This document shows positions 1 to 64,000 of a DNA stretch of 64,000 nucleotides, one piece after another. Source of the stretch: Branchiostoma lanceolatum (lineage: Eukaryota > Chordata > Leptocardii > Amphioxiformes > Branchiostomatidae); contig NC_089736.1 of NCBI RefSeq assembly GCF_035083965.1, forward strand, positions 3,395,001-3,459,000, written 5' to 3'. The notes beneath the pieces are model-generated. The model was not told the origin of the DNA, searched no databases, and saw only the letters and a list, made by a program, of their open reading frames with translations. The translations under genes and the position numbers were made by a program. Within the stretch, counting starts at the first letter, position 1, and each line of letters starts with the position of its first letter.

Positions 1-258
1 GACAGTCATATTTCACTGCCACATGTATGTTTCTCCACATATTCCTACAATATGTTTGCAATAAGCCCACGGGGCATGAACTTGCAATAAAACTTTCTAT
101 TAATAATTGTAGCCGGCCGGGCAGTTTAGGTGGACTGTTCCTGGGATACATTACCACAGAAAACACCTACTTCTAAACACTCATCAATAAGGATTATTCA
201 TCTTGACTAGCATGTTGCCCGGATCTTCTTGACCCACGTTGGTGAAGGCCATGCAATC

Positions 259-1257
259 TCAGTCGAACAGAGATCCTAGTGCCTTTCCACCTAGCCATAC
301 AGCTCCCTTTCCAGTCATCGCTCCAATCATACCACCTACCACAGGTATGGGGATTAATGTTTGCCCAAGAGTACCTCCAACAATTGAAGCGGTGCCGGAA
401 GCGGCACCCTTGACAGCATGAGTGGCTACCTCTCCCACAAACTCACTTTGAGAAATCTCGCCATTGTCACGTTTATTCCAAGAGTCCCAAGTGCGGCTTC
501 CGAACTCATAGGTTTCTACCACTGCCGTTATTCCAATGCCAACTTTCCCCTGGTTCTCCATTATTTTTTTACCAAATGATTTCCCTCCTGACTTAGCAGC
601 AGCCTTGGTACCACCCCTGACCAGACTCTTTGTGCCTTCCCTTGCTAAGCGGTCTGTACCTGTCTTAGCAGCAGCCTTGCTGCCATCCCGAACTAAACTC
701 TTTGTGCCTTCCTTTGCTAAGCGGCCTGTACCTTCGTTCACTGCTGTCTTTGCTGTGTTATTTATGACAGCTTTAGACCCATCCCTTGCTACTTGCTTCC
801 CACCTCCAGCTACCAAATCGCTCAAAGCCATTTCAATGCGAATGTTTGTGATGGGGTTCACGTCCTTTAAACCACTCATTAGTGTGGCACTTGCACCTTT
901 CCTCATTGACTCCTCTATTGCCAGTCGTCTCATGACTGGATCGTTCATCAGTTGCTTTATTGCGTCCTTTCCTGCTTGTTTCATGACAGCTTTAGCTCCC
1001 TCCCCTGCTGCCTGCTTTGCCCCTTCTCTAGCTCCTTCGCCCATTGCTGTCTTTACTGCTTCATTCATAGCAGCATGTTTTGCAAAATCACTCACAGTAC
1101 GTTCCATGAACGACCCTGTTGCTTCGTTTATTGCCGGACGCGAAAAGACTTGACCCGTGCCCATCATCGCGACTGTTTGCAAATATGCTTCATATCCTGC
1201 TTTTGACAGTTTTGTCTCCATCCCAGCTTTGGCCCCTCCGCTGACTATCTGCTTCAC
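259..1257 (-). CDS. Gly/Ala/Lys-repeat tail of the LRAT-domain protein
   Basis: About 330 codons in the same frame as the LRAT half just upstream on the minus strand. The first two thirds are imperfect repeats of the type EGTKSLVRDGSKAAAK and EGAKQAAGEGAKAVMK, rich in Gly, Ala and Lys, predicting amphipathic helices. The last 110 residues hold TYEFGSRTWDSW followed by a Gly/Ala-rich hydrophobic stretch (VVGGMIGAMTG) that could form a membrane-seeking helical hairpin. The frame opens after a stop at 1294-1296, so the listed start (a GTG) is not a real start. With one base removed in the 1311-1316 homopolymer the LRAT frame would read on as GGTKAGIK, matching the repeat style; a second indel near 1270 returns it to this frame. 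Either a recent pseudogene or base errors. The tail has no assigned function. Confidence 0.6.
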   Translation of the reverse strand: MKQIVSGGAKAGMETKLSKAGYEAYLQTVAMMGTGQVFSRPAINEATGSFMERTVSDFAKHAAMNEAVKTAMGEGAREGAKQAAGEGAKAVMKQAGKDAIKQLMNDPVMRRLAIEESMRKGASATLMSGLKDVNPITNIRIEMALSDLVAGGGKQVARDGSKAVINNTAKTAVNEGTGRLAKEGTKSLVRDGSKAAAKTGTDRLAREGTKSLVRGGTKAAAKSGGKSFGKKIMENQGKVGIGITAVVETYEFGSRTWDSWNKRDNGEISQSEFVGEVATHAVKGAASGTASIVGGTLGQTLIPIPVVGGMIGAMTGKGAVWLGGKALGSLFD

Positions 1258-1305
1258 CCCTTCACCTACAGTCTCATTGCTGCTTCGAATGGTTTAATGC
1301 CAGCT

Positions 1306-1824
1306 TTAGTCCCCCCGCTTAGCCCCTTCCTTCTTTACAGATTCGATCTGCGAACTCTGGTAAATGCCCGTTTTACACCATGTGGCAAAATGCTCACAGT
1401 TGTTTGTAAATAGGGAATAGTCACCTTCACCAAGCTTGCTTTTAGCTCTACATACGGTTTCATCCGCTGAGGAACATTTGTCATAATCTATACGGTATAC
1501 CATATTGCATATTACATATGAGGAAATATCCTCCACGTCTTCACGGACTACTGCAATAGGAACCCCTAACATACCAGAGCCTGCTATTACCCCTTTTGCA
1601 CCAGGCAAAACATCGTTTGTATACTGAATCACAGATACTTCTCTAAGATCTGTGGGGTCTTCAGTCACAATCATGTGGTGCATGTAGCCCAGGCCAAAAA
1701 CCGCAATCTGGTCTCCCTTGTGTACATCTCCTACGTCACGAACCTTGATTTCCTTGAATGACGGCATGGTCTTCTTTTGTACTGGAGATAATCTATTGGT
1801 AAAAATAGTAGTGATACATTTCAA
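1306..1824 (-). CDS. LRAT-domain protein, N-terminal half
   Basis: A 172-residue reading frame with an LRAT/NlpC-P60-type fold. The basic approach segment VHKGDQIAV lies near residues 34-42, the His pair in LGYMHH is at 49-50, and the catalytic-Cys motif NNCEHF is at 141-146 (Cys143). Family members (LRAT, HRASLS/PLAAT) are acyltransferases or phospholipases using His and Cys; the substrate cannot be read here. The start at 1824 is the furthest upstream Met. A second Met at residue 20 (MPSFKEIK) is equally plausible, and an AG splice acceptor just before it leaves room for an upstream exon. The frame stops at 1306 after KEGAKRGD, but the same reading frame resumes downstream as a Gly/Ala/Lys repeat tail (259-1257). 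The two halves therefore look like one gene broken by small indels near a run of six C (1311-1316) and near 1270. A sequencing or assembly error is possible. Confidence 0.75.
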   Translation of the reverse strand: MKCITTIFTNRLSPVQKKTMPSFKEIKVRDVGDVHKGDQIAVFGLGYMHHMIVTEDPTDLREVSVIQYTNDVLPGAKGVIAGSGMLGVPIAVVREDVEDISSYVICNMVYRIDYDKCSSADETVCRAKSKLGEGDYSLFTNNCEHFATWCKTGIYQSSQIESVKKEGAKRGD

Positions 1825-3487
1825 TTGTCAGGTTTCAGCCATGAAGTGTAGATTTCTGTATATCAATAATCAGACCTCGAACATGATGGACGAGGACAAA
1901 CAATAATTACCATATATGTATAACCAAACACAAAAAGTCAGGACAGACGATTTCCAATTTGGTCGATAATATGTCAATCTTTATTGTTTCAATTGCATCG
2001 CCCTTTAAAGTAGTAATATATTTGTTATGATCGTAGATTCATGGGTCAGATATGAAGGGTACTTTTGTGAGAAAAGCCACAAAGCACGAAGAAATGAATA
2101 TTTTGTTACTCGAAGGATGACTGGAAATCTCTTAAAAACAAATATGATAAATATTTTCGACAACCCAGGTCCCTGTCAAAATAACCCAGCACAAATAGAG
2201 GGTAAAAATTAAATACAATCATTTGTCATCAGAGCGTCTCTACGATGATTTGATGTACAGTTTTCTTATTTTACGTACCTTCTTGAAAAGGTGACAATGG
2301 CAAACCTGTCCACGTCAGCTCTATATCCGGGTTAAGCAAAAATGGCGCCTTGCTGCAGTTGACTGCGTCAGAAAAAAAGAGAGAAAGGACAGATTTATTT
2401 TGTCACGTCAATATGATATTTAGAAACCAATGTCAAAAATATGTTAAAGCAGAAGTCTGGTGTGTTTGATACAACTAACTGGCGGTGGTCGTCTTCAATT
2501 CTAGAAGCTAAAGAAGCATGTTGAATGGCGGATGGGTATGCGTTGATTTGTTTATTTTTCAGGACAATAGCACCTGAGTTAGCTGACAAGATAGCTTACC
2601 TTGTCCTAACCCAGACAATGGGTTGTCCTAGGTGAAATCATCTTTGATGTTCTTAGAACAGACATACATACACAAGATGAATATTTAGTCTCTTGATAGA
2701 AAGCCAAATATAAGGACACGTTTTGTTTATAATAAGTGATTGGCATATGCATACGTGTTAAAATGTGACTATTCTGCACATGTAATTGCCCCCCTCACGC
2801 ACCTCTTCAAAATGCATGCATCACCTCTAATTTAATACCCTACAGAAAAGCTTTCGATGATCACAGTAATATTTACGACCATTTCAATGAATGGCTGTGT
2901 AATATGTTAAGATCAAGGTAAAACGACAGAAGCCTTCTTACAAATGGCGCTTTTGTGTTGTCAACATACCTGTGTTCACCGGGTCGTGTCTAACCTCGAA
3001 AGCCTTTGATCTGTAATGGTTAACACATGGGCCTTCTGCTTTCTGCGAGTAAAAAGCACTTAGCTCTTTCTTCATGTAACTGCAGAGAAAGGAAAAGAAA
3101 ATACAACTTGTTCAGACAGGCTTAAGGATCACGAAACTCTCAATCATAGTCATTTGTCAAAGAATTCGTTGATCGGTTCAATCACGTCTACTAACCTGTG
3201 CTACGCTTGCAATGACGGTGTCGTTCTATGGTCGGTCTTAACACCACATATACACCGCACTGGAGCAATGGAGCGTCTCTATGATGATTTGATGTGCAGT
3301 TTTCTTATTTTACGTACCTTCCTGATCCTGAAAAGGTGACAATGGCAAACCTGCCCACGTCAGCATCCGGGTTAATACGTGTAAAAATGCAAATCCGCTG
3401 CAGTTGACTGCGCCAGAAAAAAAGAGAGACAGGGCAGTGATCGCCACGATTCACCTGGTACCCTTACGATGAAGAACCCATTATCTT
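1825..3487. repeat. Non-coding stretch with a 160-bp direct repeat
   Basis: No convincing gene. Positions 2231-2392 and 3271-3436 are near-identical direct copies (starting GAGCGTCTCTA, ending near GACTGCG(T/C)CAGAAAAAAAG). The second copy lies next to the decayed LRAT copy, so the whole LRAT exon neighbourhood appears to have been duplicated in tandem. Confidence 0.6.
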
Positions 3488-3808
3488 TTAGGAGTACTGT
3501 ACAATTTCTTTCTCTGGTAACAATGTTATTTTTCTACGTCCCAAGAAATATCCAACACGCCTGCACGTACTTCTGCAATAGGAACCCCTGACATACCTCT
3601 GATACGATCCCACTTGCACCAGGAAAAACATCATATTGTAATAGTGAATCACAGATACTTTTCTAAAATTACGGGGGTCTTCAGTCACAATCGTGTGGTG
3701 CGTGTAGCCCAGTCTACAAACCGCAATCTGTTCTCCCTTGTGTACATCCCCTAGGCTACTGGTAAAAAGAGTAGAAATTAAGTGTTGAATTCCGGCTGCG
3801 AATGCCAA
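3488..3808 (-). pseudogene. Decayed duplicate of the LRAT exon
   Basis: The minus-strand frame keeps GDVHKGEQIAV, then LGYTHHTIVTEDP, and then degenerates. The region that should hold the NNCEHF cysteine motif is absent, and there is a deletion of about 50 bp before the conserved block relative to the copy at 1306-1824. Reading is lost by frame changes after position 3660. It lies 2 kb from the better copy and shares flanking duplicated DNA with it. I read it as a dead tandem duplicate, not a second enzyme. Confidence 0.75.
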
Positions 3809-3839
3809 AAATCAGACTTTGAACATGATGAAGGAGAAT

Positions 3840-6800
3840 GTAAAGAAATTATCACCTTAACCTTAAATAAACACGATAAACGCTGTTATTTACAAACCGG
3901 GGGTCTTATGGTGTTATAACTTGGCAAACGTGTGGTGCTGTTGCTTCCAGATCTTTTGTAATTGCCAGACTGCGCTAGCAACTCTCCAACTTTACATGCA
4001 TGTTGATGCAAGGCACCACTACACACGTTTGTGTACTTCATTAATTCAGCTTATTTCACGGTCATGTTTTAGCGCCCTCTTTCTCTCAGTCCGCCAACTG
4101 CAGCATTGTGAATCGTGATCAACCGCACCGTTGCAAGGATAGGATACACCAAGCAGGTGTTGTAGAGCCTCCTTGGCTATCATCGGTTGAACTGCTAATT
4201 GTGATGGACTGACAGAATCGCTCCAAGTTTGACATCCAACACCATATTGTGGGAGACATAGCATAGTTGATACGCAAGGAGAAGTCAATAATTGTCATCC
4301 ATTATCAACGTACCATATGTGCAGTCGGCACGGTGCAAGAGAGACGCTATACGGCTGTCTGAGATACTACAACCAAGGTTCGCAGCAAACCTGTTTGTTT
4401 ACACGGTTACAGAGCCCCTTGTGAAGCTAACAATTACAAAAACCAAATATATTGCATCAAGCCCTGTTCTAGGCGTAAAAGAAAAGAAGAAATCGATTTC
4501 AGGAGGAATTCATTATGTTTTAGATCGACAATCGGTTGTACTGTGCAATATGGTTTTAAGCTGGGTAACCAGGATAATGTAATGACCCTCCGTGGTGACC
4601 CGAGGTCCGTAAAGGTCAACCTTGAAATCTTTCTATACCCTGATTACCCAATTTTAGTGAAAACAACACAGTATAACCGACTGTCGATCTAAAATCCAAT
4701 GACTTTCGTTAACGCCCTTCTTTGCAGCTAAAATATGGTTACACACACTGTCTTTGGTTTGTGGATATGTTAGCCCCACTTTGGTGTAATGTAACCGTAT
4801 AATTTATGGTTCCTAGCGTTAAATGAACGAGTTTGCTAAGCACCTTGGTTGTAGATCCTCCTTGGCTATCATCGGTTGAACTGCTAATTGCGATGGACAG
4901 ACAGGATCGGTCCAACTGACAGTTTAAAGTTTGGCAGCCAACGCCGTATTGTGGGAGACATGTCAAGATAGATAAGAGTGGCGTCATTGTACCGCGCGCG
5001 GCGAGTTCGAGGATGTTCGAGAAGAGCATTTTAATAAATGACACGATAAACGCTGTCATTTTTGCAAACCGGGGGTCTTACAGTGTTATAACTTGGCAAA
5101 CGTGTGGTGCTGTTGCTTCAAGATCTTTTGGAAATACCAAACTGCACTTGCAACTCTCCAACTTTACATGCATGTTGATGCAAGGCATCACTACATACAC
5201 GTTTGTGTACTTCATTAATTAATGGGAGACATGGCATAGTTGATACGCAAGGAGTTCATGACCACCCTACTAAACGGTTCCTGAATTAAGGGTATAGATT
5301 ACAATTGACAGTTGCTTAATATATGTATAATAATTATGTTTGTATTTAAACTTCCGACGTACCCGTCTTCAACCTACCTGTTTTAAGGTAGTGTTCACCT
5401 GTGATTTTAAGAACGCATTTATTGTTGATTAGGAACAATTATATTATCTTTGTATGTAACCGATAGATTGCCTAATGTCACTACTTTTTAAAAATAATGT
5501 GAAAAGTACGCAATTCAGCCTATGGCTGCGAGGTACTCCATGTTTTCCGATCACAATGATCAAATAAAACCATTCATTCAATTCAGCTTATTTTACGGTC
5601 ATGTCTTAACGCCCTCTATCTATCAGCCCACAAACTGCAGCACTGTGAACCGCGATCAATCGATATCAACCGCACCGTTGCAAGGATATCATATGATACC
5701 CCAAGCAGGTGTTGTAGAGCCTCCTGGACTATTGTTGGTTGAACTGCTAATTGTGATGGACAGACAGGATAACCGACTGTCGATCTAAAATCCAATTGAC
5801 TTTCGTTAACGCCCTTCTTTGTAGCTTAACTATTGTTACACACACTGTATTTGGTTTGTGGTTATGTTAGCGCCACTTTGGAGTAATGTAGCCGTATAAT
5901 TTATGGTTCCTAGCGTTAAATGAACGAGTTTGCTGAGCACCTTGGTTGTAGACCCTCCTTGCTATCATCGGTTGGACTGCTAATTGTGATGGACAGACAG
6001 GATCGGTCCAACTGATGATTTAAAGTTTGGCGGCCAACACCGTATTGTGGGAGACATGTCAAGATAGATAAGAGTGGCGTCACTGTAGCGCGCGCGGCGA
6101 GTTCGAGGATCTTCGAGAAGAGCATTTAAATAAATGACACAATAAACGCTGTCATTTTTGCAAACCGGGGGTCTTATAGTGTTATAACTTGGCAAACGTG
6201 TGGTGCTGTTGCTTCCAGATCTTTTGGAAATACCAGACAGCGCTGGAAACTCCCCAACTTTACATGAATGTTAATGCAAGGCACCACTACACACGTTTGT
6301 GTACTTCATTAATTCAGCTTATTTCACGGTCATGTTTTAGCGCCCTCTATCTCTCAGTCCGCCAACTGCAGCATTGCGAACCGCACATTTGCAAGGACAA
6401 CGTTATAGACCAAGAAGGTCGTGTAGAGCCTCCTTGGGTAAAACGGAATCAAAAACTTATTTGAACACATTAGTGCTCGAAATAATCTTGAAAACCGATG
6501 TTGCCCGCAAACTGTGTGTACTATGCAGTGGCCGTGACTGTCACAGATATTTCTCCTTCACTTTATCGACAATCGGTTTCTAGCCTCCTACGATATAATA
6601 TCTAGTCCTAGTACCACGCGCATTCACCACGGTTCAAAAGAGACACTCTACGGCTGACAGCAGTACTGCAACTAGAGCTCGTTGTATACTCGTTTGCTTG
6701 CACAGTTTACGCTGGTAAAACGGCATAGTTAATACGCAAGAAGTCAGTAATTGTCATCCATTATCAACGTACCATATGTGCAGTCGGCACGGTACAAGAG

Positions 6801-7760
6801 AGACTCTATACGGCTGTCTGAGGTACTACAACCAAGGTTCTCAGCAAACCTGTTTGTTTACACGGTTACAGTGCCCCTAGTTCCGCTAACAATTACAAAA
6901 ACCAAATATATCGCATCACGCTCTGTTCTAGGTGTAAAAAGTAAGAAGCAATCGAGTTCAGGAGGAATTAATTATATTTTAGATCGACAATCGGTTATAC
7001 TGTGCAATATGGTTGGTTTTAAGCTGGATAACCAGGATAATGTAGTGACCCTCCGTGGTGACCCGAGGTCCGCAAAGGTCAACCTTGAAATCTTTCTATG
7101 CCCTGATTATCCAGTTTTAGTGACTACATCACAGTATAGCCGACTGTCGATCTAAAATCCAATTGACTTTCGTCAGCGCCCTTCTTTGCAGCTAGAATAT
7201 GGTTAGACACACTGTTTTTGGTTTGTGATAATTTTAGCGACACTTGAGAGTAATGTTACCGTGTAATTTATGGTTCCTAGCGTTAAAAGAACGAGTTTGC
7301 AAATTCTTTGCGGGAGGATCTAAAGTATAAGGTAAGGTTACCCATCATCTGTTTTCCAAAGTATTCCGAGCCCTGCTGTGTCTCCTTTCGGATACCATTT
7401 TGATTTGGTTTACTCAAGAAGCCTCTACACGACCTACTTGGTGTATCCGGCCGTGCAACAGAGCGGTTCGGATCTCGGTTCACAATGCTGCAGTAGGCGG
7501 ACCGAGAGATAGAGGGCGCTAAAAAAGGACCATAAAAAAGGCTGAATTAATGAGGCACATGGGCGCGTGCTTTGTATCTCGGGGAAGTGTCGCAAGCTAT
7601 CATTGGTTGAACTGGATCGGTCCAACTGATAACGTATTATGGGAGACATGCCAGGATAGACGATATGTTCGACGCGTATACGTACAGTTTGAAGTAATGA
7701 AATGACCACCATAGCAATTTTTTTTGGGGACATTTTTGATTAAACTTGGTGATAAAATGT
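3840..7760. repeat. Mosaic of repeated units, three main copies
   Basis: The same blocks recur about every 1.1-1.4 kb. GGGGGTCTTA plus its downstream block starts at 3899, 5069 and 6167. GTTCCTAGCGTTAAA is at 4808, 5907 and 7272. CCGACTGTCGATCTAAAAT is at 4678, 5772 and 7140. The block CGCCCTCTMTCTCTCAGTCC is at 4073 and 6340 (diverged at 5607) and appears inverted at 7480-7530. Order and spacing differ between units, so this is a rearranged tandem array or nested mobile elements. The open frames inside it are short and shared only because the units are copies. No protein domain was recognised. Confidence 0.7.
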
Positions 7761-8019
7761 ACCTGTCCACGTATGAATAGGAATTAATAACAAAAATTAG
7801 ATGTGACAATTTTACACCCCCGTGTAAAGCACATTTGGCATGGTCCAAACTGGTACTGCTGCTGCTGTATCACAGGGAATGCTGTGGAGTTTCTTCTACT
7901 TTGTTTGCAACTTTTCGGCTTATTTTAACTGTTTTTTTCCTGCGCTTGAAGAACAACGTTTGGACCCTTCCCCGGTGGATTTAAACTGACAAATCTTGGT
8001 GGCTTGATGAGAAAATGTG

Positions 8020-8106
8020 TGTTTCCTGGAGTGTGGAATTTGGAGAAGACAACATGGCGAAATGAACGGGCGGCGGCGTGGTGTGGAGAAGACGAGTTCA
8101 TACAAG
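8020..8106 (+). promoter_or_regulatory. Promoter-like first exon with YY1-type ATGGCG and splice donor
   Basis: A GC-rich patch contains ACAACATGGCGAAATG (ATGGCG at 8054-8059), the kind of site found at YY1-bound start regions, followed 50 bp later by the donor TACAAG|GTAAAA (exon end 8106). The short frame from this ATG stops at once, so the exon may be untranslated. It points toward the inverted repeat beginning near 10.2 kb. A similar arrangement on the other strand lies at 20980-21057. Confidence 0.35.
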
Positions 8107-10192
8107 GTAAAATAACAAATCATTCTGTCCATATTGTTTGTAAGCGACCAGTAAGGGCATGTGAAAGATACCCTTTTAAAAATGTGTGTAGTTTTTAGGT
8201 CCTGTCGACAAATTATTCTTCATTTTAGACCGTGAGGCTTGGGAGGACTTAATTTTGCCCCATTTTCTTGAATATTCGCATTTTGTGGTGTGCTTATAGA
8301 ACATTGAATGTAACTGCTGTTATGTGTATGTCTCACTTATATATTGTAGAAAGTTTCAGTTGACATTTGTGCAAAAGAATGTAATAACAGAAGTCTCTTC
8401 TTTGTTAATCTCCACGTGGTGCGCCTGGGTCAGTGACCACCTGTTGGAATGCGCACGTGTGTAGGATTTAATCCGCAAATTTTCCCGCCCAAAATTGTCG
8501 TGTATTGCGCAACACAATTTGATATATTCCATTCTATAGATGAATTCAAATACATTCTAGAAGGCGACAACCCTTATCCCTACAAATAGGTAAATATATC
8601 AAAGAATGTTTAGATCTTAGAACTAGTACTGTAGTGTGATACGTGAAACTCGACATGTTGAAGCATTCATATACTTCTAATCATTTTGTATGCCATTGTT
8701 TGTTGTTTGCATGTATAGTTGTAGATGACCTTACGAAAGTCGCTGTACTTTTGTTGTGTCAATAAAGATTTCAATTACTCCGTAAACAAGGCGGCCGGGG
8801 CATTAGCTTCGAAGCTGCGCTAGAAGTTTGCAAGTTAGTTAGGTTTGGTCAGTCATTTCTCTGTTGCACTAGCTAAGTTATATATCATTATAATGAATGT
8901 TTATCACTCAGGCAAGTAAAATGTTCCCCAATCCTCTGTGCCCAGTTTATTTGGATTAGATATCCAACTTAGTTGGTGTGGTTGGTGGGGCGTCTAAGGT
9001 TTTGCTTCGATGTGAAGAAGTTTGTCTTCAAAAATGTCATACAAATTTATTGGATATTAATATTCATTGATATTTTGTTGAGCTTGAACTCTCAATAAAA
9101 ATTGAAAGAAAGTTATGGCCTGGCCCTGATGTAAACTGAATGTCTTGTCAGATCTTGTAAAAGAACTGTTTCTATTTCATATTTTGTTTAATGTTTTTGG
9201 CCCAACTTGTATAAGTCATCATTAGTGATAAAATGACCTTTTCTAATCACATGTTGCCCCTGTCAATGCCCTAAACTGTTTATTGTTTTCATACATAGTT
9301 TGCTGTGCATCTTAAGGACTTGAGCTGTGACTCCTGTTGGACCAGACTAACACTCGTGAACACTGAAGGAGCCCAAATGTTTCTACAGGTAAGATTGTTT
9401 GAATGATACCCTATACTGTATATGAGATGGACTAATCCTCAGTCAACAGACATTCTTCACTCTGCATTCACACTTCAGTAAGACAGCCAGAGATGCACAG
9501 TGCCCATTCAGAACTTTTATTCAGTCTGTGAGACTTTCAAAGCAAAGTATTTTACATACTTTGTCTAAACTTGAAAAGGACTTGCAATGCATGGAACATC
9601 GTATCCTCCTTTCTAACATCAAGTAACTTAGTTTGTTTTGTTTTAACTGCACCTTGACATCAAGAAAGTGTATTACAGATTGCTATTGTATATAATTTTT
9701 TTATAAACCTACACAATACCACATTCATATTCAATGTTGTCAATGAAATTTTGTAGTTTGATAGACTTTCTTCCTAGGCACAAATTATGATCAATCCTGG
9801 CTGTTCATGCTTAGTTTTGGATCTAAAATTTAAACTTTAGTAGTTGGTAACAGGTAGACCAGCTGAAGAAAAGTGAATAAAATACAGCATGACATTCTAG
9901 ATGTTAGTTGTAAGAAAGGCCAACTGCTGCTATCAAAGCCCTGACTTTTGTTTGTCTTTCTTGAAGATGAGACCCCAGAGACCAGACTGTAACCTGTTGG
10001 GAGGAAGAACCAGACTTTGATCAGCAGAGCAGTGGAAGAAGATGGGGAGTTGTGAGTTTTTAGACATATAACAAATGTTACGAATGTTATGGAATGTATA
10101 TTGTCTGATGACATGTATGTTCTGTGAATAATGTTGGTATATGTTAATTTAGCATGTGGTTTTTCTGAATGAGTTTTTATTTTACACCCTAG
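8107..10192. other. Gene-poor stretch with weak exon-like signals
   Basis: No coding gene seen. Two places have splice-like borders on the plus strand: a block ending TTTCTACAG|GTAAGA at 9389, and an acceptor TTTCTTGAAG before ATGAGACC at 9966. Together with 8106 and 10193-10381 they could be exons of one non-coding or decayed transcript. AT-rich otherwise. Confidence 0.3.
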
Positions 10193-10381
10193 GCTACTGG
10201 CAAACCTGACCATGCCGGACCTGTCAGCTATCCTGTGTGCCTGTTGATATTCCAGAAGGACTTGGCTATGTTCCTGTGGGACCTGTCCTTATTCCAGGAG
10301 GATTGTTCCAGGAGGACCTATCTGTGTGTGCTGTGGGACCTGTCAGCTATCTACAAGACAAGAGAACATCGGACTGTGACT
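10193..10381 (+). other. Splice-flanked exon in the left arm of the inverted repeat
   Basis: The acceptor TTTTACACCCTAG| and the donor GTGACT|GTAAGT bound 189 bases. The body repeats GTGGGACCTGTC and CCAGGAGGA. It is open in the frame giving FQKDLAMFLWDLS...LWDLSAIYKTREHRTVT and, for most of its length, in another giving VPVGPVLIPGG. The counterpart in the opposite arm (17387-17535, minus strand) has the same borders. The two copies differ by about 40 bp and by a 1-bp indel, which argues against strong coding constraint. Function unknown. Confidence 0.4.
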
Positions 10382-10416
10382 GTAAGTTGGCTTGTACTTC
10401 TAGAATTCTTTCAAAA

Positions 10417-10625
10417 TAGGGATCTGCATGCCGCAAAGCGTAATCAACCGTTTAGACTTTGCGAAACTTGAAGCCGGAGCATTTGATTTTACATTTAATT
10501 CGTGCAATACCTGCTTAGCGTTCAAGGTATGATCTAATAGAACGTAATACGTGGCCGCTGTCTTCTGGGATTCAGCGCAAAGCGTAGTCGCAATCTCCCA
10601 ATTCATTTATTTATGCAGATCCCTA
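10417..10625. mobile_element. MITE-like insert in the left arm
   Basis: Bounded by TAGGGATCTGCATG and its inverted form ATGCAGATCCCTA. An equivalent insert with the ends TAGGGGTCTGCATG and CATGCAGACCCCA sits in the matching place of the right arm (17048-17350). The element was therefore present before the arms were duplicated. Confidence 0.55.
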
Positions 10626-10959
10626 AAAATGACAATAAAAAACGTTGGGAAAGGGCATGTCTGCGATCCTCTGAATTTTTAGTTCCAAACACCATAAAAT
10701 GATTGTCAAAACTAGCCCTCCCTTCTGTTTGTTGTCATTTCTGAAAGATTTCACATTTCTTATACTAATACCTAGTTTAAGGTTGTGACTAATATTATAT
10801 TGTAGATATTCATCGGAGAACACAGTACATTTTCCTTTTGAAGAGAGCATTTGCAATGTTGTTTTTTCATTCTGTATGGCAATGGGGTATATCGTCAATA
10901 TCATTTGCAATCAGACTGTTCCCTGATATCCTCTTCATCACATTAGACTTCACCTTTTT

Positions 10960-11225
10960 GACATGTTTTCTGACATGACCTAAATGAAAAAGGGCATGCA
11001 TGGAGATTTGAACTTCTCAAGAATAAACAAATCTGATAATTAATTTTGTCTTACTCTTACCTTTTCTCTGACATGGCCTCAATGAAAAAGGGCATGTATG
11101 GAGATTTGAGCTTCTCAAGAAAAAATAGATGTTGTGTTTTGTCTTACCCTTACCTCTTCTCCGACATGACCTCAATGAAAAAGGGCATGCATGGAGATTT
11201 GAGTTTCTCAAGAATAAACAAATGT
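10960..11225. repeat. Three tandem 95-bp units
   Basis: Each unit contains TGACATGRCCTMAATGAAAA, then GGGCATGYATGGAGATTTGA and CTTCTCAAGAA. Copies begin near 10969, 11066 and 11159. The right arm of the large inverted repeat lacks this expansion. Confidence 0.7.
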
Positions 11226-14200
11226 ATATAATTTACATCAACTCAAGGTATTGATCAAGTTAATCATCAATTTGTGTGGTTTTCACTTTATTTCTCTCAA
11301 CAATTTTATGAGTGATGAAGAGGATTTCAGGGAAAATACTTTGGTTATATGATGATTCTTGGAATTGTGTCCCATTGCTTTACAGAAAATGGAAAAGACA
11401 AGTTGTGCTTTCTGTAGAGTGAAATGTACTACCAGGTAAGCTGCATGTGTGTGATGACTTTTGAAAGAGAGGAATTGAGTTAAGCAATCAGCGAATTTCA
11501 AACAAAAATATATATTGGATTATATACAAAACTGTATGCATTTTTGGATTTATGGACATTTTGCCCGGTACAAATGGCAACTCATGGTTTTGATGTTCTT
11601 GACATGTGAAAAGGAAAATTCAGAAGTTTAAAATATGTTTCATATCAAGTATGTCTTACAAATCTTGGCAACTTGAAAACTAATTCTATATGACAGTACG
11701 TGCATCCACAATTTGATGACGCAGGAACACAGTTTGGTAAGTATTGTACAGAATTGATGTACTGTATCATTGACTTTTATTCATATTATAGTGCATTGTA
11801 CAGTACAGGCTTCAGTATATGCATTAAATCCTGGAATATTGTGTGACTCGCACGTAAGTCTTAATGTGAGATAGACAAATATGTAGCGAGATAGTAAATT
11901 CGGCAAAACCTTTTTAGAGGTCCGTGAACCCCGAACTTGCGAACTATTTTAAAGATCTTAAGGATTGCAAAGAAATATGTCCAAACCATTTGGGAACCAT
12001 GGTAGATAACAGGGCCTGATTCTCTCACCACAAAATGGGCTATAAGACACAATCCATAGTCCCACAACTCTATCCAAAAATTCCGAGGTACGTTGCACGA
12101 AATCCTGCATGACTTGGTGCATAATCCCAAAGCCTGTACTGTACAACAATAATGAGATATGCAAGTTGACCAAAAATAGTAAACCTGTCGCGTCGATATT
12201 CTGCATGGCATATTTCAAAACTGGGTGCAAGTTTGATGAAATGGCATATTAAGGTCGTTTTTACAATTTTCAGTGATCGCGAAAAGTGGCTACAAGAAAA
12301 AAATCACATATTATATTCATCACAAGCTATATCATGAGGCATTGCGTTTTAGGCAGTAACTGTGTACTGTGTAGACAGCCCTCCCTCACATACATGTACT
12401 TGTCAATCCACGAATGTTCTAATCACTCTTCCAAATTTACAACTTTACTGTAACTTAAGTTACTACATTTGCTACAGTGTAACCACTTATATAATCCAAA
12501 AGTTCACAGGATGTACTAGAAAGGTAGTGGCTGAAGGATTTGTCCATTTACAGTGTAATTACTGTAAAAGCAATTGCTCAACCTTGAAAAGTTGAGAATG
12601 GCAATAGATAGTTATGTTAGATGTATATTCCTCGACACACAATAATGCAAAGCCTCATGGAATAGCTTGTGTTGGCGCCATGTTTGTTTTAAAGTTTGCT
12701 TTTTTGTTGCGATACAAAATCGACTATAACCAGTGTAAAGTTTGTTGAAGCTTTTCACTATGTAAATATGAGGATAATATATCTATTAGCCAGGTGATGC
12801 ATTTGGTCATTTCAGGGAATTTGCACATAGTTTTGAAGTATGCCATACAGAATATTGTGCGTTACCCATGACAGGCTGGACGGTTTACTATTTTTAAGAC
12901 TAGCTAACTCGCATGTACGTTTCTCAATTATTGTTGTACATGCACTATAGTATAAATAAAGGTCAATGATACAAGTTTCCGAACTGTTTGTGTTCCTGGG
13001 CAAGCACTCAGGTCATCAAATTGTGAGTGCACACGCTGTTATATTCAGTTTTCAAAGGAAACTAAAAGGTTTGGTTGGAAAACTTACTATACTGTGCTAA
13101 ATATACCCCGACGTCAAGTTTGACCTAATTTGGGATTACCGTTTGAAAATTGCGCCATAAGTGGCCGACATCACTCCCGCGGCATGATATTAGCCCTCCC
13201 ACCTCTAAACCTGCGTTTTGGGGCATCAAAGAAGAATTGAGCTGAGAAATTCACTCTGGGGTATGTTTGGTATAATAAGTTTTCCATCCGAACCTCTAAG
13301 TTTCCTTTAAGAAATAAAAGTTTGTCTATCTAGATAAAGAAGTCTTTCATGACTTTCACATGGTCAACAACATGAAAACGTTGCTTTCTGCTTCAAATCA
13401 TAATTGTTCCAAGTAAGCTAAACAGTGCTAACAAAGTTTGATCTTTCATCGCACAATTCCTCTCTTTGTGACCAGTCAATGTGTTCAAATCACCTGCCAA
13501 GAACTCCCCCTATTTGCATTTGATAACATAATTAATTGGATTAAGTTTTTCCCTCCGATTCTCTTAGTCTATGGTTCACTCTCCTAATTTGCATAAATTT
13601 GCATATCCAGGTCTCTCCTGATTTGCATACTTGGTATTCCTTGCTATTCTTGGTCAGGCTTGTAGACATTGCACTATGTACATTGTATTGTATTTTCAAT
13701 GCTTTGAAAGCTTATAATGGATGCGTCCTGTATTACTGTATTAAGTTTACTCATTTCTAAGTGTCTTCGTTCCTTTTCCCTGATCAGTCTGTGCAAATGT
13801 TCTCCCGAGGAATGTCTTTTCTGGAAGACATTGGGGCGTCGAAACCCCAGTACACAAGCACATTGACTGACAGGAAAAGGAATGAAGACACTTAAAAATG
13901 AGTAAACTTAATACAGTAATACAGAACGCATCCATTATAAGCTTTCACAGCATTGAAAATACAATACAATGTACATAGTGCAATGTCTACAGGGCTGACC
14001 AAGAATAGCAAAGAATCCCAAGTATGCAAATCAGGAGAGACCTGGATATGCAAATTAGGAGAGTGAACCATAGACTAAGAGAATCGGAGGGAAAAACTTA
14101 ATCCAATTAATTATGTTATCAAATGCAAATAGGTGGAGTTTTTGGCAGGTGATTTGAACACCAACACACTGATCACACAATTCCTCTTTTTGTGATTAGT

Positions 14201-17047
14201 CAAACTGCTTAGCTACTTGGATATCTCAACATTTGAAGCAGAAAGCAACTCATCAACAGGACATTTTCATGTTGTTGACCATGTGAAAAAGAAGTCTTTC
14301 ATGACTACCTGTTTATATTTCTTAAAGGAAACCTATTATTAGTAAGAGGTTTTGGATAGAAAACTTAATATACCACAGAGTGAATTTGTCAGCTGTATTT
14401 AAACATGTGACATCACTTTGGGACGCCCCAAAATGCAGAGGTGGGAGGGCTTAGATAACACCCTTCTCACCTTCACATTTTGCCTAGGGCCACTTATGTC
14501 GCGATTTTCAAACGGTTACAGGAGTCGCAAATTAGGTAAAATAGGTGAGAACATGACGTTGAGGTATATTTAGCACAGTATAGTAAGTTTTCCAACCAAA
14601 CCTTTTAGTTTCCTTTGAAAACTGATATCACAGCGTGTGCGCCCACAATTTGATGACCAGGGCAGGAACACAGACAGTTCAGAAACTTGTATCATTGACT
14701 TTCATTCATACTATAGTGCATGAACAACAATAATTGAGATATGTAAGTTAGGTAGTCTTAAAAATAGTAAACAATCCAGCCTGTCATGGGTAACGCACGA
14801 TATTCTGCACGGCATATTTCTAAACTATGTGCAAATTCAATGAAATGACCAAATGCATCAGGCTCATAGTTACATAGCGAAAAGCTTCAACAAACAAAAA
14901 GTTATCGTTGATCTTGTATCGCAACAAAAAAGCAAAAAACAAAATTGCTGCCAACAAGCTATCTCATTTACATTGAATTGTTCTGCCCTGAACATTCGAG
15001 GATTGACGAGTATGCGAAGGAGGGCCACCATTTTGTTGGGCAACATACGAATGATTTAAAAACGGTAATGATAATAAGCTTGTCGTACACTGTAAAAAAC
15101 TTGAACACAGAACTACTACATAAAAAATCAGAAATTACAGAATGTAATCGCTGTATACACAAACTTACTGCCTAAAACGCAACGCCTCACGATATAGCTT
15201 GTGATGAACGTCAATGCCATTTTTTTTCTTAGAAAATTTGTAAAAACGACCTTAAGCCTGCAGCTTTGGTCATTTCATCGAACTTGCAGCCAGTTTGAAA
15301 TATGCCGTGCGGAATATCGACATATGTTTTCATTTAGCTTCAGTAGTATATGGTACCCGGTAACGAGTGTGGTCACGACAGGCTGGACTGTTAACTACTT
15401 ATTGGTCAACTTGCATATCTAATTAATGTTGTACAGTACAGGCTTTGGGATATGCATGAAAGTCATGCGAGATTTCGCCGGACGTACCCCAGGATTTTAC
15501 GAGAGACTTGTGGGACCTACCGCAAGATGCTGATTGTGTCTTGTAGCCTATTTTAATACTCAGGCCCTGTTAAATGGAATCTAGCGTGGTTCCAAACAGT
15601 TTGGACATATTTCTTTGCAAAATTCTTAACACTAATTATAAGCTGCTGCTTCCAGAAGTTTGTTCCCGACCGGGGGACTGGAGGTCAAAGGGCATTGCAC
15701 AACCACTGATTACGTCATTCCATGATCCCTTGCGGCCATCACGTAACCAACATGGCGCCCATGTCATCTGCCGAGCTTCTTTTTGTTGTTTTCAGCAATA
15801 ACTTCTCAGTTTTAATGCCCAACTGTCTGGGTTTATGCACAAATAAGTGTTTGGGGAGCTTGATACTACAGATTCTGGTGAAAAATACCGTTCCATGATC
15901 GAGGATTCTACATTAAATGGCAAAAGTGACGGCGTGCACATGGAACGACAAGTTTGCGTCATCCCAGGGGGAATTAACTCAACGGCTTCGGAAGTAAACG
16001 CAGTGTTGGAAATTTTGACATTCGTTGTGGAGCTGACAATGGTCAATTTCATTTGTGAACGGGATAGAAGTTGGAGGCAAGAAATAGGTGTATTATATTT
16101 TTTATATAGTCTCAGAAAAGGGAATGATATGTTGCAATGGATAAGCCTTTTAGCCTAGTAGTCATATACTCAAACTGCAGTAATCTGAGTGCGTATTTCT
16201 TCATGTGATTCTGAAATAATTTCCTAAATAGCCTGTGGCCTTCTGACATGTTACTAATGATATCTACAGCTATGAACATTGCTGAATGATAATTTTTATA
16301 TCACTGTACTTGTTACACCAAGAGCATGTAATGGGCAGGAAATCTGGCAGCTTAAGGGTCAAGATCATTCAAAATCGTTTGCAAGTTCGGGGTTCACAGA
16401 CCTCTCAAAAGGTTTAGCTAACGCAGTAGATTAAGTTTATCTTGAACTCTGGCAAATTCCGAGCCTACACTGGTTTTAAGGTCTCACATTAATAGTTACG
16501 TGCAAGTCACACAAAATCCCAGTATTTGATGCATATCCTGAAGCCTGTACTGTACAATGCACCATAATATGAATTAAAGTCAATGATACAGTACATGCAT
16601 TAAGTACAATACTTACCAAACTGTGTTCCTGTGTCATCAAATTGTGGATGCACATACTGTCATATAGATTTAGTTTTTAAGTTGCCAAGATTTGGAAGAC
16701 ATACTTATGAAAAATATTTACTGAATGTTCATTTTCACATGATGTCAACAACATAAAAACCATGAATTGCCATCTGCACTGGGCAAAATGTCTATTAATC
16801 CATAATGTGGTTTTGAAAATAATCCAATATGCATTTTTGTTTTGCTGATTCCTTAACTCAATTCCTCTCTTTCAAACATCACACACAGCTTACCTGTAGT
16901 ACACTCTATAGATGTTAGTATAAGGTGAATTCTTTCAGAAATGAAAACAAACAGAAGGGAGGGCCTGAGTTTTAACAATAGTGGTTGGAACTAAAAATTC
17001 AGAGGATCGCAGAAATGCCCTTTCACAACATTTTTCATTGCCATTTC

Positions 17048-17350
17048 TAGGGGTCTGCATGGGAGGTCCCGATCACGCTTTGCAATAAATTCTGGAAAGC
17101 AGTGACCACGTATTACGCTTCATTTGTGTAGGCTGGATGTTTCGCGTTTGATGACTTCAAAATTTACAAACTATAAACAGCAAGACGCAGAAACTTGAGA
17201 AAGCAACGGCCCCGTATTACGCTTCCTTCATGCTGGCTGCATGTTCACGCATAATGCACAGATTACGTTAACGTTAATCAGAGCAGTTGTAACGGCTTCT
17301 AATTGCGCAACGTCATACAGCTGATTACGCCTTGCAGCATGCAGACCCCA
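17048..17350. mobile_element. MITE-like insert in the right arm
   Basis: Terminal inverted repeats AGGGGTCTGCATG / CATGCAGACCCC. It is the counterpart of the element at 10417-10625 but longer and diverged. Internal GATTACGC/GCGTAATC words are shared with the left copy. Confidence 0.5.
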
Positions 17351-17386
17351 TATTTGAAAGAGTTCTGAAAATAAAAGGCAACTCAC

Positions 17387-17535
17387 AGTCAAAGTCCGAT
17401 GCACTCTTGTCTCGTAGATGGCTGACAGGTCCCACAGGAATACAGGCAAATCCTCCTGGAATATGGACAGGCACACAGGATATAGACAGGTCCCACAGCA
17501 ACATGGTCAGGTATACAGCATCAGCTTCTAATAAC
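17387..17535 (-). other. Splice-flanked exon in the right arm of the inverted repeat
   Basis: On the minus strand the acceptor ACACCCCAG| (exon start 17535) and the donor TTGACT|GTGAGT (exon end 17387) bound 149 bases. The frame is open through LLEADAVYLTMLLWDLS and on to VPVGPVSHLRDK. It mirrors 10193-10381. An upstream stop and an indel relative to the other arm mean coding status is uncertain. Confidence 0.4.
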
Positions 17536-17575
17536 CTGGGGTGTAAAAGAAAAACATAGTCAGAAAAATCACAAT

Positions 17576-17592
17576 GTCAGCACCAAGGACAG
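17576..17592 (+). promoter_or_regulatory. RE1/NRSE-like site
   Basis: GTCAGCACCAAGGACAG fits the REST consensus NTYAGMRCCNNRGMSAG at every defined position. It stands just outside the right arm of the inverted repeat and is not in a minisatellite here. Confidence 0.45.
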
Positions 17593-19800
17593 ATCCTGTA
17601 TTGTAACTCAACAGCTAGAGCTGACAGCAATATCTGATTTCGTTTGAAGATAGGAATTACTTGCAACCAGGAATGTTTAAATGTTAGTGCGGATTGAAGA
17701 AAAATCATGTCAAATTTACACAACACTATTCACAGAGCAATTGCATGACTGCCATTGGACATCAAACATTTACAATAGTTACAGCATTTGTTTAAGATCT
17801 AAAACCTGCTTTGGGTGAGGGGCAAGAGCACATGAGCTTTGTTAGTAAGGTGAAAAAATAGAACAGAAAATTACATTGAATCAAAAGTCCATTTAAATTA
17901 TACATTAATCTCGTAGAATATCAAGCCAAACAACAATCACACAAAATACATCTCACATCAGAAAGTACGTCAAAAAGTTAACACACATATCTCATTGAGA
18001 GACCATGTTATTCTGAAAGATATTCAAGAAACTTGCACACGATGGACATAACAGGCAATTGCTCATTAACAAAAATGAAACACTCAGACTCTGAATGAGC
18101 AACACTTTTTGATTGTAGAGAAATGTATAATGTAATATAATTCTTATTACAAACATTCAAATACACATAGCAATTCACCCAGACACAGATATACATGAAA
18201 ATCATTTTTTAATGATGATTCTGAATACTTTTCATCAACTTACGGTCAACACGTCATCTTACCTAAAGATTAAATCACTGATTGTTTTCTTTCAGAATTT
18301 GAATGTCTAGAAATAGTATCCAAAGTTAACATACCTACATGTAGAATGTGCTTAATATCCTGATATCTGAATGCAAGACCAGAGTTACAGTGCCTTAAGT
18401 TTAAAATGACACTTTGCTTCAAATGATGTCAACTACATGTAACACCTGTCCAAATGTGAACAGTGTCCTTACCTGTACATCCATGTTCTACACCTACCTG
18501 TCAGAAAAGGCAGGTATACATTTGAAACACCGAGAGGGAGTAACATTAAACTGCCCGCCCCGGGGTTTGATCCCCCGAGCTCCAGATCATAACCTCACAC
18601 ACTCCAACCACTTAGAGGCTAAAAGGTCGCGACCCCTTAGGCTGAGCAGTTGGTGTGGTGCTATCACTGCTGCATGATAGTCCCTGTTACACATGAGAGG
18701 TTTATGTCTAGCATGTAAATCAGTTGCCAGTCCATGACTCATCCACTGAAGAACACAATCAAACAATAAGTTAGCATGAACTTGACATTCATGATGATCA
18801 ATAATAGAAAAAAAAGTACTGCACTATAATGCATGGAATCCTAGTATGGAAATGTGGACAAAAAGAAATGTCATTAACAGCTATCTTAAGAATCAAACTT
18901 TCAGACAAAGTCACTGTCAAATTGTGTCAACTGTCTAGTAAACACATTTCATTCACTTATCTATTCATCTAAAATCTTAAGTCATCTGGATGGGCTTCAA
19001 AGAGGCTGAACTGAACTGACCAAAACCCTGGCTCCTTTCCTGTCCCCTACTACAACAATGGCCCCTTCCATGGCTCAAGTTCAATGACCTGATTACATGT
19101 ACCACAGTGATCATGTGATCACCTGGTAAGGTTACACACAGCTTGAGGTGACAGACAATAACAGTGGCTAAGGTCTCATTCCTGAGTTAATCTGTGTGTA
19201 GACTCCGAAGGAGTGCGTACGCCAAAAAATGAACGGCTGCATGAACGTGTGTTTATATCGGTGGGAAATTCCATTTTAGCCAGCCCGACTGATCTCAAGC
19301 GTCAAACTGATGAAAGCTTGTTTGTAACTGAAGATATTAGCAGGTAAAGTTTGGCAGCCGCGCGCGAGGTCGGATGTCCACAGCCCGACAATGTAGGTGA
19401 ACCGGTCGTGCGCTTTCAGCTGGAAAGTGCCTTTTTTGGGGGTGTAGCTAAGTGCAGTTTGTAATTGCCATAAAAAGGAATTGTATGCCAACTGGTAGTT
19501 GGCAATTTTTTCACATGATCTACTACTAGCAGGGTAAATGTGCTCAACAGAGAATGAATAACATTGGTGCATTTCTTATAGCTTCATTACGAACGCGCCC
19601 GTGTAAAACATTTTTTATAACATGTAAGCCTATGGGGCAAAAAAAACTCATGAATGAGACCCTAAACAGCAAAGAAAGGAACTGCTTTAAACACAGTTTT
19701 ACCACGACTGTGACATTGATCTACAAGTTCCTTAACTTCTTTACTGTTGTTGCTAAGACTTTTCACCTTACAGAGATGTTTGTGTCGGCCTTGTTTACGT
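17593..19800. other. Mostly unannotated AT-rich DNA
   Basis: No protein-coding gene was recognised. A tRNA-derived SINE lies at 18545-18650. Remaining open frames are short and without motifs. Confidence 0.5.
18545..18650 (-). mobile_element. tRNA-derived SINE head
   Basis: On the minus strand an A box TAGCCTCTAAGTGG (18608-18621) is followed about 36 bp later by a B box GATCAAACC (18564-18572) inside the inverted pair GGGG...CCCC. The order and spacing fit a pol III promoter. The tRNA fold is imperfect, so it is a SINE rather than a tRNA gene. Confidence 0.5.
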
Positions 19801-19802
19801 AC

Positions 19803-19929
19803 CTGAATGTCCAGACGTGTGTTAATTATTCCTGTTGTTTGTGTTCCTGTTGGCCTACTGGTACCTCTGGACCCGGGCGCCTCCCAACCTTCCCCCGGGG
19901 CCATGGGGACTCCAGGGCTGGGGACCATG
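19803..19929 (-). other. Candidate exon, Pro/Gly/Thr-rich (copy B)
   Basis: The acceptor CCATTTGCAG| (exon start 19929) and the strong donor GACATTCAG|GTACGT (exon end 19803) frame 127 bases. They are open as MVPSPGVPMAPGEG followed by RPTGTQTTG. The first half is duplicated at 20029-20094 with the same acceptor. It could belong to a minus-strand transcript starting near 21.05 kb. The product is unknown and the sequence is low-complexity. Confidence 0.3.
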
Positions 19930-20028
19930 CTGCAAATGGTCATAAAGGTGGGGTTGGGACTTCTACTCGCTAAGTCAGACATTACATATAGAATTTATTA
20001 GAAAGCAATGTAACATAGGTAAATACAC

Positions 20029-20094
20029 CTCTGGACCCGGGTGCCTCCCAACCTTCCCCCAGGGCCGTGGGGACTGTCAGGGCTGGGGACCATG
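20029..20094 (-). other. Candidate exon, tandem partial duplicate (copy A)
   Basis: Same acceptor context (CCATTTGCAG|CATGGTCCCC) and body as copy B, ending GTCCAGAG|GTGTAT. One or two indels separate the copies, so at least one may be non-functional. Confidence 0.25.
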
Positions 20095-20979
20095 CTGCAA
20101 ATGGTCACAAAGGTGGGGTTGGGACTCTATCAATTAGCTCAAGTCCGACATTACAATTTCAGTCAAGTTTATTCAACAACAATTGCATCAGGTACAATGT
20201 ATGGCAAGTAACATGAACTATTAACAACTACGGACTGTTTATAACATTTTTGTCAATCAACATGGCCTTACACAGCCCTAAAAGCCTTGTGTGGTTGTAG
20301 ATATGTCAAAGTGCTTGTGACAGCAATGACACCATAATAATATAACAGTTTCATTCAACAAAATACAGTACATTATTCAATGAACATAACGTTAAACATG
20401 TCTACAAACTACGTGTATAACATTACACACCTCTGATGAATAAAATATAACATTCCACCCCTCTGATGTTATTGAACATCGAAACCTTAAAAATCATACT
20501 TCCGGTTCTCAACTCCTGCCATCATTATTTTGTTAGAATAGTAACTAATCACAATGATTAAATCCAGTAAAATAACAAAAAAAAAGAAAAAACGAAAAAA
20601 AATCTATTCTTGTAAGTTGTATTCAAGTTCGAGAAAAAAATTACATGTTTAAGTTTAATACAATTGATTTCTACATATGGCAAAAGCACATTCTGCAAAA
20701 CTGTACAATTCAATATTACACAAACTTAGGTACTTATAAGTTATATCATCATAAGAACAATATTACCAACGGGCGCTGAACAATGTTCATGTCCACCCAA
20801 TATCTGCTTGGAGATTACTCAACTACAAACAGCTGCCAGCTGGGTGAGCTGCGTGTGACGTCACATGGCCATGCTTCAGAAGAAAAACGCGAATTTCGCC
20901 ATGCTTTCGCCTCGTCTCTTCACAAATTGTCCTTCGTAATGGTCAGAACAACTTAGGACACAAACTGACGGCCGCTTAC

Positions 20980-21175
20980 CTCCCAAACGGGCGTTTAACA
21001 GCCCACAAAGACGAGTTTTGCCCGAGGTGTTTCTTCCTTCCCGAGTCCGGACGCCATCTTGATTCACATCTCCCGGGCTCTGTGGCGCAATGCACCATGG
21101 GGACCACCTGTTCTCTTCATCAATTAACTTAACTTGATTTTTTTTTATTCGGTTTCTGACAGACAAGGACGACAT
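20980..21175 (-). promoter_or_regulatory. CpG-rich promoter-like first exon (minus strand)
   Basis: A CpG-rich patch contains AATCAAGATGGCGTCCGG (ATGGCG at 21057-21052, YY1-like) and a strong donor TTGGGAG|GTAAGCGG (exon end 20980). A frame opens at an ATG at 21175 (MSSLSVRNR) and stays open to the donor, while the frame from the YY1-like ATG stops after 20 codons. It resembles the plus-strand first exon near 8.05 kb and points toward the large inverted repeat. I cannot say which frame, if any, is translated. Confidence 0.4.
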
Positions 21176-21593
21176 GGCATTGCACTCAAATTTTTACAAC
21201 TTATATTAACAGTGCCACATATAGATAACAACATACCCATTTTCTGTACACCTGGGCGAAGTTGATTATGACATTACAGTCTCCGATGTATCATTATTTC
21301 AGGGGCGCCACTAAGCGGAATAAAGAATATCAATTGTAGAATTCGCCGATCAGAACGACAAAAAAACATTGTCATTCGATATATCTACACGATATACACA
21401 TAACACATAATGTTAGCTAGCTAGTATTAGCAGAACTTTACACAAATCCAAGTTTCATCCAGACGACAGCTCTTTGCATGAAATTGTGTTCTTAACAATT
21501 TTATTCAGCTTGTGGATGCAAGCAAACATGGCTCACTTCTACATAATGAGACTGAATTTACGGGCATCTGAAGCGGCCGTTATCATTCCCGAA

Positions 21594-22068
21594 TAGTGCT
21601 GCATACCGATACTGTGTACCGGTACTGTACCGTAAAAATGGATTAGGTACTGGTCCAAAATACCGGATCATGAAGTACCGGTATTGTACCGAAATAGATT
21701 TACACAAAGTACATATGCTTATTTTGTGGCTGATCTCCTAACCTCATGGCCTCATGCACTACCAAACGTGACCAAAGTGACACCTTGGAACAGCCGCGGT
21801 AACTAATATGCAACAGATCATTCAGGCAGTCCGGGAGCTTTGATAGCAAGGCCAAGGTAGTTTGGCTGTAGGAAACCTAGTTATGTTCTTTGAATAAAGA
21901 TACTGACAAGTTGAAAACAGTTTATGTATGTTTTTGTCATCATTGAAGAAGTTCAGAAAAACACATTTAATTTTTCAAATTGTTTAGGTACAGGTACAGG
22001 TCCGGACCTGTACCTAAACCTCTGTACTGGTACCTGTACCTGATGTTACGTTTAGGTACGCAGCACTA
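21594..22068. mobile_element. hAT-type MITE at the GPCR stop codon
   Basis: A 475-bp element with terminal inverted repeats TAGTGCTGCATACC / GGTACGCAGCACTA, flanked by a perfect 8-bp duplication TTCCCGAA (21586-21593 and 22069-22076). The 8-bp duplication and TAGTG ends are those of hAT non-autonomous elements. The interior is built of TACCGGTAC-type words and includes a 24-bp perfect palindrome at 21992-22015. There is no transposase. Confidence 0.9.
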
Positions 22069-22914
22069 TTCCCGAATGATTTCGATGTAGTCCAGGATTG
22101 TTTCTCTGACGGCGTTTTTATAATGGCGGAACATCTGAAGCAGGGCCTCCCGGTAGATTTCGTACCGGAACGCGTACAGAAGGGAGTCCGAGAATGTGTT
22201 AGTCAAGAGCACAATGTGTAGGACGTCCTGCGCTGTACTGAACGTAGACATCGACATGATGTTTGACATAAAGAACATGGCGATCGGCGGGAGCCAAGTC
22301 AGCCAGTAGACCAATAGGATGATACCCAGTGTCTTCGCAGCCTTAAACTTGTTCTCTAAAGCCTCTGGAGGGACCGCGTTAGCCTCAGGACTGGGAGAGA
22401 CGTTCTTCAGATTGTCCTTGTACCGCTGCGCCTCTCGGTAGATTAGAATGGCGAGTATCGTACTGATGATCATCATGAGCAGGCAAACGGCGCTGGAGGC
22501 AGAAGCCTCTGTCAGATCGGGCACGCAGGGGTAGATACTCGTTGGCGAGGCCTGCATGTCGTTCGCGCCGTGATATGTCACGACTTTCATCGTACCGTTT
22601 CGTATTACTCCTACAAAGGACGGCACGACAGCGAGGAGAACACACATCGCCATGGCCAGGGCTACTCGCGAACGGGACAACTTTTTTTCGAAGGTCATCG
22701 GTGCGACGATGTGGATGTAGCGGCAAACCCAGAGACACAGTAGGAAGGAATGCGCCAGGGAGCCGACCACACAGACCAGGAAGGCTTGGGTCTTGCAAGC
22801 CGTGCCGCTGAGATACGTCCCGTGTGTCGTGCTGTGGATACTTGACGGGATGAACAGGAAACTACTGAATACGTCCGTAACAGCCATGGCGGCCAGGAAG
22901 AAGTTTCCAGGCTC
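22066..22914 (-). CDS. GPCR exon 2 (TM2-TM7 and tail)
   Basis: Acceptor TTTCCAG|GAGCCTGG, then EPGNFFLAAMAVTD through TM7 and a 40-residue basic tail ending IIRE. TM2 to TM7 lie on one exon, as in many recently expanded class A families. Confidence 0.85.
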   Translation of the reverse strand, partial: EPGNFFLAAMAVTDVFSSFLFIPSSIHSTTHGTYLSGTACKTQAFLVCVVGSLAHSFLLCLWVCRYIHIVAPMTFEKKLSRSRVALAMAMCVLLAVVPSFVGVIRNGTMKVVTYHGANDMQASPTSIYPCVPDLTEASASSAVCLLMMIISTILAILIYREAQRYKDNLKNVSPSPEANAVPPEALENKFKAAKTLGIILLVYWLTWLPPIAMFFMSNIMSMSTFSTAQDVLHIVLLTNTFSDSLLYAFRYEIYREALLQMFRHYKNAVRETILDYIEIIRE

Positions 22915-24854
22915 CTGGAAATGACAAGAAAATAAAGAGTGTACATCAAAAGCCGAACCTATGAGTTAGAGTATTTCAGAACCATTGTTTTAGATTAGTA
23001 TTAGAGATCCCGTCAGTGTCATCATATGAACGTTACCATGTATTCTGTATCTGTATGCCTGTACTTAGCCCGATAGGGCATGGATGTACAATAAAGGTTA
23101 TCATTATAAGCGAGGCGAAGTATAACCTGTGCATACTAGTACATATTAGTCATTGTAGATGTAGTGAGACATCACATTCTTATATCACTGTAATTGTACC
23201 ACTGCTTTATCACCATGGCCTGTACTTAGATAGCTTACGGGAGCATAAACGTACAATAAGTGTCATTTATTCACTCATTCATTATACATATTTCAATGGT
23301 GCCAGTTTCAAAGAATGGAAGTTTGATATCTATCTTTCTACCTCAATGCCAAATTTCAGGTCATTTGACTGAAAAATGACAAAGTCAATGACAAGAGGAG
23401 AAGTCGTGTAGAGAGAAGTATAATAATAAATGAAAATCGTGAAGTACGAAGCACGCCACAAACGACTGTATCTAGAATAGAGGAAAGGATGGAGACCCTC
23501 AATTGTCAGTTTTTTGTGGATGTGAATCAAAATCAAAAAGATGTTGACTGGAGAACAGCACAATGCTGCATGTGCGCGATAAAGGCTCTGAAAGTTGTGG
23601 GAGGACTTCGCGAGAAACAATTTAATGTCTGGAAAAATATATCTGCCCACTGAACCGTACTTAAACGAAAGAGCGCCCCATTGCCATGGCTCTCTTGCTG
23701 ATTCTTGAAGAGGAGCCTTCAACTCTCGACACTCACCCCAATGACCCACTCGACAGCCTAGGCCTTGGCTGATTGAACTCGTAGCTTAAGTGGACAGGAG
23801 TGCCCAGGTCTATTTTACATGCAAGGGCGGAAGACGAAGACGCGTTTTTGCCAACTGAGAGCGATGGCGATGCTAGATACTACATAACATTAGTTCTGTG
23901 GATAGAATTATGGTGATTCGAGTAACGATTTTTTTGTTCATATTAAACACAAATAAACAAATACAGACAAGATGACGAAGAACTCTAGTTACATTAAACT
24001 TATATCAGCGCCGCTATCAAATAAGAAAAAAATATATTGTAAATGCTTTAAAGTTCGCGTGGTTTTGATTTCGCGATAGGGAGAAAATGGAGTGTTCGCG
24101 GTGGTTTTAAGTTCGCGTTTGAGACAATAGTAGACAATGGGGTAGGACGGCAAAATGTTCGCGGTGGTTTTAATTTCGCGGCGGAGAGCTTGCCGCGAAA
24201 ACATAAAACCAACGTGACGATTTCTGCATTTACAGTATAAACTGACATAAGTATATGCAATGAAGACATCAATTTAGGGTCCAAATTCTACTTCTTTGAG
24301 CGTAAGTCCTAACACCCCCTCCCTTTGAATTTCAAGGACACGGATGTAATTTGAATCCTGTGAATCATACAGGTACAACACGTCCACTTTGGGTAATGAA
24401 ATCCCGTGTTAGGCTAATTAGAGCAGCAAAGAGAGGATCCACGAAGTAGGAGATGTTTTAAGTACCGTTAGGAGGGGAATTCCGAGAATCGGGTGAAGAC
24501 CAGCACTCAGCTTTACGCAAATAGGCGTGCATATGAGAGTCATCTTCTATACTCTAATGAGTGGACCTGCTAAAGTATACTCAGGGGCTGCCAACATGCA
24601 TAGGAAATGTGTTTGTTCAGACAAATAAAATCAGACAGAAATTTCTTCTTCTTTTTTTCCTCGGAAAGATTTCTGTTTCTTGTCCGTCGATGTGCTGTGT
24701 ATTTTCTATTTTTCTTTCCATACAGGCTGCTTAAAGAAAATGAGTTTTGTAGTATCTATTTCTTCATTACCGCCATGTCTCTCTCACTCTCTCTCTCTCT
24801 TCCTTTCTGTCTTTTTACCCCATCGCTCCTCTCTCTGTACCATGCACACACACA

Positions 24855-24909
<55 letters not shown>

Positions 24910-25283
24910 ACGCACACGCACACGCACACGCACACGCACACGCACACGCACACAAACATTATTGTATTGAGGCCTGAGATATACACTGCCAATTCAACGC
25001 AAAGAAATCAACAAAAAGTCCAGGATATCTGTTTCCTCACCTGCATGGACTCCCTGGTTGCGATGGTCCCCACCAGACAGCCGTTGCCCGCCACGGACAT
25101 CAGGATGAAACAGACCAGAATAAACACGACGACAGGCCGCCATGTCGGGTACAGGCCGCACAGACCACACAGGACAGGGCTGAAAGTGGAAACTGTCGCT
25201 GTAGAATTCTTCAGGGTGATGTTTTGGCTCACTACCTCGCAAGTTGCGAAGGTAACATTTCCTAACGTTTGGAGAGCTGCCAT
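22066..25283 (-). CDS. Class A (rhodopsin-like) GPCR, unassigned, two exons
   Basis: Exon 1 is 25041-25283 and exon 2 is 22066-22914, joined in phase 0 (CATGCAG|GTGAGG; TTCCAG|GAGCCT) to give 363 residues. The N-terminus has three N-glycosylation sequons (N9, N21, N26). TM1 is near 50-73 with the GN pair of AGNGCLVG. Exon 2 opens with the TM2 signature NFFLAAMAVTD. TM3 has Cys121, and the DRY box reads CRY (145-147). TM6 reads LTWLPP instead of CWxP, and TM7 reads SDSLLY instead of NPxxY. These departures make it a real but divergent plasma-membrane receptor. The ligand cannot be assigned from sequence; aminergic-like or lancelet-specific orphan families are possible. The stop codon TAG is supplied by a hAT MITE end. 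Confidence 0.85.
24033..24239. mobile_element. TIR element with TTCGCG internal repeats
   Basis: Ends TATATTGTAAATGC and GCATTTACAGTATA are inverted relative to each other. The interior has four spaced copies of GTTCGCG(G)TGGTTTTRA. A non-autonomous DNA element is likely; no coding capacity. Confidence 0.55.
24846..24954. repeat. (CA)n / (CACACG)n microsatellite
   Basis: Uninterrupted CA dinucleotides pass into eight CACACG hexamers. Long open frames across it on both strands are artefacts. Confidence 0.95.
25041..25283 (-). CDS. GPCR exon 1 (N-terminus and TM1)
   Basis: 81 codons from an ATG in the context CAGACATGG to the donor CAG|GTGAGG. It encodes a glycosylatable N-terminus and TM1. 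Confidence 0.8.
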
Positions 25284-26334
25284 GTCTGTTTCTCAATACC
25301 TGGTTCTCCGGGCTTTCAAGATACCGCCACAAGACGCGTCGGCGCAAGAGGACGCACAGGAAGGTCTTCACGTCTGACCTGACTGATTCTAAGGGCACTA
25401 TCGTACGAAATGATGTTCCCAGCGTGCAGCTATCTCAAACTTGCACTGAGGTTTGTACACCGCCGTGCTCTTGATAACATAATCTTGCCATTCATGTATA
25501 CAAGTATTTAAGGCGGATTTATGCATACTACATACGTACATAACGTTATCATTTCCTACAAGATGGTTATTCAAGTGACTGCGCATATCTCACAAACTGA
25601 CTTACGTATTGAATCGTACCTTATTTCAACGGAGATCTATTTTTCACACGGCTGATGAATCATAAATCTCGCAATTACAGAATTCAAAAAGAAACAACGC
25701 AAAGAAAATCTTCCCAGTAAAGTCGAGCGCATCAGAACAAACAGTCAGTCGAAAACAGTGATTACTTGATTCAATATGTCGCCATGTTGTCTGTTGTTTC
25801 TAGTTGGATACTAAATATTGTTAAGGCCGTTTTATCCTACCAATCATGTTGTGGATGAGTAGAATATTATCATTTGTACATTTTCCCTTGCGATAGATCC
25901 ACACTATTCATCGGCGTAATTGCAATCACTAAGTCTGAAGAAAAGGACGAAAATATTTATCTCAAACAGTTATCTTCAAAAACCCTAGCTTTATATAAAA
26001 CCCAGAATGAACTTTAGAAATTAACCTCAAAGCACATACACTGTGTTATTCAATGACTTCACCTCGCCTCCCCTTCCGAATCCTCTTATGCAAGGACGGT
26101 GACTACCGAAGACATCTAAATAAGATCTAAACAAGTCCACCCGCAGAAGACACTTTCATTGACAGCAAGTGGTCTCTGGCAAGTCAACCGTTTTTTTTTC
26201 TGCGTCCTCATTGTTACCAATTAACGTCACGTACCATCAGCTAGAACGATCGTGTCATTCACCGTAGCAAACTATCAATGCGGAGTTGTCCTGTCAAGTG
26301 TGATTATTATCAACATCTTGATTACAGAATAACA

Positions 26335-26592
26335 AAGTGCTTTTATTCACAACCAAGTATTTTACAAGAGCCGACTTTTCGACGACTATCTGTGAGGGCA
26401 ATACTGACTTGTTCACAGTGCACTGAAGCTAGGTGGTACTGCTAACAATGCTTCAGTGCACAGTGAACCAGTCAGTATTGCTCTGATGAAGATGACAGAC
26501 AGTCATCTAAACGTCGGTTCTTGTAAAATACTTGGTTGTGAATAAAAGAACCTTGCTATTCAGTCATTCGCCAACCTGATGAAATTATTCAC
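26335..26592. mobile_element. Foldback element with hammerhead-like core (A)
   Basis: Inverted arms: TTTTATTCACAACCAAGTAT (26341) and its complement near 26526-26550, around a palindromic middle (GTGCACTGAAGC / GCTTCAGTGCAC). The plus strand carries CTGATGA (26483-26489), A, stem GATGAC / GTCATC with loop AGACA, then TAAAC where a hammerhead needs GAAAC. The element ends with CCAACCTGATGAAATTATTC, shared with elements B and C at 37 kb. Penelope-like retroelements and metazoan retrozymes are known carriers of such cores. Confidence 0.6.
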
Positions 26593-26732
26593 GGATCTTG
26601 ATTACATTATAGCAATGTCCGTGTGGATGTCAGTTGTGATATAGCCTTGCTCCGAAGTGTCGAGTACCAGCTCAGAAAAGAACAAGAAATATATGCCTTT
26701 AAGTATCAGAGTTATCAAAGCCCAGGATTGAT

Positions 26733-26850
26733 GTGTTCAACAATTCGTTTTCCCCTAGAACCATCGTAGAGTGGAACTCGTTGCCACCAAGTACCGTACG
26801 GGAATCCTCATTAGATAGCTTTGAACAATGCTTGCAGTTAGATGTGCAAA
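26733..26850 (+). pseudogene. LINE reverse-transcriptase C-terminal remnant
   Basis: The plus-strand frame reads NSFSPRTIVEWNSLPPSTV and then SSLDSFEQCLQ, the characteristic C-terminal end of non-LTR retrotransposon ORF2 proteins. The rest of the polymerase is absent; a 5'-truncated copy. Confidence 0.7.
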
Positions 26851-27478
26851 AGTCAGGTGTGACAGGTCAATGTAAAATAACCAGCTGGTGTCGCGCCGCG
26901 TGCCTGCGAAGTTGGTGTGTTACGCAGAAGGGTTATTATACCGGCTATATACATGTACATGTACATGCAGATACAGATCGCTCCCTGTCACTTACATTGT
27001 ACACCCCTCGGCGATCGCCCAAAGAATTTCATAGATAAAGAATAATATTTGAACGATTTGTGTACTTTGCCGACTTTTAAGTCATACATGTATATGTTTT
27101 AGTATATTCCATTTATGAAAACAAGGGTCACACAACTCCAATTTTAGTAGCGGTAAGGTCACCCTGCTCAGCGGTCTACTTTCTTACAAGCAACCTTGCA
27201 TTTAGACCCACATTTATATAACGGAATGGACATGAGACCACCCGCTTCCCGTCCAACGTTAATAACTTATCTATTAGTTAAGTATTGTTTGATCTACGAA
27301 CATCTAAAAATAGTAACGGAATTTGGTGCTGCGTCACTCACTTACGTAACCCAGAAATTTACCCCCTCGTACGAGAAATGGAACGCGCGACTTCCTGTCC
27401 CACTTACAGTTGTTCTAACGACTTCTAAACCTCGTCACCAGCAAACTTTGAGAGTATCATCTTTAACAAACCGACAAC

Positions 27479-27685
27479 ATGCCGATGTTTGCCATACTTG
27501 TGTTGCTGTGGATGTCACGAGCTGTCTGTAGTTACGACGACACGAGTTTCGTGGCTGCTGTGTACGAGCACGCCGTGGTGTGGACGTCTGACCCCACCCA
27601 GCCCCCGACCCGCCAGGAGGCCATAGACCACATGAAACACAACCTGGATGTCTACCGCGCACAAACGAGGGAAGCCAAGCGGCAG
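27479..27685 (+). CDS. Vanin-like exon 1
   Basis: 69 codons: signal peptide, the segment FVAAVYEHAVV typical of the family N-terminus, and the donor CGGCAG|GTACGA. Confidence 0.85.
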
Positions 27686-30600
27686 GTACGACTTCTGGCT
27701 TAGAGTTTAAGCCTCTCTCACTGGACCCGCGACGCGTTGGCGACCTCGCTGCGCGCTAGATTGAATTTGAGTTAGCCTTGACCTACAATGGGAATACCAT
27801 GCAAAACGTACAAGTATGCCAAAAAACAACAACAAATCACACAAAGCGTAAAAAGACTCGTTTTTCATCGATGAAATTCGTTTAGCGCGGTGTGAAATCA
27901 CTCGGTCGCAGCGAGGTCGCCAACGCGTCGCGGGTCCAGTGAGAGGGGGGCTTGTTATCCTTATCTATAATTTGTTTCCCTATATTGCATCTGAGGCAAA
28001 AACACGTTTGCCCAAACGGGCATTGACCCCACACCTTCCCGGTATTCTCATTATCACCTGATTGGTTTGCTTTCAACCTTAAAGGTCAGGAACAGACTTA
28101 AGTTAAGATTCGTGATGGCGGGGTGCCAGGGCACCTCACAGACGTGCTGATACTGAGTCACCGCCGGGAGATAGAGCAAACATGCGTTAACTTAACGTGT
28201 GAGGAGGTGAATCTGAGTATGGCTAGGAATATCTTTGGCGTGTTGGAAAAGTTTGCTACACAGGGCAAAGACATTTCACACAGACATTTTGCTAACGAGG
28301 AAAAATGCAAACATACCTTAGCCTGGGACCTCCTCCCCCCTACTTTGCCCCTCGTGGGGTTATCTGGGGGGTAACGATGATGATGATGATACCTTAAAAT
28401 GCGTAGGGAATCTGCCAGTGTATGGCTTGGAACGATCCTTTGGCGTGTTTGAAAAGCCTAAAAGAGTGTCAGTGCATTTGCTGTTGACAGGTTTAGGGCT
28501 ATGTTTTTCATGATTCTGTATGTTTGTTGGGGATTTTTTCACAGTGTACACGTCCTTCACCGCCCCTCCTGTTCCATTCCTTGTCTTAAGTTAAAACTGC
28601 ACAAGAGCTAGGCGTATCATTTGGCGTGTTGGAAAAGTGTCGGGGCATTTGCTATTCAGGGCTACACGGGGCCAAGGCATTTCACATAGACATGTTGATA
28701 ACAAGTCTCTGGAGAGAAGACAAACATACGTTAACATGTATTGGGGATCTGTGGAAGGCTCGGAAGGAATTCTTTGGTGTGCTTGAAAGGTGTGCATTTG
28801 CTGTACACAGGTTCAGGACTATAAGTTTTTTTCATAATTCTGTATGTTTATTCGGCATTTTTGAACAAAGTTTGACCCCTTTTGCACTTTACTGTACAAG
28901 TTCTTCAACGACCTCTCCTGTTCCTTTCCTTATCTTAAAACTGCACAAGGGCACAAGAACGAATTGACGAATGTAAACGATGTCTATTCCGCTGTGTAGA
29001 GAGGAGTTCGTAAACATAAAGTAGAACGCTTGCCTTCAAGGCTGCAACGCATGCGTCCATTTAGTGTATGATATATATTTATGTATGTGCGCACATTGAA
29101 ATGGCTTTCAAACAAAGGTCGCCTTTAAGCAAACAGGGCTGGTTTGGTGGTACTTAGAGCTGACTCAATTTGCTTACTCACTGTGATAATATCTGACCTT
29201 TGGACAAGAGAAGAAACACAAGAGTGTGCCATAAACTCTTTGTGGTAATTGTCTCATAAATATCTTTCAAGTTTTTTCTTCTTCTACGTGTTAAGCGTTT
29301 TGTGGCGGTAGTAAACAAGAGCAAACATGCGCATGCGCACAAGGAACAAACTAATGAATACAAACTGTCCATGTCCCCTGTCCAGAAGTATTGGTAACGT
29401 CTGGACAAAAGTAGAACGTAACTTGCCCCTAACGCTCACGTTAACTCAATGTTATATGTAACATTAAAATGCCTCTTTAACAAAGATTACGCTTCGGCAA
29501 ACATAGCTGATTTGGTGGTACTTAGGAATGACTCAATGTGCTTACTCATTGTGGTAACATCTGATCTTTGGACTAGAGCAGCAACCTAACGGTGCAAAAA
29601 CGCCTTGTGTTGATTGCATCATAAATACCATTCAAGTTCTTTTGCTTAAGCGTTTTCTGTTTACTTTTCCCACAGGGCGCGGACATAATCGTCTTTCCAG
29701 AGGACGGAATTCACGGTTTTCAGTCCAGAGACAATCAATATGCCTACTTGGAGACCATCCCTGACCCGGAGAAGATTGTATGGAACCCATGCGACGATCC
29801 CGACCGTTTTAACGACACCCCAGTACAACAAGACTTAAGCTGCATGGCCAAAGAGAATGACATCTACGTTGTCGCAAACTTCGGCGACAAGCAGTTTTGC
29901 GACACTTCTGAAGATAGTTCCTGTCCGAATGACGGTAGATACCAATTCAACACTGACGTGGTCTTCGCTAACGACGGAACGATCGTCGCCAGGTACCACA
30001 AAGAACACCTGTTCATGACCGAACTGCAGTTCAACCGTCCGCCGGCGGTGGAGCTCGTAACCTTCCAGACGCCGTTCGGAAAGTTCGGAGTCTTCACTTG
30101 TTTCGACGTTCTGTTCCACGACCCCGCCGTGGCGTTGGTGGAAGATTACGGGGTGGATACGATTGTGTTCCCGACTGCTTGGATGGACGTTTTGCCGCTT
30201 TTTGTTTCCGTGGAGTTCCACCAAGCCTGGGCTATGGGCATGGGCGTCAACTTCTTGTCCGCTAACACACACGTTCTTGATAGACGTATGACCGGAAGTA
30301 CAATCTCCACCCCTTCCGGTGCCGTCAGCTACTATCATGACATGAACTCGACCGATGGAAAGCTATTGGTCGCAGAAATCTCCATCAAACCAATTAAAAA
30401 TGTCGTTACATCTACAGATCTACCAATCACAGAGCACGACACAGCGTTCGTTTCTGACTTGTTCGGCGACCCTTTTACTTTCGTGGAGCTTCAGAAAGAA
30501 AGCGACTACGTCATTGTCTGTCAGAATGACCTATGTTGTAGTCTGAATTACACAAAATCGGAAATTTCATCGGAAATCTACGCCTTCGGCGCCTTTGACG

Positions 30601-31007
30601 ATTTGCACACAAAGGAGGGTCAGTACTACCTACAGATATGCGCGCTGGTGAAGTGCGCTAACTCGTCACGTGACAGCTGCGGTCAGCCAATCAGCGACGC
30701 GCAGACGACATTCTTCCACTTGAACATGGCGGGAAACTTCAAGTTCCCTCACGTCTTTCCCGAGGTTCTGACCAGCGGAATCGGAATGGACCTCGCTGTA
30801 GGCGAATGGGAGTACAAGGACGGCACTATACTCAGTACATCCGGGATCTCCAAGCCTCTGCTGTCAGCTGCTCTATTCGGCCGAGTGTACGAAAGGGATG
30901 ATGGGACATCTAAACATGCAAGTGGCGCGAAGGAGCTACATGTCCACTTCTTCCTGCTGTTTGTTTTAGTCTCTGCTCTACAGGGAGTCTTATTCGAATG
31001 GTTGTAA
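27479..31007 (+). CDS. Pantetheinase/vanin-biotinidase family ectoenzyme
   Basis: Two exons (27479-27685 and 29676-31007) joined in phase 0 give 512 residues, the usual vanin length. Residues 1-18 form a signal peptide (FAILVLLWMSRAVCS). The nitrilase-type triad is complete: Glu78 in VFPEDGI, Lys178 in RYHKEHLF, Cys211 in FTCFDVLF. These positions are essentially those of vertebrate vanin-1. A hydrophobic C-terminus (HFFLLFVLVSALQG) suggests a GPI anchor. Known members hydrolyse pantetheine to pantothenate and cysteamine (vanins) or release biotin (biotinidase); the sequence does not decide between them. The start ATG at 27479 directly precedes the signal peptide. AATAAA follows the stop within 10 bp. 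Confidence 0.93.
27713..27952. mobile_element. MITE in vanin-like intron
   Basis: Terminal inverted repeats of over 30 bp: CTCTCACTGGACCCGCGACG at the left and its complement ending CCAGTGAGAG at the right, continuing into GTTGGCGACCTCGCTGCG. The interior is not coding. Confidence 0.75.
27953..29675. repeat. Vanin-like intron with two duplicated blocks
   Basis: 28120-28560 and 28575-28960 share GTGTTGGAAAAGT, CAAAGACATTTCACA-like and CATTTGCTRTWSACAGG words. 29124-29285 and 29488-29650 share TTTGGTGGTACTTAG and TGACTCAATKTGCTTACTCA. These are diverged direct repeats and no exon was recognised. Confidence 0.6.
29676..31007 (+). CDS. Vanin-like exon 2 (catalytic domain to C-terminus)
   Basis: Acceptor TTTTCCCACAG|GGCGCG. 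Carries all three catalytic residues, paired cysteines and the hydrophobic C-terminus. A single long exon where vertebrate vanins have several. Confidence 0.9.
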   Translation, partial: GADIIVFPEDGIHGFQSRDNQYAYLETIPDPEKIVWNPCDDPDRFNDTPVQQDLSCMAKENDIYVVANFGDKQFCDTSEDSSCPNDGRYQFNTDVVFANDGTIVARYHKEHLFMTELQFNRPPAVELVTFQTPFGKFGVFTCFDVLFHDPAVALVEDYGVDTIVFPTAWMDVLPLFVSVEFHQAWAMGMGVNFLSANTHVLDRRMTGSTISTPSGAVSYYHDMNSTDGKLLVAEISIKPIKNVVTSTDLPITEHDTAFVSDLFGDPFTFVELQKESDYVIVCQNDLCCSLNYTKSEISSEIYAFGAFDDLHTKEGQYYLQICALVKCANSSRDSCGQPISDAQTTFFHLNMAGNFKFPHVFPEVLTSGIGMDLAVGEWEYKDGTILSTSGISKPLLSAALFGRVYERDDGTSKHASGAKELHVHFFLLFVLVSALQGVLFEWL

Positions 31008-31364
31008 GTGAATAAAGATAAAGCCTCCGCCCCTGAGGCGTCGCCAGGAAAATCACTGCTATTATCAACCATAGTCAACCATAGTTAACATAAAACTTTC
31101 ACAGTAGACTAGATAACCATTTCGATTTCCATGTATTCTCCATATACTTTTTTGTCTGCAATTAGCCTTTTGGCATGAACTTGCAATAAATAAAATACTA
31201 TATTATCCCATTCAAATTTTCTGTTCCAATACTTGTAATCTAAAGCTACCTTTCCAGAGTTCTAATTCATATAATGCGGACACATTTACTTGCCAATTGA
31301 CGTTCTGTGAGTTGAAAGCTTTTAAGCAGTGAAAAACTGATTGAAAAGAGATCGGTTTTATATC

Positions 31365-31478
31365 GTGTGTGCGTGTGTGTGTATGTATGTGTGTATGTGT
31401 GTATGTGTGTGTGCATGTGTGTGTGTGTGTGAGCGTGTGTTTGTGTGTGTGTGTATGTGCGCGCGCCTGTGTGTGTGG
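31365..31478. repeat. (GT)n microsatellite
   Basis: Interrupted GT/GTAT dinucleotides. The open frame across it is an artefact. Confidence 0.9.
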
Positions 31479-31523
31479 TATTAAGGAAAAACGACAGGTG
31501 TGCCTGACTGCGTGGGAATCGTG

Positions 31524-31540
31524 TTCAGCACCAAGGACAG
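31524..31540 (+). promoter_or_regulatory. RE1/NRSE-like site
   Basis: TTCAGCACCAAGGACAG matches every defined position of NTYAGMRCCNNRGMSAG. It lies about 500 bp past the vanin-like stop codon, downstream of the GT tract. Confidence 0.45.
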
Positions 31541-32199
31541 GGGAGACGTTGACCGTTAAAGAAGCCCTGACGCCAGGAAATGTTAGCGATTAGGGATGCG
31601 CCTTCACTTTGTAAATAGATGGTGTTGTGAACCCTTGTATTGCACATTCTATAAAGTATTTTGTGAAATAGTGTAGTATTCCTTACAAGAAAGTAAACAG
31701 AGGACATAACTCGCACGGCTACAACCATCCGAGTGGAAATGCCATCTAACGGATGTGTCTTGAATTGCAACTGCAGCTATACAACTGCAAGTGCTATCTA
31801 TCTGAAACCTCAGTCAAGAAGGTTATGTTTTCAAATATATAGCCATTTATCAGTTGGTGCAAGTAGTCATAATTTGCACCTTATCCGTCATGGAAAAGTT
31901 GCGAGAGAATTCGTCAGTGAGTGTGTGTCTGAACGACAGAATAACCAAATGCAAGATATATGAGATTTGTATATCGGTTAAAAAGCATTAAATTTCGCAT
32001 ATTTCAATATAAACGTTAAACACACCGAGTCCACACTAACAAATATCTGCACTGCTTGATTAGGGCTTATATGGGATGATACGTCCGGTGACCATTACAT
32101 GTATTTTAAACAATGAACGCTAATACACGAATGTTGATAAAGACACAATGCAAGACAGTCATTCCAAAAACTAAAAGGTCTCCCTCGATGCAATAAGTA

Positions 32200-32460
32200 C
32201 TAGTGTGGGATCGTGTGGCACAACGGCAGAGCTTACACCAGCCAGCACTCAACACGGATGGGGGGGGGATCAGAACCAAGTGGTCCCGGGTTCGAATCAC
32301 CGATGTCACCGATCTTGTGCCCTTGGGAAAGGCACTTTGCACGACTTTCCTCACTTCACTCAGGTGTAAATGGGGAAGGTCGTGTTGAGGCCACCTGGTG
32401 GTGCCGAATGGCAGCCGCCCAGACCCTTGCGACAGTTCCACAAAATGCAAGTGTGGATAA
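32200..32460 (+). mobile_element. tRNA-derived SINE (main family)
   Basis: A box TGGCACAACGG (32216-32226), B box GGTTCGAATC (near 32289) and the conserved body CCCTTGGGAAAGGCACTTT, then ACGACTTTCCTCACTTC. The same body occurs at 53.8 kb and, inverted, at 63.7 kb. A G-run and extra 30 bp separate the boxes, so it is not a functional tRNA. Confidence 0.85.
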
Positions 32461-32639
32461 AATATGTATATGTTGTGTATTACGTAAAACCTGTAAGCCC
32501 TGCACCAATTCAGCACTAAAAAGACTGCTATTGCGGATAATTCTGACCAATAAAACCATTATTAAAAAAGGTGTATAGTAAAAGGCAACCTTGCGAAGCC
32601 ACCTCGGAACACCCCTGCAATTCCATCCCTGCGTCGGGG

Positions 32640-33490
32640 TGGTTCAGTGGACACACTCTATTTTGGGAATACCTCATTCCCCATGGTAGGGTTAGCCCCC
32701 TCCCCCCATTTCACCACCAAGAACATCGCCCGCGGACGCACCGCGACCTTCCTCCTGCAGCAACTGAGCGTTCTCCGCGGCTGGGAGCAGCGCAGACACG
32801 TACTTTAATGTTATGTTGTGGAACAAGGTTTGTTTAGAAGACTGCATACATACAGTAGGGAATAAGAATCCTTCATTGCAGTATTAAAGACATCCATGGC
32901 TTTAGCCGTTCCGGTAGTTCGGAGAGGCTGAAATGTTTTCTTATGGACGAAGGGTTGTTTAGAAGATTGTATACATACAGTAGGGACTAGGGACCCCCAT
33001 TTCAGCACCAAGGACATTGTGCGCAGACGCACAACCACTTTAGCCTTTCCAGTGGTTCAGAGAGGCTTTGGTGTTTTGTTAGGGACGAAGGGTTGTTTAG
33101 AAGACTGTATAGTTATCACATACAGTAGGGACTAGGGACCGGTCGACCCCCATTTCAGCACCAAGGACATCGCCCACGGACACACCGGCACTTTAGCCTT
33201 GCCTGTGGTTCCGAGAGGCTTTGGTGTTTTGTTATGGATGGAGGGTTGTTTAGAAGACTGTATACATGCAGTAGGGACTAACTATAATTCATTTTTCAGT
33301 TTTAAGGACATAGCTCATGGACGCACTGTGGCTTCAGCCGTTCCGAAAGTTCGGAGAGGCTGTACTGTTTTGTTATGTTATGGACGAAGGTTGTTAAGAA
33401 GACTGTTTACATACAGTAGGGATTAGGGATCCCCATTTCAATACCAAGGACATCACCCGTGGACGCACCACAACTTTACTCCAGCCGCTC
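32640..33490. repeat. Minisatellite of 125-150-bp units
   Basis: Units begin near 32828, 32952, 33091, 33244 and 33391 with TTGTTTAGAAGACTGTATAC, then CAGTAGGGACTAGGGA and CCCCATTTCAGCACCAAGGA and CGGACGCAC; a partial unit precedes them. Units at 33001 and 33154 carry RE1-like words with one mismatch (final base). Confidence 0.85.
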
Positions 33491-34440
33491 TAATCATAAG
33501 CGGACCCATATCGCATCTACAAGACTTTCATCTAATATTTCCCGCCAGTCTGAACAGATTGCCCAGAATCAGGGCCACGTATTCAGTGTTCAGCCCTGAA
33601 AGAATCACATGTCGATGTTACTATTCAACTGTTGCTTATGACGTGTATGATGACGGTGGATTACAATGATATGCTCTCTACTGTTACAAATGAAAGCTAG
33701 ATAAAACTGTTACCGGATAAAACGAAACTGAAAACGTGCGTGCCTGCGCAGTTCGACTGTAACGTGACACCTGTGATACCGTAGAAGCCGTGTAGCACTT
33801 GCGTCAACCGTTACTGCTAATGGGGCGAACCTTATTACTTTAGAAATATACTGTTGCATTCTTTACAATCGAAAGACCTTGAAACCTAGTGACTCAAACA
33901 ACTACGCCCACGGCACAAAATCTAGGTATTAAAGACTGACGAAAAGGCTAACCTGAACATTAAAGACGCTATTAAAGAATGTTTGATATACCCAAGTTGT
34001 CCCTCCCCAAACGTGTATATACAATCATCAAGACCTTCGAGCAAATGTGTTATTTGCTGCCATGATGACCAGAGCTTTCAATCAAAAGATTTGACGTTCC
34101 TTTAACGTGTCGGTCGCGGTGGTGAGTTTCTGTTTTCTTGCTCTTTTGTGTTTATTTTTTACGCCTAGGCATTTTAACCGATGAATAATCTCAGCGATTT
34201 TAGAAGCAAAACATCTACTACAATACCTATAATGTATTCATTAAAAGATCGTCTACCCACCGTCTCCCTGAGTCACGACTTGTTTTGCATGGTATAATGC
34301 ATAATGTATAGTCATATTGGCCTGCGCTTGTGTAGTGATGAATACAGTGGACTGACACGGAACACGTTCTGTGCGGACTGGACCGTTTCTCAAGATCACC
34401 GCACCTCATATTTCCAAATTTTCTCCTCAAGCGCCGTTTA
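33491..34440. other. No features seen
   Basis: Mixed-composition DNA without convincing open frames, RNA genes or repeats. Confidence 0.5.
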
Positions 34441-34479
34441 AACTATCTCCACAGTACTCTAGAGACACAACAAGTGCAG
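34441..34479 (+). other. Possible 5' UTR exon of the first NPSR-like gene
   Basis: The donor CAAGTGCAG|GTAAGA at 34479 is strong, and an acceptor-like CTCCACAG stands 25 bp before it. The coding exon at 44228 is itself preceded by a strong acceptor (TTCTCTTCAG, exon start 44172), so that gene needs an untranslated exon upstream. This is one candidate; nothing ties it to the gene except position and strand. Confidence 0.2.
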
Positions 34480-37140
34480 GTAAGAACTATTTTTCTCACT
34501 CTTTGCAGTCATATGGGCTATGAGTATGGATACGATTTTGTACTTTGACGCACAAGTATGTTCTGTTATGTTGTAAATATCAGTGTATTGTTTGTAAATG
34601 TGTACCTAGGGCCTCTCTGAAAATCAGTGCCAAGCCACTGAGCTACCTTAGTAAAAGAATACAGAAATGAAAAATAAAATAAGATAAAAAGATTACCCTG
34701 GCCCTTTACGGTACGGAACCGTGGCTTGTTGATGTAGCGGCGTTTTCAAAGTCGGTAGAATGCTGGGCGGTGTAGCTGTTTACACACTCATAGACTAATC
34801 TAGTTCAGGCTGCAACAACTTATATGTTGTTAATAAGACTCTCACTGCATAAAATACGATCTTTAAGTATACCTTAAAGCATTCATTAAGGTCTCATTTT
34901 TGACTGGAGTAAAGAAACAGTTTTAACCTGCACGCATGTTTTAAGGTGTGCATAAAGATTAAATTTCACGCATTGTCTTAAAAGTGGGGTCTAAGGTACG
35001 ATACTGCGGGTACTGTGTACGTACTGCAGTGTTGAGGTTAATAATCCGAAACGGTGGACGGGGAAACAAGACGAATTGGTTGTGTGTCTTGGTAGACGAA
35101 TATGCAGTCTAAGATCGACTTTTTATTTTCTTCAAAGGCATGAATGTAGTTGCCGGTAGCGAGTAATATTCTATATCGCAATGTGCAAAGCAACGACCAT
35201 ATAAGCGGTTAAACGTCTATTTTTCACCAGGAGTTTTAGGCCAACATATCTTAATTTCCGATTCTTCATATATGATAGCTTAGTGTCTTAGACGTTACCT
35301 GGCAAGATTCGACAAACCCCTTTGGGCTCCATATTAGGCAAAAATATGAAAATTCATTACGTTGCAGAACATGTAAACAAATACAGCGTAGGTTCTTTAA
35401 CGTGCTCGACGTGTTGCTCTCTTCAACCAAGGGAAATTCTTACCTGCAGCTAGGTATCAAATTTCAGCTGTGCGAGTGAGAAACTTCGTGTAAAATGCTT
35501 TTCCTAAGGGCCGAATAGGCTGGGTCGCATAGCCACAGAGATACAACTACTTCCGGGCCATAAAGTACACTTGATACGTTATATAACGTACCTTCTACCC
35601 AAATCGCCCAACGCCAAGACATCGACAAACAGTTCTCAATTTCTTGGCGTTATGTAAGACTTTAAAACTCCCAATATTAATGTCTAACTGTAAGCACCAT
35701 TCTACCTTTACAAAAGCCTCACGGGACGGTTTCAATGGAAGTAGTTTTATGTGCTGGATAGTTGAGTTATACACAACTACAAACAAGTTCTCAATTTCCT
35801 GTTCTCTGGCGTTATGTAAGACTTTAAAGCTCGTAATACTAGTCCGTACAGTTCCCTGAATGACTGTAGGCACCATTCTTCCTCTGCAGAAGCCGCTTGG
35901 GACATTTTCAATGGTAGTGGTTTATGTGCTGGATAGTTGAGTTATACATACTGCAGCTGGTGGCATTTTGTAATGGCCGTCAGCGACTCATGGAACATGT
36001 TTTCTAAGTCTTCGCCGTCTGTACATTATTACATAATGCTGCTAGATGTGAAATGTTATGAGAAGTTCTTTAAGTCGTTTTTTTACACGCCTGCACTGGG
36101 AATGAGGTATATTTAATCCTACAAGAAAAGCGCTAAAATCCAAAACTATGCTACATCTTCCAGCGGTTGTTTCTCTAAGAACTTTATGACCCAGCCGATG
36201 ATAACTATGTTTTACTAGCTTAAGCTTAAAAGAAATGATCACGGGGAACTTATACTGTAACCGCAAAATCTTCACGGCGGAAACAGGACGTTTGTTTACA
36301 GCTAATGTACTTCCTGGTATTCAAAAACAACCCACCGTCCAAGTTCAACTGGGGACAGACGTTGTTGCATAAGACTCAAAATTTGACACATGAAAACGTA
36401 ATCGTAGAAACAATACTTAAACACCCATGTTCCGCTTGAAATCAATATAGCGTGGGCACAGGTGTGTACCAAAATCATTGCACCTTGTTCATCTTTTATG
36501 TTGTTTGTGACGTATGCTCCTTTGCATAAACTTTTCATAGTTGAGACCTTGAAACTAATATGAATATTGAAGGCATGCATCTGTAGGGGTATTGCCACTG
36601 CACTATTGTTTTGGTTAGAATATTTGTTTTGTTTTAAAACATTGTCAAACCTGAAGAAAATCGCATGAACTAAAATATTTGATAATATATGGTGTTGCTT
36701 TTACTGCCCTGTTATCAGAGTTTTACATGGCTACGTACCACAAAGTGTAGGTGGTAGGAAATATTGGCCTTTTCCTGTGTACCAGTATAGCGGGCAAGCT
36801 GAGCGGGAATAACTAGTTGGAGCATGTTCTATAAGGCCTAGGAAAAGTAAAGTTGTGTTTACGATAAAAGTCCTAAAAAGTTGTATTTATAGGTAGGGAT
36901 TTCCTTTTCTTTCTAGATTTTGGCCGAATTTATAAAAATTATAGTTCAACAAATTGAAATACATCAAGACACTGGTATTTTCAACATCATATTGCAAGAG
37001 ATACAAGCGCATTACTAGTATATCAATAAAATGAACGAAGAAGTACAACATTTGCTAACACATTCTTACATTCATTCGCAGTCTTAATCTGTTAACAGAG
37101 TGTGTAATCTGTAAACACAAGAACTCTGCAAGAAAATTTG
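34480..37140. other. Largely featureless DNA with one tandem duplication
   Basis: 35632-35786 and 35787-35948 are diverged tandem copies (GTTCTCAATTTC, GGCGTTATGTAAGACTTTAAA, TGTGCTGGATAGTTGAGTTA). Minus-strand frames over it owe their similarity to the duplication. No gene recognised. Confidence 0.5.
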
Positions 37141-37158
37141 CAAGACTACTTAATCTTC

Positions 37159-37328
37159 TGTGAATAATTTCATCAGGTTGGCGAATGACTGAATAGCAGG
37201 GTTCTTTTATTAACAACCAAGTATTTACAAGAGCCGATGTTTCGACAGCTGTCAGCCATCTTCATCAAGGCAATATTGACTACTGAGTTCACAGTGCACT
37301 GAAGCTAGGTATTACTGCTAACAATGCA
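37159..37328 (-). mobile_element. Foldback-family element with hammerhead-like core (B)
   Basis: Related to element A (TTCTTTTATTAACAACCAAGT, GTGCACTGAAGCTAGGT). On the minus strand: TTGATGA (37268-37262), A, stem GATGGC / GCTGTC with loop TGACA, then GAAAC (37243-37239). Only the first base of the CTGANGA box departs from consensus. It is a half-element lacking the second arm. Confidence 0.6.
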
Positions 37329-37479
37329 GTCCCATTTTCATTTACTTATTAATCTTCTGTTTTGAATTTCATCAATATTGGATTAAAAATCTAATACCCC
37401 ATGCCAGCGCCCAAGCCTGAGAAGGCTATGGTAGGTAGGCTTTTGCTAGGGTTGGTCGGGCAACCGGTAACACAACAGG

Positions 37480-37845
37480 ATATAGGAGATTCTTTTTACA
37501 CAACCAGGTATTGATCTCACCTGCTGACGTTTCGGTGTCTATCAGACACCTTCTTCAGAGCTTCTGACTGGAGTACAGCTTCTCACCGCTATAAGTAGCC
37601 GATGTAGGTGGTGCTTTTGCGGTGAGAACACTGTCCCAAACTTGGCTAAGTTTGTATCCCCCCTCGTCTCGGTTGCTCTGAGAAGCAGCACACAGAGCCA
37701 AAGCTCTGAGAAGCAATACTCCAGTCAGAAGCTCTGAAGAAGGTGCCTGATAGACATCGAAACGTTAGCAGGTGAGATCAATTCCTGGTTGTGTACAAAG
37801 AATCTCCTATATCCTATATTCTACCAACCTGATGAAATTATTTTC
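37480..37845. mobile_element. Foldback element with two hammerhead-like cores (C)
   Basis: Long inverted arms (AGGATATAGGAGATTCTTT / AAAGAATCTCCTATATCCT). The left arm on the minus strand carries a complete core: CTGAAGA (37558-37552), A, perfect stem GGTGTC / GACACC with loop TGATA, GAAAC (37533-37529). The right arm on the plus strand carries CTGAAGA (37734-37740), A, stem GGTGCC / GACATC, loop TGATA, GAAAC (37759-37763). The right flank ends in the CCAACCTGATGAAATTATT seen in A. Confidence 0.65.
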
Positions 37846-40560
37846 GGCGGAAACACAACATTTTGGGCGACGGCTAAGGATTCTATTACTGTGGTAATGG
37901 CGCCTAAAAATTCCTGTTTATGCAGAATCCTGACAAATTGGGGGGTTTGGTGCGATTTCCTGTCTAGAATCCAGGCATAGGATGTTACGCGGAATAACAA
38001 TAAAGGAAGCATTATAGTGTACTTTGTCTGGGATTTGTACTTTAAAACTGTAGAACAGCCAGTAGGACTGTGATAAGGAAGCTGGTTGTAGTGTAATTTG
38101 TCAAACATGTAGAATGATGGTTTATGTAATTCTGCGTTCGTAATAGCTAATATATGTGCTGTACATAGAGAACATACAGGCAACACATTGTTGTACTTCA
38201 AAATGAAGCTGGATCAATAAAAATTTGACTTGAATGAACAGTAACTCTTCCAGTCAAAACTGCCCAAGAAGATCACTCAGGTGACCGATGAAAGCTAGTC
38301 AATATGGACAGGTGCACGCAGTCACTGTAGACAGATAGAATTCTTCATCTCAATGGGAGAAAATTCAGCCCAAAAGTGGTCACATTGGCCAGGTGGCCCT
38401 TGTGTAGATGTGGTCACTTGTACAGGTTTGGCTGTATTTCATTTAACAAAACAACTAACTAACTAACCAACCAACCGACCAACCAACCAACAAATCAATC
38501 AATTAGCTAACTGCCTAACCGTCTCTTAACACAATTGATTTCTACTGCGGTCATGATCATGCAAAGTGAAATCGAACTAGAACTCTTCAAGTCTGAGATG
38601 AAAAAAAATAGTGCCTCTTTTGACCAAACAATTTTGACAACCAGTTCTATATATATATATAGCTGAAAATTGCTGTTATCTCAAAAGACTGTGAGCTCAA
38701 GGCAGTTTTAACGTTGACTATCACCTACCATAACCATTATCAATGACTTTTCATAACTCCCTATGCAGTGATCTAGCATCTAGAAAGAACAGATAACCTT
38801 CCCAATGCCCCCACTGAAAATTACACCATTAAATTCAACCTTCCCACTGGGGACTCCAATAAAAGAATAAAACTGTTAACTCTTCCGATGAACCAACAAG
38901 GGACAAGTCACTGCAACAAATTTAAATCCTACTCAGCCCCAATCCATTTGGAAATTCCTCTAAGCCTTAATGGTATAACATTGTGTAGAATAACAGGATA
39001 CTCATGCGGCCTTAACTTATCTAAATGATTTAGATCAGTTCTGCGTGAAAAGTAGGATGAGTCGATGCACGTATTACAGATCCCCAGGCGTTCGCTAGAT
39101 TCAACAAGAAGCGATTATATGAAGTAAGGATGGTTTGCAGGAGCGGTTAGAGATTAGGGTTTATGTATTGTGGTTCTTCGGCCAAGATCTTATCATCAAA
39201 ACGCTTGCAGATGACAGAATAATGCCTGCCTAGAGTGCAATAGATCATAGAGGCTTTCTGCTTATGAGATATGATGAGGGAGGGAGATAAGAGATATGAT
39301 AGAATGGTCTTAATTCTCTATGAATCCATCAATGATATCATTCTTGCAAGTGTAGATTAGAGACTGAGTTTGGCGTTAGGGGAGAAATCAGAATGATCGT
39401 TTTGCAATAGGTAATGGTCGAAGATATTTTAGGATGATATATAAAAGATGTTTAAGGCATCATAATCAAGAGGATCCTAAGTATTGAAACTCTGCATCTA
39501 GCAATGATATTATTCTTGCAACTGACATTAAGGAGAAAATCAAATAATCGCTTTGCAATCTGGAAAATTAATGGACGAACAAAACGCTTTTAGGATCTCC
39601 AAATAAAAGGTACTGTGAGGAATTATTATCAAAATGGATTTAAAGTCATGTTTTGGTACCGTTATATGGTTGAAGAAATTACCTGCCCTTGAAGTATTTC
39701 CTCAAAAAGTAACTTAACAAAAGGTTTATGCATGACAAGTCTGACTTTTTTGTGGTAGGGGAGCTATGATAATCTTACAAGTGTCTGTAAATCCTGCAAC
39801 ATTTCAATGTTGCCATGAAGACGATAATATCAAAACAAAGGAAAGTAAGACTATAAAACACCTCTAGGGCCATTTAGTTTTCGATGCTTATTTGTTGGCT
39901 TCTTCTACCTCCTGTAGGCTACATTAGACTGAAGAAGGGCATAACTTTACAGGGAGGGATACTGTAAGGCTGAAACCTTAACGACTGAAATGCATATTGA
40001 TTAGATATTTCCTATGTCACCAATCGCCATTACTTGAACCTATCCCTCGTCGACTGACGAAGGTGCTATTTGATAAGTTTACGTAACCCAAAAAGCTGGG
40101 CAGGTCATGACGTCAAATTGCAGTTGAGCTGACGTAAATGTGTTATAGACTCGCTACATTGAAAGGATAGACGTTACATATTACTTTGATTTGGCTGATT
40201 AAAAGGACATGCAATCAAAAAGACACGCGGGGTCATGTTGGCTGAACAGCGCATTTAATGGAAGTGGTGTCATCAAAGACCATTTCATAGACTAAAAGCA
40301 GAGAATATAGAGCATGAGACAACACCAATATTATTCTTTGGTTATGAAACATTTTATGTGAATTATTTTAGTAAGAGAACATCATGCAAACAACAGTTTC
40401 AAGGATGGGAGGAAAACTTGCATCAGTCTCTGTTCACTCCCTGAACCTACGAGTACCAAGGTATGGACTTCCCCTCAAAGTCTGTTTTTCCTCTTCCTGT
40501 TAAAGTGGCCGCTATCACTGTGCTGATCATTCCGTCGCTTGTAACGGTTGGAGGAGGTCC
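37846..40560. other. AT-rich DNA without genes
   Basis: Contains an AACC/AACT microsatellite (38451-38510), a short TA tract at 38652, and a weak ancient duplication (39320-39470 against 39480-39620, sharing CAATGATATYATTCTTGCAA). No coding signal. Confidence 0.5.
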
Positions 40561-40790
40561 CTAGCCGAATGACCTGTTTCAGTGTAGGAAGGCTCGTGAC
40601 ACAAAAGTGTCAATGGTGGTCGCCCCCACAGCCGTTTGTGGTAAGTTATTCCAGTCTCTAACTGTACGCGGCAGGAATGATGCCTTACGGTAATCAGTCC
40701 TGCTAACGGGCTGCACCAACTGTGCAGACAATGTTGTGCTGGATCCTGTCCAGCATAGCGAGTCGAGCTATGTTTTCCTGTTTATATCAA
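40561..40790 (-). pseudogene. LINE reverse-transcriptase C-terminal remnant
   Basis: The minus-strand frame reads RTDYRKASFLPRTVRDWNNL, then TIDTFVSRAFLH and a stop, the typical C-terminal end of non-LTR retrotransposon ORF2. Upstream, RLAMLDRIQHNIV continues the homology in another frame, so the copy is frame-shifted and dead. Confidence 0.7.
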
Positions 40791-42432
40791 AATCTAGCAT
40801 TATTTCTAAATTCCGAGAACGAAAAAATTAGATTGGTTGCTATTGCTACTGGTGTAGAATAGTGACACAATTCTGACAATTCATAAGGCAGGTGACCTGA
40901 ATTGAAAGAGACATAAAATCTTATTAGAGGACTGACCCTGGTCTGGCCAGTAAGTCGTTAGAAATATTTGAAGTAATGATATGTCTCATTCAATTCAGGT
41001 GACATGCACCTCATACATATGAAGAGATAGTCATAAAGTTCGCTAGAGCTGACTGTGAAAGTTCATGAAAACTAATTTCAAAGTCCAAAGAACTGTCAAG
41101 TTCAGTCACTTGGCTCCAGAGAGCACCCTTCTCAGTTTTTTTCTGGGGGACCAAATATTTGATATATAGCCCCTTTTCTTGTCTTGCCATTTTATTTGGC
41201 CATTTGCCTTGTTGCCTTGTTTAAGATAAACGTCTGCAAGTCTGGAAAAGACAAGCACTATTCATGAGGAAGCAAATATGATACCATATTTGAATTAATC
41301 TTCTTTCTCATACTTAAATTTGTAACCTTTGATAACTTCATAATGACGGAATATAGAAGTTTAGTTTGCATCATGCTATATATGATTGTTTTACACTTTT
41401 GGGCAAAATTTAACTTTTGAAATGTAAACACGATCAACGAAAGAGACGAAAGTTTATCATCCGCCAAACAATTCAAACACGCAAACCTTAAGAGTTTAAG
41501 ATGTAAATGCAATCATGCAATCAATCCTATCATTATCAGCTATGAGACCTGGAACGCATTAGAAGTAACAGTTTATCCGGATGGTTGTTTAAAAGCCTAA
41601 ATCGGCCCACTGGGGGTTCATTCCTGTAAGGCTCAGGGGGTAATGATGTGCCATTACAGGACCACATACTGGGAGGTAAAACTCCTCATGGCACAAAGTG
41701 AACAAATTGGCAATTAGAAACTACAGGAGACTTCTACTGCAATCTGTCCCGCATTGAGAGTAACAGGCTTTAACTATTTATAACTGCTTCGGAGTGGGTT
41801 GTCTCTTCTGGTAATGTCAAGGTCTTACTTAACGTCTTAGAAAGTGCGGATGTGTGAGAATTTGATGATCATTACTTCTGTTACAGTTAACATCAGTTTT
41901 ATTTGGATGGTCTAAAATAATTCTGGGGTATCATTAAGATCAGGAAGAGGTCGAACTCAGACCATTTTTAGAATTCTGTTTCAAATTCAATTCAATACTC
42001 AGATGTAGACCACATATTTCAAGTGCTCAATTAGTTTAACCAACGGTGAACAAATAACCATGAGACAAATTGTCAATTAGAAACTAATGGAGACTCTTAC
42101 TGCAATCTGTCTCGCCTTAGAAATAACAATTTGTTTTATCTCTTGATAACTGCTTTGTAATGTCAAGGTCTCTTAAAAAGAACCAATGTAGCAAAAAGAA
42201 TTAAATGATTTCTTTTTACAGTTTAGTTTTATTGGGATGTTTTCAAATGATATGGTGTCATGAATTTCAGGACATCCCTTGAGATACAAGAATATTCTTC
42301 ACTCCTTCAAACTGATTCAACTGGCTATAGACAATTACAAAACCCATGATCATGCTAGCCCAATGAGTCATCATTAGTTACGTAATACGACTGAAGTTTT
42401 ATGAAGTTTAGGAAGCTTAGCTTATCAATGTT
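40791..42432. other. No features seen
   Basis: AT-rich, no supported gene. Two short blocks near 41.7 and 42.06 kb (AAATTGKCAATTAGAAACTA, TACTGCAATCTGTC) are repeated, suggesting an old duplication. Confidence 0.45.
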
Positions 42433-42945
42433 GGTGTTACCAGTATAAATTGTAAGTGTGTACATACTTCCGGAGTGATGACCTTAACAGCTTCCGTGTC
42501 CTTGGGAAGGGAAGGACTTATTTCTGAAGATGTTTGTGTCATCTTTATCATCACGCCGCCGGTGTTACCGGTATAAATTGTAAGTGTGTACATACTTCCG
42601 GAGTGATGACCCTAACAGCCCCCGTGTCCTTGGGAAGGGAAGGACTTATTTCTGAAGATGTTTGTGTCATCCTTATGATCACGCCGCCGGTGTTAACAGT
42701 ATAGATTGTAAGTGTGTACATACTTCCGGAGTGATGATCTTAACGGCTCCCGTGTCCTTGGGAAATGACTTATTTCTGAAGATGTTCGTGTCATCCTTGT
42801 CATCACGCCGCCGGTATTACCAGTATAAATTGTAAGTGTGTACATACTTCCGGAGTGATGATCTTAACGGCTCCCGTGTCCTTGGGAAAGGAAATGACTT
42901 ATTTCTGAAAACGTTTGTGTCATCCTTATCATCACGCCACCTTCT
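42433..42945. repeat. Four tandem units of about 125-128 bp
   Basis: Units start at 42433, 42561, 42689 and 42813 with GGTRTTAMCRGTATAAATTG, followed by GTACATACTTCCGGAGTGAT and CTTATTTCTGAAGATGTTYG, ending at CATCACGCCGCC. They are highly alike, so the expansion is recent. Confidence 0.9.
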
Positions 42946-43164
42946 CGATCAACAGTTATCTTGTCCTTCAGATCAAACTGTCAAGGTTAATGATCTTAAA
43001 GTCCCACAGTCGAGTCCGTGATATAACATCTCCTTAGGTGTGTATCCCGTCCAAGATTACATTGCCTCTCAAACCAAATCCAATAATCTTATCAGTAAAC
43101 ACGATTACATGCATCCCTTTTCTTACCAATAAGTCATTTTTATCTTTCATATCGAAACCAGTAG

Positions 43165-43445
43165 TTGTATTGGTAGTTGTATCAATTTTAGTAGTTACAT
43201 TTGGTAGCTGTATTGGTAGTTGTATTCAATAATCATTTGGCGGTTCAACTACAGTATCCGATTCATTTGGTAACTGTTGTATTGGAGCTGTTGTATTGGT
43301 AGTTGTGTTCAATAATCATTATTTCGGTAGTTCATCTACAGAGTTCAATTCATTTGGTAACTGTTGCATTGGACCTGTTTTATTGGTTAAGTTGCATCGG
43401 AACTGTTGTATTGGTAGTTGCATTGGTGGTAATGCTATAATGGTA
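43165..43445. repeat. TGGTAGTTGTATT minisatellite
   Basis: Degenerate repeats of (T)TGGTAGTTGTATT and TTTGGTAACTGTTGTATTGG with interspersed TCAATAATCATT. Confidence 0.75.
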
Positions 43446-44171
43446 GTTTCATGTTACCCTCCGATGAGCCTGTCGGTAGGTCGATGTACTTTGAGTACAT
43501 TTTGTCCTCTAGACACACATTAAAGGCACCATTTTATGGCCACTGTCTGCTTGATCCCTCACCAGGGACTGTGGTGTTGAGATAAGATATACCTTCAGGA
43601 CACAATACCTGTGAAGCTCACATTCTGGCGCAGGTGACTATAAAATAGGTGGAAACGTGTATGGGACAGAGTTGCGTGAGGCTACTGCAAATTTGATACT
43701 AGTACTCCTATGACTAAATTGCCAAGACAGTGTACTAGCATTTTGTGTGTCGGATCAAGGAAATCATTGCTATCGACACCGTGACAATATCTAGGGCATT
43801 TACACTTAGCCTCAAGTTTGAAGTTATATCATTACAGACAACACATTTAAATTGGATTGTGGCATCAACTCAACTCAAAAATTATCCTAGGAGTGGAAAA
43901 CCAACTGTCTATTTCATGGTTATTGCTGTATAAAAAGCTACGCTGTAGTTAAACCTTGCTCTGTTCATAGATAACTCGCTCCCATTGGTGCTCATTTGTA
44001 GTGACGCCCAGAGCTGATGGGCTACAATTACCTGCCAGCGTGCAAGGCGCAAGATTGGACAAATTGCTCTTCGATGGTTTGCTCTATATGTAATGCTTTA
44101 AAGTGCCATCTCACAAATTGGCTGTGCTCAGTATGATACGTTTGGGGTAATTCGACGTTTCTTCTCTTCAG

Positions 44172-44227
44172 GGTTTTGGGAGCGAAACGCTACTTCCTAG
44201 GCTGAAGCCGCAGGGCTTCCACCGAAG
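44172..44227 (+). promoter_or_regulatory. 5' UTR portion of NPSR-like gene 1, preceded by splice acceptor
   Basis: The polypyrimidine tract and AG of TTTCTTCTCTTCAG end at 44171, followed by 56 untranslated bases and the ATG at 44228 (context CGAAGATGA). The true transcription start is therefore upstream of this exon. Confidence 0.5.
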
Positions 44228-44395
44228 ATGAAGGGAAGTGTGAACGGCTCTACGCTCGGGGATCGTACGGACAAGTCAGGATCTCTGCCTTCGCTAAATG
44301 TTTCCATTCAAAATGTGACCGACATTCTCTTCAACAGCACTAACAATACAGGCACTGACGAGCCAAAGGAGGGAACCATTTACTCAACCCACCAG
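44228..44395 (+). CDS. NPSR-like gene 1, exon 1
   Basis: 56 codons, phase 0 donor ACCAG|GTAATT. Extracellular N-terminus, with sequons at N6, N24, N29, N36 and N39. Confidence 0.8.
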
Positions 44396-47300
44396 GTAAT
44401 TCATATGTTTGCTTTATATCGCAGGAAAAGGTTGGTTCACAATTGGAATTAAGAGAGCATTTAGTCCAAATGTATGGTGAATGTTTATATGGTACGCAGA
44501 CGCATTGTGTCAAATTTCTGTCTCTAATAGTCTGAATTTATATTGAAATTTATTTGTCTGTGCCCTATATTCTTAATGTATTGTGACAAGAATTAATTTC
44601 GAATGAATTCAAATTGTACTTGGCAAGATTGGCATTTGGCAGCCCCTTTTCTCTTGTATGGACAATGTTTTTATGGTAGCAGCTCTATCATTTCATTGTA
44701 TAGCTAAAAGCAAAGAATCTGGTACTAAAACTGTAAACTTATGACAGGACAGTGAATAAAGTTTTTCTCACCAAGGTAAGAATGCAAGATAGTTTTTACT
44801 AATCGAAAAGTCTAGTTAAGATTGTGATTGAACGGCAATGGCAAATCGATCTATGTACATCAAAAAGCACCTCTCCCATCTCCATTAATCTTAAGGTGTG
44901 ATATATGGTACACTCCATCGAACAATAAAGCGAGATGAATGGCGATAACCAATGCACTGGGGCTGAGTAATGACCATATTGTATTGGCTTTATCACCTGA
45001 ATCAGAGAGATATCAGTTTAACACCAACGCGTGTGCGCAAGCGATAACTGGAGTCCAAATCTGGAAATCAAATTTGTTTTGCAAGTCCTTAACAATAAAG
45101 AAACATATCCAAATCCAATTTCCCAACATATGTCATCAATAACTTCTTTGATACAAACATATCATAGATAAAATCAAGATTGTTCTCTGACCAAGTTTGA
45201 AAGAAAGACGGTATCTAGGGTAGTTACTGCGGTCCAAATGAAACATGACACTTGCGGGCCCCCTAGCAGTATTTTCAGGTACTTCAGCATTACAGACAAA
45301 CACCCCCTTCTTGAAAGTAGATGGGATTGATTAAGGAAAAGGCGAATGAAATGAATATAACTAAGTTAAATATCTGTGATGGCTGGGGCTATAGCATTAA
45401 AAACCTCACAAAATCTCTAAATATTTCACTGAGGAATGACATCTTCAATTTTTTTTCTCATAGACAGAAAAGCAGGTGACACTGTGGGTTCTATTTGCCT
45501 ACTTTGTGGAGGGGAGTTTTGTTAGCAAGTCATTGATAACTTGTCTTCCATGTAGTATGAATGAATCTCACACATTGTTTTACAAAATTAAAAGTTTTCA
45601 ATAGTTCCCAAGCAATAGGAAGGTACAAAATTATTACTAAAAGGAAATATATTTGTTCAGTGAAATCCATCTCGTGCAAAGCAAATCACATCCGTCAATC
45701 TCAATCATCCATAATGATAAAAGTTCCAAGCAGTAACTTGCAAAATTACCTTCTGGCGGCGCCATAGGTTCTGGTTTCATGTACCAACACAAATGAGCAT
45801 TTATCATCATGATATTTTTAAGGATTATTACCTCCAGGAAGTGATGGCTGAGGCGTATGTCATTAAGAAATTTAAAAAAAAAACTTGTTTTCTTATAGAC
45901 TGAGCAGCTGGGTATGTAATATAAACAAACAAACAAACAAACAAGTATGTTTAATGTCTTATCTTTTCTCCTAGACAGAGCAGCTGGTGACGCTATGGGT
46001 TCTGTTTGCCTTCATCGTGGTGGGGAACAGCCTGGTGCTGCTGGTCATGTGGATGGAGCGACACAAGAAAACGCGCATGAACTTCTTCATCATGAACCTA
46101 GCTCTCGCCGGTATTGATCTATTTAACCGTTAACCAGAGGTTTTAATTTTGGTGTGTTCGTTTGTTTGTGTTGGTGTGTGTCCGGTGTGTGGATGGTGTT
46201 TAGCACCAAGGACAGGTTTGTTTACCTGTGTGTTGATGGTGTTTAGCACCAAGGACAGGTGTTTACTTGTGTGTGGATGGTGTTAAGCACCAGGGACAGT
46301 TGTGTTTGCATGTATGTGGATGATGTTCAGCACCAAGGACAGGTGTGTTTGCCTGTACGTTTGGCGGGGCGGGGAGATAGTGACCGTCTAAATATGTTCC
46401 GATCTTTAACCTCTGCACCTTCAATGATCAACAATAAAGTATCCAGACTCAAAACAAGCATGCAGCAACGCTTAACGCCATAGAACTGTCAAAATGAAAA
46501 CAGTCTAGATCCCTCAAATGATTTGACAATAAATCGGATGCTGTGCATGACACGCTATACTAATGACAGCAAGTTTTGCAAAGTCACAGAGCAATGAAAA
46601 GGCACTTGATTCATGATTCTAACGACCGAGAATTGGAACAGGATGGTCATTATCTGACAGTCAGCAAAAAGGGTACATATTACCAGCTTTAAAAGGTACA
46701 TGATCTATCGTAGATGAATACCTGTCGATATCCACTAACAGTGGAAGCGTGATGTATCAAAAGTAACGATTCTATTGATTAATACAACGACTCGCTTTCT
46801 TTGAACAATAATGTTTCAACAAGCTTTTATGGCAATATCGGAAAGGCAGTAGCTTAACCTTTACCACACTGTATTAGACATTTGGCATCCTGTTCCCTAT
46901 TGGTTGGAGAGGTATGCAGCTGGGAGACTAAGGTTGAATGATCAGAATAATGTCATGATACAGACACAGCAGAAATAGATGACCCATATACGTGCAGCGA
47001 AATAGCCTGTTAAAAATGCAAGGTACCCGCAGAATATCTATTATGCTTTTGAAATGACATATCTATGTCAATGTGATTAATGTTTGTGGACAGTATACGA
47101 TAGGGTTCGGGGTATGGTGATTATGTACTGCATTCTGAAATAATCCATTTAAGTATAATGAATAAAAACAATCTCAATTCAAAATACCCAGAAGGTCAGT
47201 AAACGCAACATTAATTCTAAAGAAGTTGATAATTTTCTATCTTCGAATGAGGTATTATGAAATAACAAAAAATGATTCCTATAGATACTCCTCAACTGCC

Positions 47301-50300
47301 TGAAGCGCAATCATAAATTTGCATTTTATATTCCAAATATAGCCGACCGCAGTATCCTGGCTTATATACGTTTGATACCTCAGCAATCTGTGATACCACC
47401 GTTAAGAACAAACATTTGTTACTTTAAGTCAGATAAGGACTATGAAGAATACTTTTGCAAAGTTACACAACTTAACGTAGCATATTCATCTTTATTCTTA
47501 TCCCCTGAAGCATTGTAAACATAAAGTTGGCATTTAGGAACAAAGATGGGAAACCAGCCAAGATCTAGACAGATTTTCATGATGTTTGGCTGGTTATTGT
47601 CTTCCCCAAGGCACAAAAGAGGTATAAGAATGCAAAACCAAATGTGACATGTCGACAGTAAATGCCAGGCCCAAATGATTTAAAGCTGAACATGTAATGT
47701 TTAGATCTGATCATGATCAATGGCGAATCAAAGAATTGTGTGCATGGTGTTCAACACCAAGGGCAGGTATGCATGCGTTGTGTTGATGGTGTTTAGCACC
47801 AAGGGCATGTATGCTTGCGTTGTGTGGATGGTGTTTAGCACCAAGAACATGGAGAAAGTGACCTTTCAGAGAAGTCCGGCCACCAAAAAACGTTACGATA
47901 TTTACCTGTACCTTTAATGATCAACAATAGAATATACAGTATACCCAATAAAACAGGCCCAAATTGGACTTCTAGTTTACTGCTAGAACACAGATGTTGG
48001 CAAAAAATGATTACTAAAACAGAATTATAGTCTAAACTACCAGAGTGTACATATCACAATATAATACATCATATTGTCTTTTTAATCATAAAACTTTCGG
48101 TTTGATCAGATCTAGGAGCAGGACTGTTCAATGTGCTGCCTGATCTGGTGCACAGGTTCACGGTGGAGTGGATTGCTGGAGACTTCATGTGCAAGCTGAT
48201 AAAATACATACAGGTACATTTCCATCTAGCTTTATACAATACTAGGTTATTTGACAATACTAGAAGGGGTAGACAGGGCTGTATTGTGTGTGATGAAATT
48301 TCACAGAACTAGATTTTCTAATGCTTAACACTTTGTTCTGTTATTGCTGTTTATACAAGTGTGCATGCGATATAAATGTATAATGCAACCAATAACATGT
48401 CTAGAAAATTGCTTTAAGCTAGCAAATTTCAATTCTATCATTACGCTTTTTGTGTTATTTAATTTGCTATTTTTGCTATGAAACTTGCTTTTAAAAAAGA
48501 TACTGTTCTTGGAATATGTGCAGATCTTGGCAACATCGATGGCGTCAGGGGGATTCTAACCCGGAACCGCTGGGTTCTGGGGCTAACACCCTGCCGTTAC
48601 GCCACACGACGCCACACTTAAACTTGCTATATGCGCTATCAAACTTGCCTTTTTTCTTCTCGACTACAAAATCGAGGATGTATGATCTACTTCCACGGAA
48701 AACATCCCTTGTGATCCTCTGGTGATGTGATTTGCACATCCTCTCTGCCTGCAGGGTTGAAAACTGCAATGTAATATGTTTCCACAACTGAAGGCTTAAC
48801 CCTGACATGTGCACTGTTTGTTTTCAGGGTGGCGTCCTGTATGGATCTACATACGTGCTGGTGGCTCTCAGCGTGGATCGCTACGATGCCATCATCCACC
48901 CAATGCGATTTGCACATGGTAAGTGTCTTAAAGAATCTATGAAATAAAGACCTTTAGTTACTAATGTAAACATTGGGCTGTTAAATTCAACTTATGTACT
49001 TTGCATATGCATATGTTAAGAGTATTTCTCAATTAGGACACCATCTTAATGAAATAACTTGCAAATTGATTTTGATGTTCTTTGATCATGGTAAGAAACT
49101 CTTATTAAATCATTCTCATAAGAACTTAAAAATAGCTACCCTTAAAAAACCTTGATACTGATAATGCCATGCGGTTATATTTATGTGCTTTTCAAATGGT
49201 ACGAGTCTCTTGATCTATTCACTACAGATAGTGTTTTTAAAATCTCTGTACCCATAATATTGGACTGTTACATTTTCAAGATTCAGGTAGGATCTCTTAC
49301 TGTAGAAGCTTTTTCGTAAATGAGTGAGAGAGCAAGCAGTGGTCGCCAAATGCATATCAAGTAGCGTTACCACCAACCCATGAACATTTAAATAAAATAC
49401 TTCAATGCCCCAAGACATGGACGTCTTGACTTGACTCTACATCAGTTTGTTTTTCATCTGGCTAGCGTGGGTTGAGCACGTCTTTTAGTTTAGGTGCTAG
49501 ATTGGACATAAATGCCCTTTGCAAGAAACCTGCAGGGTTTGGCAAATTTCTGTCAATACAAAATGAACAATTAGAGTTCCTGCCAACTTGGAGGAACGTT
49601 CCTTCAGCAATTAGCTAAAAAGCTGAATTTGCTTCCCCGAGAGATGCACGCTCATTTTCCAATTATCTCTTTCCTTAGAGTTCAATTAGGAGAGAAAATG
49701 AGACTAATTGGGAAAAGTTGTAGAGCACGCACAACTTTTAACGGCTTTGTGTACACTCGGCTTCCGATTGGGACGTCTGTCCCATCACGATACCGTTATC
49801 TGGGAGTCTTTAAAGCTGCCGTGCATTAGTGAGCCGAGTTTGATGAGTGGAGTGACACAGCAGGAAGCTTTGTACTGTCTCCTCATGAGACGAGTTTGTC
49901 GCTTTATTCTTGGCTGTGTGTTAGGTGTGAGAAATTGTCTAAAATGAATAAGACAATGTGTCTTAAGAGTTACTGTAGTAGCAAATGCGAGATGCTTTCC
50001 CCTTGATTTCGTTAAGTAACATGATAAAGAAGATGAGAAAAAAAGAATTACCTAACAAACTCTCAGGTTATTTAGCTTAGCGTGAAAGGTCATATTTTTA
50101 AACATTATTTCAGGAGCAGTATTAAAACACAATCGGGAAAATTGAACTTACCCACATGTTTGCTTCTTGACAATGCCTAGCGCTGCTCAGTAAAAAAATT
50201 GGGTAACCCAATTGTGTTCGAAATGATATTATGCTACAAAACTGTATATGTCATCAGAAGCTTCTTTGCCGCTTTTGATAACACGGGTTCTGAATGGAAA

Positions 50301-53300
50301 ACAACAACTCATGTGCGATGACGCTGCTTTTCAATTCTATTGAAGCCTGGTGTGATATTATTGTATCTGTTTGTCTCCAACAGATCGTAAGTCGAAGGCG
50401 ATGATCTGTGTGGCCTGGGGCCTGGCCGCCTTGTTCTCCATCCCCAGCCCCGTCATCTTCGCCCTGACTAAGATGGCCAATGGGGAGTGGCAGTGCTGGG
50501 CCACGTGGCCGGAGGACTGGTACTGGACACCCTACATGACCATCGTCACCACCCTGGTTTTCTTCATCCCACTCGTCATCATCAGGTAAAAGATAAGATG
50601 GAGTTGTCATTGCAGCTAGTATGTGACTTAATCCAGGACCACAATCCTTGTTAGCCTTGGTGTCGTCCAATTAATACCGGGGCTCCTACACTCGCTATCC
50701 TAAAAAAAACACGTTCGGCATTGGTTAGGTTTCAGCGTAGCGAGTGTAGGAGCCTCGATAGTACTTGGATGGCATCCAGTTTATAACCTTGTGAGAAAGG
50801 ACTCTATGTATCGTTAACCAAAGAAAGCATCTTTTCAGCTTGTGAACAGTTGTTTACTTAACATTACTGTTTGGTCATTCCGGATGACTGGGATATCTTG
50901 CATTTGTCTTTTGCTCTTAGAGTTTTTCAGGTTGATAATGGCTGGCTTAGCTATGCAATGTGCGTTCGGGAAACTGGGCATTTTTTTTGGAGAGAGAACA
51001 ATTGTTATACTGGATGGACAAAGCCAAAATGGACGCACTATCAGGGACAAAGTTGCAACGATGGTCTAAACATGGATAGTTTAATTACACTTCTTGATGT
51101 TTTTTTTTAATATCTCCACAGTACCTGCTACGCCTTCATCGTGGTGAAGATCTGGAGACGCAGCAAAGAGCTGGTCCAGGAGCGAAAGTTTATTGGAGGT
51201 AGGCAACGCTGTCCTTCAAACACGCTGTTATTTCATTACATTTAGTTACAAATTAAAGAAGTCATCTCTACATCCATCTAGCAAAACTTTAATTCGCAGT
51301 CAACTTTCTGTCTACTGCCTGTCTGGACCGATAGAGTCATGCATTTAATTTCGCTTGGTACAAGGATTAAGTTGATTCAGATATTGAATTCCAAAGCAAA
51401 ATTGAAATTGTTTTTCATACTCCACATGAGATATTGGATTCTAATAAAAAGATACGCAGCCGGATACATGTAGGTCGACATAAATTTGACGGCACTACAT
51501 GAGTAACTACCGGGTGCTTCTCAATACACCGTAAATTTGACTTACCGAAATTTTGGGCTGTACACCAGAGTCTTTGTCAAGGAATGAAAAAGGTTCTGTG
51601 ACTTCCTCAGTAAGGTTTCAACCTAATACTGCATCATTTATATCCATTTTTGTCAACTGTCTAAACACTGTCTTCCTTCACAGAGAAGTGCATCCCAATG
51701 ACCCCGCGCACCTTCACCCAGTCTAACAACAAAGGCTCCCCTGACGACCCTGATGACAGTCCTGTCAAGAAGCGAGGCTGTGTCGGCAGTCTGCGAGGTA
51801 CCTATCATCATCATCATCATTAGGGGAGGGGAGTTTCTCATCAAGAGAATTAAGCAAAATCTTGCTTCGATGTTTCAAATTACGGGAATGAATTAGGTTT
51901 CCTTACGAATTATGGGAAATTGAAATAGCTTGCCTGACCCCTTGATCATAATAAATGCAAACCCCTTTACTACACCTCTTTACATACATGAACAGTATAC
52001 ATATGTATTCCATCCCCAATCTCTTTACATACATGAACAGTATACATTATGTATTCCATCCCCAATACAATTTAAGTTGTCATTCATACTATCAGTCAAG
52101 TCCTCTCCAACCTATAGCACTACTCTGGTTTGAGTTACGTCTTATGTCTACATATTCCGATAATTCCTCTCGCAAGATAGCTGAATATTAAATTTCTGTC
52201 AGACTCTTCATGTGTACTGTATCATTTACGAAGTTAATCAATTTTACCATAAATGTTGGGTATGGTAGTTGAACGCACAGCACTGAGAGTGGATTATAAG
52301 CTGAAGTGATAACACAAAGCTGTTTACTGGCACATGGTCTATTGAAACGGCGATTGGCTCTGCCCTATGGTGTGGGATTAAATAAATTGATGAGTTATGA
52401 GTGATGAGTGTTCCAATAACCCCCGGAGCAAGACAGTTGAATGTTTAATAAATTTCTGTCAAGCTCCTCAGGTGAAATACATCAATCATGAAATTAATCA
52501 ATAAAGTCATGAATTTTGGTCATATAGCTGGTAACGTTAATGACGTGTCATAAATTATATAAAAATGACATGCACAATTTATGAAATCATTCACGCCATT
52601 TAGATTCATGCTATTTAGATTTCGGTCTTCGTGCTTGCTTGAAGTAGCACGGTTTTGAATTAAAGCAGAAGGTCATTGAAATAAAAGGCATTCTGATATG
52701 GAAATAATGATTATAATAACACTTAATGGCTGTGTTGCAAAAATACCTCTGAGTCAATCATCTTATGATAATCTAAGAATAATAGAGCAATTAAATCAAA
52801 AATGATTGTAAGCCTGAAAACTACTAGCTACCCACATTGAAATCACAGTAAAACTTGCATGATGATACTCTCTCATACCCTTGTTTATCACGCCATCTTT
52901 GTCTGAATTGCCCAAGTTTTGTTACTAGGACCGAAAGGAAAGAAGATCATGAGACAGCCGAGCTCACAAGGAATCATCCCCAAGGCCAAGATCAAGACCA
53001 TCAAGTTATCGCTGGCAATCATAACAGGTAAAGTTAACATGATGATTAAACCATTGAATATTAAGTAATTTTTTTCAGTTCTCCTACTGTATCATTGCAG
53101 TAAACGTGTGGTCCATGGAGATCAGAGTGAATTAAATTGTAGTGAAATCGTTCAGTCTCCACAAACCAAGGACCTGTTGATGATATAAGAACTGAGGCTG
53201 AAGAAATGTTGTCCTTAATGTCTGTGGTGAGAGGGAAGGTAGCTTGGCTTGGCACTAGCACTCTGACAAATATGTGATCTGGCTATCAGAACAAAGCAAG

Positions 53301-54447
53301 GAACTTGAAATTACCTGTCGTGAATGCGCGATGACTGCGGATTTGAAGGGAGAGCTCTTCTGCTCTTTGGCATGAGACATGAGCTTACAGACATGTAGTC
53401 ACTGGTTGATAGTTGGTATGTACATGACGTAAGTCTTGAATGCCTTTTTTCTAATCAAAAACATTTCGTTGCTTGTTGCAGCATTCATCGCCTGCTGGAG
53501 CCCGTACTTCGTGTTTGACATGATCACCAACTTCAGCGACCTGCCCGAGTCCGAGACTAAAAAGCGCGCCTCCCTCATCATCCAGAACCTGCCGGCCCTC
53601 AACAGCGCCATCAACCCCATCATCTACGGCTTCTTCAGCACCAAGAACTGCGGCAAGTTCAGGTGAATGGACACATGATCATACTTATTCCTAATTTTTA
53701 GTCCATTAGTCATCATTGATAGAGTATGCACAGCAACATTAGTGGGGTCGTGTGGCGTAACGGCAGGGTGTTTGGCCCAGAACCAAGAGGTCCCGAGTTC
53801 GAATCCCCCTGACGCCACCGATGTTGTGCCCTTGGGAAAGGCACTTTACACGACTTTCCTCACTTCGCCCAGGTGTATTAAAAATTGGGTATGTTGTTAT
53901 CTGTATGTGGTACTGTTAATATAAGTTATAAAAACTTGTCGGTCAAAAACCGAAGTAAACAAAAAAGCAACATGTTGTATAACTTCTCCCTGCTGCCTAA
54001 CTCTGTAACCAATAGATAATTGGGTGCCAAACGGCTACTTCAATGGTTAAAAACTAAAGGTTAAAAACTACTATCAGGCTTTGTAGAACACGTTGGTTAT
54101 CATTATGCGCACAATATTGTAATATAGCCGAGTACTTGCAGCAAGGCTACTATATCATCATGTGTGATAGGTATCTATAACCTTCTCTAGCACCCTGGCC
54201 GTTATTCCAGATGCCGATACTGACCTGTGAATTCTGCTGGGTTTGCAGGAGAATCAAGTGGGTGGACTGGGTCGCGGTACGAATCTTCAACTGTGAGGAG
54301 CTGGAGAAGAAGGGACCAGGCGGGGTAGTGCCGCCCAGACGCCGCACCTTCCAGTCGACCCTGCAGGAGACTGTGCTCGGGCCACAGACCACCACCTCAT
54401 CCATATCACGGGATGCTCCTTCAAGTGCAGCCAGACGATACCCTTGA
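44228..54447 (+). CDS. Neuropeptide S / CCAP receptor-like GPCR, gene 1 (complete CDS)
   Basis: Ten exons give 456 residues: 44228-44395, 45975-46110, 48110-48213, 48828-48918, 50384-50585, 51122-51198, 51684-51797, 52929-53027, 53482-53662, 54249-54447; every border is GT/AG and phases close. The N-terminus has five N-glycosylation sequons. TM1 begins at [10 protein letters not shown]. Cys129 and Cys204 can form the TM3-ECL2 disulphide. DRY is 153-155, CWSPYF starts at 335, and NPIIY is 375-379. [13 protein letters not shown]2 [19 protein letters not shown] and [16 protein letters not shown] are hallmarks of vertebrate NPSR1 and protostome CCAP receptors. Expected role: Gq/Gs-coupled plasma-membrane receptor for an NG/NPS-type peptide. 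The ligand is inferred from family only. A paralogue converges on it from 63.3 kb. Confidence 0.93.
45464..45530 (+). pseudogene. Relic copy of the TM1 exon (gene 1)
   Basis: The acceptor TTTTCTCATAG| is kept, followed by [20 protein letters not shown], clearly the start of exon 2 ([20 protein letters not shown]). The second half and the donor are lost. It lies 511 bp upstream of the functional exon. Confidence 0.8.
45899..45913 (+). pseudogene. Minimal second relic of the TM1 exon
   Basis: TTTTCTTATAG|ACTGAGCAGCTGGG keeps the acceptor and the first four codons (TEQL), then diverges. It sits 76 bp before the true exon. Confidence 0.5.
45975..46110 (+). CDS. NPSR-like gene 1, exon 2 (TM1)
   Basis: 136 bases, phase 0 in and phase 1 out; encodes TM1 and the first intracellular loop. 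Same length as the gene 2 counterpart. Confidence 0.9.
46199..46342 (+). promoter_or_regulatory. Cluster of RE1/NRSE-like sites in minisatellite
   Basis: Four copies of a 42-45-bp unit (GTGTGTGGATGGTGTTTAGC...) each hold the word. Perfect matches to NTYAGMRCCNNRGMSAG are at 46199-46215, 46242-46258 and 46326-46342. The copy at 46283-46299 has one mismatch. They begin 89 bp after the TM1 exon, inside intron 2. Confidence 0.5.
46343..48109. other. NPSR-like gene 1, intron 2 remainder
   Basis: Three more decayed units of the same minisatellite lie at 47745-47850, with at least two mismatches to the RE1 consensus each. Otherwise AT-rich. Confidence 0.5.
48110..48213 (+). CDS. NPSR-like gene 1, exon 3 (TM2)
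   Basis: 104 bases; completes the Asp of LALAD and encodes TM2, ECL1 ([13 protein letters not shown]) and Cys129. Confidence 0.88.
48528..48618 (-). mobile_element. tRNA-derived SINE head in intron 3
   Basis: On the minus strand TGGCGTAACGGCAGGGTGTT and GGTTAGAATCCCCCTGACGC are the A- and B-box regions of the main SINE family. The B box is mutated (TTAGAATC) and the body is missing. Confidence 0.75.
48828..48918 (+). CDS. NPSR-like gene 1, exon 4 (TM3)
   Basis: 91 bases; encodes [19 protein letters not shown]. The DRY box is intact. Confidence 0.9.
48919..50383. other. NPSR-like gene 1, intron 4
   Basis: No repeat family or exon relic was recognised over 1.4 kb. Confidence 0.5.
50384..50585 (+). 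CDS. NPSR-like gene 1, exon 5 (TM4-TM5)
   Basis: 202 bases; TM4, ECL2 with Cys204 ([15 protein letters not shown]) and most of TM5. ECL2 is the best family marker in the gene. Confidence 0.92.
50681..50754. repeat. 17-bp perfect hairpin in intron 5
   Basis: GGCTCCTACACTCGCTA (50681-50697) and its exact complement (50738-50754) enclose a 40-base loop. May be a small MITE remnant. Confidence 0.7.
51122..51198 (+). CDS. NPSR-like gene 1, exon 6
   Basis: 77 bases; end of TM5 and start of ICL3 ([20 protein letters not shown]). Confidence 0.88.
51684..51797 (+). CDS. NPSR-like gene 1, exon 7 (ICL3)
   Basis: 114 bases encoding a polar loop ([19 protein letters not shown]). There is no counterpart with the same borders in gene 2. 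Confidence 0.8.
52929..53027 (+). CDS. NPSR-like gene 1, exon 8 (ICL3-TM6)
   Basis: 99 bases; basic loop end [17 protein letters not shown], the conserved entry to TM6. Confidence 0.88.
53482..53662 (+). CDS. NPSR-like gene 1, exon 9 (TM6-TM7)
   Basis: 181 bases; CWSPYF, ECL3, [20 protein letters not shown] and the start of helix 8. Same length as in gene 2. Confidence 0.92.
53738..53935 (+). mobile_element. tRNA-derived SINE (main family) in intron 9
   Basis: A box TGGCGTAACGG (53752-53762), B box GAGTTCGAATCC, body CCCTTGGGAAAGGCACTTT. The best-preserved copy in the window. Confidence 0.9.
54249..54447 (+). CDS. NPSR-like gene 1, exon 10 (C-terminal tail)
   Basis: Acceptor TTTGCAG|GAGAATCAAG; 65 residues and stop TGA. 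Helix 8 reads [15 protein letters not shown] with a cysteine suited to palmitoylation, then a Ser/Thr-rich tail. Confidence 0.85.
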
Positions 54448-56770
54448 ACAACTAGAAATAGTGTTGGTTCTTTCTGCAAGTTCATTCTAGCGACTCCGAA
54501 GAAGAGCTGTGAAGTAATTTCCGAATCTTATCCAATTGTAGAGATTGCATTGCATTTAAATGTTGTTAACCTGGATGTCTAACCTTCAGAAATGTAACTT
54601 AAGCCTATACCAGTTGGATCTTTGTGTCAAAGCTAGCTCCGTCACAAATGCCGTACAGCAAGGACTCTCTACGCATTGAAAATATGCTTGTGTTTAAGTC
54701 GTGGGTGTGTTAGGTTTATATTACTAGTCATAGCCTTACTGAACGTTGTGCGCCAGATTACAACGTACGACGTATATGGCAGCACCCTAAAGCCATAAAA
54801 GGCTATTAAACGCACTAATAGACACTTGAGCGTGAATGACATGATTAATGTTTAGCACCATTATCAGATCTCATCATCCACACAGACGATCTGACAGAGG
54901 CACTATCGATTAAATGAATCGTATTCCGTATGTGAAACCTTTAAGAGGCAGAATGACATGTTTGTTATGAATCTATTTGCGTGGGTGGCTGTACGTTTGT
55001 AATGTTAAGTATCTGATTAAAAGTACATTAGCCTTGCTCAAATTTGTCACACTATGATGTTGATAACGTGACTGATTATGACTAATGATGCTTATCATAT
55101 CAATATCTAGACACATCACACTACCTTGTTTTACCACTGAGCTGGAAAATGTAAGGCGTGCTATGAATTACTTGGGGCGAAACCTTAATAAGCCTTGTCA
55201 ACCACTTCAGTTGCCAAAGAGAATCGATTAAATAGAGTGAATAAGAACTAGCGAAATAGTTCCAAGTTAGCTTTTCCACCCGGCCGATGCATTAGCAAAT
55301 GTAATCGAACGTAGAGAAAGTATTGTTTCATGTTTTTCGGGCCAGAAAGGCGTCATGTAGTCACATGAATATGGAGGTTTGAAAGGTTGGATTTTCAGAA
55401 TTCCACCGTTGTTTGGAATGTACTTAATAGGCATTGTAAGGTACTTACCCGATATGTTATTTAATCCAGTCATTTATAAGTGACCTGTGAGTTGTACCAT
55501 GGTCCTTTTGAGAGAGTGTCTCATTCCAAACCGAATAATCAATAGTACATATAATCAAGAAATAATACAATGTACAAGGCTGTATAAATGTCTTGAACTC
55601 CTGGGTCCAATCGTACGCTGGTCGTATAATGCTCTTTTAGACATCTATTATAGCAAAACTCATCACAATATATATATATATATACAAGCTAGACGAATGC
55701 CCGCACTCGATGTTTGTAAGTAACATGTGAGTTGAACGGTACCGAGTATGTTGTCACTGTATGAAGTAAATAGCTGGAACGCAGTATTTACAACATGGAG
55801 ACTTTGTGACCAATAAAAGATACAACTTTCTCAATCAGCGCAAGTGTAATAAACTTAGCTCAATGCCATACCATAACAGCCACATAACAGTACATACATT
55901 TAGATATCATAAAGATCCATTCACAGCTTCTCGAGTTATAATGTCCACAAACAAAGAGACAAACGGCACCAAGAAATAACCCTCTCGGCGAAGGTAGAAT
56001 TAATATCATTCAGTTCATATCTCTGAAACAGGGATCCTGACAAAACACCTTGATAATGTCGCTGACGTCAAACATATCTGATATTGAGAACATCCGAATC
56101 CTTCGACGTACACTACACCCATAGAATTTCTCGGCGATATCCGATACTACACAAGTGTATTACATTACCAACATGTTACCACAACGTTTGAACAGATAAT
56201 GCTTCTGATTATGGCGTAGTCAGGGTTTTTACTGTATTCTACCGTAAACGCCAGATCTTGTAAGATACTCGAAGCCAACAGTTCCAAAACATGACTCAGC
56301 TTTCTTTACAAAGCACTTCCAGACAGTCCGTTAATGTGTGAGTCAAAATATGTAACCATAGCAACCATGCCATCCCCTCACCTGAAGGCAATCAGCTGGC
56401 ATTGGTCCAAAAACTTTTTATCCTACTGCGAATTCATCATCTCTTACAACATTATCTCCCTTTATGTGTTATAAGAGATCTTGTAACATATCTTAGCTAG
56501 ACGAAATCAACACCGCAATTATTGTGACTTTTTTCAGCCACATTTCATTGGTCGCGATATGGACAAACAAGCGGTTTCGTTGAATTGGATCCGACTTTAA
56601 ATTCAGATCTGTCCGTTAAAAGTTTTCTTTTGGGCAAAACTCAACCGCACAAAAATCGTAAAAACCCACTTAGCTTTTAGACCGCCGCAGTTTACGACGA
56701 GATTCACAGAAAGTGATGAAAAAATAACTCTCATGGCGGAGGTATTGGGATCGGGATGAGGCAGCAAAGC
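54448..56770. other. 3' region of NPSR-like gene 1
   Basis: No gene recognised. AATAAA at 55811 is a candidate polyadenylation signal. A TA microsatellite lies at 55669-55684. Confidence 0.4.
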
Positions 56771-58110
56771 CTCTGTCGTTGTACATTATGAAGTTTGAAC
56801 ACCCAGGGAAACGACATTTTCTGGAGAACAAATCATTTCACATAGACAGCCCATAGGCGTCAAAACAATACGTTTTACGGTCTTAATGTTTAGCCAAAGG
56901 TATCAGGAAATAAGACTAAGAAGCGCAGTACTATAGTAGAGATTGTCATTTGAACACCAAGGCAAACGATATTTTCTACATAACAAATCCTTCCACATAT
57001 TGGAAAGCCTATAGGCGTCAAGACAATGCGTTTTACAATCTTAATGTTTAGCCAAAGGAATCAAGAAATAAAATTGAGAATCAAAATTCTGGGTAGAGGT
57101 TTGCGTTTGGACCACCAGGCATACGATATTTTCTACAGAACACATCCCTTCATATAGACAGCCTATAGGAGACAAGACAGAGAGTTTTAGTACTTTTATG
57201 GTCTTAATGTGTAGCCAAAGGAATCAAGAAATGAAATAGAGCACTACATAGAGATTGTCATTTGACGCCCATGCAAGCATATGGTATTTGCTGCAGAATA
57301 AATCCATTGACAGGGCAGTACGTTTTACAGTGCAGTAATGATTAGCCAAAGCATAAGAAAATAAGACTTAGAAGTGCAGCTCTAGGAAGAGTTTGTTGTT
57401 TAGACATGCAGGCAAACGAAATTTTCTGCAGATCAAATCCCTTTACAAAGACAGCAAATATGCGAAAGGACAAGATAGTACGTATCATAGAAGCACTGAT
57501 CCCTAGATGTTACGATACTTGTTACAGAAATAATCCTTACAAATGGATAGCCTATAGACGGTAGGACAGACGTTTTACGGTCATAATATATAGCCAAAGG
57601 AATCCAGAAAGAAATTGGATGTAGATTCGCAGTTATGTGTATCCGCTGCCATTAAACATCCAAGCAAAAGAAACTCTTGTACATGATAAAACCTAACAAC
57701 TGAACTGGACTGGATATACATGTACGGGCAGTAAGTTTCATAGCCTTTAATTATGATAAGCCCAAGCAATCAGGAACCAAAATTAAAGCGCCGAGTCCTG
57801 TGTAGTTTGTCGTTTGGGCAGCAAGGACAAATGATGTTTGCCACAGAATAGATGCGCGCAACTTTGTATGGAAGATAGGACATACGTTTCATGGCCGTTA
57901 TGCTTAACCAAAGCAATCATGGAAGAAAATAGAAGAGCACTGCTGGGTACCGTCTGTCGTTCAATCATCTAGTTAAACGATAACGTTCTATGCTACCGAA
58001 GTAAGAATCCCTTTAACCTGGCAGCCTATAGACGATAGTGCAGATGTTTCATGGTCTTGATATTTCGCCAAAGCAATCAGAAAATAAAATAGAAGCGCGG
58101 TGCTGGGTCC
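56770..58110. repeat. Degenerate satellite, about eight units of 130-165 bp
   Basis: Units contain GATATTTTCTACAGAACA-like, AGACAGCCTATAGGCG, CGTTTTACGGTCTTAATG and TAGCCAAAGGAATCARGAAA words, with starts near 56810, 56968, 57126, 57292, 57418, 57660, 57830 and 57980. Divergence rises toward the right. Confidence 0.8.
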
Positions 58111-58259
58111 GTTTGTAGTTTATCTTGATCTACTCAGCTCCTGTGCATTTGAGAGTCTCTGCACTTGAAGCATCCGTCTATAAAATAGGGTGATCCAACA
58201 TTTGCTGCACATTATAGCGAGCGGATGTCCTGAAGGATCGAAGGATTTATACGCAGGTA

Positions 58260-58743
58260 TCAAACTGAGCTCGTTATTTCTGCTACAGAAAGAGAGCGCC
58301 GGAGTAGAGCTTGCGGCGACACGGCATCAAAGACGTTCTGAGGCGTGCCGACTTCCTGATTTGACTGCCGTCGTTCAGACCCGGTTTGCTCAGTTATAAC
58401 GCGGAGTGTGATGGAAGGAAGGCGGCGGTTCGGCGACGCTGTGACGTCATCGATGACAGGTACTTGTAGTTGTAAAAGTCGCGCCGATCGACTGTGAGTA
58501 GGTCTCAGACAGACGTTTCCAGATCGCGGACAGAGATAGGTTGAAGTACCTCCATCGGAATTCTTCGAGATCTTTCGCACAGACAATGCGGAGGAAACGT
58601 CTGTAGATGCGTCGGTCATGGGGGTCGTTCTCTCAAAATGTGCGCCCTTACTGTCCAGTCTTCGGCAGCTTTTGGGCACGTCATGATCAAGCTCAGGAAG
58701 ACGGAACATGTGCACGGCTATCCAGTTGATGATCGCGATTTTA
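58260..58743 (-). CDS. NPSR-like gene 2, last exon (long C-terminal tail)
   Basis: Acceptor TTCCCTTGAAG|TAAAATCGCG; completes Arg and continues KIAIINWIAVHMFRL (helix 8), then a 140-residue tail rich in Ser, Thr and Arg ending VAEITSSV, a possible PDZ-binding end. Confidence 0.8.
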
Positions 58744-61700
58744 CTTCAAGGGAAAATAGACTGAATGATAGGTACAGAATAGGTACATTTGCTATGGAGA
58801 ACACCAATACGTATAATAAATTTACGTTCAAACAAACGATCAAAAGACAAATGCTCCGCTAGGCATATTTTGATAAAAGTGTTCCAAACCAAAGCCTTTG
58901 ATTTGTATATCGAATAGACTAATCATCATTAAAGTCATAAAACGTGTAAAATATTCAAGGGAGAAAAATACACGGGGTCCCTCCACAAAATTCTAAGCTG
59001 TTAAGGTACCAAGGAGCTTTTAACAGCTTCAAAGTGTTTAAAAAAAAGCTAATTTAAGATACATGTACATGTACTTTTAATAGTCAAATTCTAATGTTCG
59101 GACATCTAATTATAAAAGGCTATCACGCATACACGCCAACTCAACCAATTCAGGCTTTTAGCCTGCAATGAGACAATCTGCATGACGAATAAAGTTCAAA
59201 GTTGAAAGTTGACCTTACCGTAACTTTCTGTACAGCTTGGTGCTGAAGAATCCGTAGATGATGGGGTTGATGGCGCTGTTCAGGGCCGGCAGGTTCTGGA
59301 TGATGAGAGAGGCGTCCTCCTTATCCTGGGTGTCCGGCAGGGCGTTGTAGTTATCCATCATGTCAAAAAGGAAGTACGGGCTCCAGCAACAGATGAAGGC
59401 TGGGAGAGGATCGATTCAACAGGATGTTATTTGTCTCTCAACATGTTTCTCAACATGCACATTGTAATACAGGTACATTGACATTTAGCATCAGCCTTTC
59501 TGATATCTGACGACGATGTCTTCGACAGGCAGATATATTTGCCTCTTCAGCAGGCCATGTGAGTCGGGCTTTTTTGGCTTATCGTGCGTTCGGTTTTTAT
59601 GTGTTTTTGTGCATACAGTATCAAAGTCTCATTTGAAAAATCGGTTGCGATTAATGTTTGGTGTTGTAGTATAAAGCAAGCCTTCCTACGGTATGCTATT
59701 CGTCTGCACAGGAAACTTTGACTGAATTACTGGACGTTTTAGCAAAACCTGAAGAAAAAAAACCACAAAAATGGTACCAAAGGATGGGCGGAAGGCAAAA
59801 GTAAGTATGTACCTAAGATGATGGCGACAGAGAGTTTGATCGTCCTGGCCTTAGCTCTGCTGGTGAAACTGTTCGAGCTGCAGCGCCGCTGGGTGTCAGG
59901 AGACCATTTCGTCTTCTTCAGGGGATCACGGACGTCAAGGTTGTGGGTCTGCTGCCAGATAGAGTCTTGTTCTGTATAAAAAATGTTTGATCTTGAAAAT
60001 GATCAATTTGATAGTTAACGTTAAGTTTGGTAAGTATTTGTGTAGCCTCAATCAATTGTACTCGTACACTGTCAGTAGATGGATATAAAATAAGTGGACC
60101 CAAAGGTCAGATTTGCCAGAGTTGCAGGAAATACTGTTCAAGAGTTGGTAAAACTAGTTGCTAATCAGATATGACAGACCGTCCATAGATAAGGCATTGT
60201 TTTGGGTTTATCTATTTGATTTGTTTGTTTGTGTTTTGGGAGTTATATATATTTTCTATATGACATTTAGTAATCGTCCATGTATTTATATTTGTATATA
60301 GTATTAGACAAAGGCTCAAGGGAGACTACTAAGTACATGATGTATATGTTATTGATTAATATTCTACTGTGTTGCACACGATACTTGTAGATTAGATAAA
60401 AGCTCTGTTGAAACCCCTTACCGCTTGACGCCCGGCTGCGGGGGATGTGGTCCTCATACGCCATGCCTTTTCCTCTCTTCCAAATCTTGACGATGATGGC
60501 GACGTAGCAGATGCTGAACCAGGAAACAACAGCATTTTACTCAATTTCAGTAAGAGTTTCCTTTGGCAGTACAGTCGCGGAGGATATCACTATTGCGCCA
60601 AAGTGGTAATTAAAGATAGGTAACGAAATGTTTTATTTGTGCTTAGTTTTAACTTTTGTTGCATTTATTCAATTAGGCTGTTATATTATGAAGAAGAACA
60701 TTATTGCACGACAATTGTACATGGTACAAAGTATGGCAAGAATTCGTAAACATAATACAAAGAAGAAGTATAGAATAAAACTTAACATCCTAATTATTAA
60801 TACAATACAATAAGGGCTAGTATATATTTTGATATAGCATCCTAATTACTAATAGGATATAGCGTAACAGTTATGATCGAGTTGGTTTAATCAATAGTTT
60901 CGGTATTTTTCCTAATGTGAAAGCAGTCGTTAAGATATTTACCTATTTTCGTATTGTGGGGATTGTTGCATTTAAATATATACTCAAAACGGTCGTGTGT
61001 GGTGAAATAAACATGCAGCATACCATATAATTCCCAGGGGAATGAAGAACACGATAGCTGCGACCACAGTCATGTAGGGGACCCAGTACCACTCCTCCGG
61101 CCATTCCGCCCAGCACTGCCACTCCCCGTTAGGCTGACGGCGCACCGCGAAGATCACGGGGCTGGGCACGGAGAACAGGCAGGCCAGGCCCCAGGAAACC
61201 CCGATCATCACTTTCGACTTGTGCTCTGTGGGTGGGGGTGGAAATTGTGTATGGAAATATTGAGGAAAATCAACACAGCACAGAAAAAACAGTTACACGA
61301 AAACCATGAAAGTAAATATCAAGAGTCATTGTCAGTTTCTACTTTCATTCATTATTGTGAATTTTTCGTTCATTCAGCGAAGATCACAGGGCTCGGAATG
61401 GAGAACAGGCACGCCAGGCCCCAGGCCACACCGATCATCACTTTAGACTTGTGCTCTGGTAGGGTTTGGACAGAAACATTGAAGAAAATTAACCGAGCAC
61501 AAGAAAAAACAGTAACAGAAAGATCATGAAATCAAATATCAACAGTCATTGTCAATTTCTAGATTTATTCATTATTGTGAATTTCTCGCTAATTCAGTAG
61601 AGATCACTGGGCTCGGCACGGAGAACGGACAAGCCAGGAACCAGGCAACAGCGATCATCACTTTCGACTTGTGCTCTGGGGATTGCGGATAGAAAATTGA

Positions 61701-63347
61701 AGAAAATTAACCGAGCTAAGAACAAAACAGAAATACGAAGATTCTATACCTCTGTAAAAAATCTAGCGTCTTTGGAATTTTTTATCTTATTCATTATTGT
61801 GAATTTCTCGCTAATTCAGCGAAGGTCACGGGGCTGGGCACAGAGAACAGGCACGCCAGGCCCCATGCAACCCCGATCATCACCTTTGACTGGTACTGTG
61901 GGAGGGTTTGGGGATGAAAAAATTCAAGAAAAATCAACCAAGCGCAAAGAAAAGTGAAACTCATCAAGGCAATAATTTTCTTGATGGCTCATCTCTGCTT
62001 GAAGAGAGAGCAGACAATCCACGCCCCATGCAATCCCGATCATCACCTAAGACTTGTGCTTTGGGACGGGTTTGGAGATGACAGAAAGAACCAACAAATC
62101 GAAGAGCTCATAGCTCATTAAAATATTTTGAGTTTTTCGGAATTTCTCACTAATTCTGTCCAAGTTGTTCTGTCTTTGCAATTTACTGCACCAAATACAC
62201 ATTTGGGCAATTTTGAAAAAAAAAGAGAAGAAATGTACGCCGAATTCCTAAGAGTGCACAAATAAACAATTTAAGCTTTTATAAGGATTAAGATGAATAA
62301 AGCTTAAGAAGTACAATTGCACTAAGAGTCAGCCAAACTTTCAATCCTTACCCCTGACGAACTGGAGAGGATGTACAATAGCGTCATAGCGGTCAATGCT
62401 CATAGCAACCAGAACATATGTTGAGGCATACAGGAGCACCGCCTGGCGGATGAAATGAAAATTGCACGTTAATGGTTGAAAACACCCCATAGAAAAATAC
62501 ATTAAAAGTACATACAAAAAAAGAAATGCACTGGTGTTCTGCGTTAGCATTTCCCCCAAAAGGATTTCTTATCTACCTTCAAGTTCAAAACGAGATTAGC
62601 TGTATCAGATCCGTTAAAAACGTACCTGCGTATATTTCACGATCTTGCACAGAGTATTCCCAGCGATCCACTCGACGACGAATCTGTGCACTATCTCGGG
62701 TAGAACGTTAAACAGGCCGGCATTTAGATCTGTGGGATAAAGGCAAAAGCAAATTAATTATCGAAAGTGTAAAAGTTCTTCAAGCAAAAGCGTTAAGTTG
62801 AGTTAGGTTTAACTTCAATTGCGCTATGGAAAATGCTACGTACTTAAAACTCTGTGAAATAGTAGCGTGCGTAGTTCAGTGGTTAGCGACCCTGCATCGG
62901 GACCAAGAGGTTGGGAGTTTGAATCCCGGCTGTGTTGCTCACCTGACATGCGCAGAAAGGGTCGAAGTTAAACCACGGTCCACTGTTAATTGTACTTGTC
63001 GAAAAGAGCTTAGGGAATTTCTCAATGAGCCTGTAAATACTGCACATAGCATCTGTCTTCTCTGTCACGACCAGTTGAATAATAGATATTCAGTGAGCTG
63101 GCTAAACCGGTTCGAGATCATTTTCACTTTAAAGTACATAGGTAGTTACTTTTCAGTTTCATATACAGGTTTGTCTTTGCCATTTCAAACCTAAGCATAC
63201 TCGTTACGCACCCGCTATGGCCAGATTGAGTATGAAGAAGTTCATCCTGCTCCTCTTGTTCCTCTCCAGCCACATGATGAGCAGCACCAGGCTGTTCCCC
63301 ACCACGATAAACACGAACAGCACCCACAGGGTCACCAGCTGCTCTGT
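58260..63347 (-). CDS. Neuropeptide S / CCAP receptor-like GPCR, gene 2 (5' exon missing)
   Basis: Eight exons on the minus strand give 482 codons from TM1 to the stop: 63212-63347, 62626-62729, 62352-62442, 61024-61225, 60422-60513, 59813-59971, 59219-59399, 58260-58743, with GT/AG borders and consistent phases. It keeps [32 protein letters not shown], the CCWSPYFLFD version of CWxP, and NPIIYG. The N-terminal exon lies beyond 63.35 kb, probably outside the window. Compared with gene 1, ICL3 is spread over two exons instead of three and is differently worded, and the cytoplasmic tail is much longer (about 160 residues, Ser/Thr/Arg-rich). It is a full-length paralogue, not a pseudogene. Its ligand and coupling may differ from gene 1. 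Confidence 0.92.
59219..59399 (-). CDS. NPSR-like gene 2, TM6-TM7 exon
   Basis: 181 bases; [35 protein letters not shown]. Donor AGTTACG|GTAAGG. Confidence 0.92.
59813..59971 (-). CDS. NPSR-like gene 2, ICL3-TM6 exon
   Basis: 159 bases; acceptor TTTATACAG|AACAAG. Polar loop, then SRAKARTIKLSVAIIL. It corresponds to exons 7 and 8 of gene 1 together. Confidence 0.85.
60422..60513 (-). CDS. NPSR-like gene 2, TM5-ICL3 exon
   Basis: 92 bases; ICYVAIIVKIWKRGKG; donor TCAAGCG|GTAAGG. Fifteen bases longer than gene 1 exon 6. Confidence 0.88.
61024..61225 (-). CDS. NPSR-like gene 2, TM4-TM5 exon
   Basis: 202 bases; acceptor CCCACAG|AGCACAAG, GEWQCWAEWPEEWYWVPYMT, donor ATATG|GTATGC. Its first third is repeated four times just upstream. 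Confidence 0.92.
61375..62065 (-). pseudogene. Four truncated tandem copies of the TM4 exon
   Basis: Copies near 61378-61456, 61594-61678, 61820-61898 and 61990-62060 repeat the exon start (HKSKVMIGVAWGLACLFSIP) with flanking intron, at spacings of 230, 220, 220 and about 164 bp. All but the fourth copy break at the same exon position, VIFA then ACGCTGAAT-type intron sequence with a stop. Acceptor AG survives in the first two and is altered in the others. None has a donor, so none can replace the true exon. Confidence 0.85.
62352..62442 (-). CDS. NPSR-like gene 2, TM3 exon
   Basis: 91 bases; LLYASTYVLVAMSIDRYDAI; DRY intact; donor TCAGGG|GTAAGG. Confidence 0.9.
62626..62729 (-). CDS. NPSR-like gene 2, TM2 exon
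   Basis: 104 bases; acceptor [33 protein letters not shown] and the TM3 cysteine in NTLCKIVKY. Confidence 0.9.
62868..62960 (+). mobile_element. tRNA-derived SINE head (second type)
   Basis: TAGTTCAGTGGTTAGCGACC (A box at 62872-62882) and GAGTTTGAATCCCGG (B box) with typical spacing. The body differs from the main family. Confidence 0.65.
63212..63347 (-). CDS. NPSR-like gene 2, TM1 exon
   Basis: 136 bases; acceptor TCTCCCAG|ACAGAGCAG; phase 0 entry, so at least one more coding exon lies upstream. Confidence 0.9.
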
Positions 63348-63378
63348 CTGGGAGACGAGAAAAGGACTTATCAACGTG

Positions 63379-63424
63379 ATCTGTGTGTGTGTGTATGTGT
63401 GTGTGTGTATGTGTGTGTGTGTGG
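63379..63424. repeat. (GT)n tract
   Basis: GT/GTAT dinucleotides directly beside the gene 2 TM1 exon, followed by an RE1-like word with one mismatch (63426-63442, last base T). Confidence 0.85.
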
Positions 63425-63481
63425 TGTTCAGCACCAAGGACATGTATATTTGACTGTGTGCAAATAGTGTTAGTCACTGTT

Positions 63482-63546
63482 CAGCACCAGGCTGTTCCCA
63501 CTACGATAAACATAAACAGCACCCACGGCGTAACCAGCTGCTCCGT
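63482..63546 (-). pseudogene. Relic copy of the TM1 exon (gene 2)
   Basis: Acceptor CCTTGCAG| and TEQLVTPWVLFMFIVVG, then a 1-bp deletion leads to a stop. It lies 136 bp upstream of the functional exon. Confidence 0.85.
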
Positions 63547-63711
63547 CTGCAAGGAGAGAAGGAATGTAAAAGGTAGTCCTCTTGAGACAGTAGGGGCAAT
63601 GGGTCTTTGTTAACCACTGTGTCTAGGGCACGGTATTGAAGGAGACCATCCCTCTCCTTCTGCCTTTTACCTTCAAACTGAAGTCAGTTACCTAGTACGT
63701 TTATCTCTCTC

Positions 63712-63832
63712 TGGGTGGAGTGACGAAAGTCGTGCCAAGGGCACAACATTTGTGATATGTCAGGAGATTCGAACCCAGGACCTCTGGTTCTGGGCCAAAT
63801 AACATAACCATTACGCAAACACGACCTCACTG
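63712..63832 (-). mobile_element. tRNA-derived SINE (main family)
   Basis: On the minus strand: GTCGTGTTTGCGTAATGG, GGGTTCGAATCTCCTGAC and GTTGTGCCCTTGGCACGACT. The body is internally shortened. Confidence 0.8.
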
Positions 63833-63974
63833 AAGGTGCGAAAAGGGCGCGCAAAACACCTCTATTAACATTATTACTTTGTGCTATGAATGAAGCTAGT
63901 CTATTTTACACATTCTCCATGTCTGATGTGCTCTTGCAATCCCAGCTGATGGCAAAGCAGCGTATGCGTGTGTG

Positions 63975-63991
63975 TTCAGCATCAAGGACAG
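63975..63991 (+). promoter_or_regulatory. RE1-like site, one mismatch
   Basis: TTCAGCATCAAGGACAG differs from NTYAGMRCCNNRGMSAG at one position (C to T). It follows a short GTGTGT stretch, as in the other copies. Confidence 0.3.
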
Positions 63992-64000
63992 GCATGATTG

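Follow-up and report, generated by a model that had tools for sequence, protein, structure and literature searches.

Three short insertions, referred to as E1, E2 and E3, lie within the window, i.e. the whole 64,000-nucleotide stretch of Branchiostoma lanceolatum DNA analysed here, and carry four minimal hammerhead-like units between them. The features are as follows, with the hammerheads written 5' to 3' on their own strand and spaced by part.

26315..26326, no strand: left target-site duplication of E1 (ATCTTGATTACA), exact repeat of 26595-26606
26327..26594, plus strand: E1, head-to-head pseudo-LTR pair (foldback) without ORF, 268 bp, recognised by its inverted arms and 12-bp duplication
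26480..26518, plus strand: minimal hammerhead, E1 right arm, GCT CTGATGA A GATGAC AGACA GTCATC TAA ACGT C GGT
26562..26594, plus strand: 33-nt tail of E1, right arm only; the left arm stops opposite 26561
26595..26606, no strand: right target-site duplication of E1, exact repeat of 26315-26326
37150..37161, no strand: left target-site duplication of E2 (TTAATCTTCTGT), exact repeat of 37349-37360
37162..37348, minus strand: E2, single truncated pseudo-LTR with tail, 187 bp, recognised by its likeness to the E1 right arm and its 12-bp duplication
37233..37271, minus strand: minimal hammerhead, E2, GCC TTGATGA A GATGGC TGACA GCTGTC GAA ACAT C GGC
37349..37360, no strand: right target-site duplication of E2, exact repeat of 37150-37161
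37469..37477, no strand: left target-site duplication of E3 (AACACAACA), exact repeat of 37852-37860
37478..37851, plus strand: E3, head-to-head pseudo-LTR pair (foldback) with a 111-nt centre and without ORF, 374 bp, arms 37477-37590/37702-37815
37523..37561, minus strand: minimal hammerhead, E3 left arm, GCT CTGAAGA A GGTGTC TGATA GACACC GAA ACGT C AGC
37731..37769, plus strand: minimal hammerhead, E3 right arm, GCT CTGAAGA A GGTGCC TGATA GACATC GAA ACGT T AGC
37815..37851, plus strand: 37-nt tail of E3, right arm only; the left arm stops opposite 37814
37852..37860, no strand: right target-site duplication of E3, exact repeat of 37469-37477

The arms of E1 are formed by 26321-26393/26495-26567 (86% complementary) and 26395-26429/26450-26484 (91%), with 20 nt between them, and those of E3 are 92% complementary (103/112). 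E2 matches the E1 right arm at 125 of 140 aligned bases with 9 gap columns, and the right arms of E1 and E3 are identical at only 87 of 125 positions. The initial annotation had placed all four cores in foldback elements, which is correct for those at 26483, 37558 and 37734 but not for that at 37268, located in the single truncated pseudo-LTR. All three insertions are bounded by target-site duplications, of 12, 12 and 9 bp, respectively. Among 100000 randomly placed spans as long as E1, 43 have an equally long repeat in their 20-nt flanks, and the duplications of E2 and E3 are equalled in 33 and 310 of 100000 random spans. The E1 duplication has no further site in the window, and the 9-mer of E3 has one, on the minus strand at 11130. 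Close to the 3' end, E1, E2 and E3 share the 18-nt sequence CAACCTGATGAAATTATT, mismatch-free in all three and without any other site in the window at up to 3 mismatches. No further copies were found in the window; inspection of two weak matches, at 9536 and 56245, led to their dismissal.

The four cores sit exactly where the initial annotation had them, at 26483-26512 (plus), 37268-37239 (minus), 37558-37529 (minus) and 37734-37763 (plus), and their covarying stems are likewise as given there, with helix II paired in 23 of 24 cells. The exact CTGANGA and GAAAC core is present at 37529-37558 (minus) and 37734-37763 (plus), i.e. CUGANGA and GAAA are complete in both E3 copies; the 26483 core has TAAAC instead of GAAAC (UAAA, G12 being U), and the 37268 core has TTGATGA instead of CTGATGA (UUGAUGA, C3 being U). 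The copy at 37.53 kb, previously regarded as meeting the core consensus at every position, does so for CTGANGA and GAAAC, a statement that leaves aside the extra A before helix II. This nucleotide separates CTGANGA from helix II in all four copies, and CUGANGA thus does not directly adjoin the helix. Hammerhead variants with an added core nucleotide have been described. Known hammerhead alignments, as presented in PMC10085705, do include cases in which CUGAnGA is set off from its neighbouring stems by one or two nucleotides.

The cleavage triplets are GUC (E1), AUC (E2), GUC (E3 left arm) and GUU (E3 right arm), all conforming to NUH, with cleavage predicted after 26515 in E1, after 37236 in E2 and after 37766 in the E3 right arm, the copy with one helix II mismatch. 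The E3 left-arm unit is the least damaged of the four. Helix I consists of 3 bp in every copy and is paired in 12 of 12 cells, with U-A, U-G and C-G occurring at one same pair, and one pair changed on both sides. When the 3' partners are slid out of register, pairing falls from 97% to 17-47%. Across helices I and II there are three two-sided pair changes, a number reached by 49 of 500 shuffles, and the covariation score of the two helices is reached by 10 of 500, this control being weak as it comprises only four related rows. Helix III is merely a self-complementary ACGU in three copies and ACAU in E2, where the palindrome is broken; none has a closed helix III. A working ribozyme would therefore require a dimer, with two copies held together by ACGU:ACGU pairing and by the strands of helix I.

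The core pattern by itself is near chance and not significant. CTGANGA-N10..25-GAAAC has three matches in the window (shuffle mean 0.56; 5 of 100 shuffles reach three), including one at 37829 with a different geometry, and the fixed-spacing core pattern with 2 mismatches gives 19 matches against 17.8 in shuffles, 39 of 100 of which reach 19. With counts near shuffle level, the loose pattern was dropped as evidence. The full descriptor (3-bp helix I, CTGANGA, A, helix II, GAAACGTH, helix I'), which was composed after the copies had been seen, identifies 2, 3 and 4 loci in the window with fully paired helix I at 0, up to 1 and up to 2 core mismatches; the four copies share descent and are hence not four independent events in these statistics. 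In 500 dinucleotide shuffles, checked by brute force, the corresponding means are 0, 0.006 and 0.056 and the maxima 0, 1 and 1. An earlier set of 200 shuffles gave means of 0, 0.005 and 0.04 with unchanged maxima, and at least one fully paired fit was seen in 4 of the first 20 shuffles. Without the helix I condition, the descriptor finds 6 loci, against a mean of 0.92 and a maximum of 5 in shuffles; two of the six were set aside: 37265, a second register of the 37268 copy with only one of three helix I pairs, and 951 (minus), with only two of three.

The initial annotation had named an Infernal search with the Rfam hammerhead models as the check that could refute its reading, and the outcome went against that reading, as no copy gave a covariance-model match: there were none at the gathering threshold over the whole window, and none when E values of up to 10 were allowed for 37100-37900, 26200-26700 and 37500-37600. 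Permissive scans returned only weak sub-threshold matches to non-hammerhead families such as microRNA. We consider this outcome not decisive against the hammerhead reading, because published Penelope hammerheads are said in PMC7761336 to lack helix III. It does, however, lend some weight to a different view of the units, namely as a conserved hairpin, serving for example in protein binding or priming or belonging to the start of the ORF, that resembles a hammerhead by coincidence. Pairing of CUGANG with CGUCRG is indeed possible in 22 of 24 cells, and when the 39-nt units are folded computationally, this hairpin forms in E1R and partly in E2 and E3L; helix I itself is predicted for E2 and E3R. 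Dimer hammerheads score -12.3, -10.6, -18.9 and -10.3 kcal/mol for the four copies, compared to cofold minima of -30.8, -36.1, -33.6 and -15.6. Yet no pair in the outer helix of this hairpin is changed on both sides, and each E3 copy has an A-G mismatch there, whereas helix I of the hammerhead is fully paired with one two-sided change, and both E3 copies retain every hammerhead core letter. A non-ribozyme hairpin is accordingly an unlikely explanation.

Metazoan retrozymes are short, non-autonomous elements that have circular RNAs and carry type I hammerheads. They resemble the insertions in being short, ORF-less and hammerhead-bearing with duplications above 4 bp, as stated in PMC7229834. In the same source, however, their units are repeated in tandem, their hammerheads are canonical and their RNAs circular, whereas a BLAST comparison of E1-E3 with the window yields inverted or single units and no tandem array, the hammerheads of E1-E3 have no closed helix III, and a tail on a single arm is a Penelope trait in the account of PMC3846280; a retrozyme origin is therefore very improbable. 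Long inverted arms flanked by target-site duplications would also suit MITE-like foldback DNA transposons with an incidental hammerhead, but the marks of retrotransposition make this the most remote of the alternatives: the arms are unequal, with a one-sided tail in both foldbacks, the duplication length varies (12, 12, 9), and E2 is one-armed and truncated with its own duplication.

In contrast, a Penelope-like origin of the insertions is strongly supported. The initial annotation had derived the elements from the Penelope-like/retrozyme group, of which the Penelope-like half stands, given the duplications, the one-arm 3' tail, the inverted pseudo-LTRs and the dimer-type hammerhead, and the retrozyme half is not supported. 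No telomerase-like reverse transcriptase or GIY-YIG endonuclease was detected by Pfam in the 8 scanned ORFs of the 37 listed for the window, and E1, E2 and E3 are too short for either, as expected of pseudo-LTR-only copies. With no such ORF in the insertions, Penelope membership therefore rests on anatomy. A possible Penelope N-terminus was sought in the frames between hammerhead and tail, of which none stays open throughout in E1R or E2. Among 90 viral stretches with a core-to-tail pattern (script-checked), 9 passed a loose upstream filter and none of these was judged a hammerhead; matches to the 19-nt tail in prokaryote genomes (9 stretches) and viral contigs (3) were inspected, as were three stretches of viral contigs fitting a strict hammerhead-GTCGGC pattern, and none was judged a relative.

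Penelope-like elements are reported to carry minimal type I hammerheads that lack helix III and are presumed to work as dimers (PMC7761336, PMC6155905, PMC7229834). The units described here agree with these published examples in their pseudo-LTR location, helices I and II, the missing closed helix III, the putative dimer mode and the metazoan host, and differ in being decayed and residing in ORF-less insertions. We are thus highly confident that E1-E3 are three short ORF-less Penelope-like insertions consisting of pseudo-LTRs only, each bearing a minimal type I hammerhead that is probably inactive or nearly so at its present site; they are probably of the Penelope/Poseidon type. Loss of activity is suggested by the mutations in the copies (the extra core A in all four, core substitutions in two), by the missing Rfam match and by the foldback structure of E1 and E3, where every ribozyme faces its own complement and is buried within a long hairpin. 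The kind of object is already known, and E1-E3 are new examples that show neatly how such elements insert. We recognised no literature description of ORF-less Penelope foldbacks with hammerheads, or of amphioxus hammerheads, judging mostly from titles and abstract openings.

Counted from the predicted cut, E1, E2 and E3 terminate after 79, 74 and 85 nt, respectively, the tail (33-37 nt) is confined to one arm in both foldbacks, and the tail-less arm stops at an aligned position in E1 and E3, 46 and 48 nt past the cut. For PAc, the Poseidon element of the green anole, main reverse-transcription start sites at 111-118 nt and a cut 26 nt into the ORF are given in PMC11167929; the distance from cut to start computes to 85-92 nt, close to the ends of E1-E3. 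PAc, as presented there, also agrees with the scheme suggested below for E1-E3 in the order of hammerhead and start sites, in an optional 30-40-nt tail lying between two start sites and in the cutting and extension of both target strands. It differs in being a full-length element whose pseudo-LTRs stand in tandem and whose ORF begins in the ribozyme, whereas E1-E3 are pseudo-LTRs only, two of three head to head. Bdelloid Penelope copies (Pen2a, Pen2 and Pen3), as portrayed in PMC3846280, share the inverted head-to-head pseudo-LTRs with a palindromic junction, the one-sided tail (31 bp) and short target-site duplications (8-10 bp), and include solo pseudo-LTRs as well. The inverted pairs described there, however, flank an ORF or captured DNA, compared to just 20 nt between the arms in E1 and about 111 nt in E3.

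Insertion probably took place by target-primed reverse transcription, in which copying would start from either of two points, lying about 47 and about 80 nt beyond the predicted cleavage position; the two inverted arms of E1 and E3 would then each end at a different one of these points. We tentatively propose, as a possibility rather than the expected outcome, that the ORF-less foldbacks are footprints of a two-ended version of this process, in which a Penelope-type enzyme would have cut both target strands and extended each on the same RNA from alternative start sites, one with and one without the tail, the palindromic 5' end then serving as the junction where the two copies meet head to head.

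In conclusion, the three insertions represent a clean case of a retroelement ribozyme persisting as scattered fossils unreported by the Rfam models. They seem to mark, from sequence alone, two reverse-transcription start sites that have been mapped biochemically in another Penelope element, and they hint at a route by which inverted copies form. If true, the two-ended model would provide one mechanism for the long-known inverted pseudo-LTRs of the group, replacing self-priming on antisense RNA.

All four hammerhead-like cores listed in the initial annotation were recovered at their coordinates, and they lie in three short insertions:

26327-26594, insertion E1, a foldback with nested inverted arms around a 20-nt centre; its right arm (E1R) holds a minimal hammerhead at 26480-26518 (+)
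37162-37348 (-), insertion E2, a single truncated arm, 125/140 identical to the E1 right arm; minimal hammerhead at 37233-37271 (-)
37478-37851, insertion E3, a foldback with 114-nt arms, 92% complementary, at a spacing of 111 nt; hammerheads at 37523-37561 (-) in the left arm (E3L) and 37731-37769 (+) in the right (E3R)

The geometry is the same in all four, i.e. a 3-nt helix I strand, CTGANGA, one A, six bases, a five-base loop and six bases, followed by GAA, ACGT, C or T and a 3-nt helix I strand; the deviations are TTGATGA for CTGANGA, TAA for GAA and ACAT for ACGT, each in one copy. The loose core pattern alone occurs at about chance frequency in the window. The complete layout with helix I fully paired fits 2, 3 and 4 loci at zero, up to one and up to two core mismatches, compared to means of 0, 0.006 and 0.056 (maxima 0, 1 and 1) in 500 dinucleotide shuffles, a test that gauges the unusualness of the layout and not four independent events, as the descriptor was composed after the copies had been seen and these are related to one another. 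A separate 200-shuffle run using a faster script gave similar values, and an initial run of 20 yielded at least one fully paired fit in 4 shuffles. Dropping the helix I condition leaves 6 loci (shuffle mean 0.92, maximum 5), the additional two being an alternative register of the E2 copy at 37268 and 951 (-).

Helix I strands are GCU/GGU in E1, GCC/GGC in E2 and GCU/AGC in both E3L and E3R, and the pair adjoining the cleavage site (U-G, C-G, U-A and U-A, respectively) displays a two-sided change with the intermediate present. Helix II is paired in 23 of 24 cells. For both helices combined, 97.2% of cells are paired, with two-sided changes in three pairs, and pairing falls to 17-47% when the partners are slid by 1 to 3 columns; in a shuffle control of the covariation, weak with four rows, the score was reached in 10/500 and the number of two-sided pairs in 49/500. 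Within a single molecule, helix III would comprise A-U and C-G without a loop, and therefore cannot form. ACGU is self-complementary, thereby allowing a 4-bp helix III to be shared by a pair of molecules or by two copies on the same RNA, and by sequence such a dimer can form helix I between the partners along with the shared helix III. Other animal hammerheads are reported to have palindromic stem III sequences that permit dimers of this kind (PMC3088659).

The 20-nt centre of E1 recurs in E2, oriented as for the E1 left arm, and CAACCTGATGAAATTATT is found in 3/3 insertions, 1-9 nt from the 3' end. Exact duplications of 12, 12 and 9 bp bound E1, E2 and E3, equalled by 43, 33 and 310 same-length random spans per 100000 trials. 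The last 33 nt of E1 and 37 nt of E3 are missing from the left ends, which stop at a mutually aligned position, 46 and 48 nt beyond the predicted cut, despite an identity of only 87/125 between the right arms. The E1 left arm lacks 9 nt of the hammerhead. E2 and E3 (37162-37851) are separate Penelope-type insertions in opposite orientations, with ~130 bp between them. At the inner edge of the E3 right arm, 37675-37742 comprises 2.4 tandem copies of a 28-bp unit (GCTCTGAGAAGC...), perhaps a repeated piece of the pseudo-LTR 5' end.

This anatomy agrees on every testable point with published Penelope elements, and the hammerhead-bearing insertions are a feature of known kind. Penelope copies of a bdelloid rotifer are described with inverted pseudo-LTRs, one of which may bear a 31-bp tail; they show duplications of 8-10 bp and palindromes where the two units meet head to head (PMC3846280). 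In PAc, the Poseidon Penelope element of the green anole, reverse transcription begins within the RNA, the tail being the sequence between two start sites, and each target strand is cut and extended, with a hammerhead upstream; the same source names a Branchiostoma floridae Penelope entry (PMC11167929). Penelope-like elements reportedly conserve type I hammerheads that lack helix III and perhaps act as dimers (PMC7761336, PMC6155905, PMC7229834). The defining Penelope proteins are absent from E1, E2 and E3, necessarily so in insertions of 187-374 bp. Of the Penelope-like or retrozyme origin proposed initially, the former is retained and the latter is not.

Other features of the window include a long nested inverted duplication at 10331-17437, centred near 13.83 kb, with inner arms (13481-13779/13873-14161) 96-98% and outer arms (to 10331/17437) 83-96% complementary among the 25 longest of 34 pairs. 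Clustered direct and inverted repeats of 80-300 nt at 3889-7559, spaced ~1.1 and 2.46 kb among the pairs listed, suggest local duplication. A mir-2060 hairpin match (46173-46356, 89 bits) lies within a 43-bp tandem array, and related repeats are present at 31.5, 47.7 and 63.4 kb; the microRNA locus is thus possibly repetitive. The only paper found under the mir-2060 name concerns Branchiostoma belcheri, which, with the Branchiostoma floridae Penelope entry, points to amphioxus as the probable host. Exon-like ORFs match the Pfam vanin C-terminal/carbon-nitrogen hydrolase (29625-31007, +), rhodopsin-type receptor (22066-22965, -) and LRAT domain (1306-1827, -) families.

Several observations speak against catalytic activity. 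None of the four copies is matched by an Rfam hammerhead model, the check proposed with the initial annotation. In all four, one additional A separates CUGANGA from helix II; moreover, E1 has U at the G12 position, E2 has U at the C3 position and shows ACAU where the palindrome would stand, and helix II of E3R contains one mismatch. In PAc, a C3G mutant is inactive (PMC11167929). A rival hairpin, CUGANG/CGUCRG, is paired in 22/24 cells with no two-sided changes. Structure prediction on the 39-nt units places it, whole or partial, in the folds of E1R, E2 and E3L, while helix I is present in those of E2 and E3R. Cofolding minima lie far below the dimer hammerhead energy. Each foldback is predicted to form one hairpin over the whole insertion (-139 and -145 kcal/mol for the two strands of E1, -230 and -229 for E3), in which each ribozyme pairs with its own complement, except at the 9 nt missing from the E1 left arm.

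The ribozyme of active parents may serve to process tandem RNA. The unequal arms suggest extension of both target strands, each from a different start site, with head-to-head joining of the resulting products. Self-priming on antisense RNA is a published alternative for inverted arms (PMC3846280), and the window is compatible with either. For PAc, cleavage by the hammerhead is reported only with protein, and its loss is without effect on insertion in vitro, suggesting that ribozyme processing is unnecessary for insertion (PMC11167929). In the E1, E2 and E3 copies, the ribozyme is likely a passenger.
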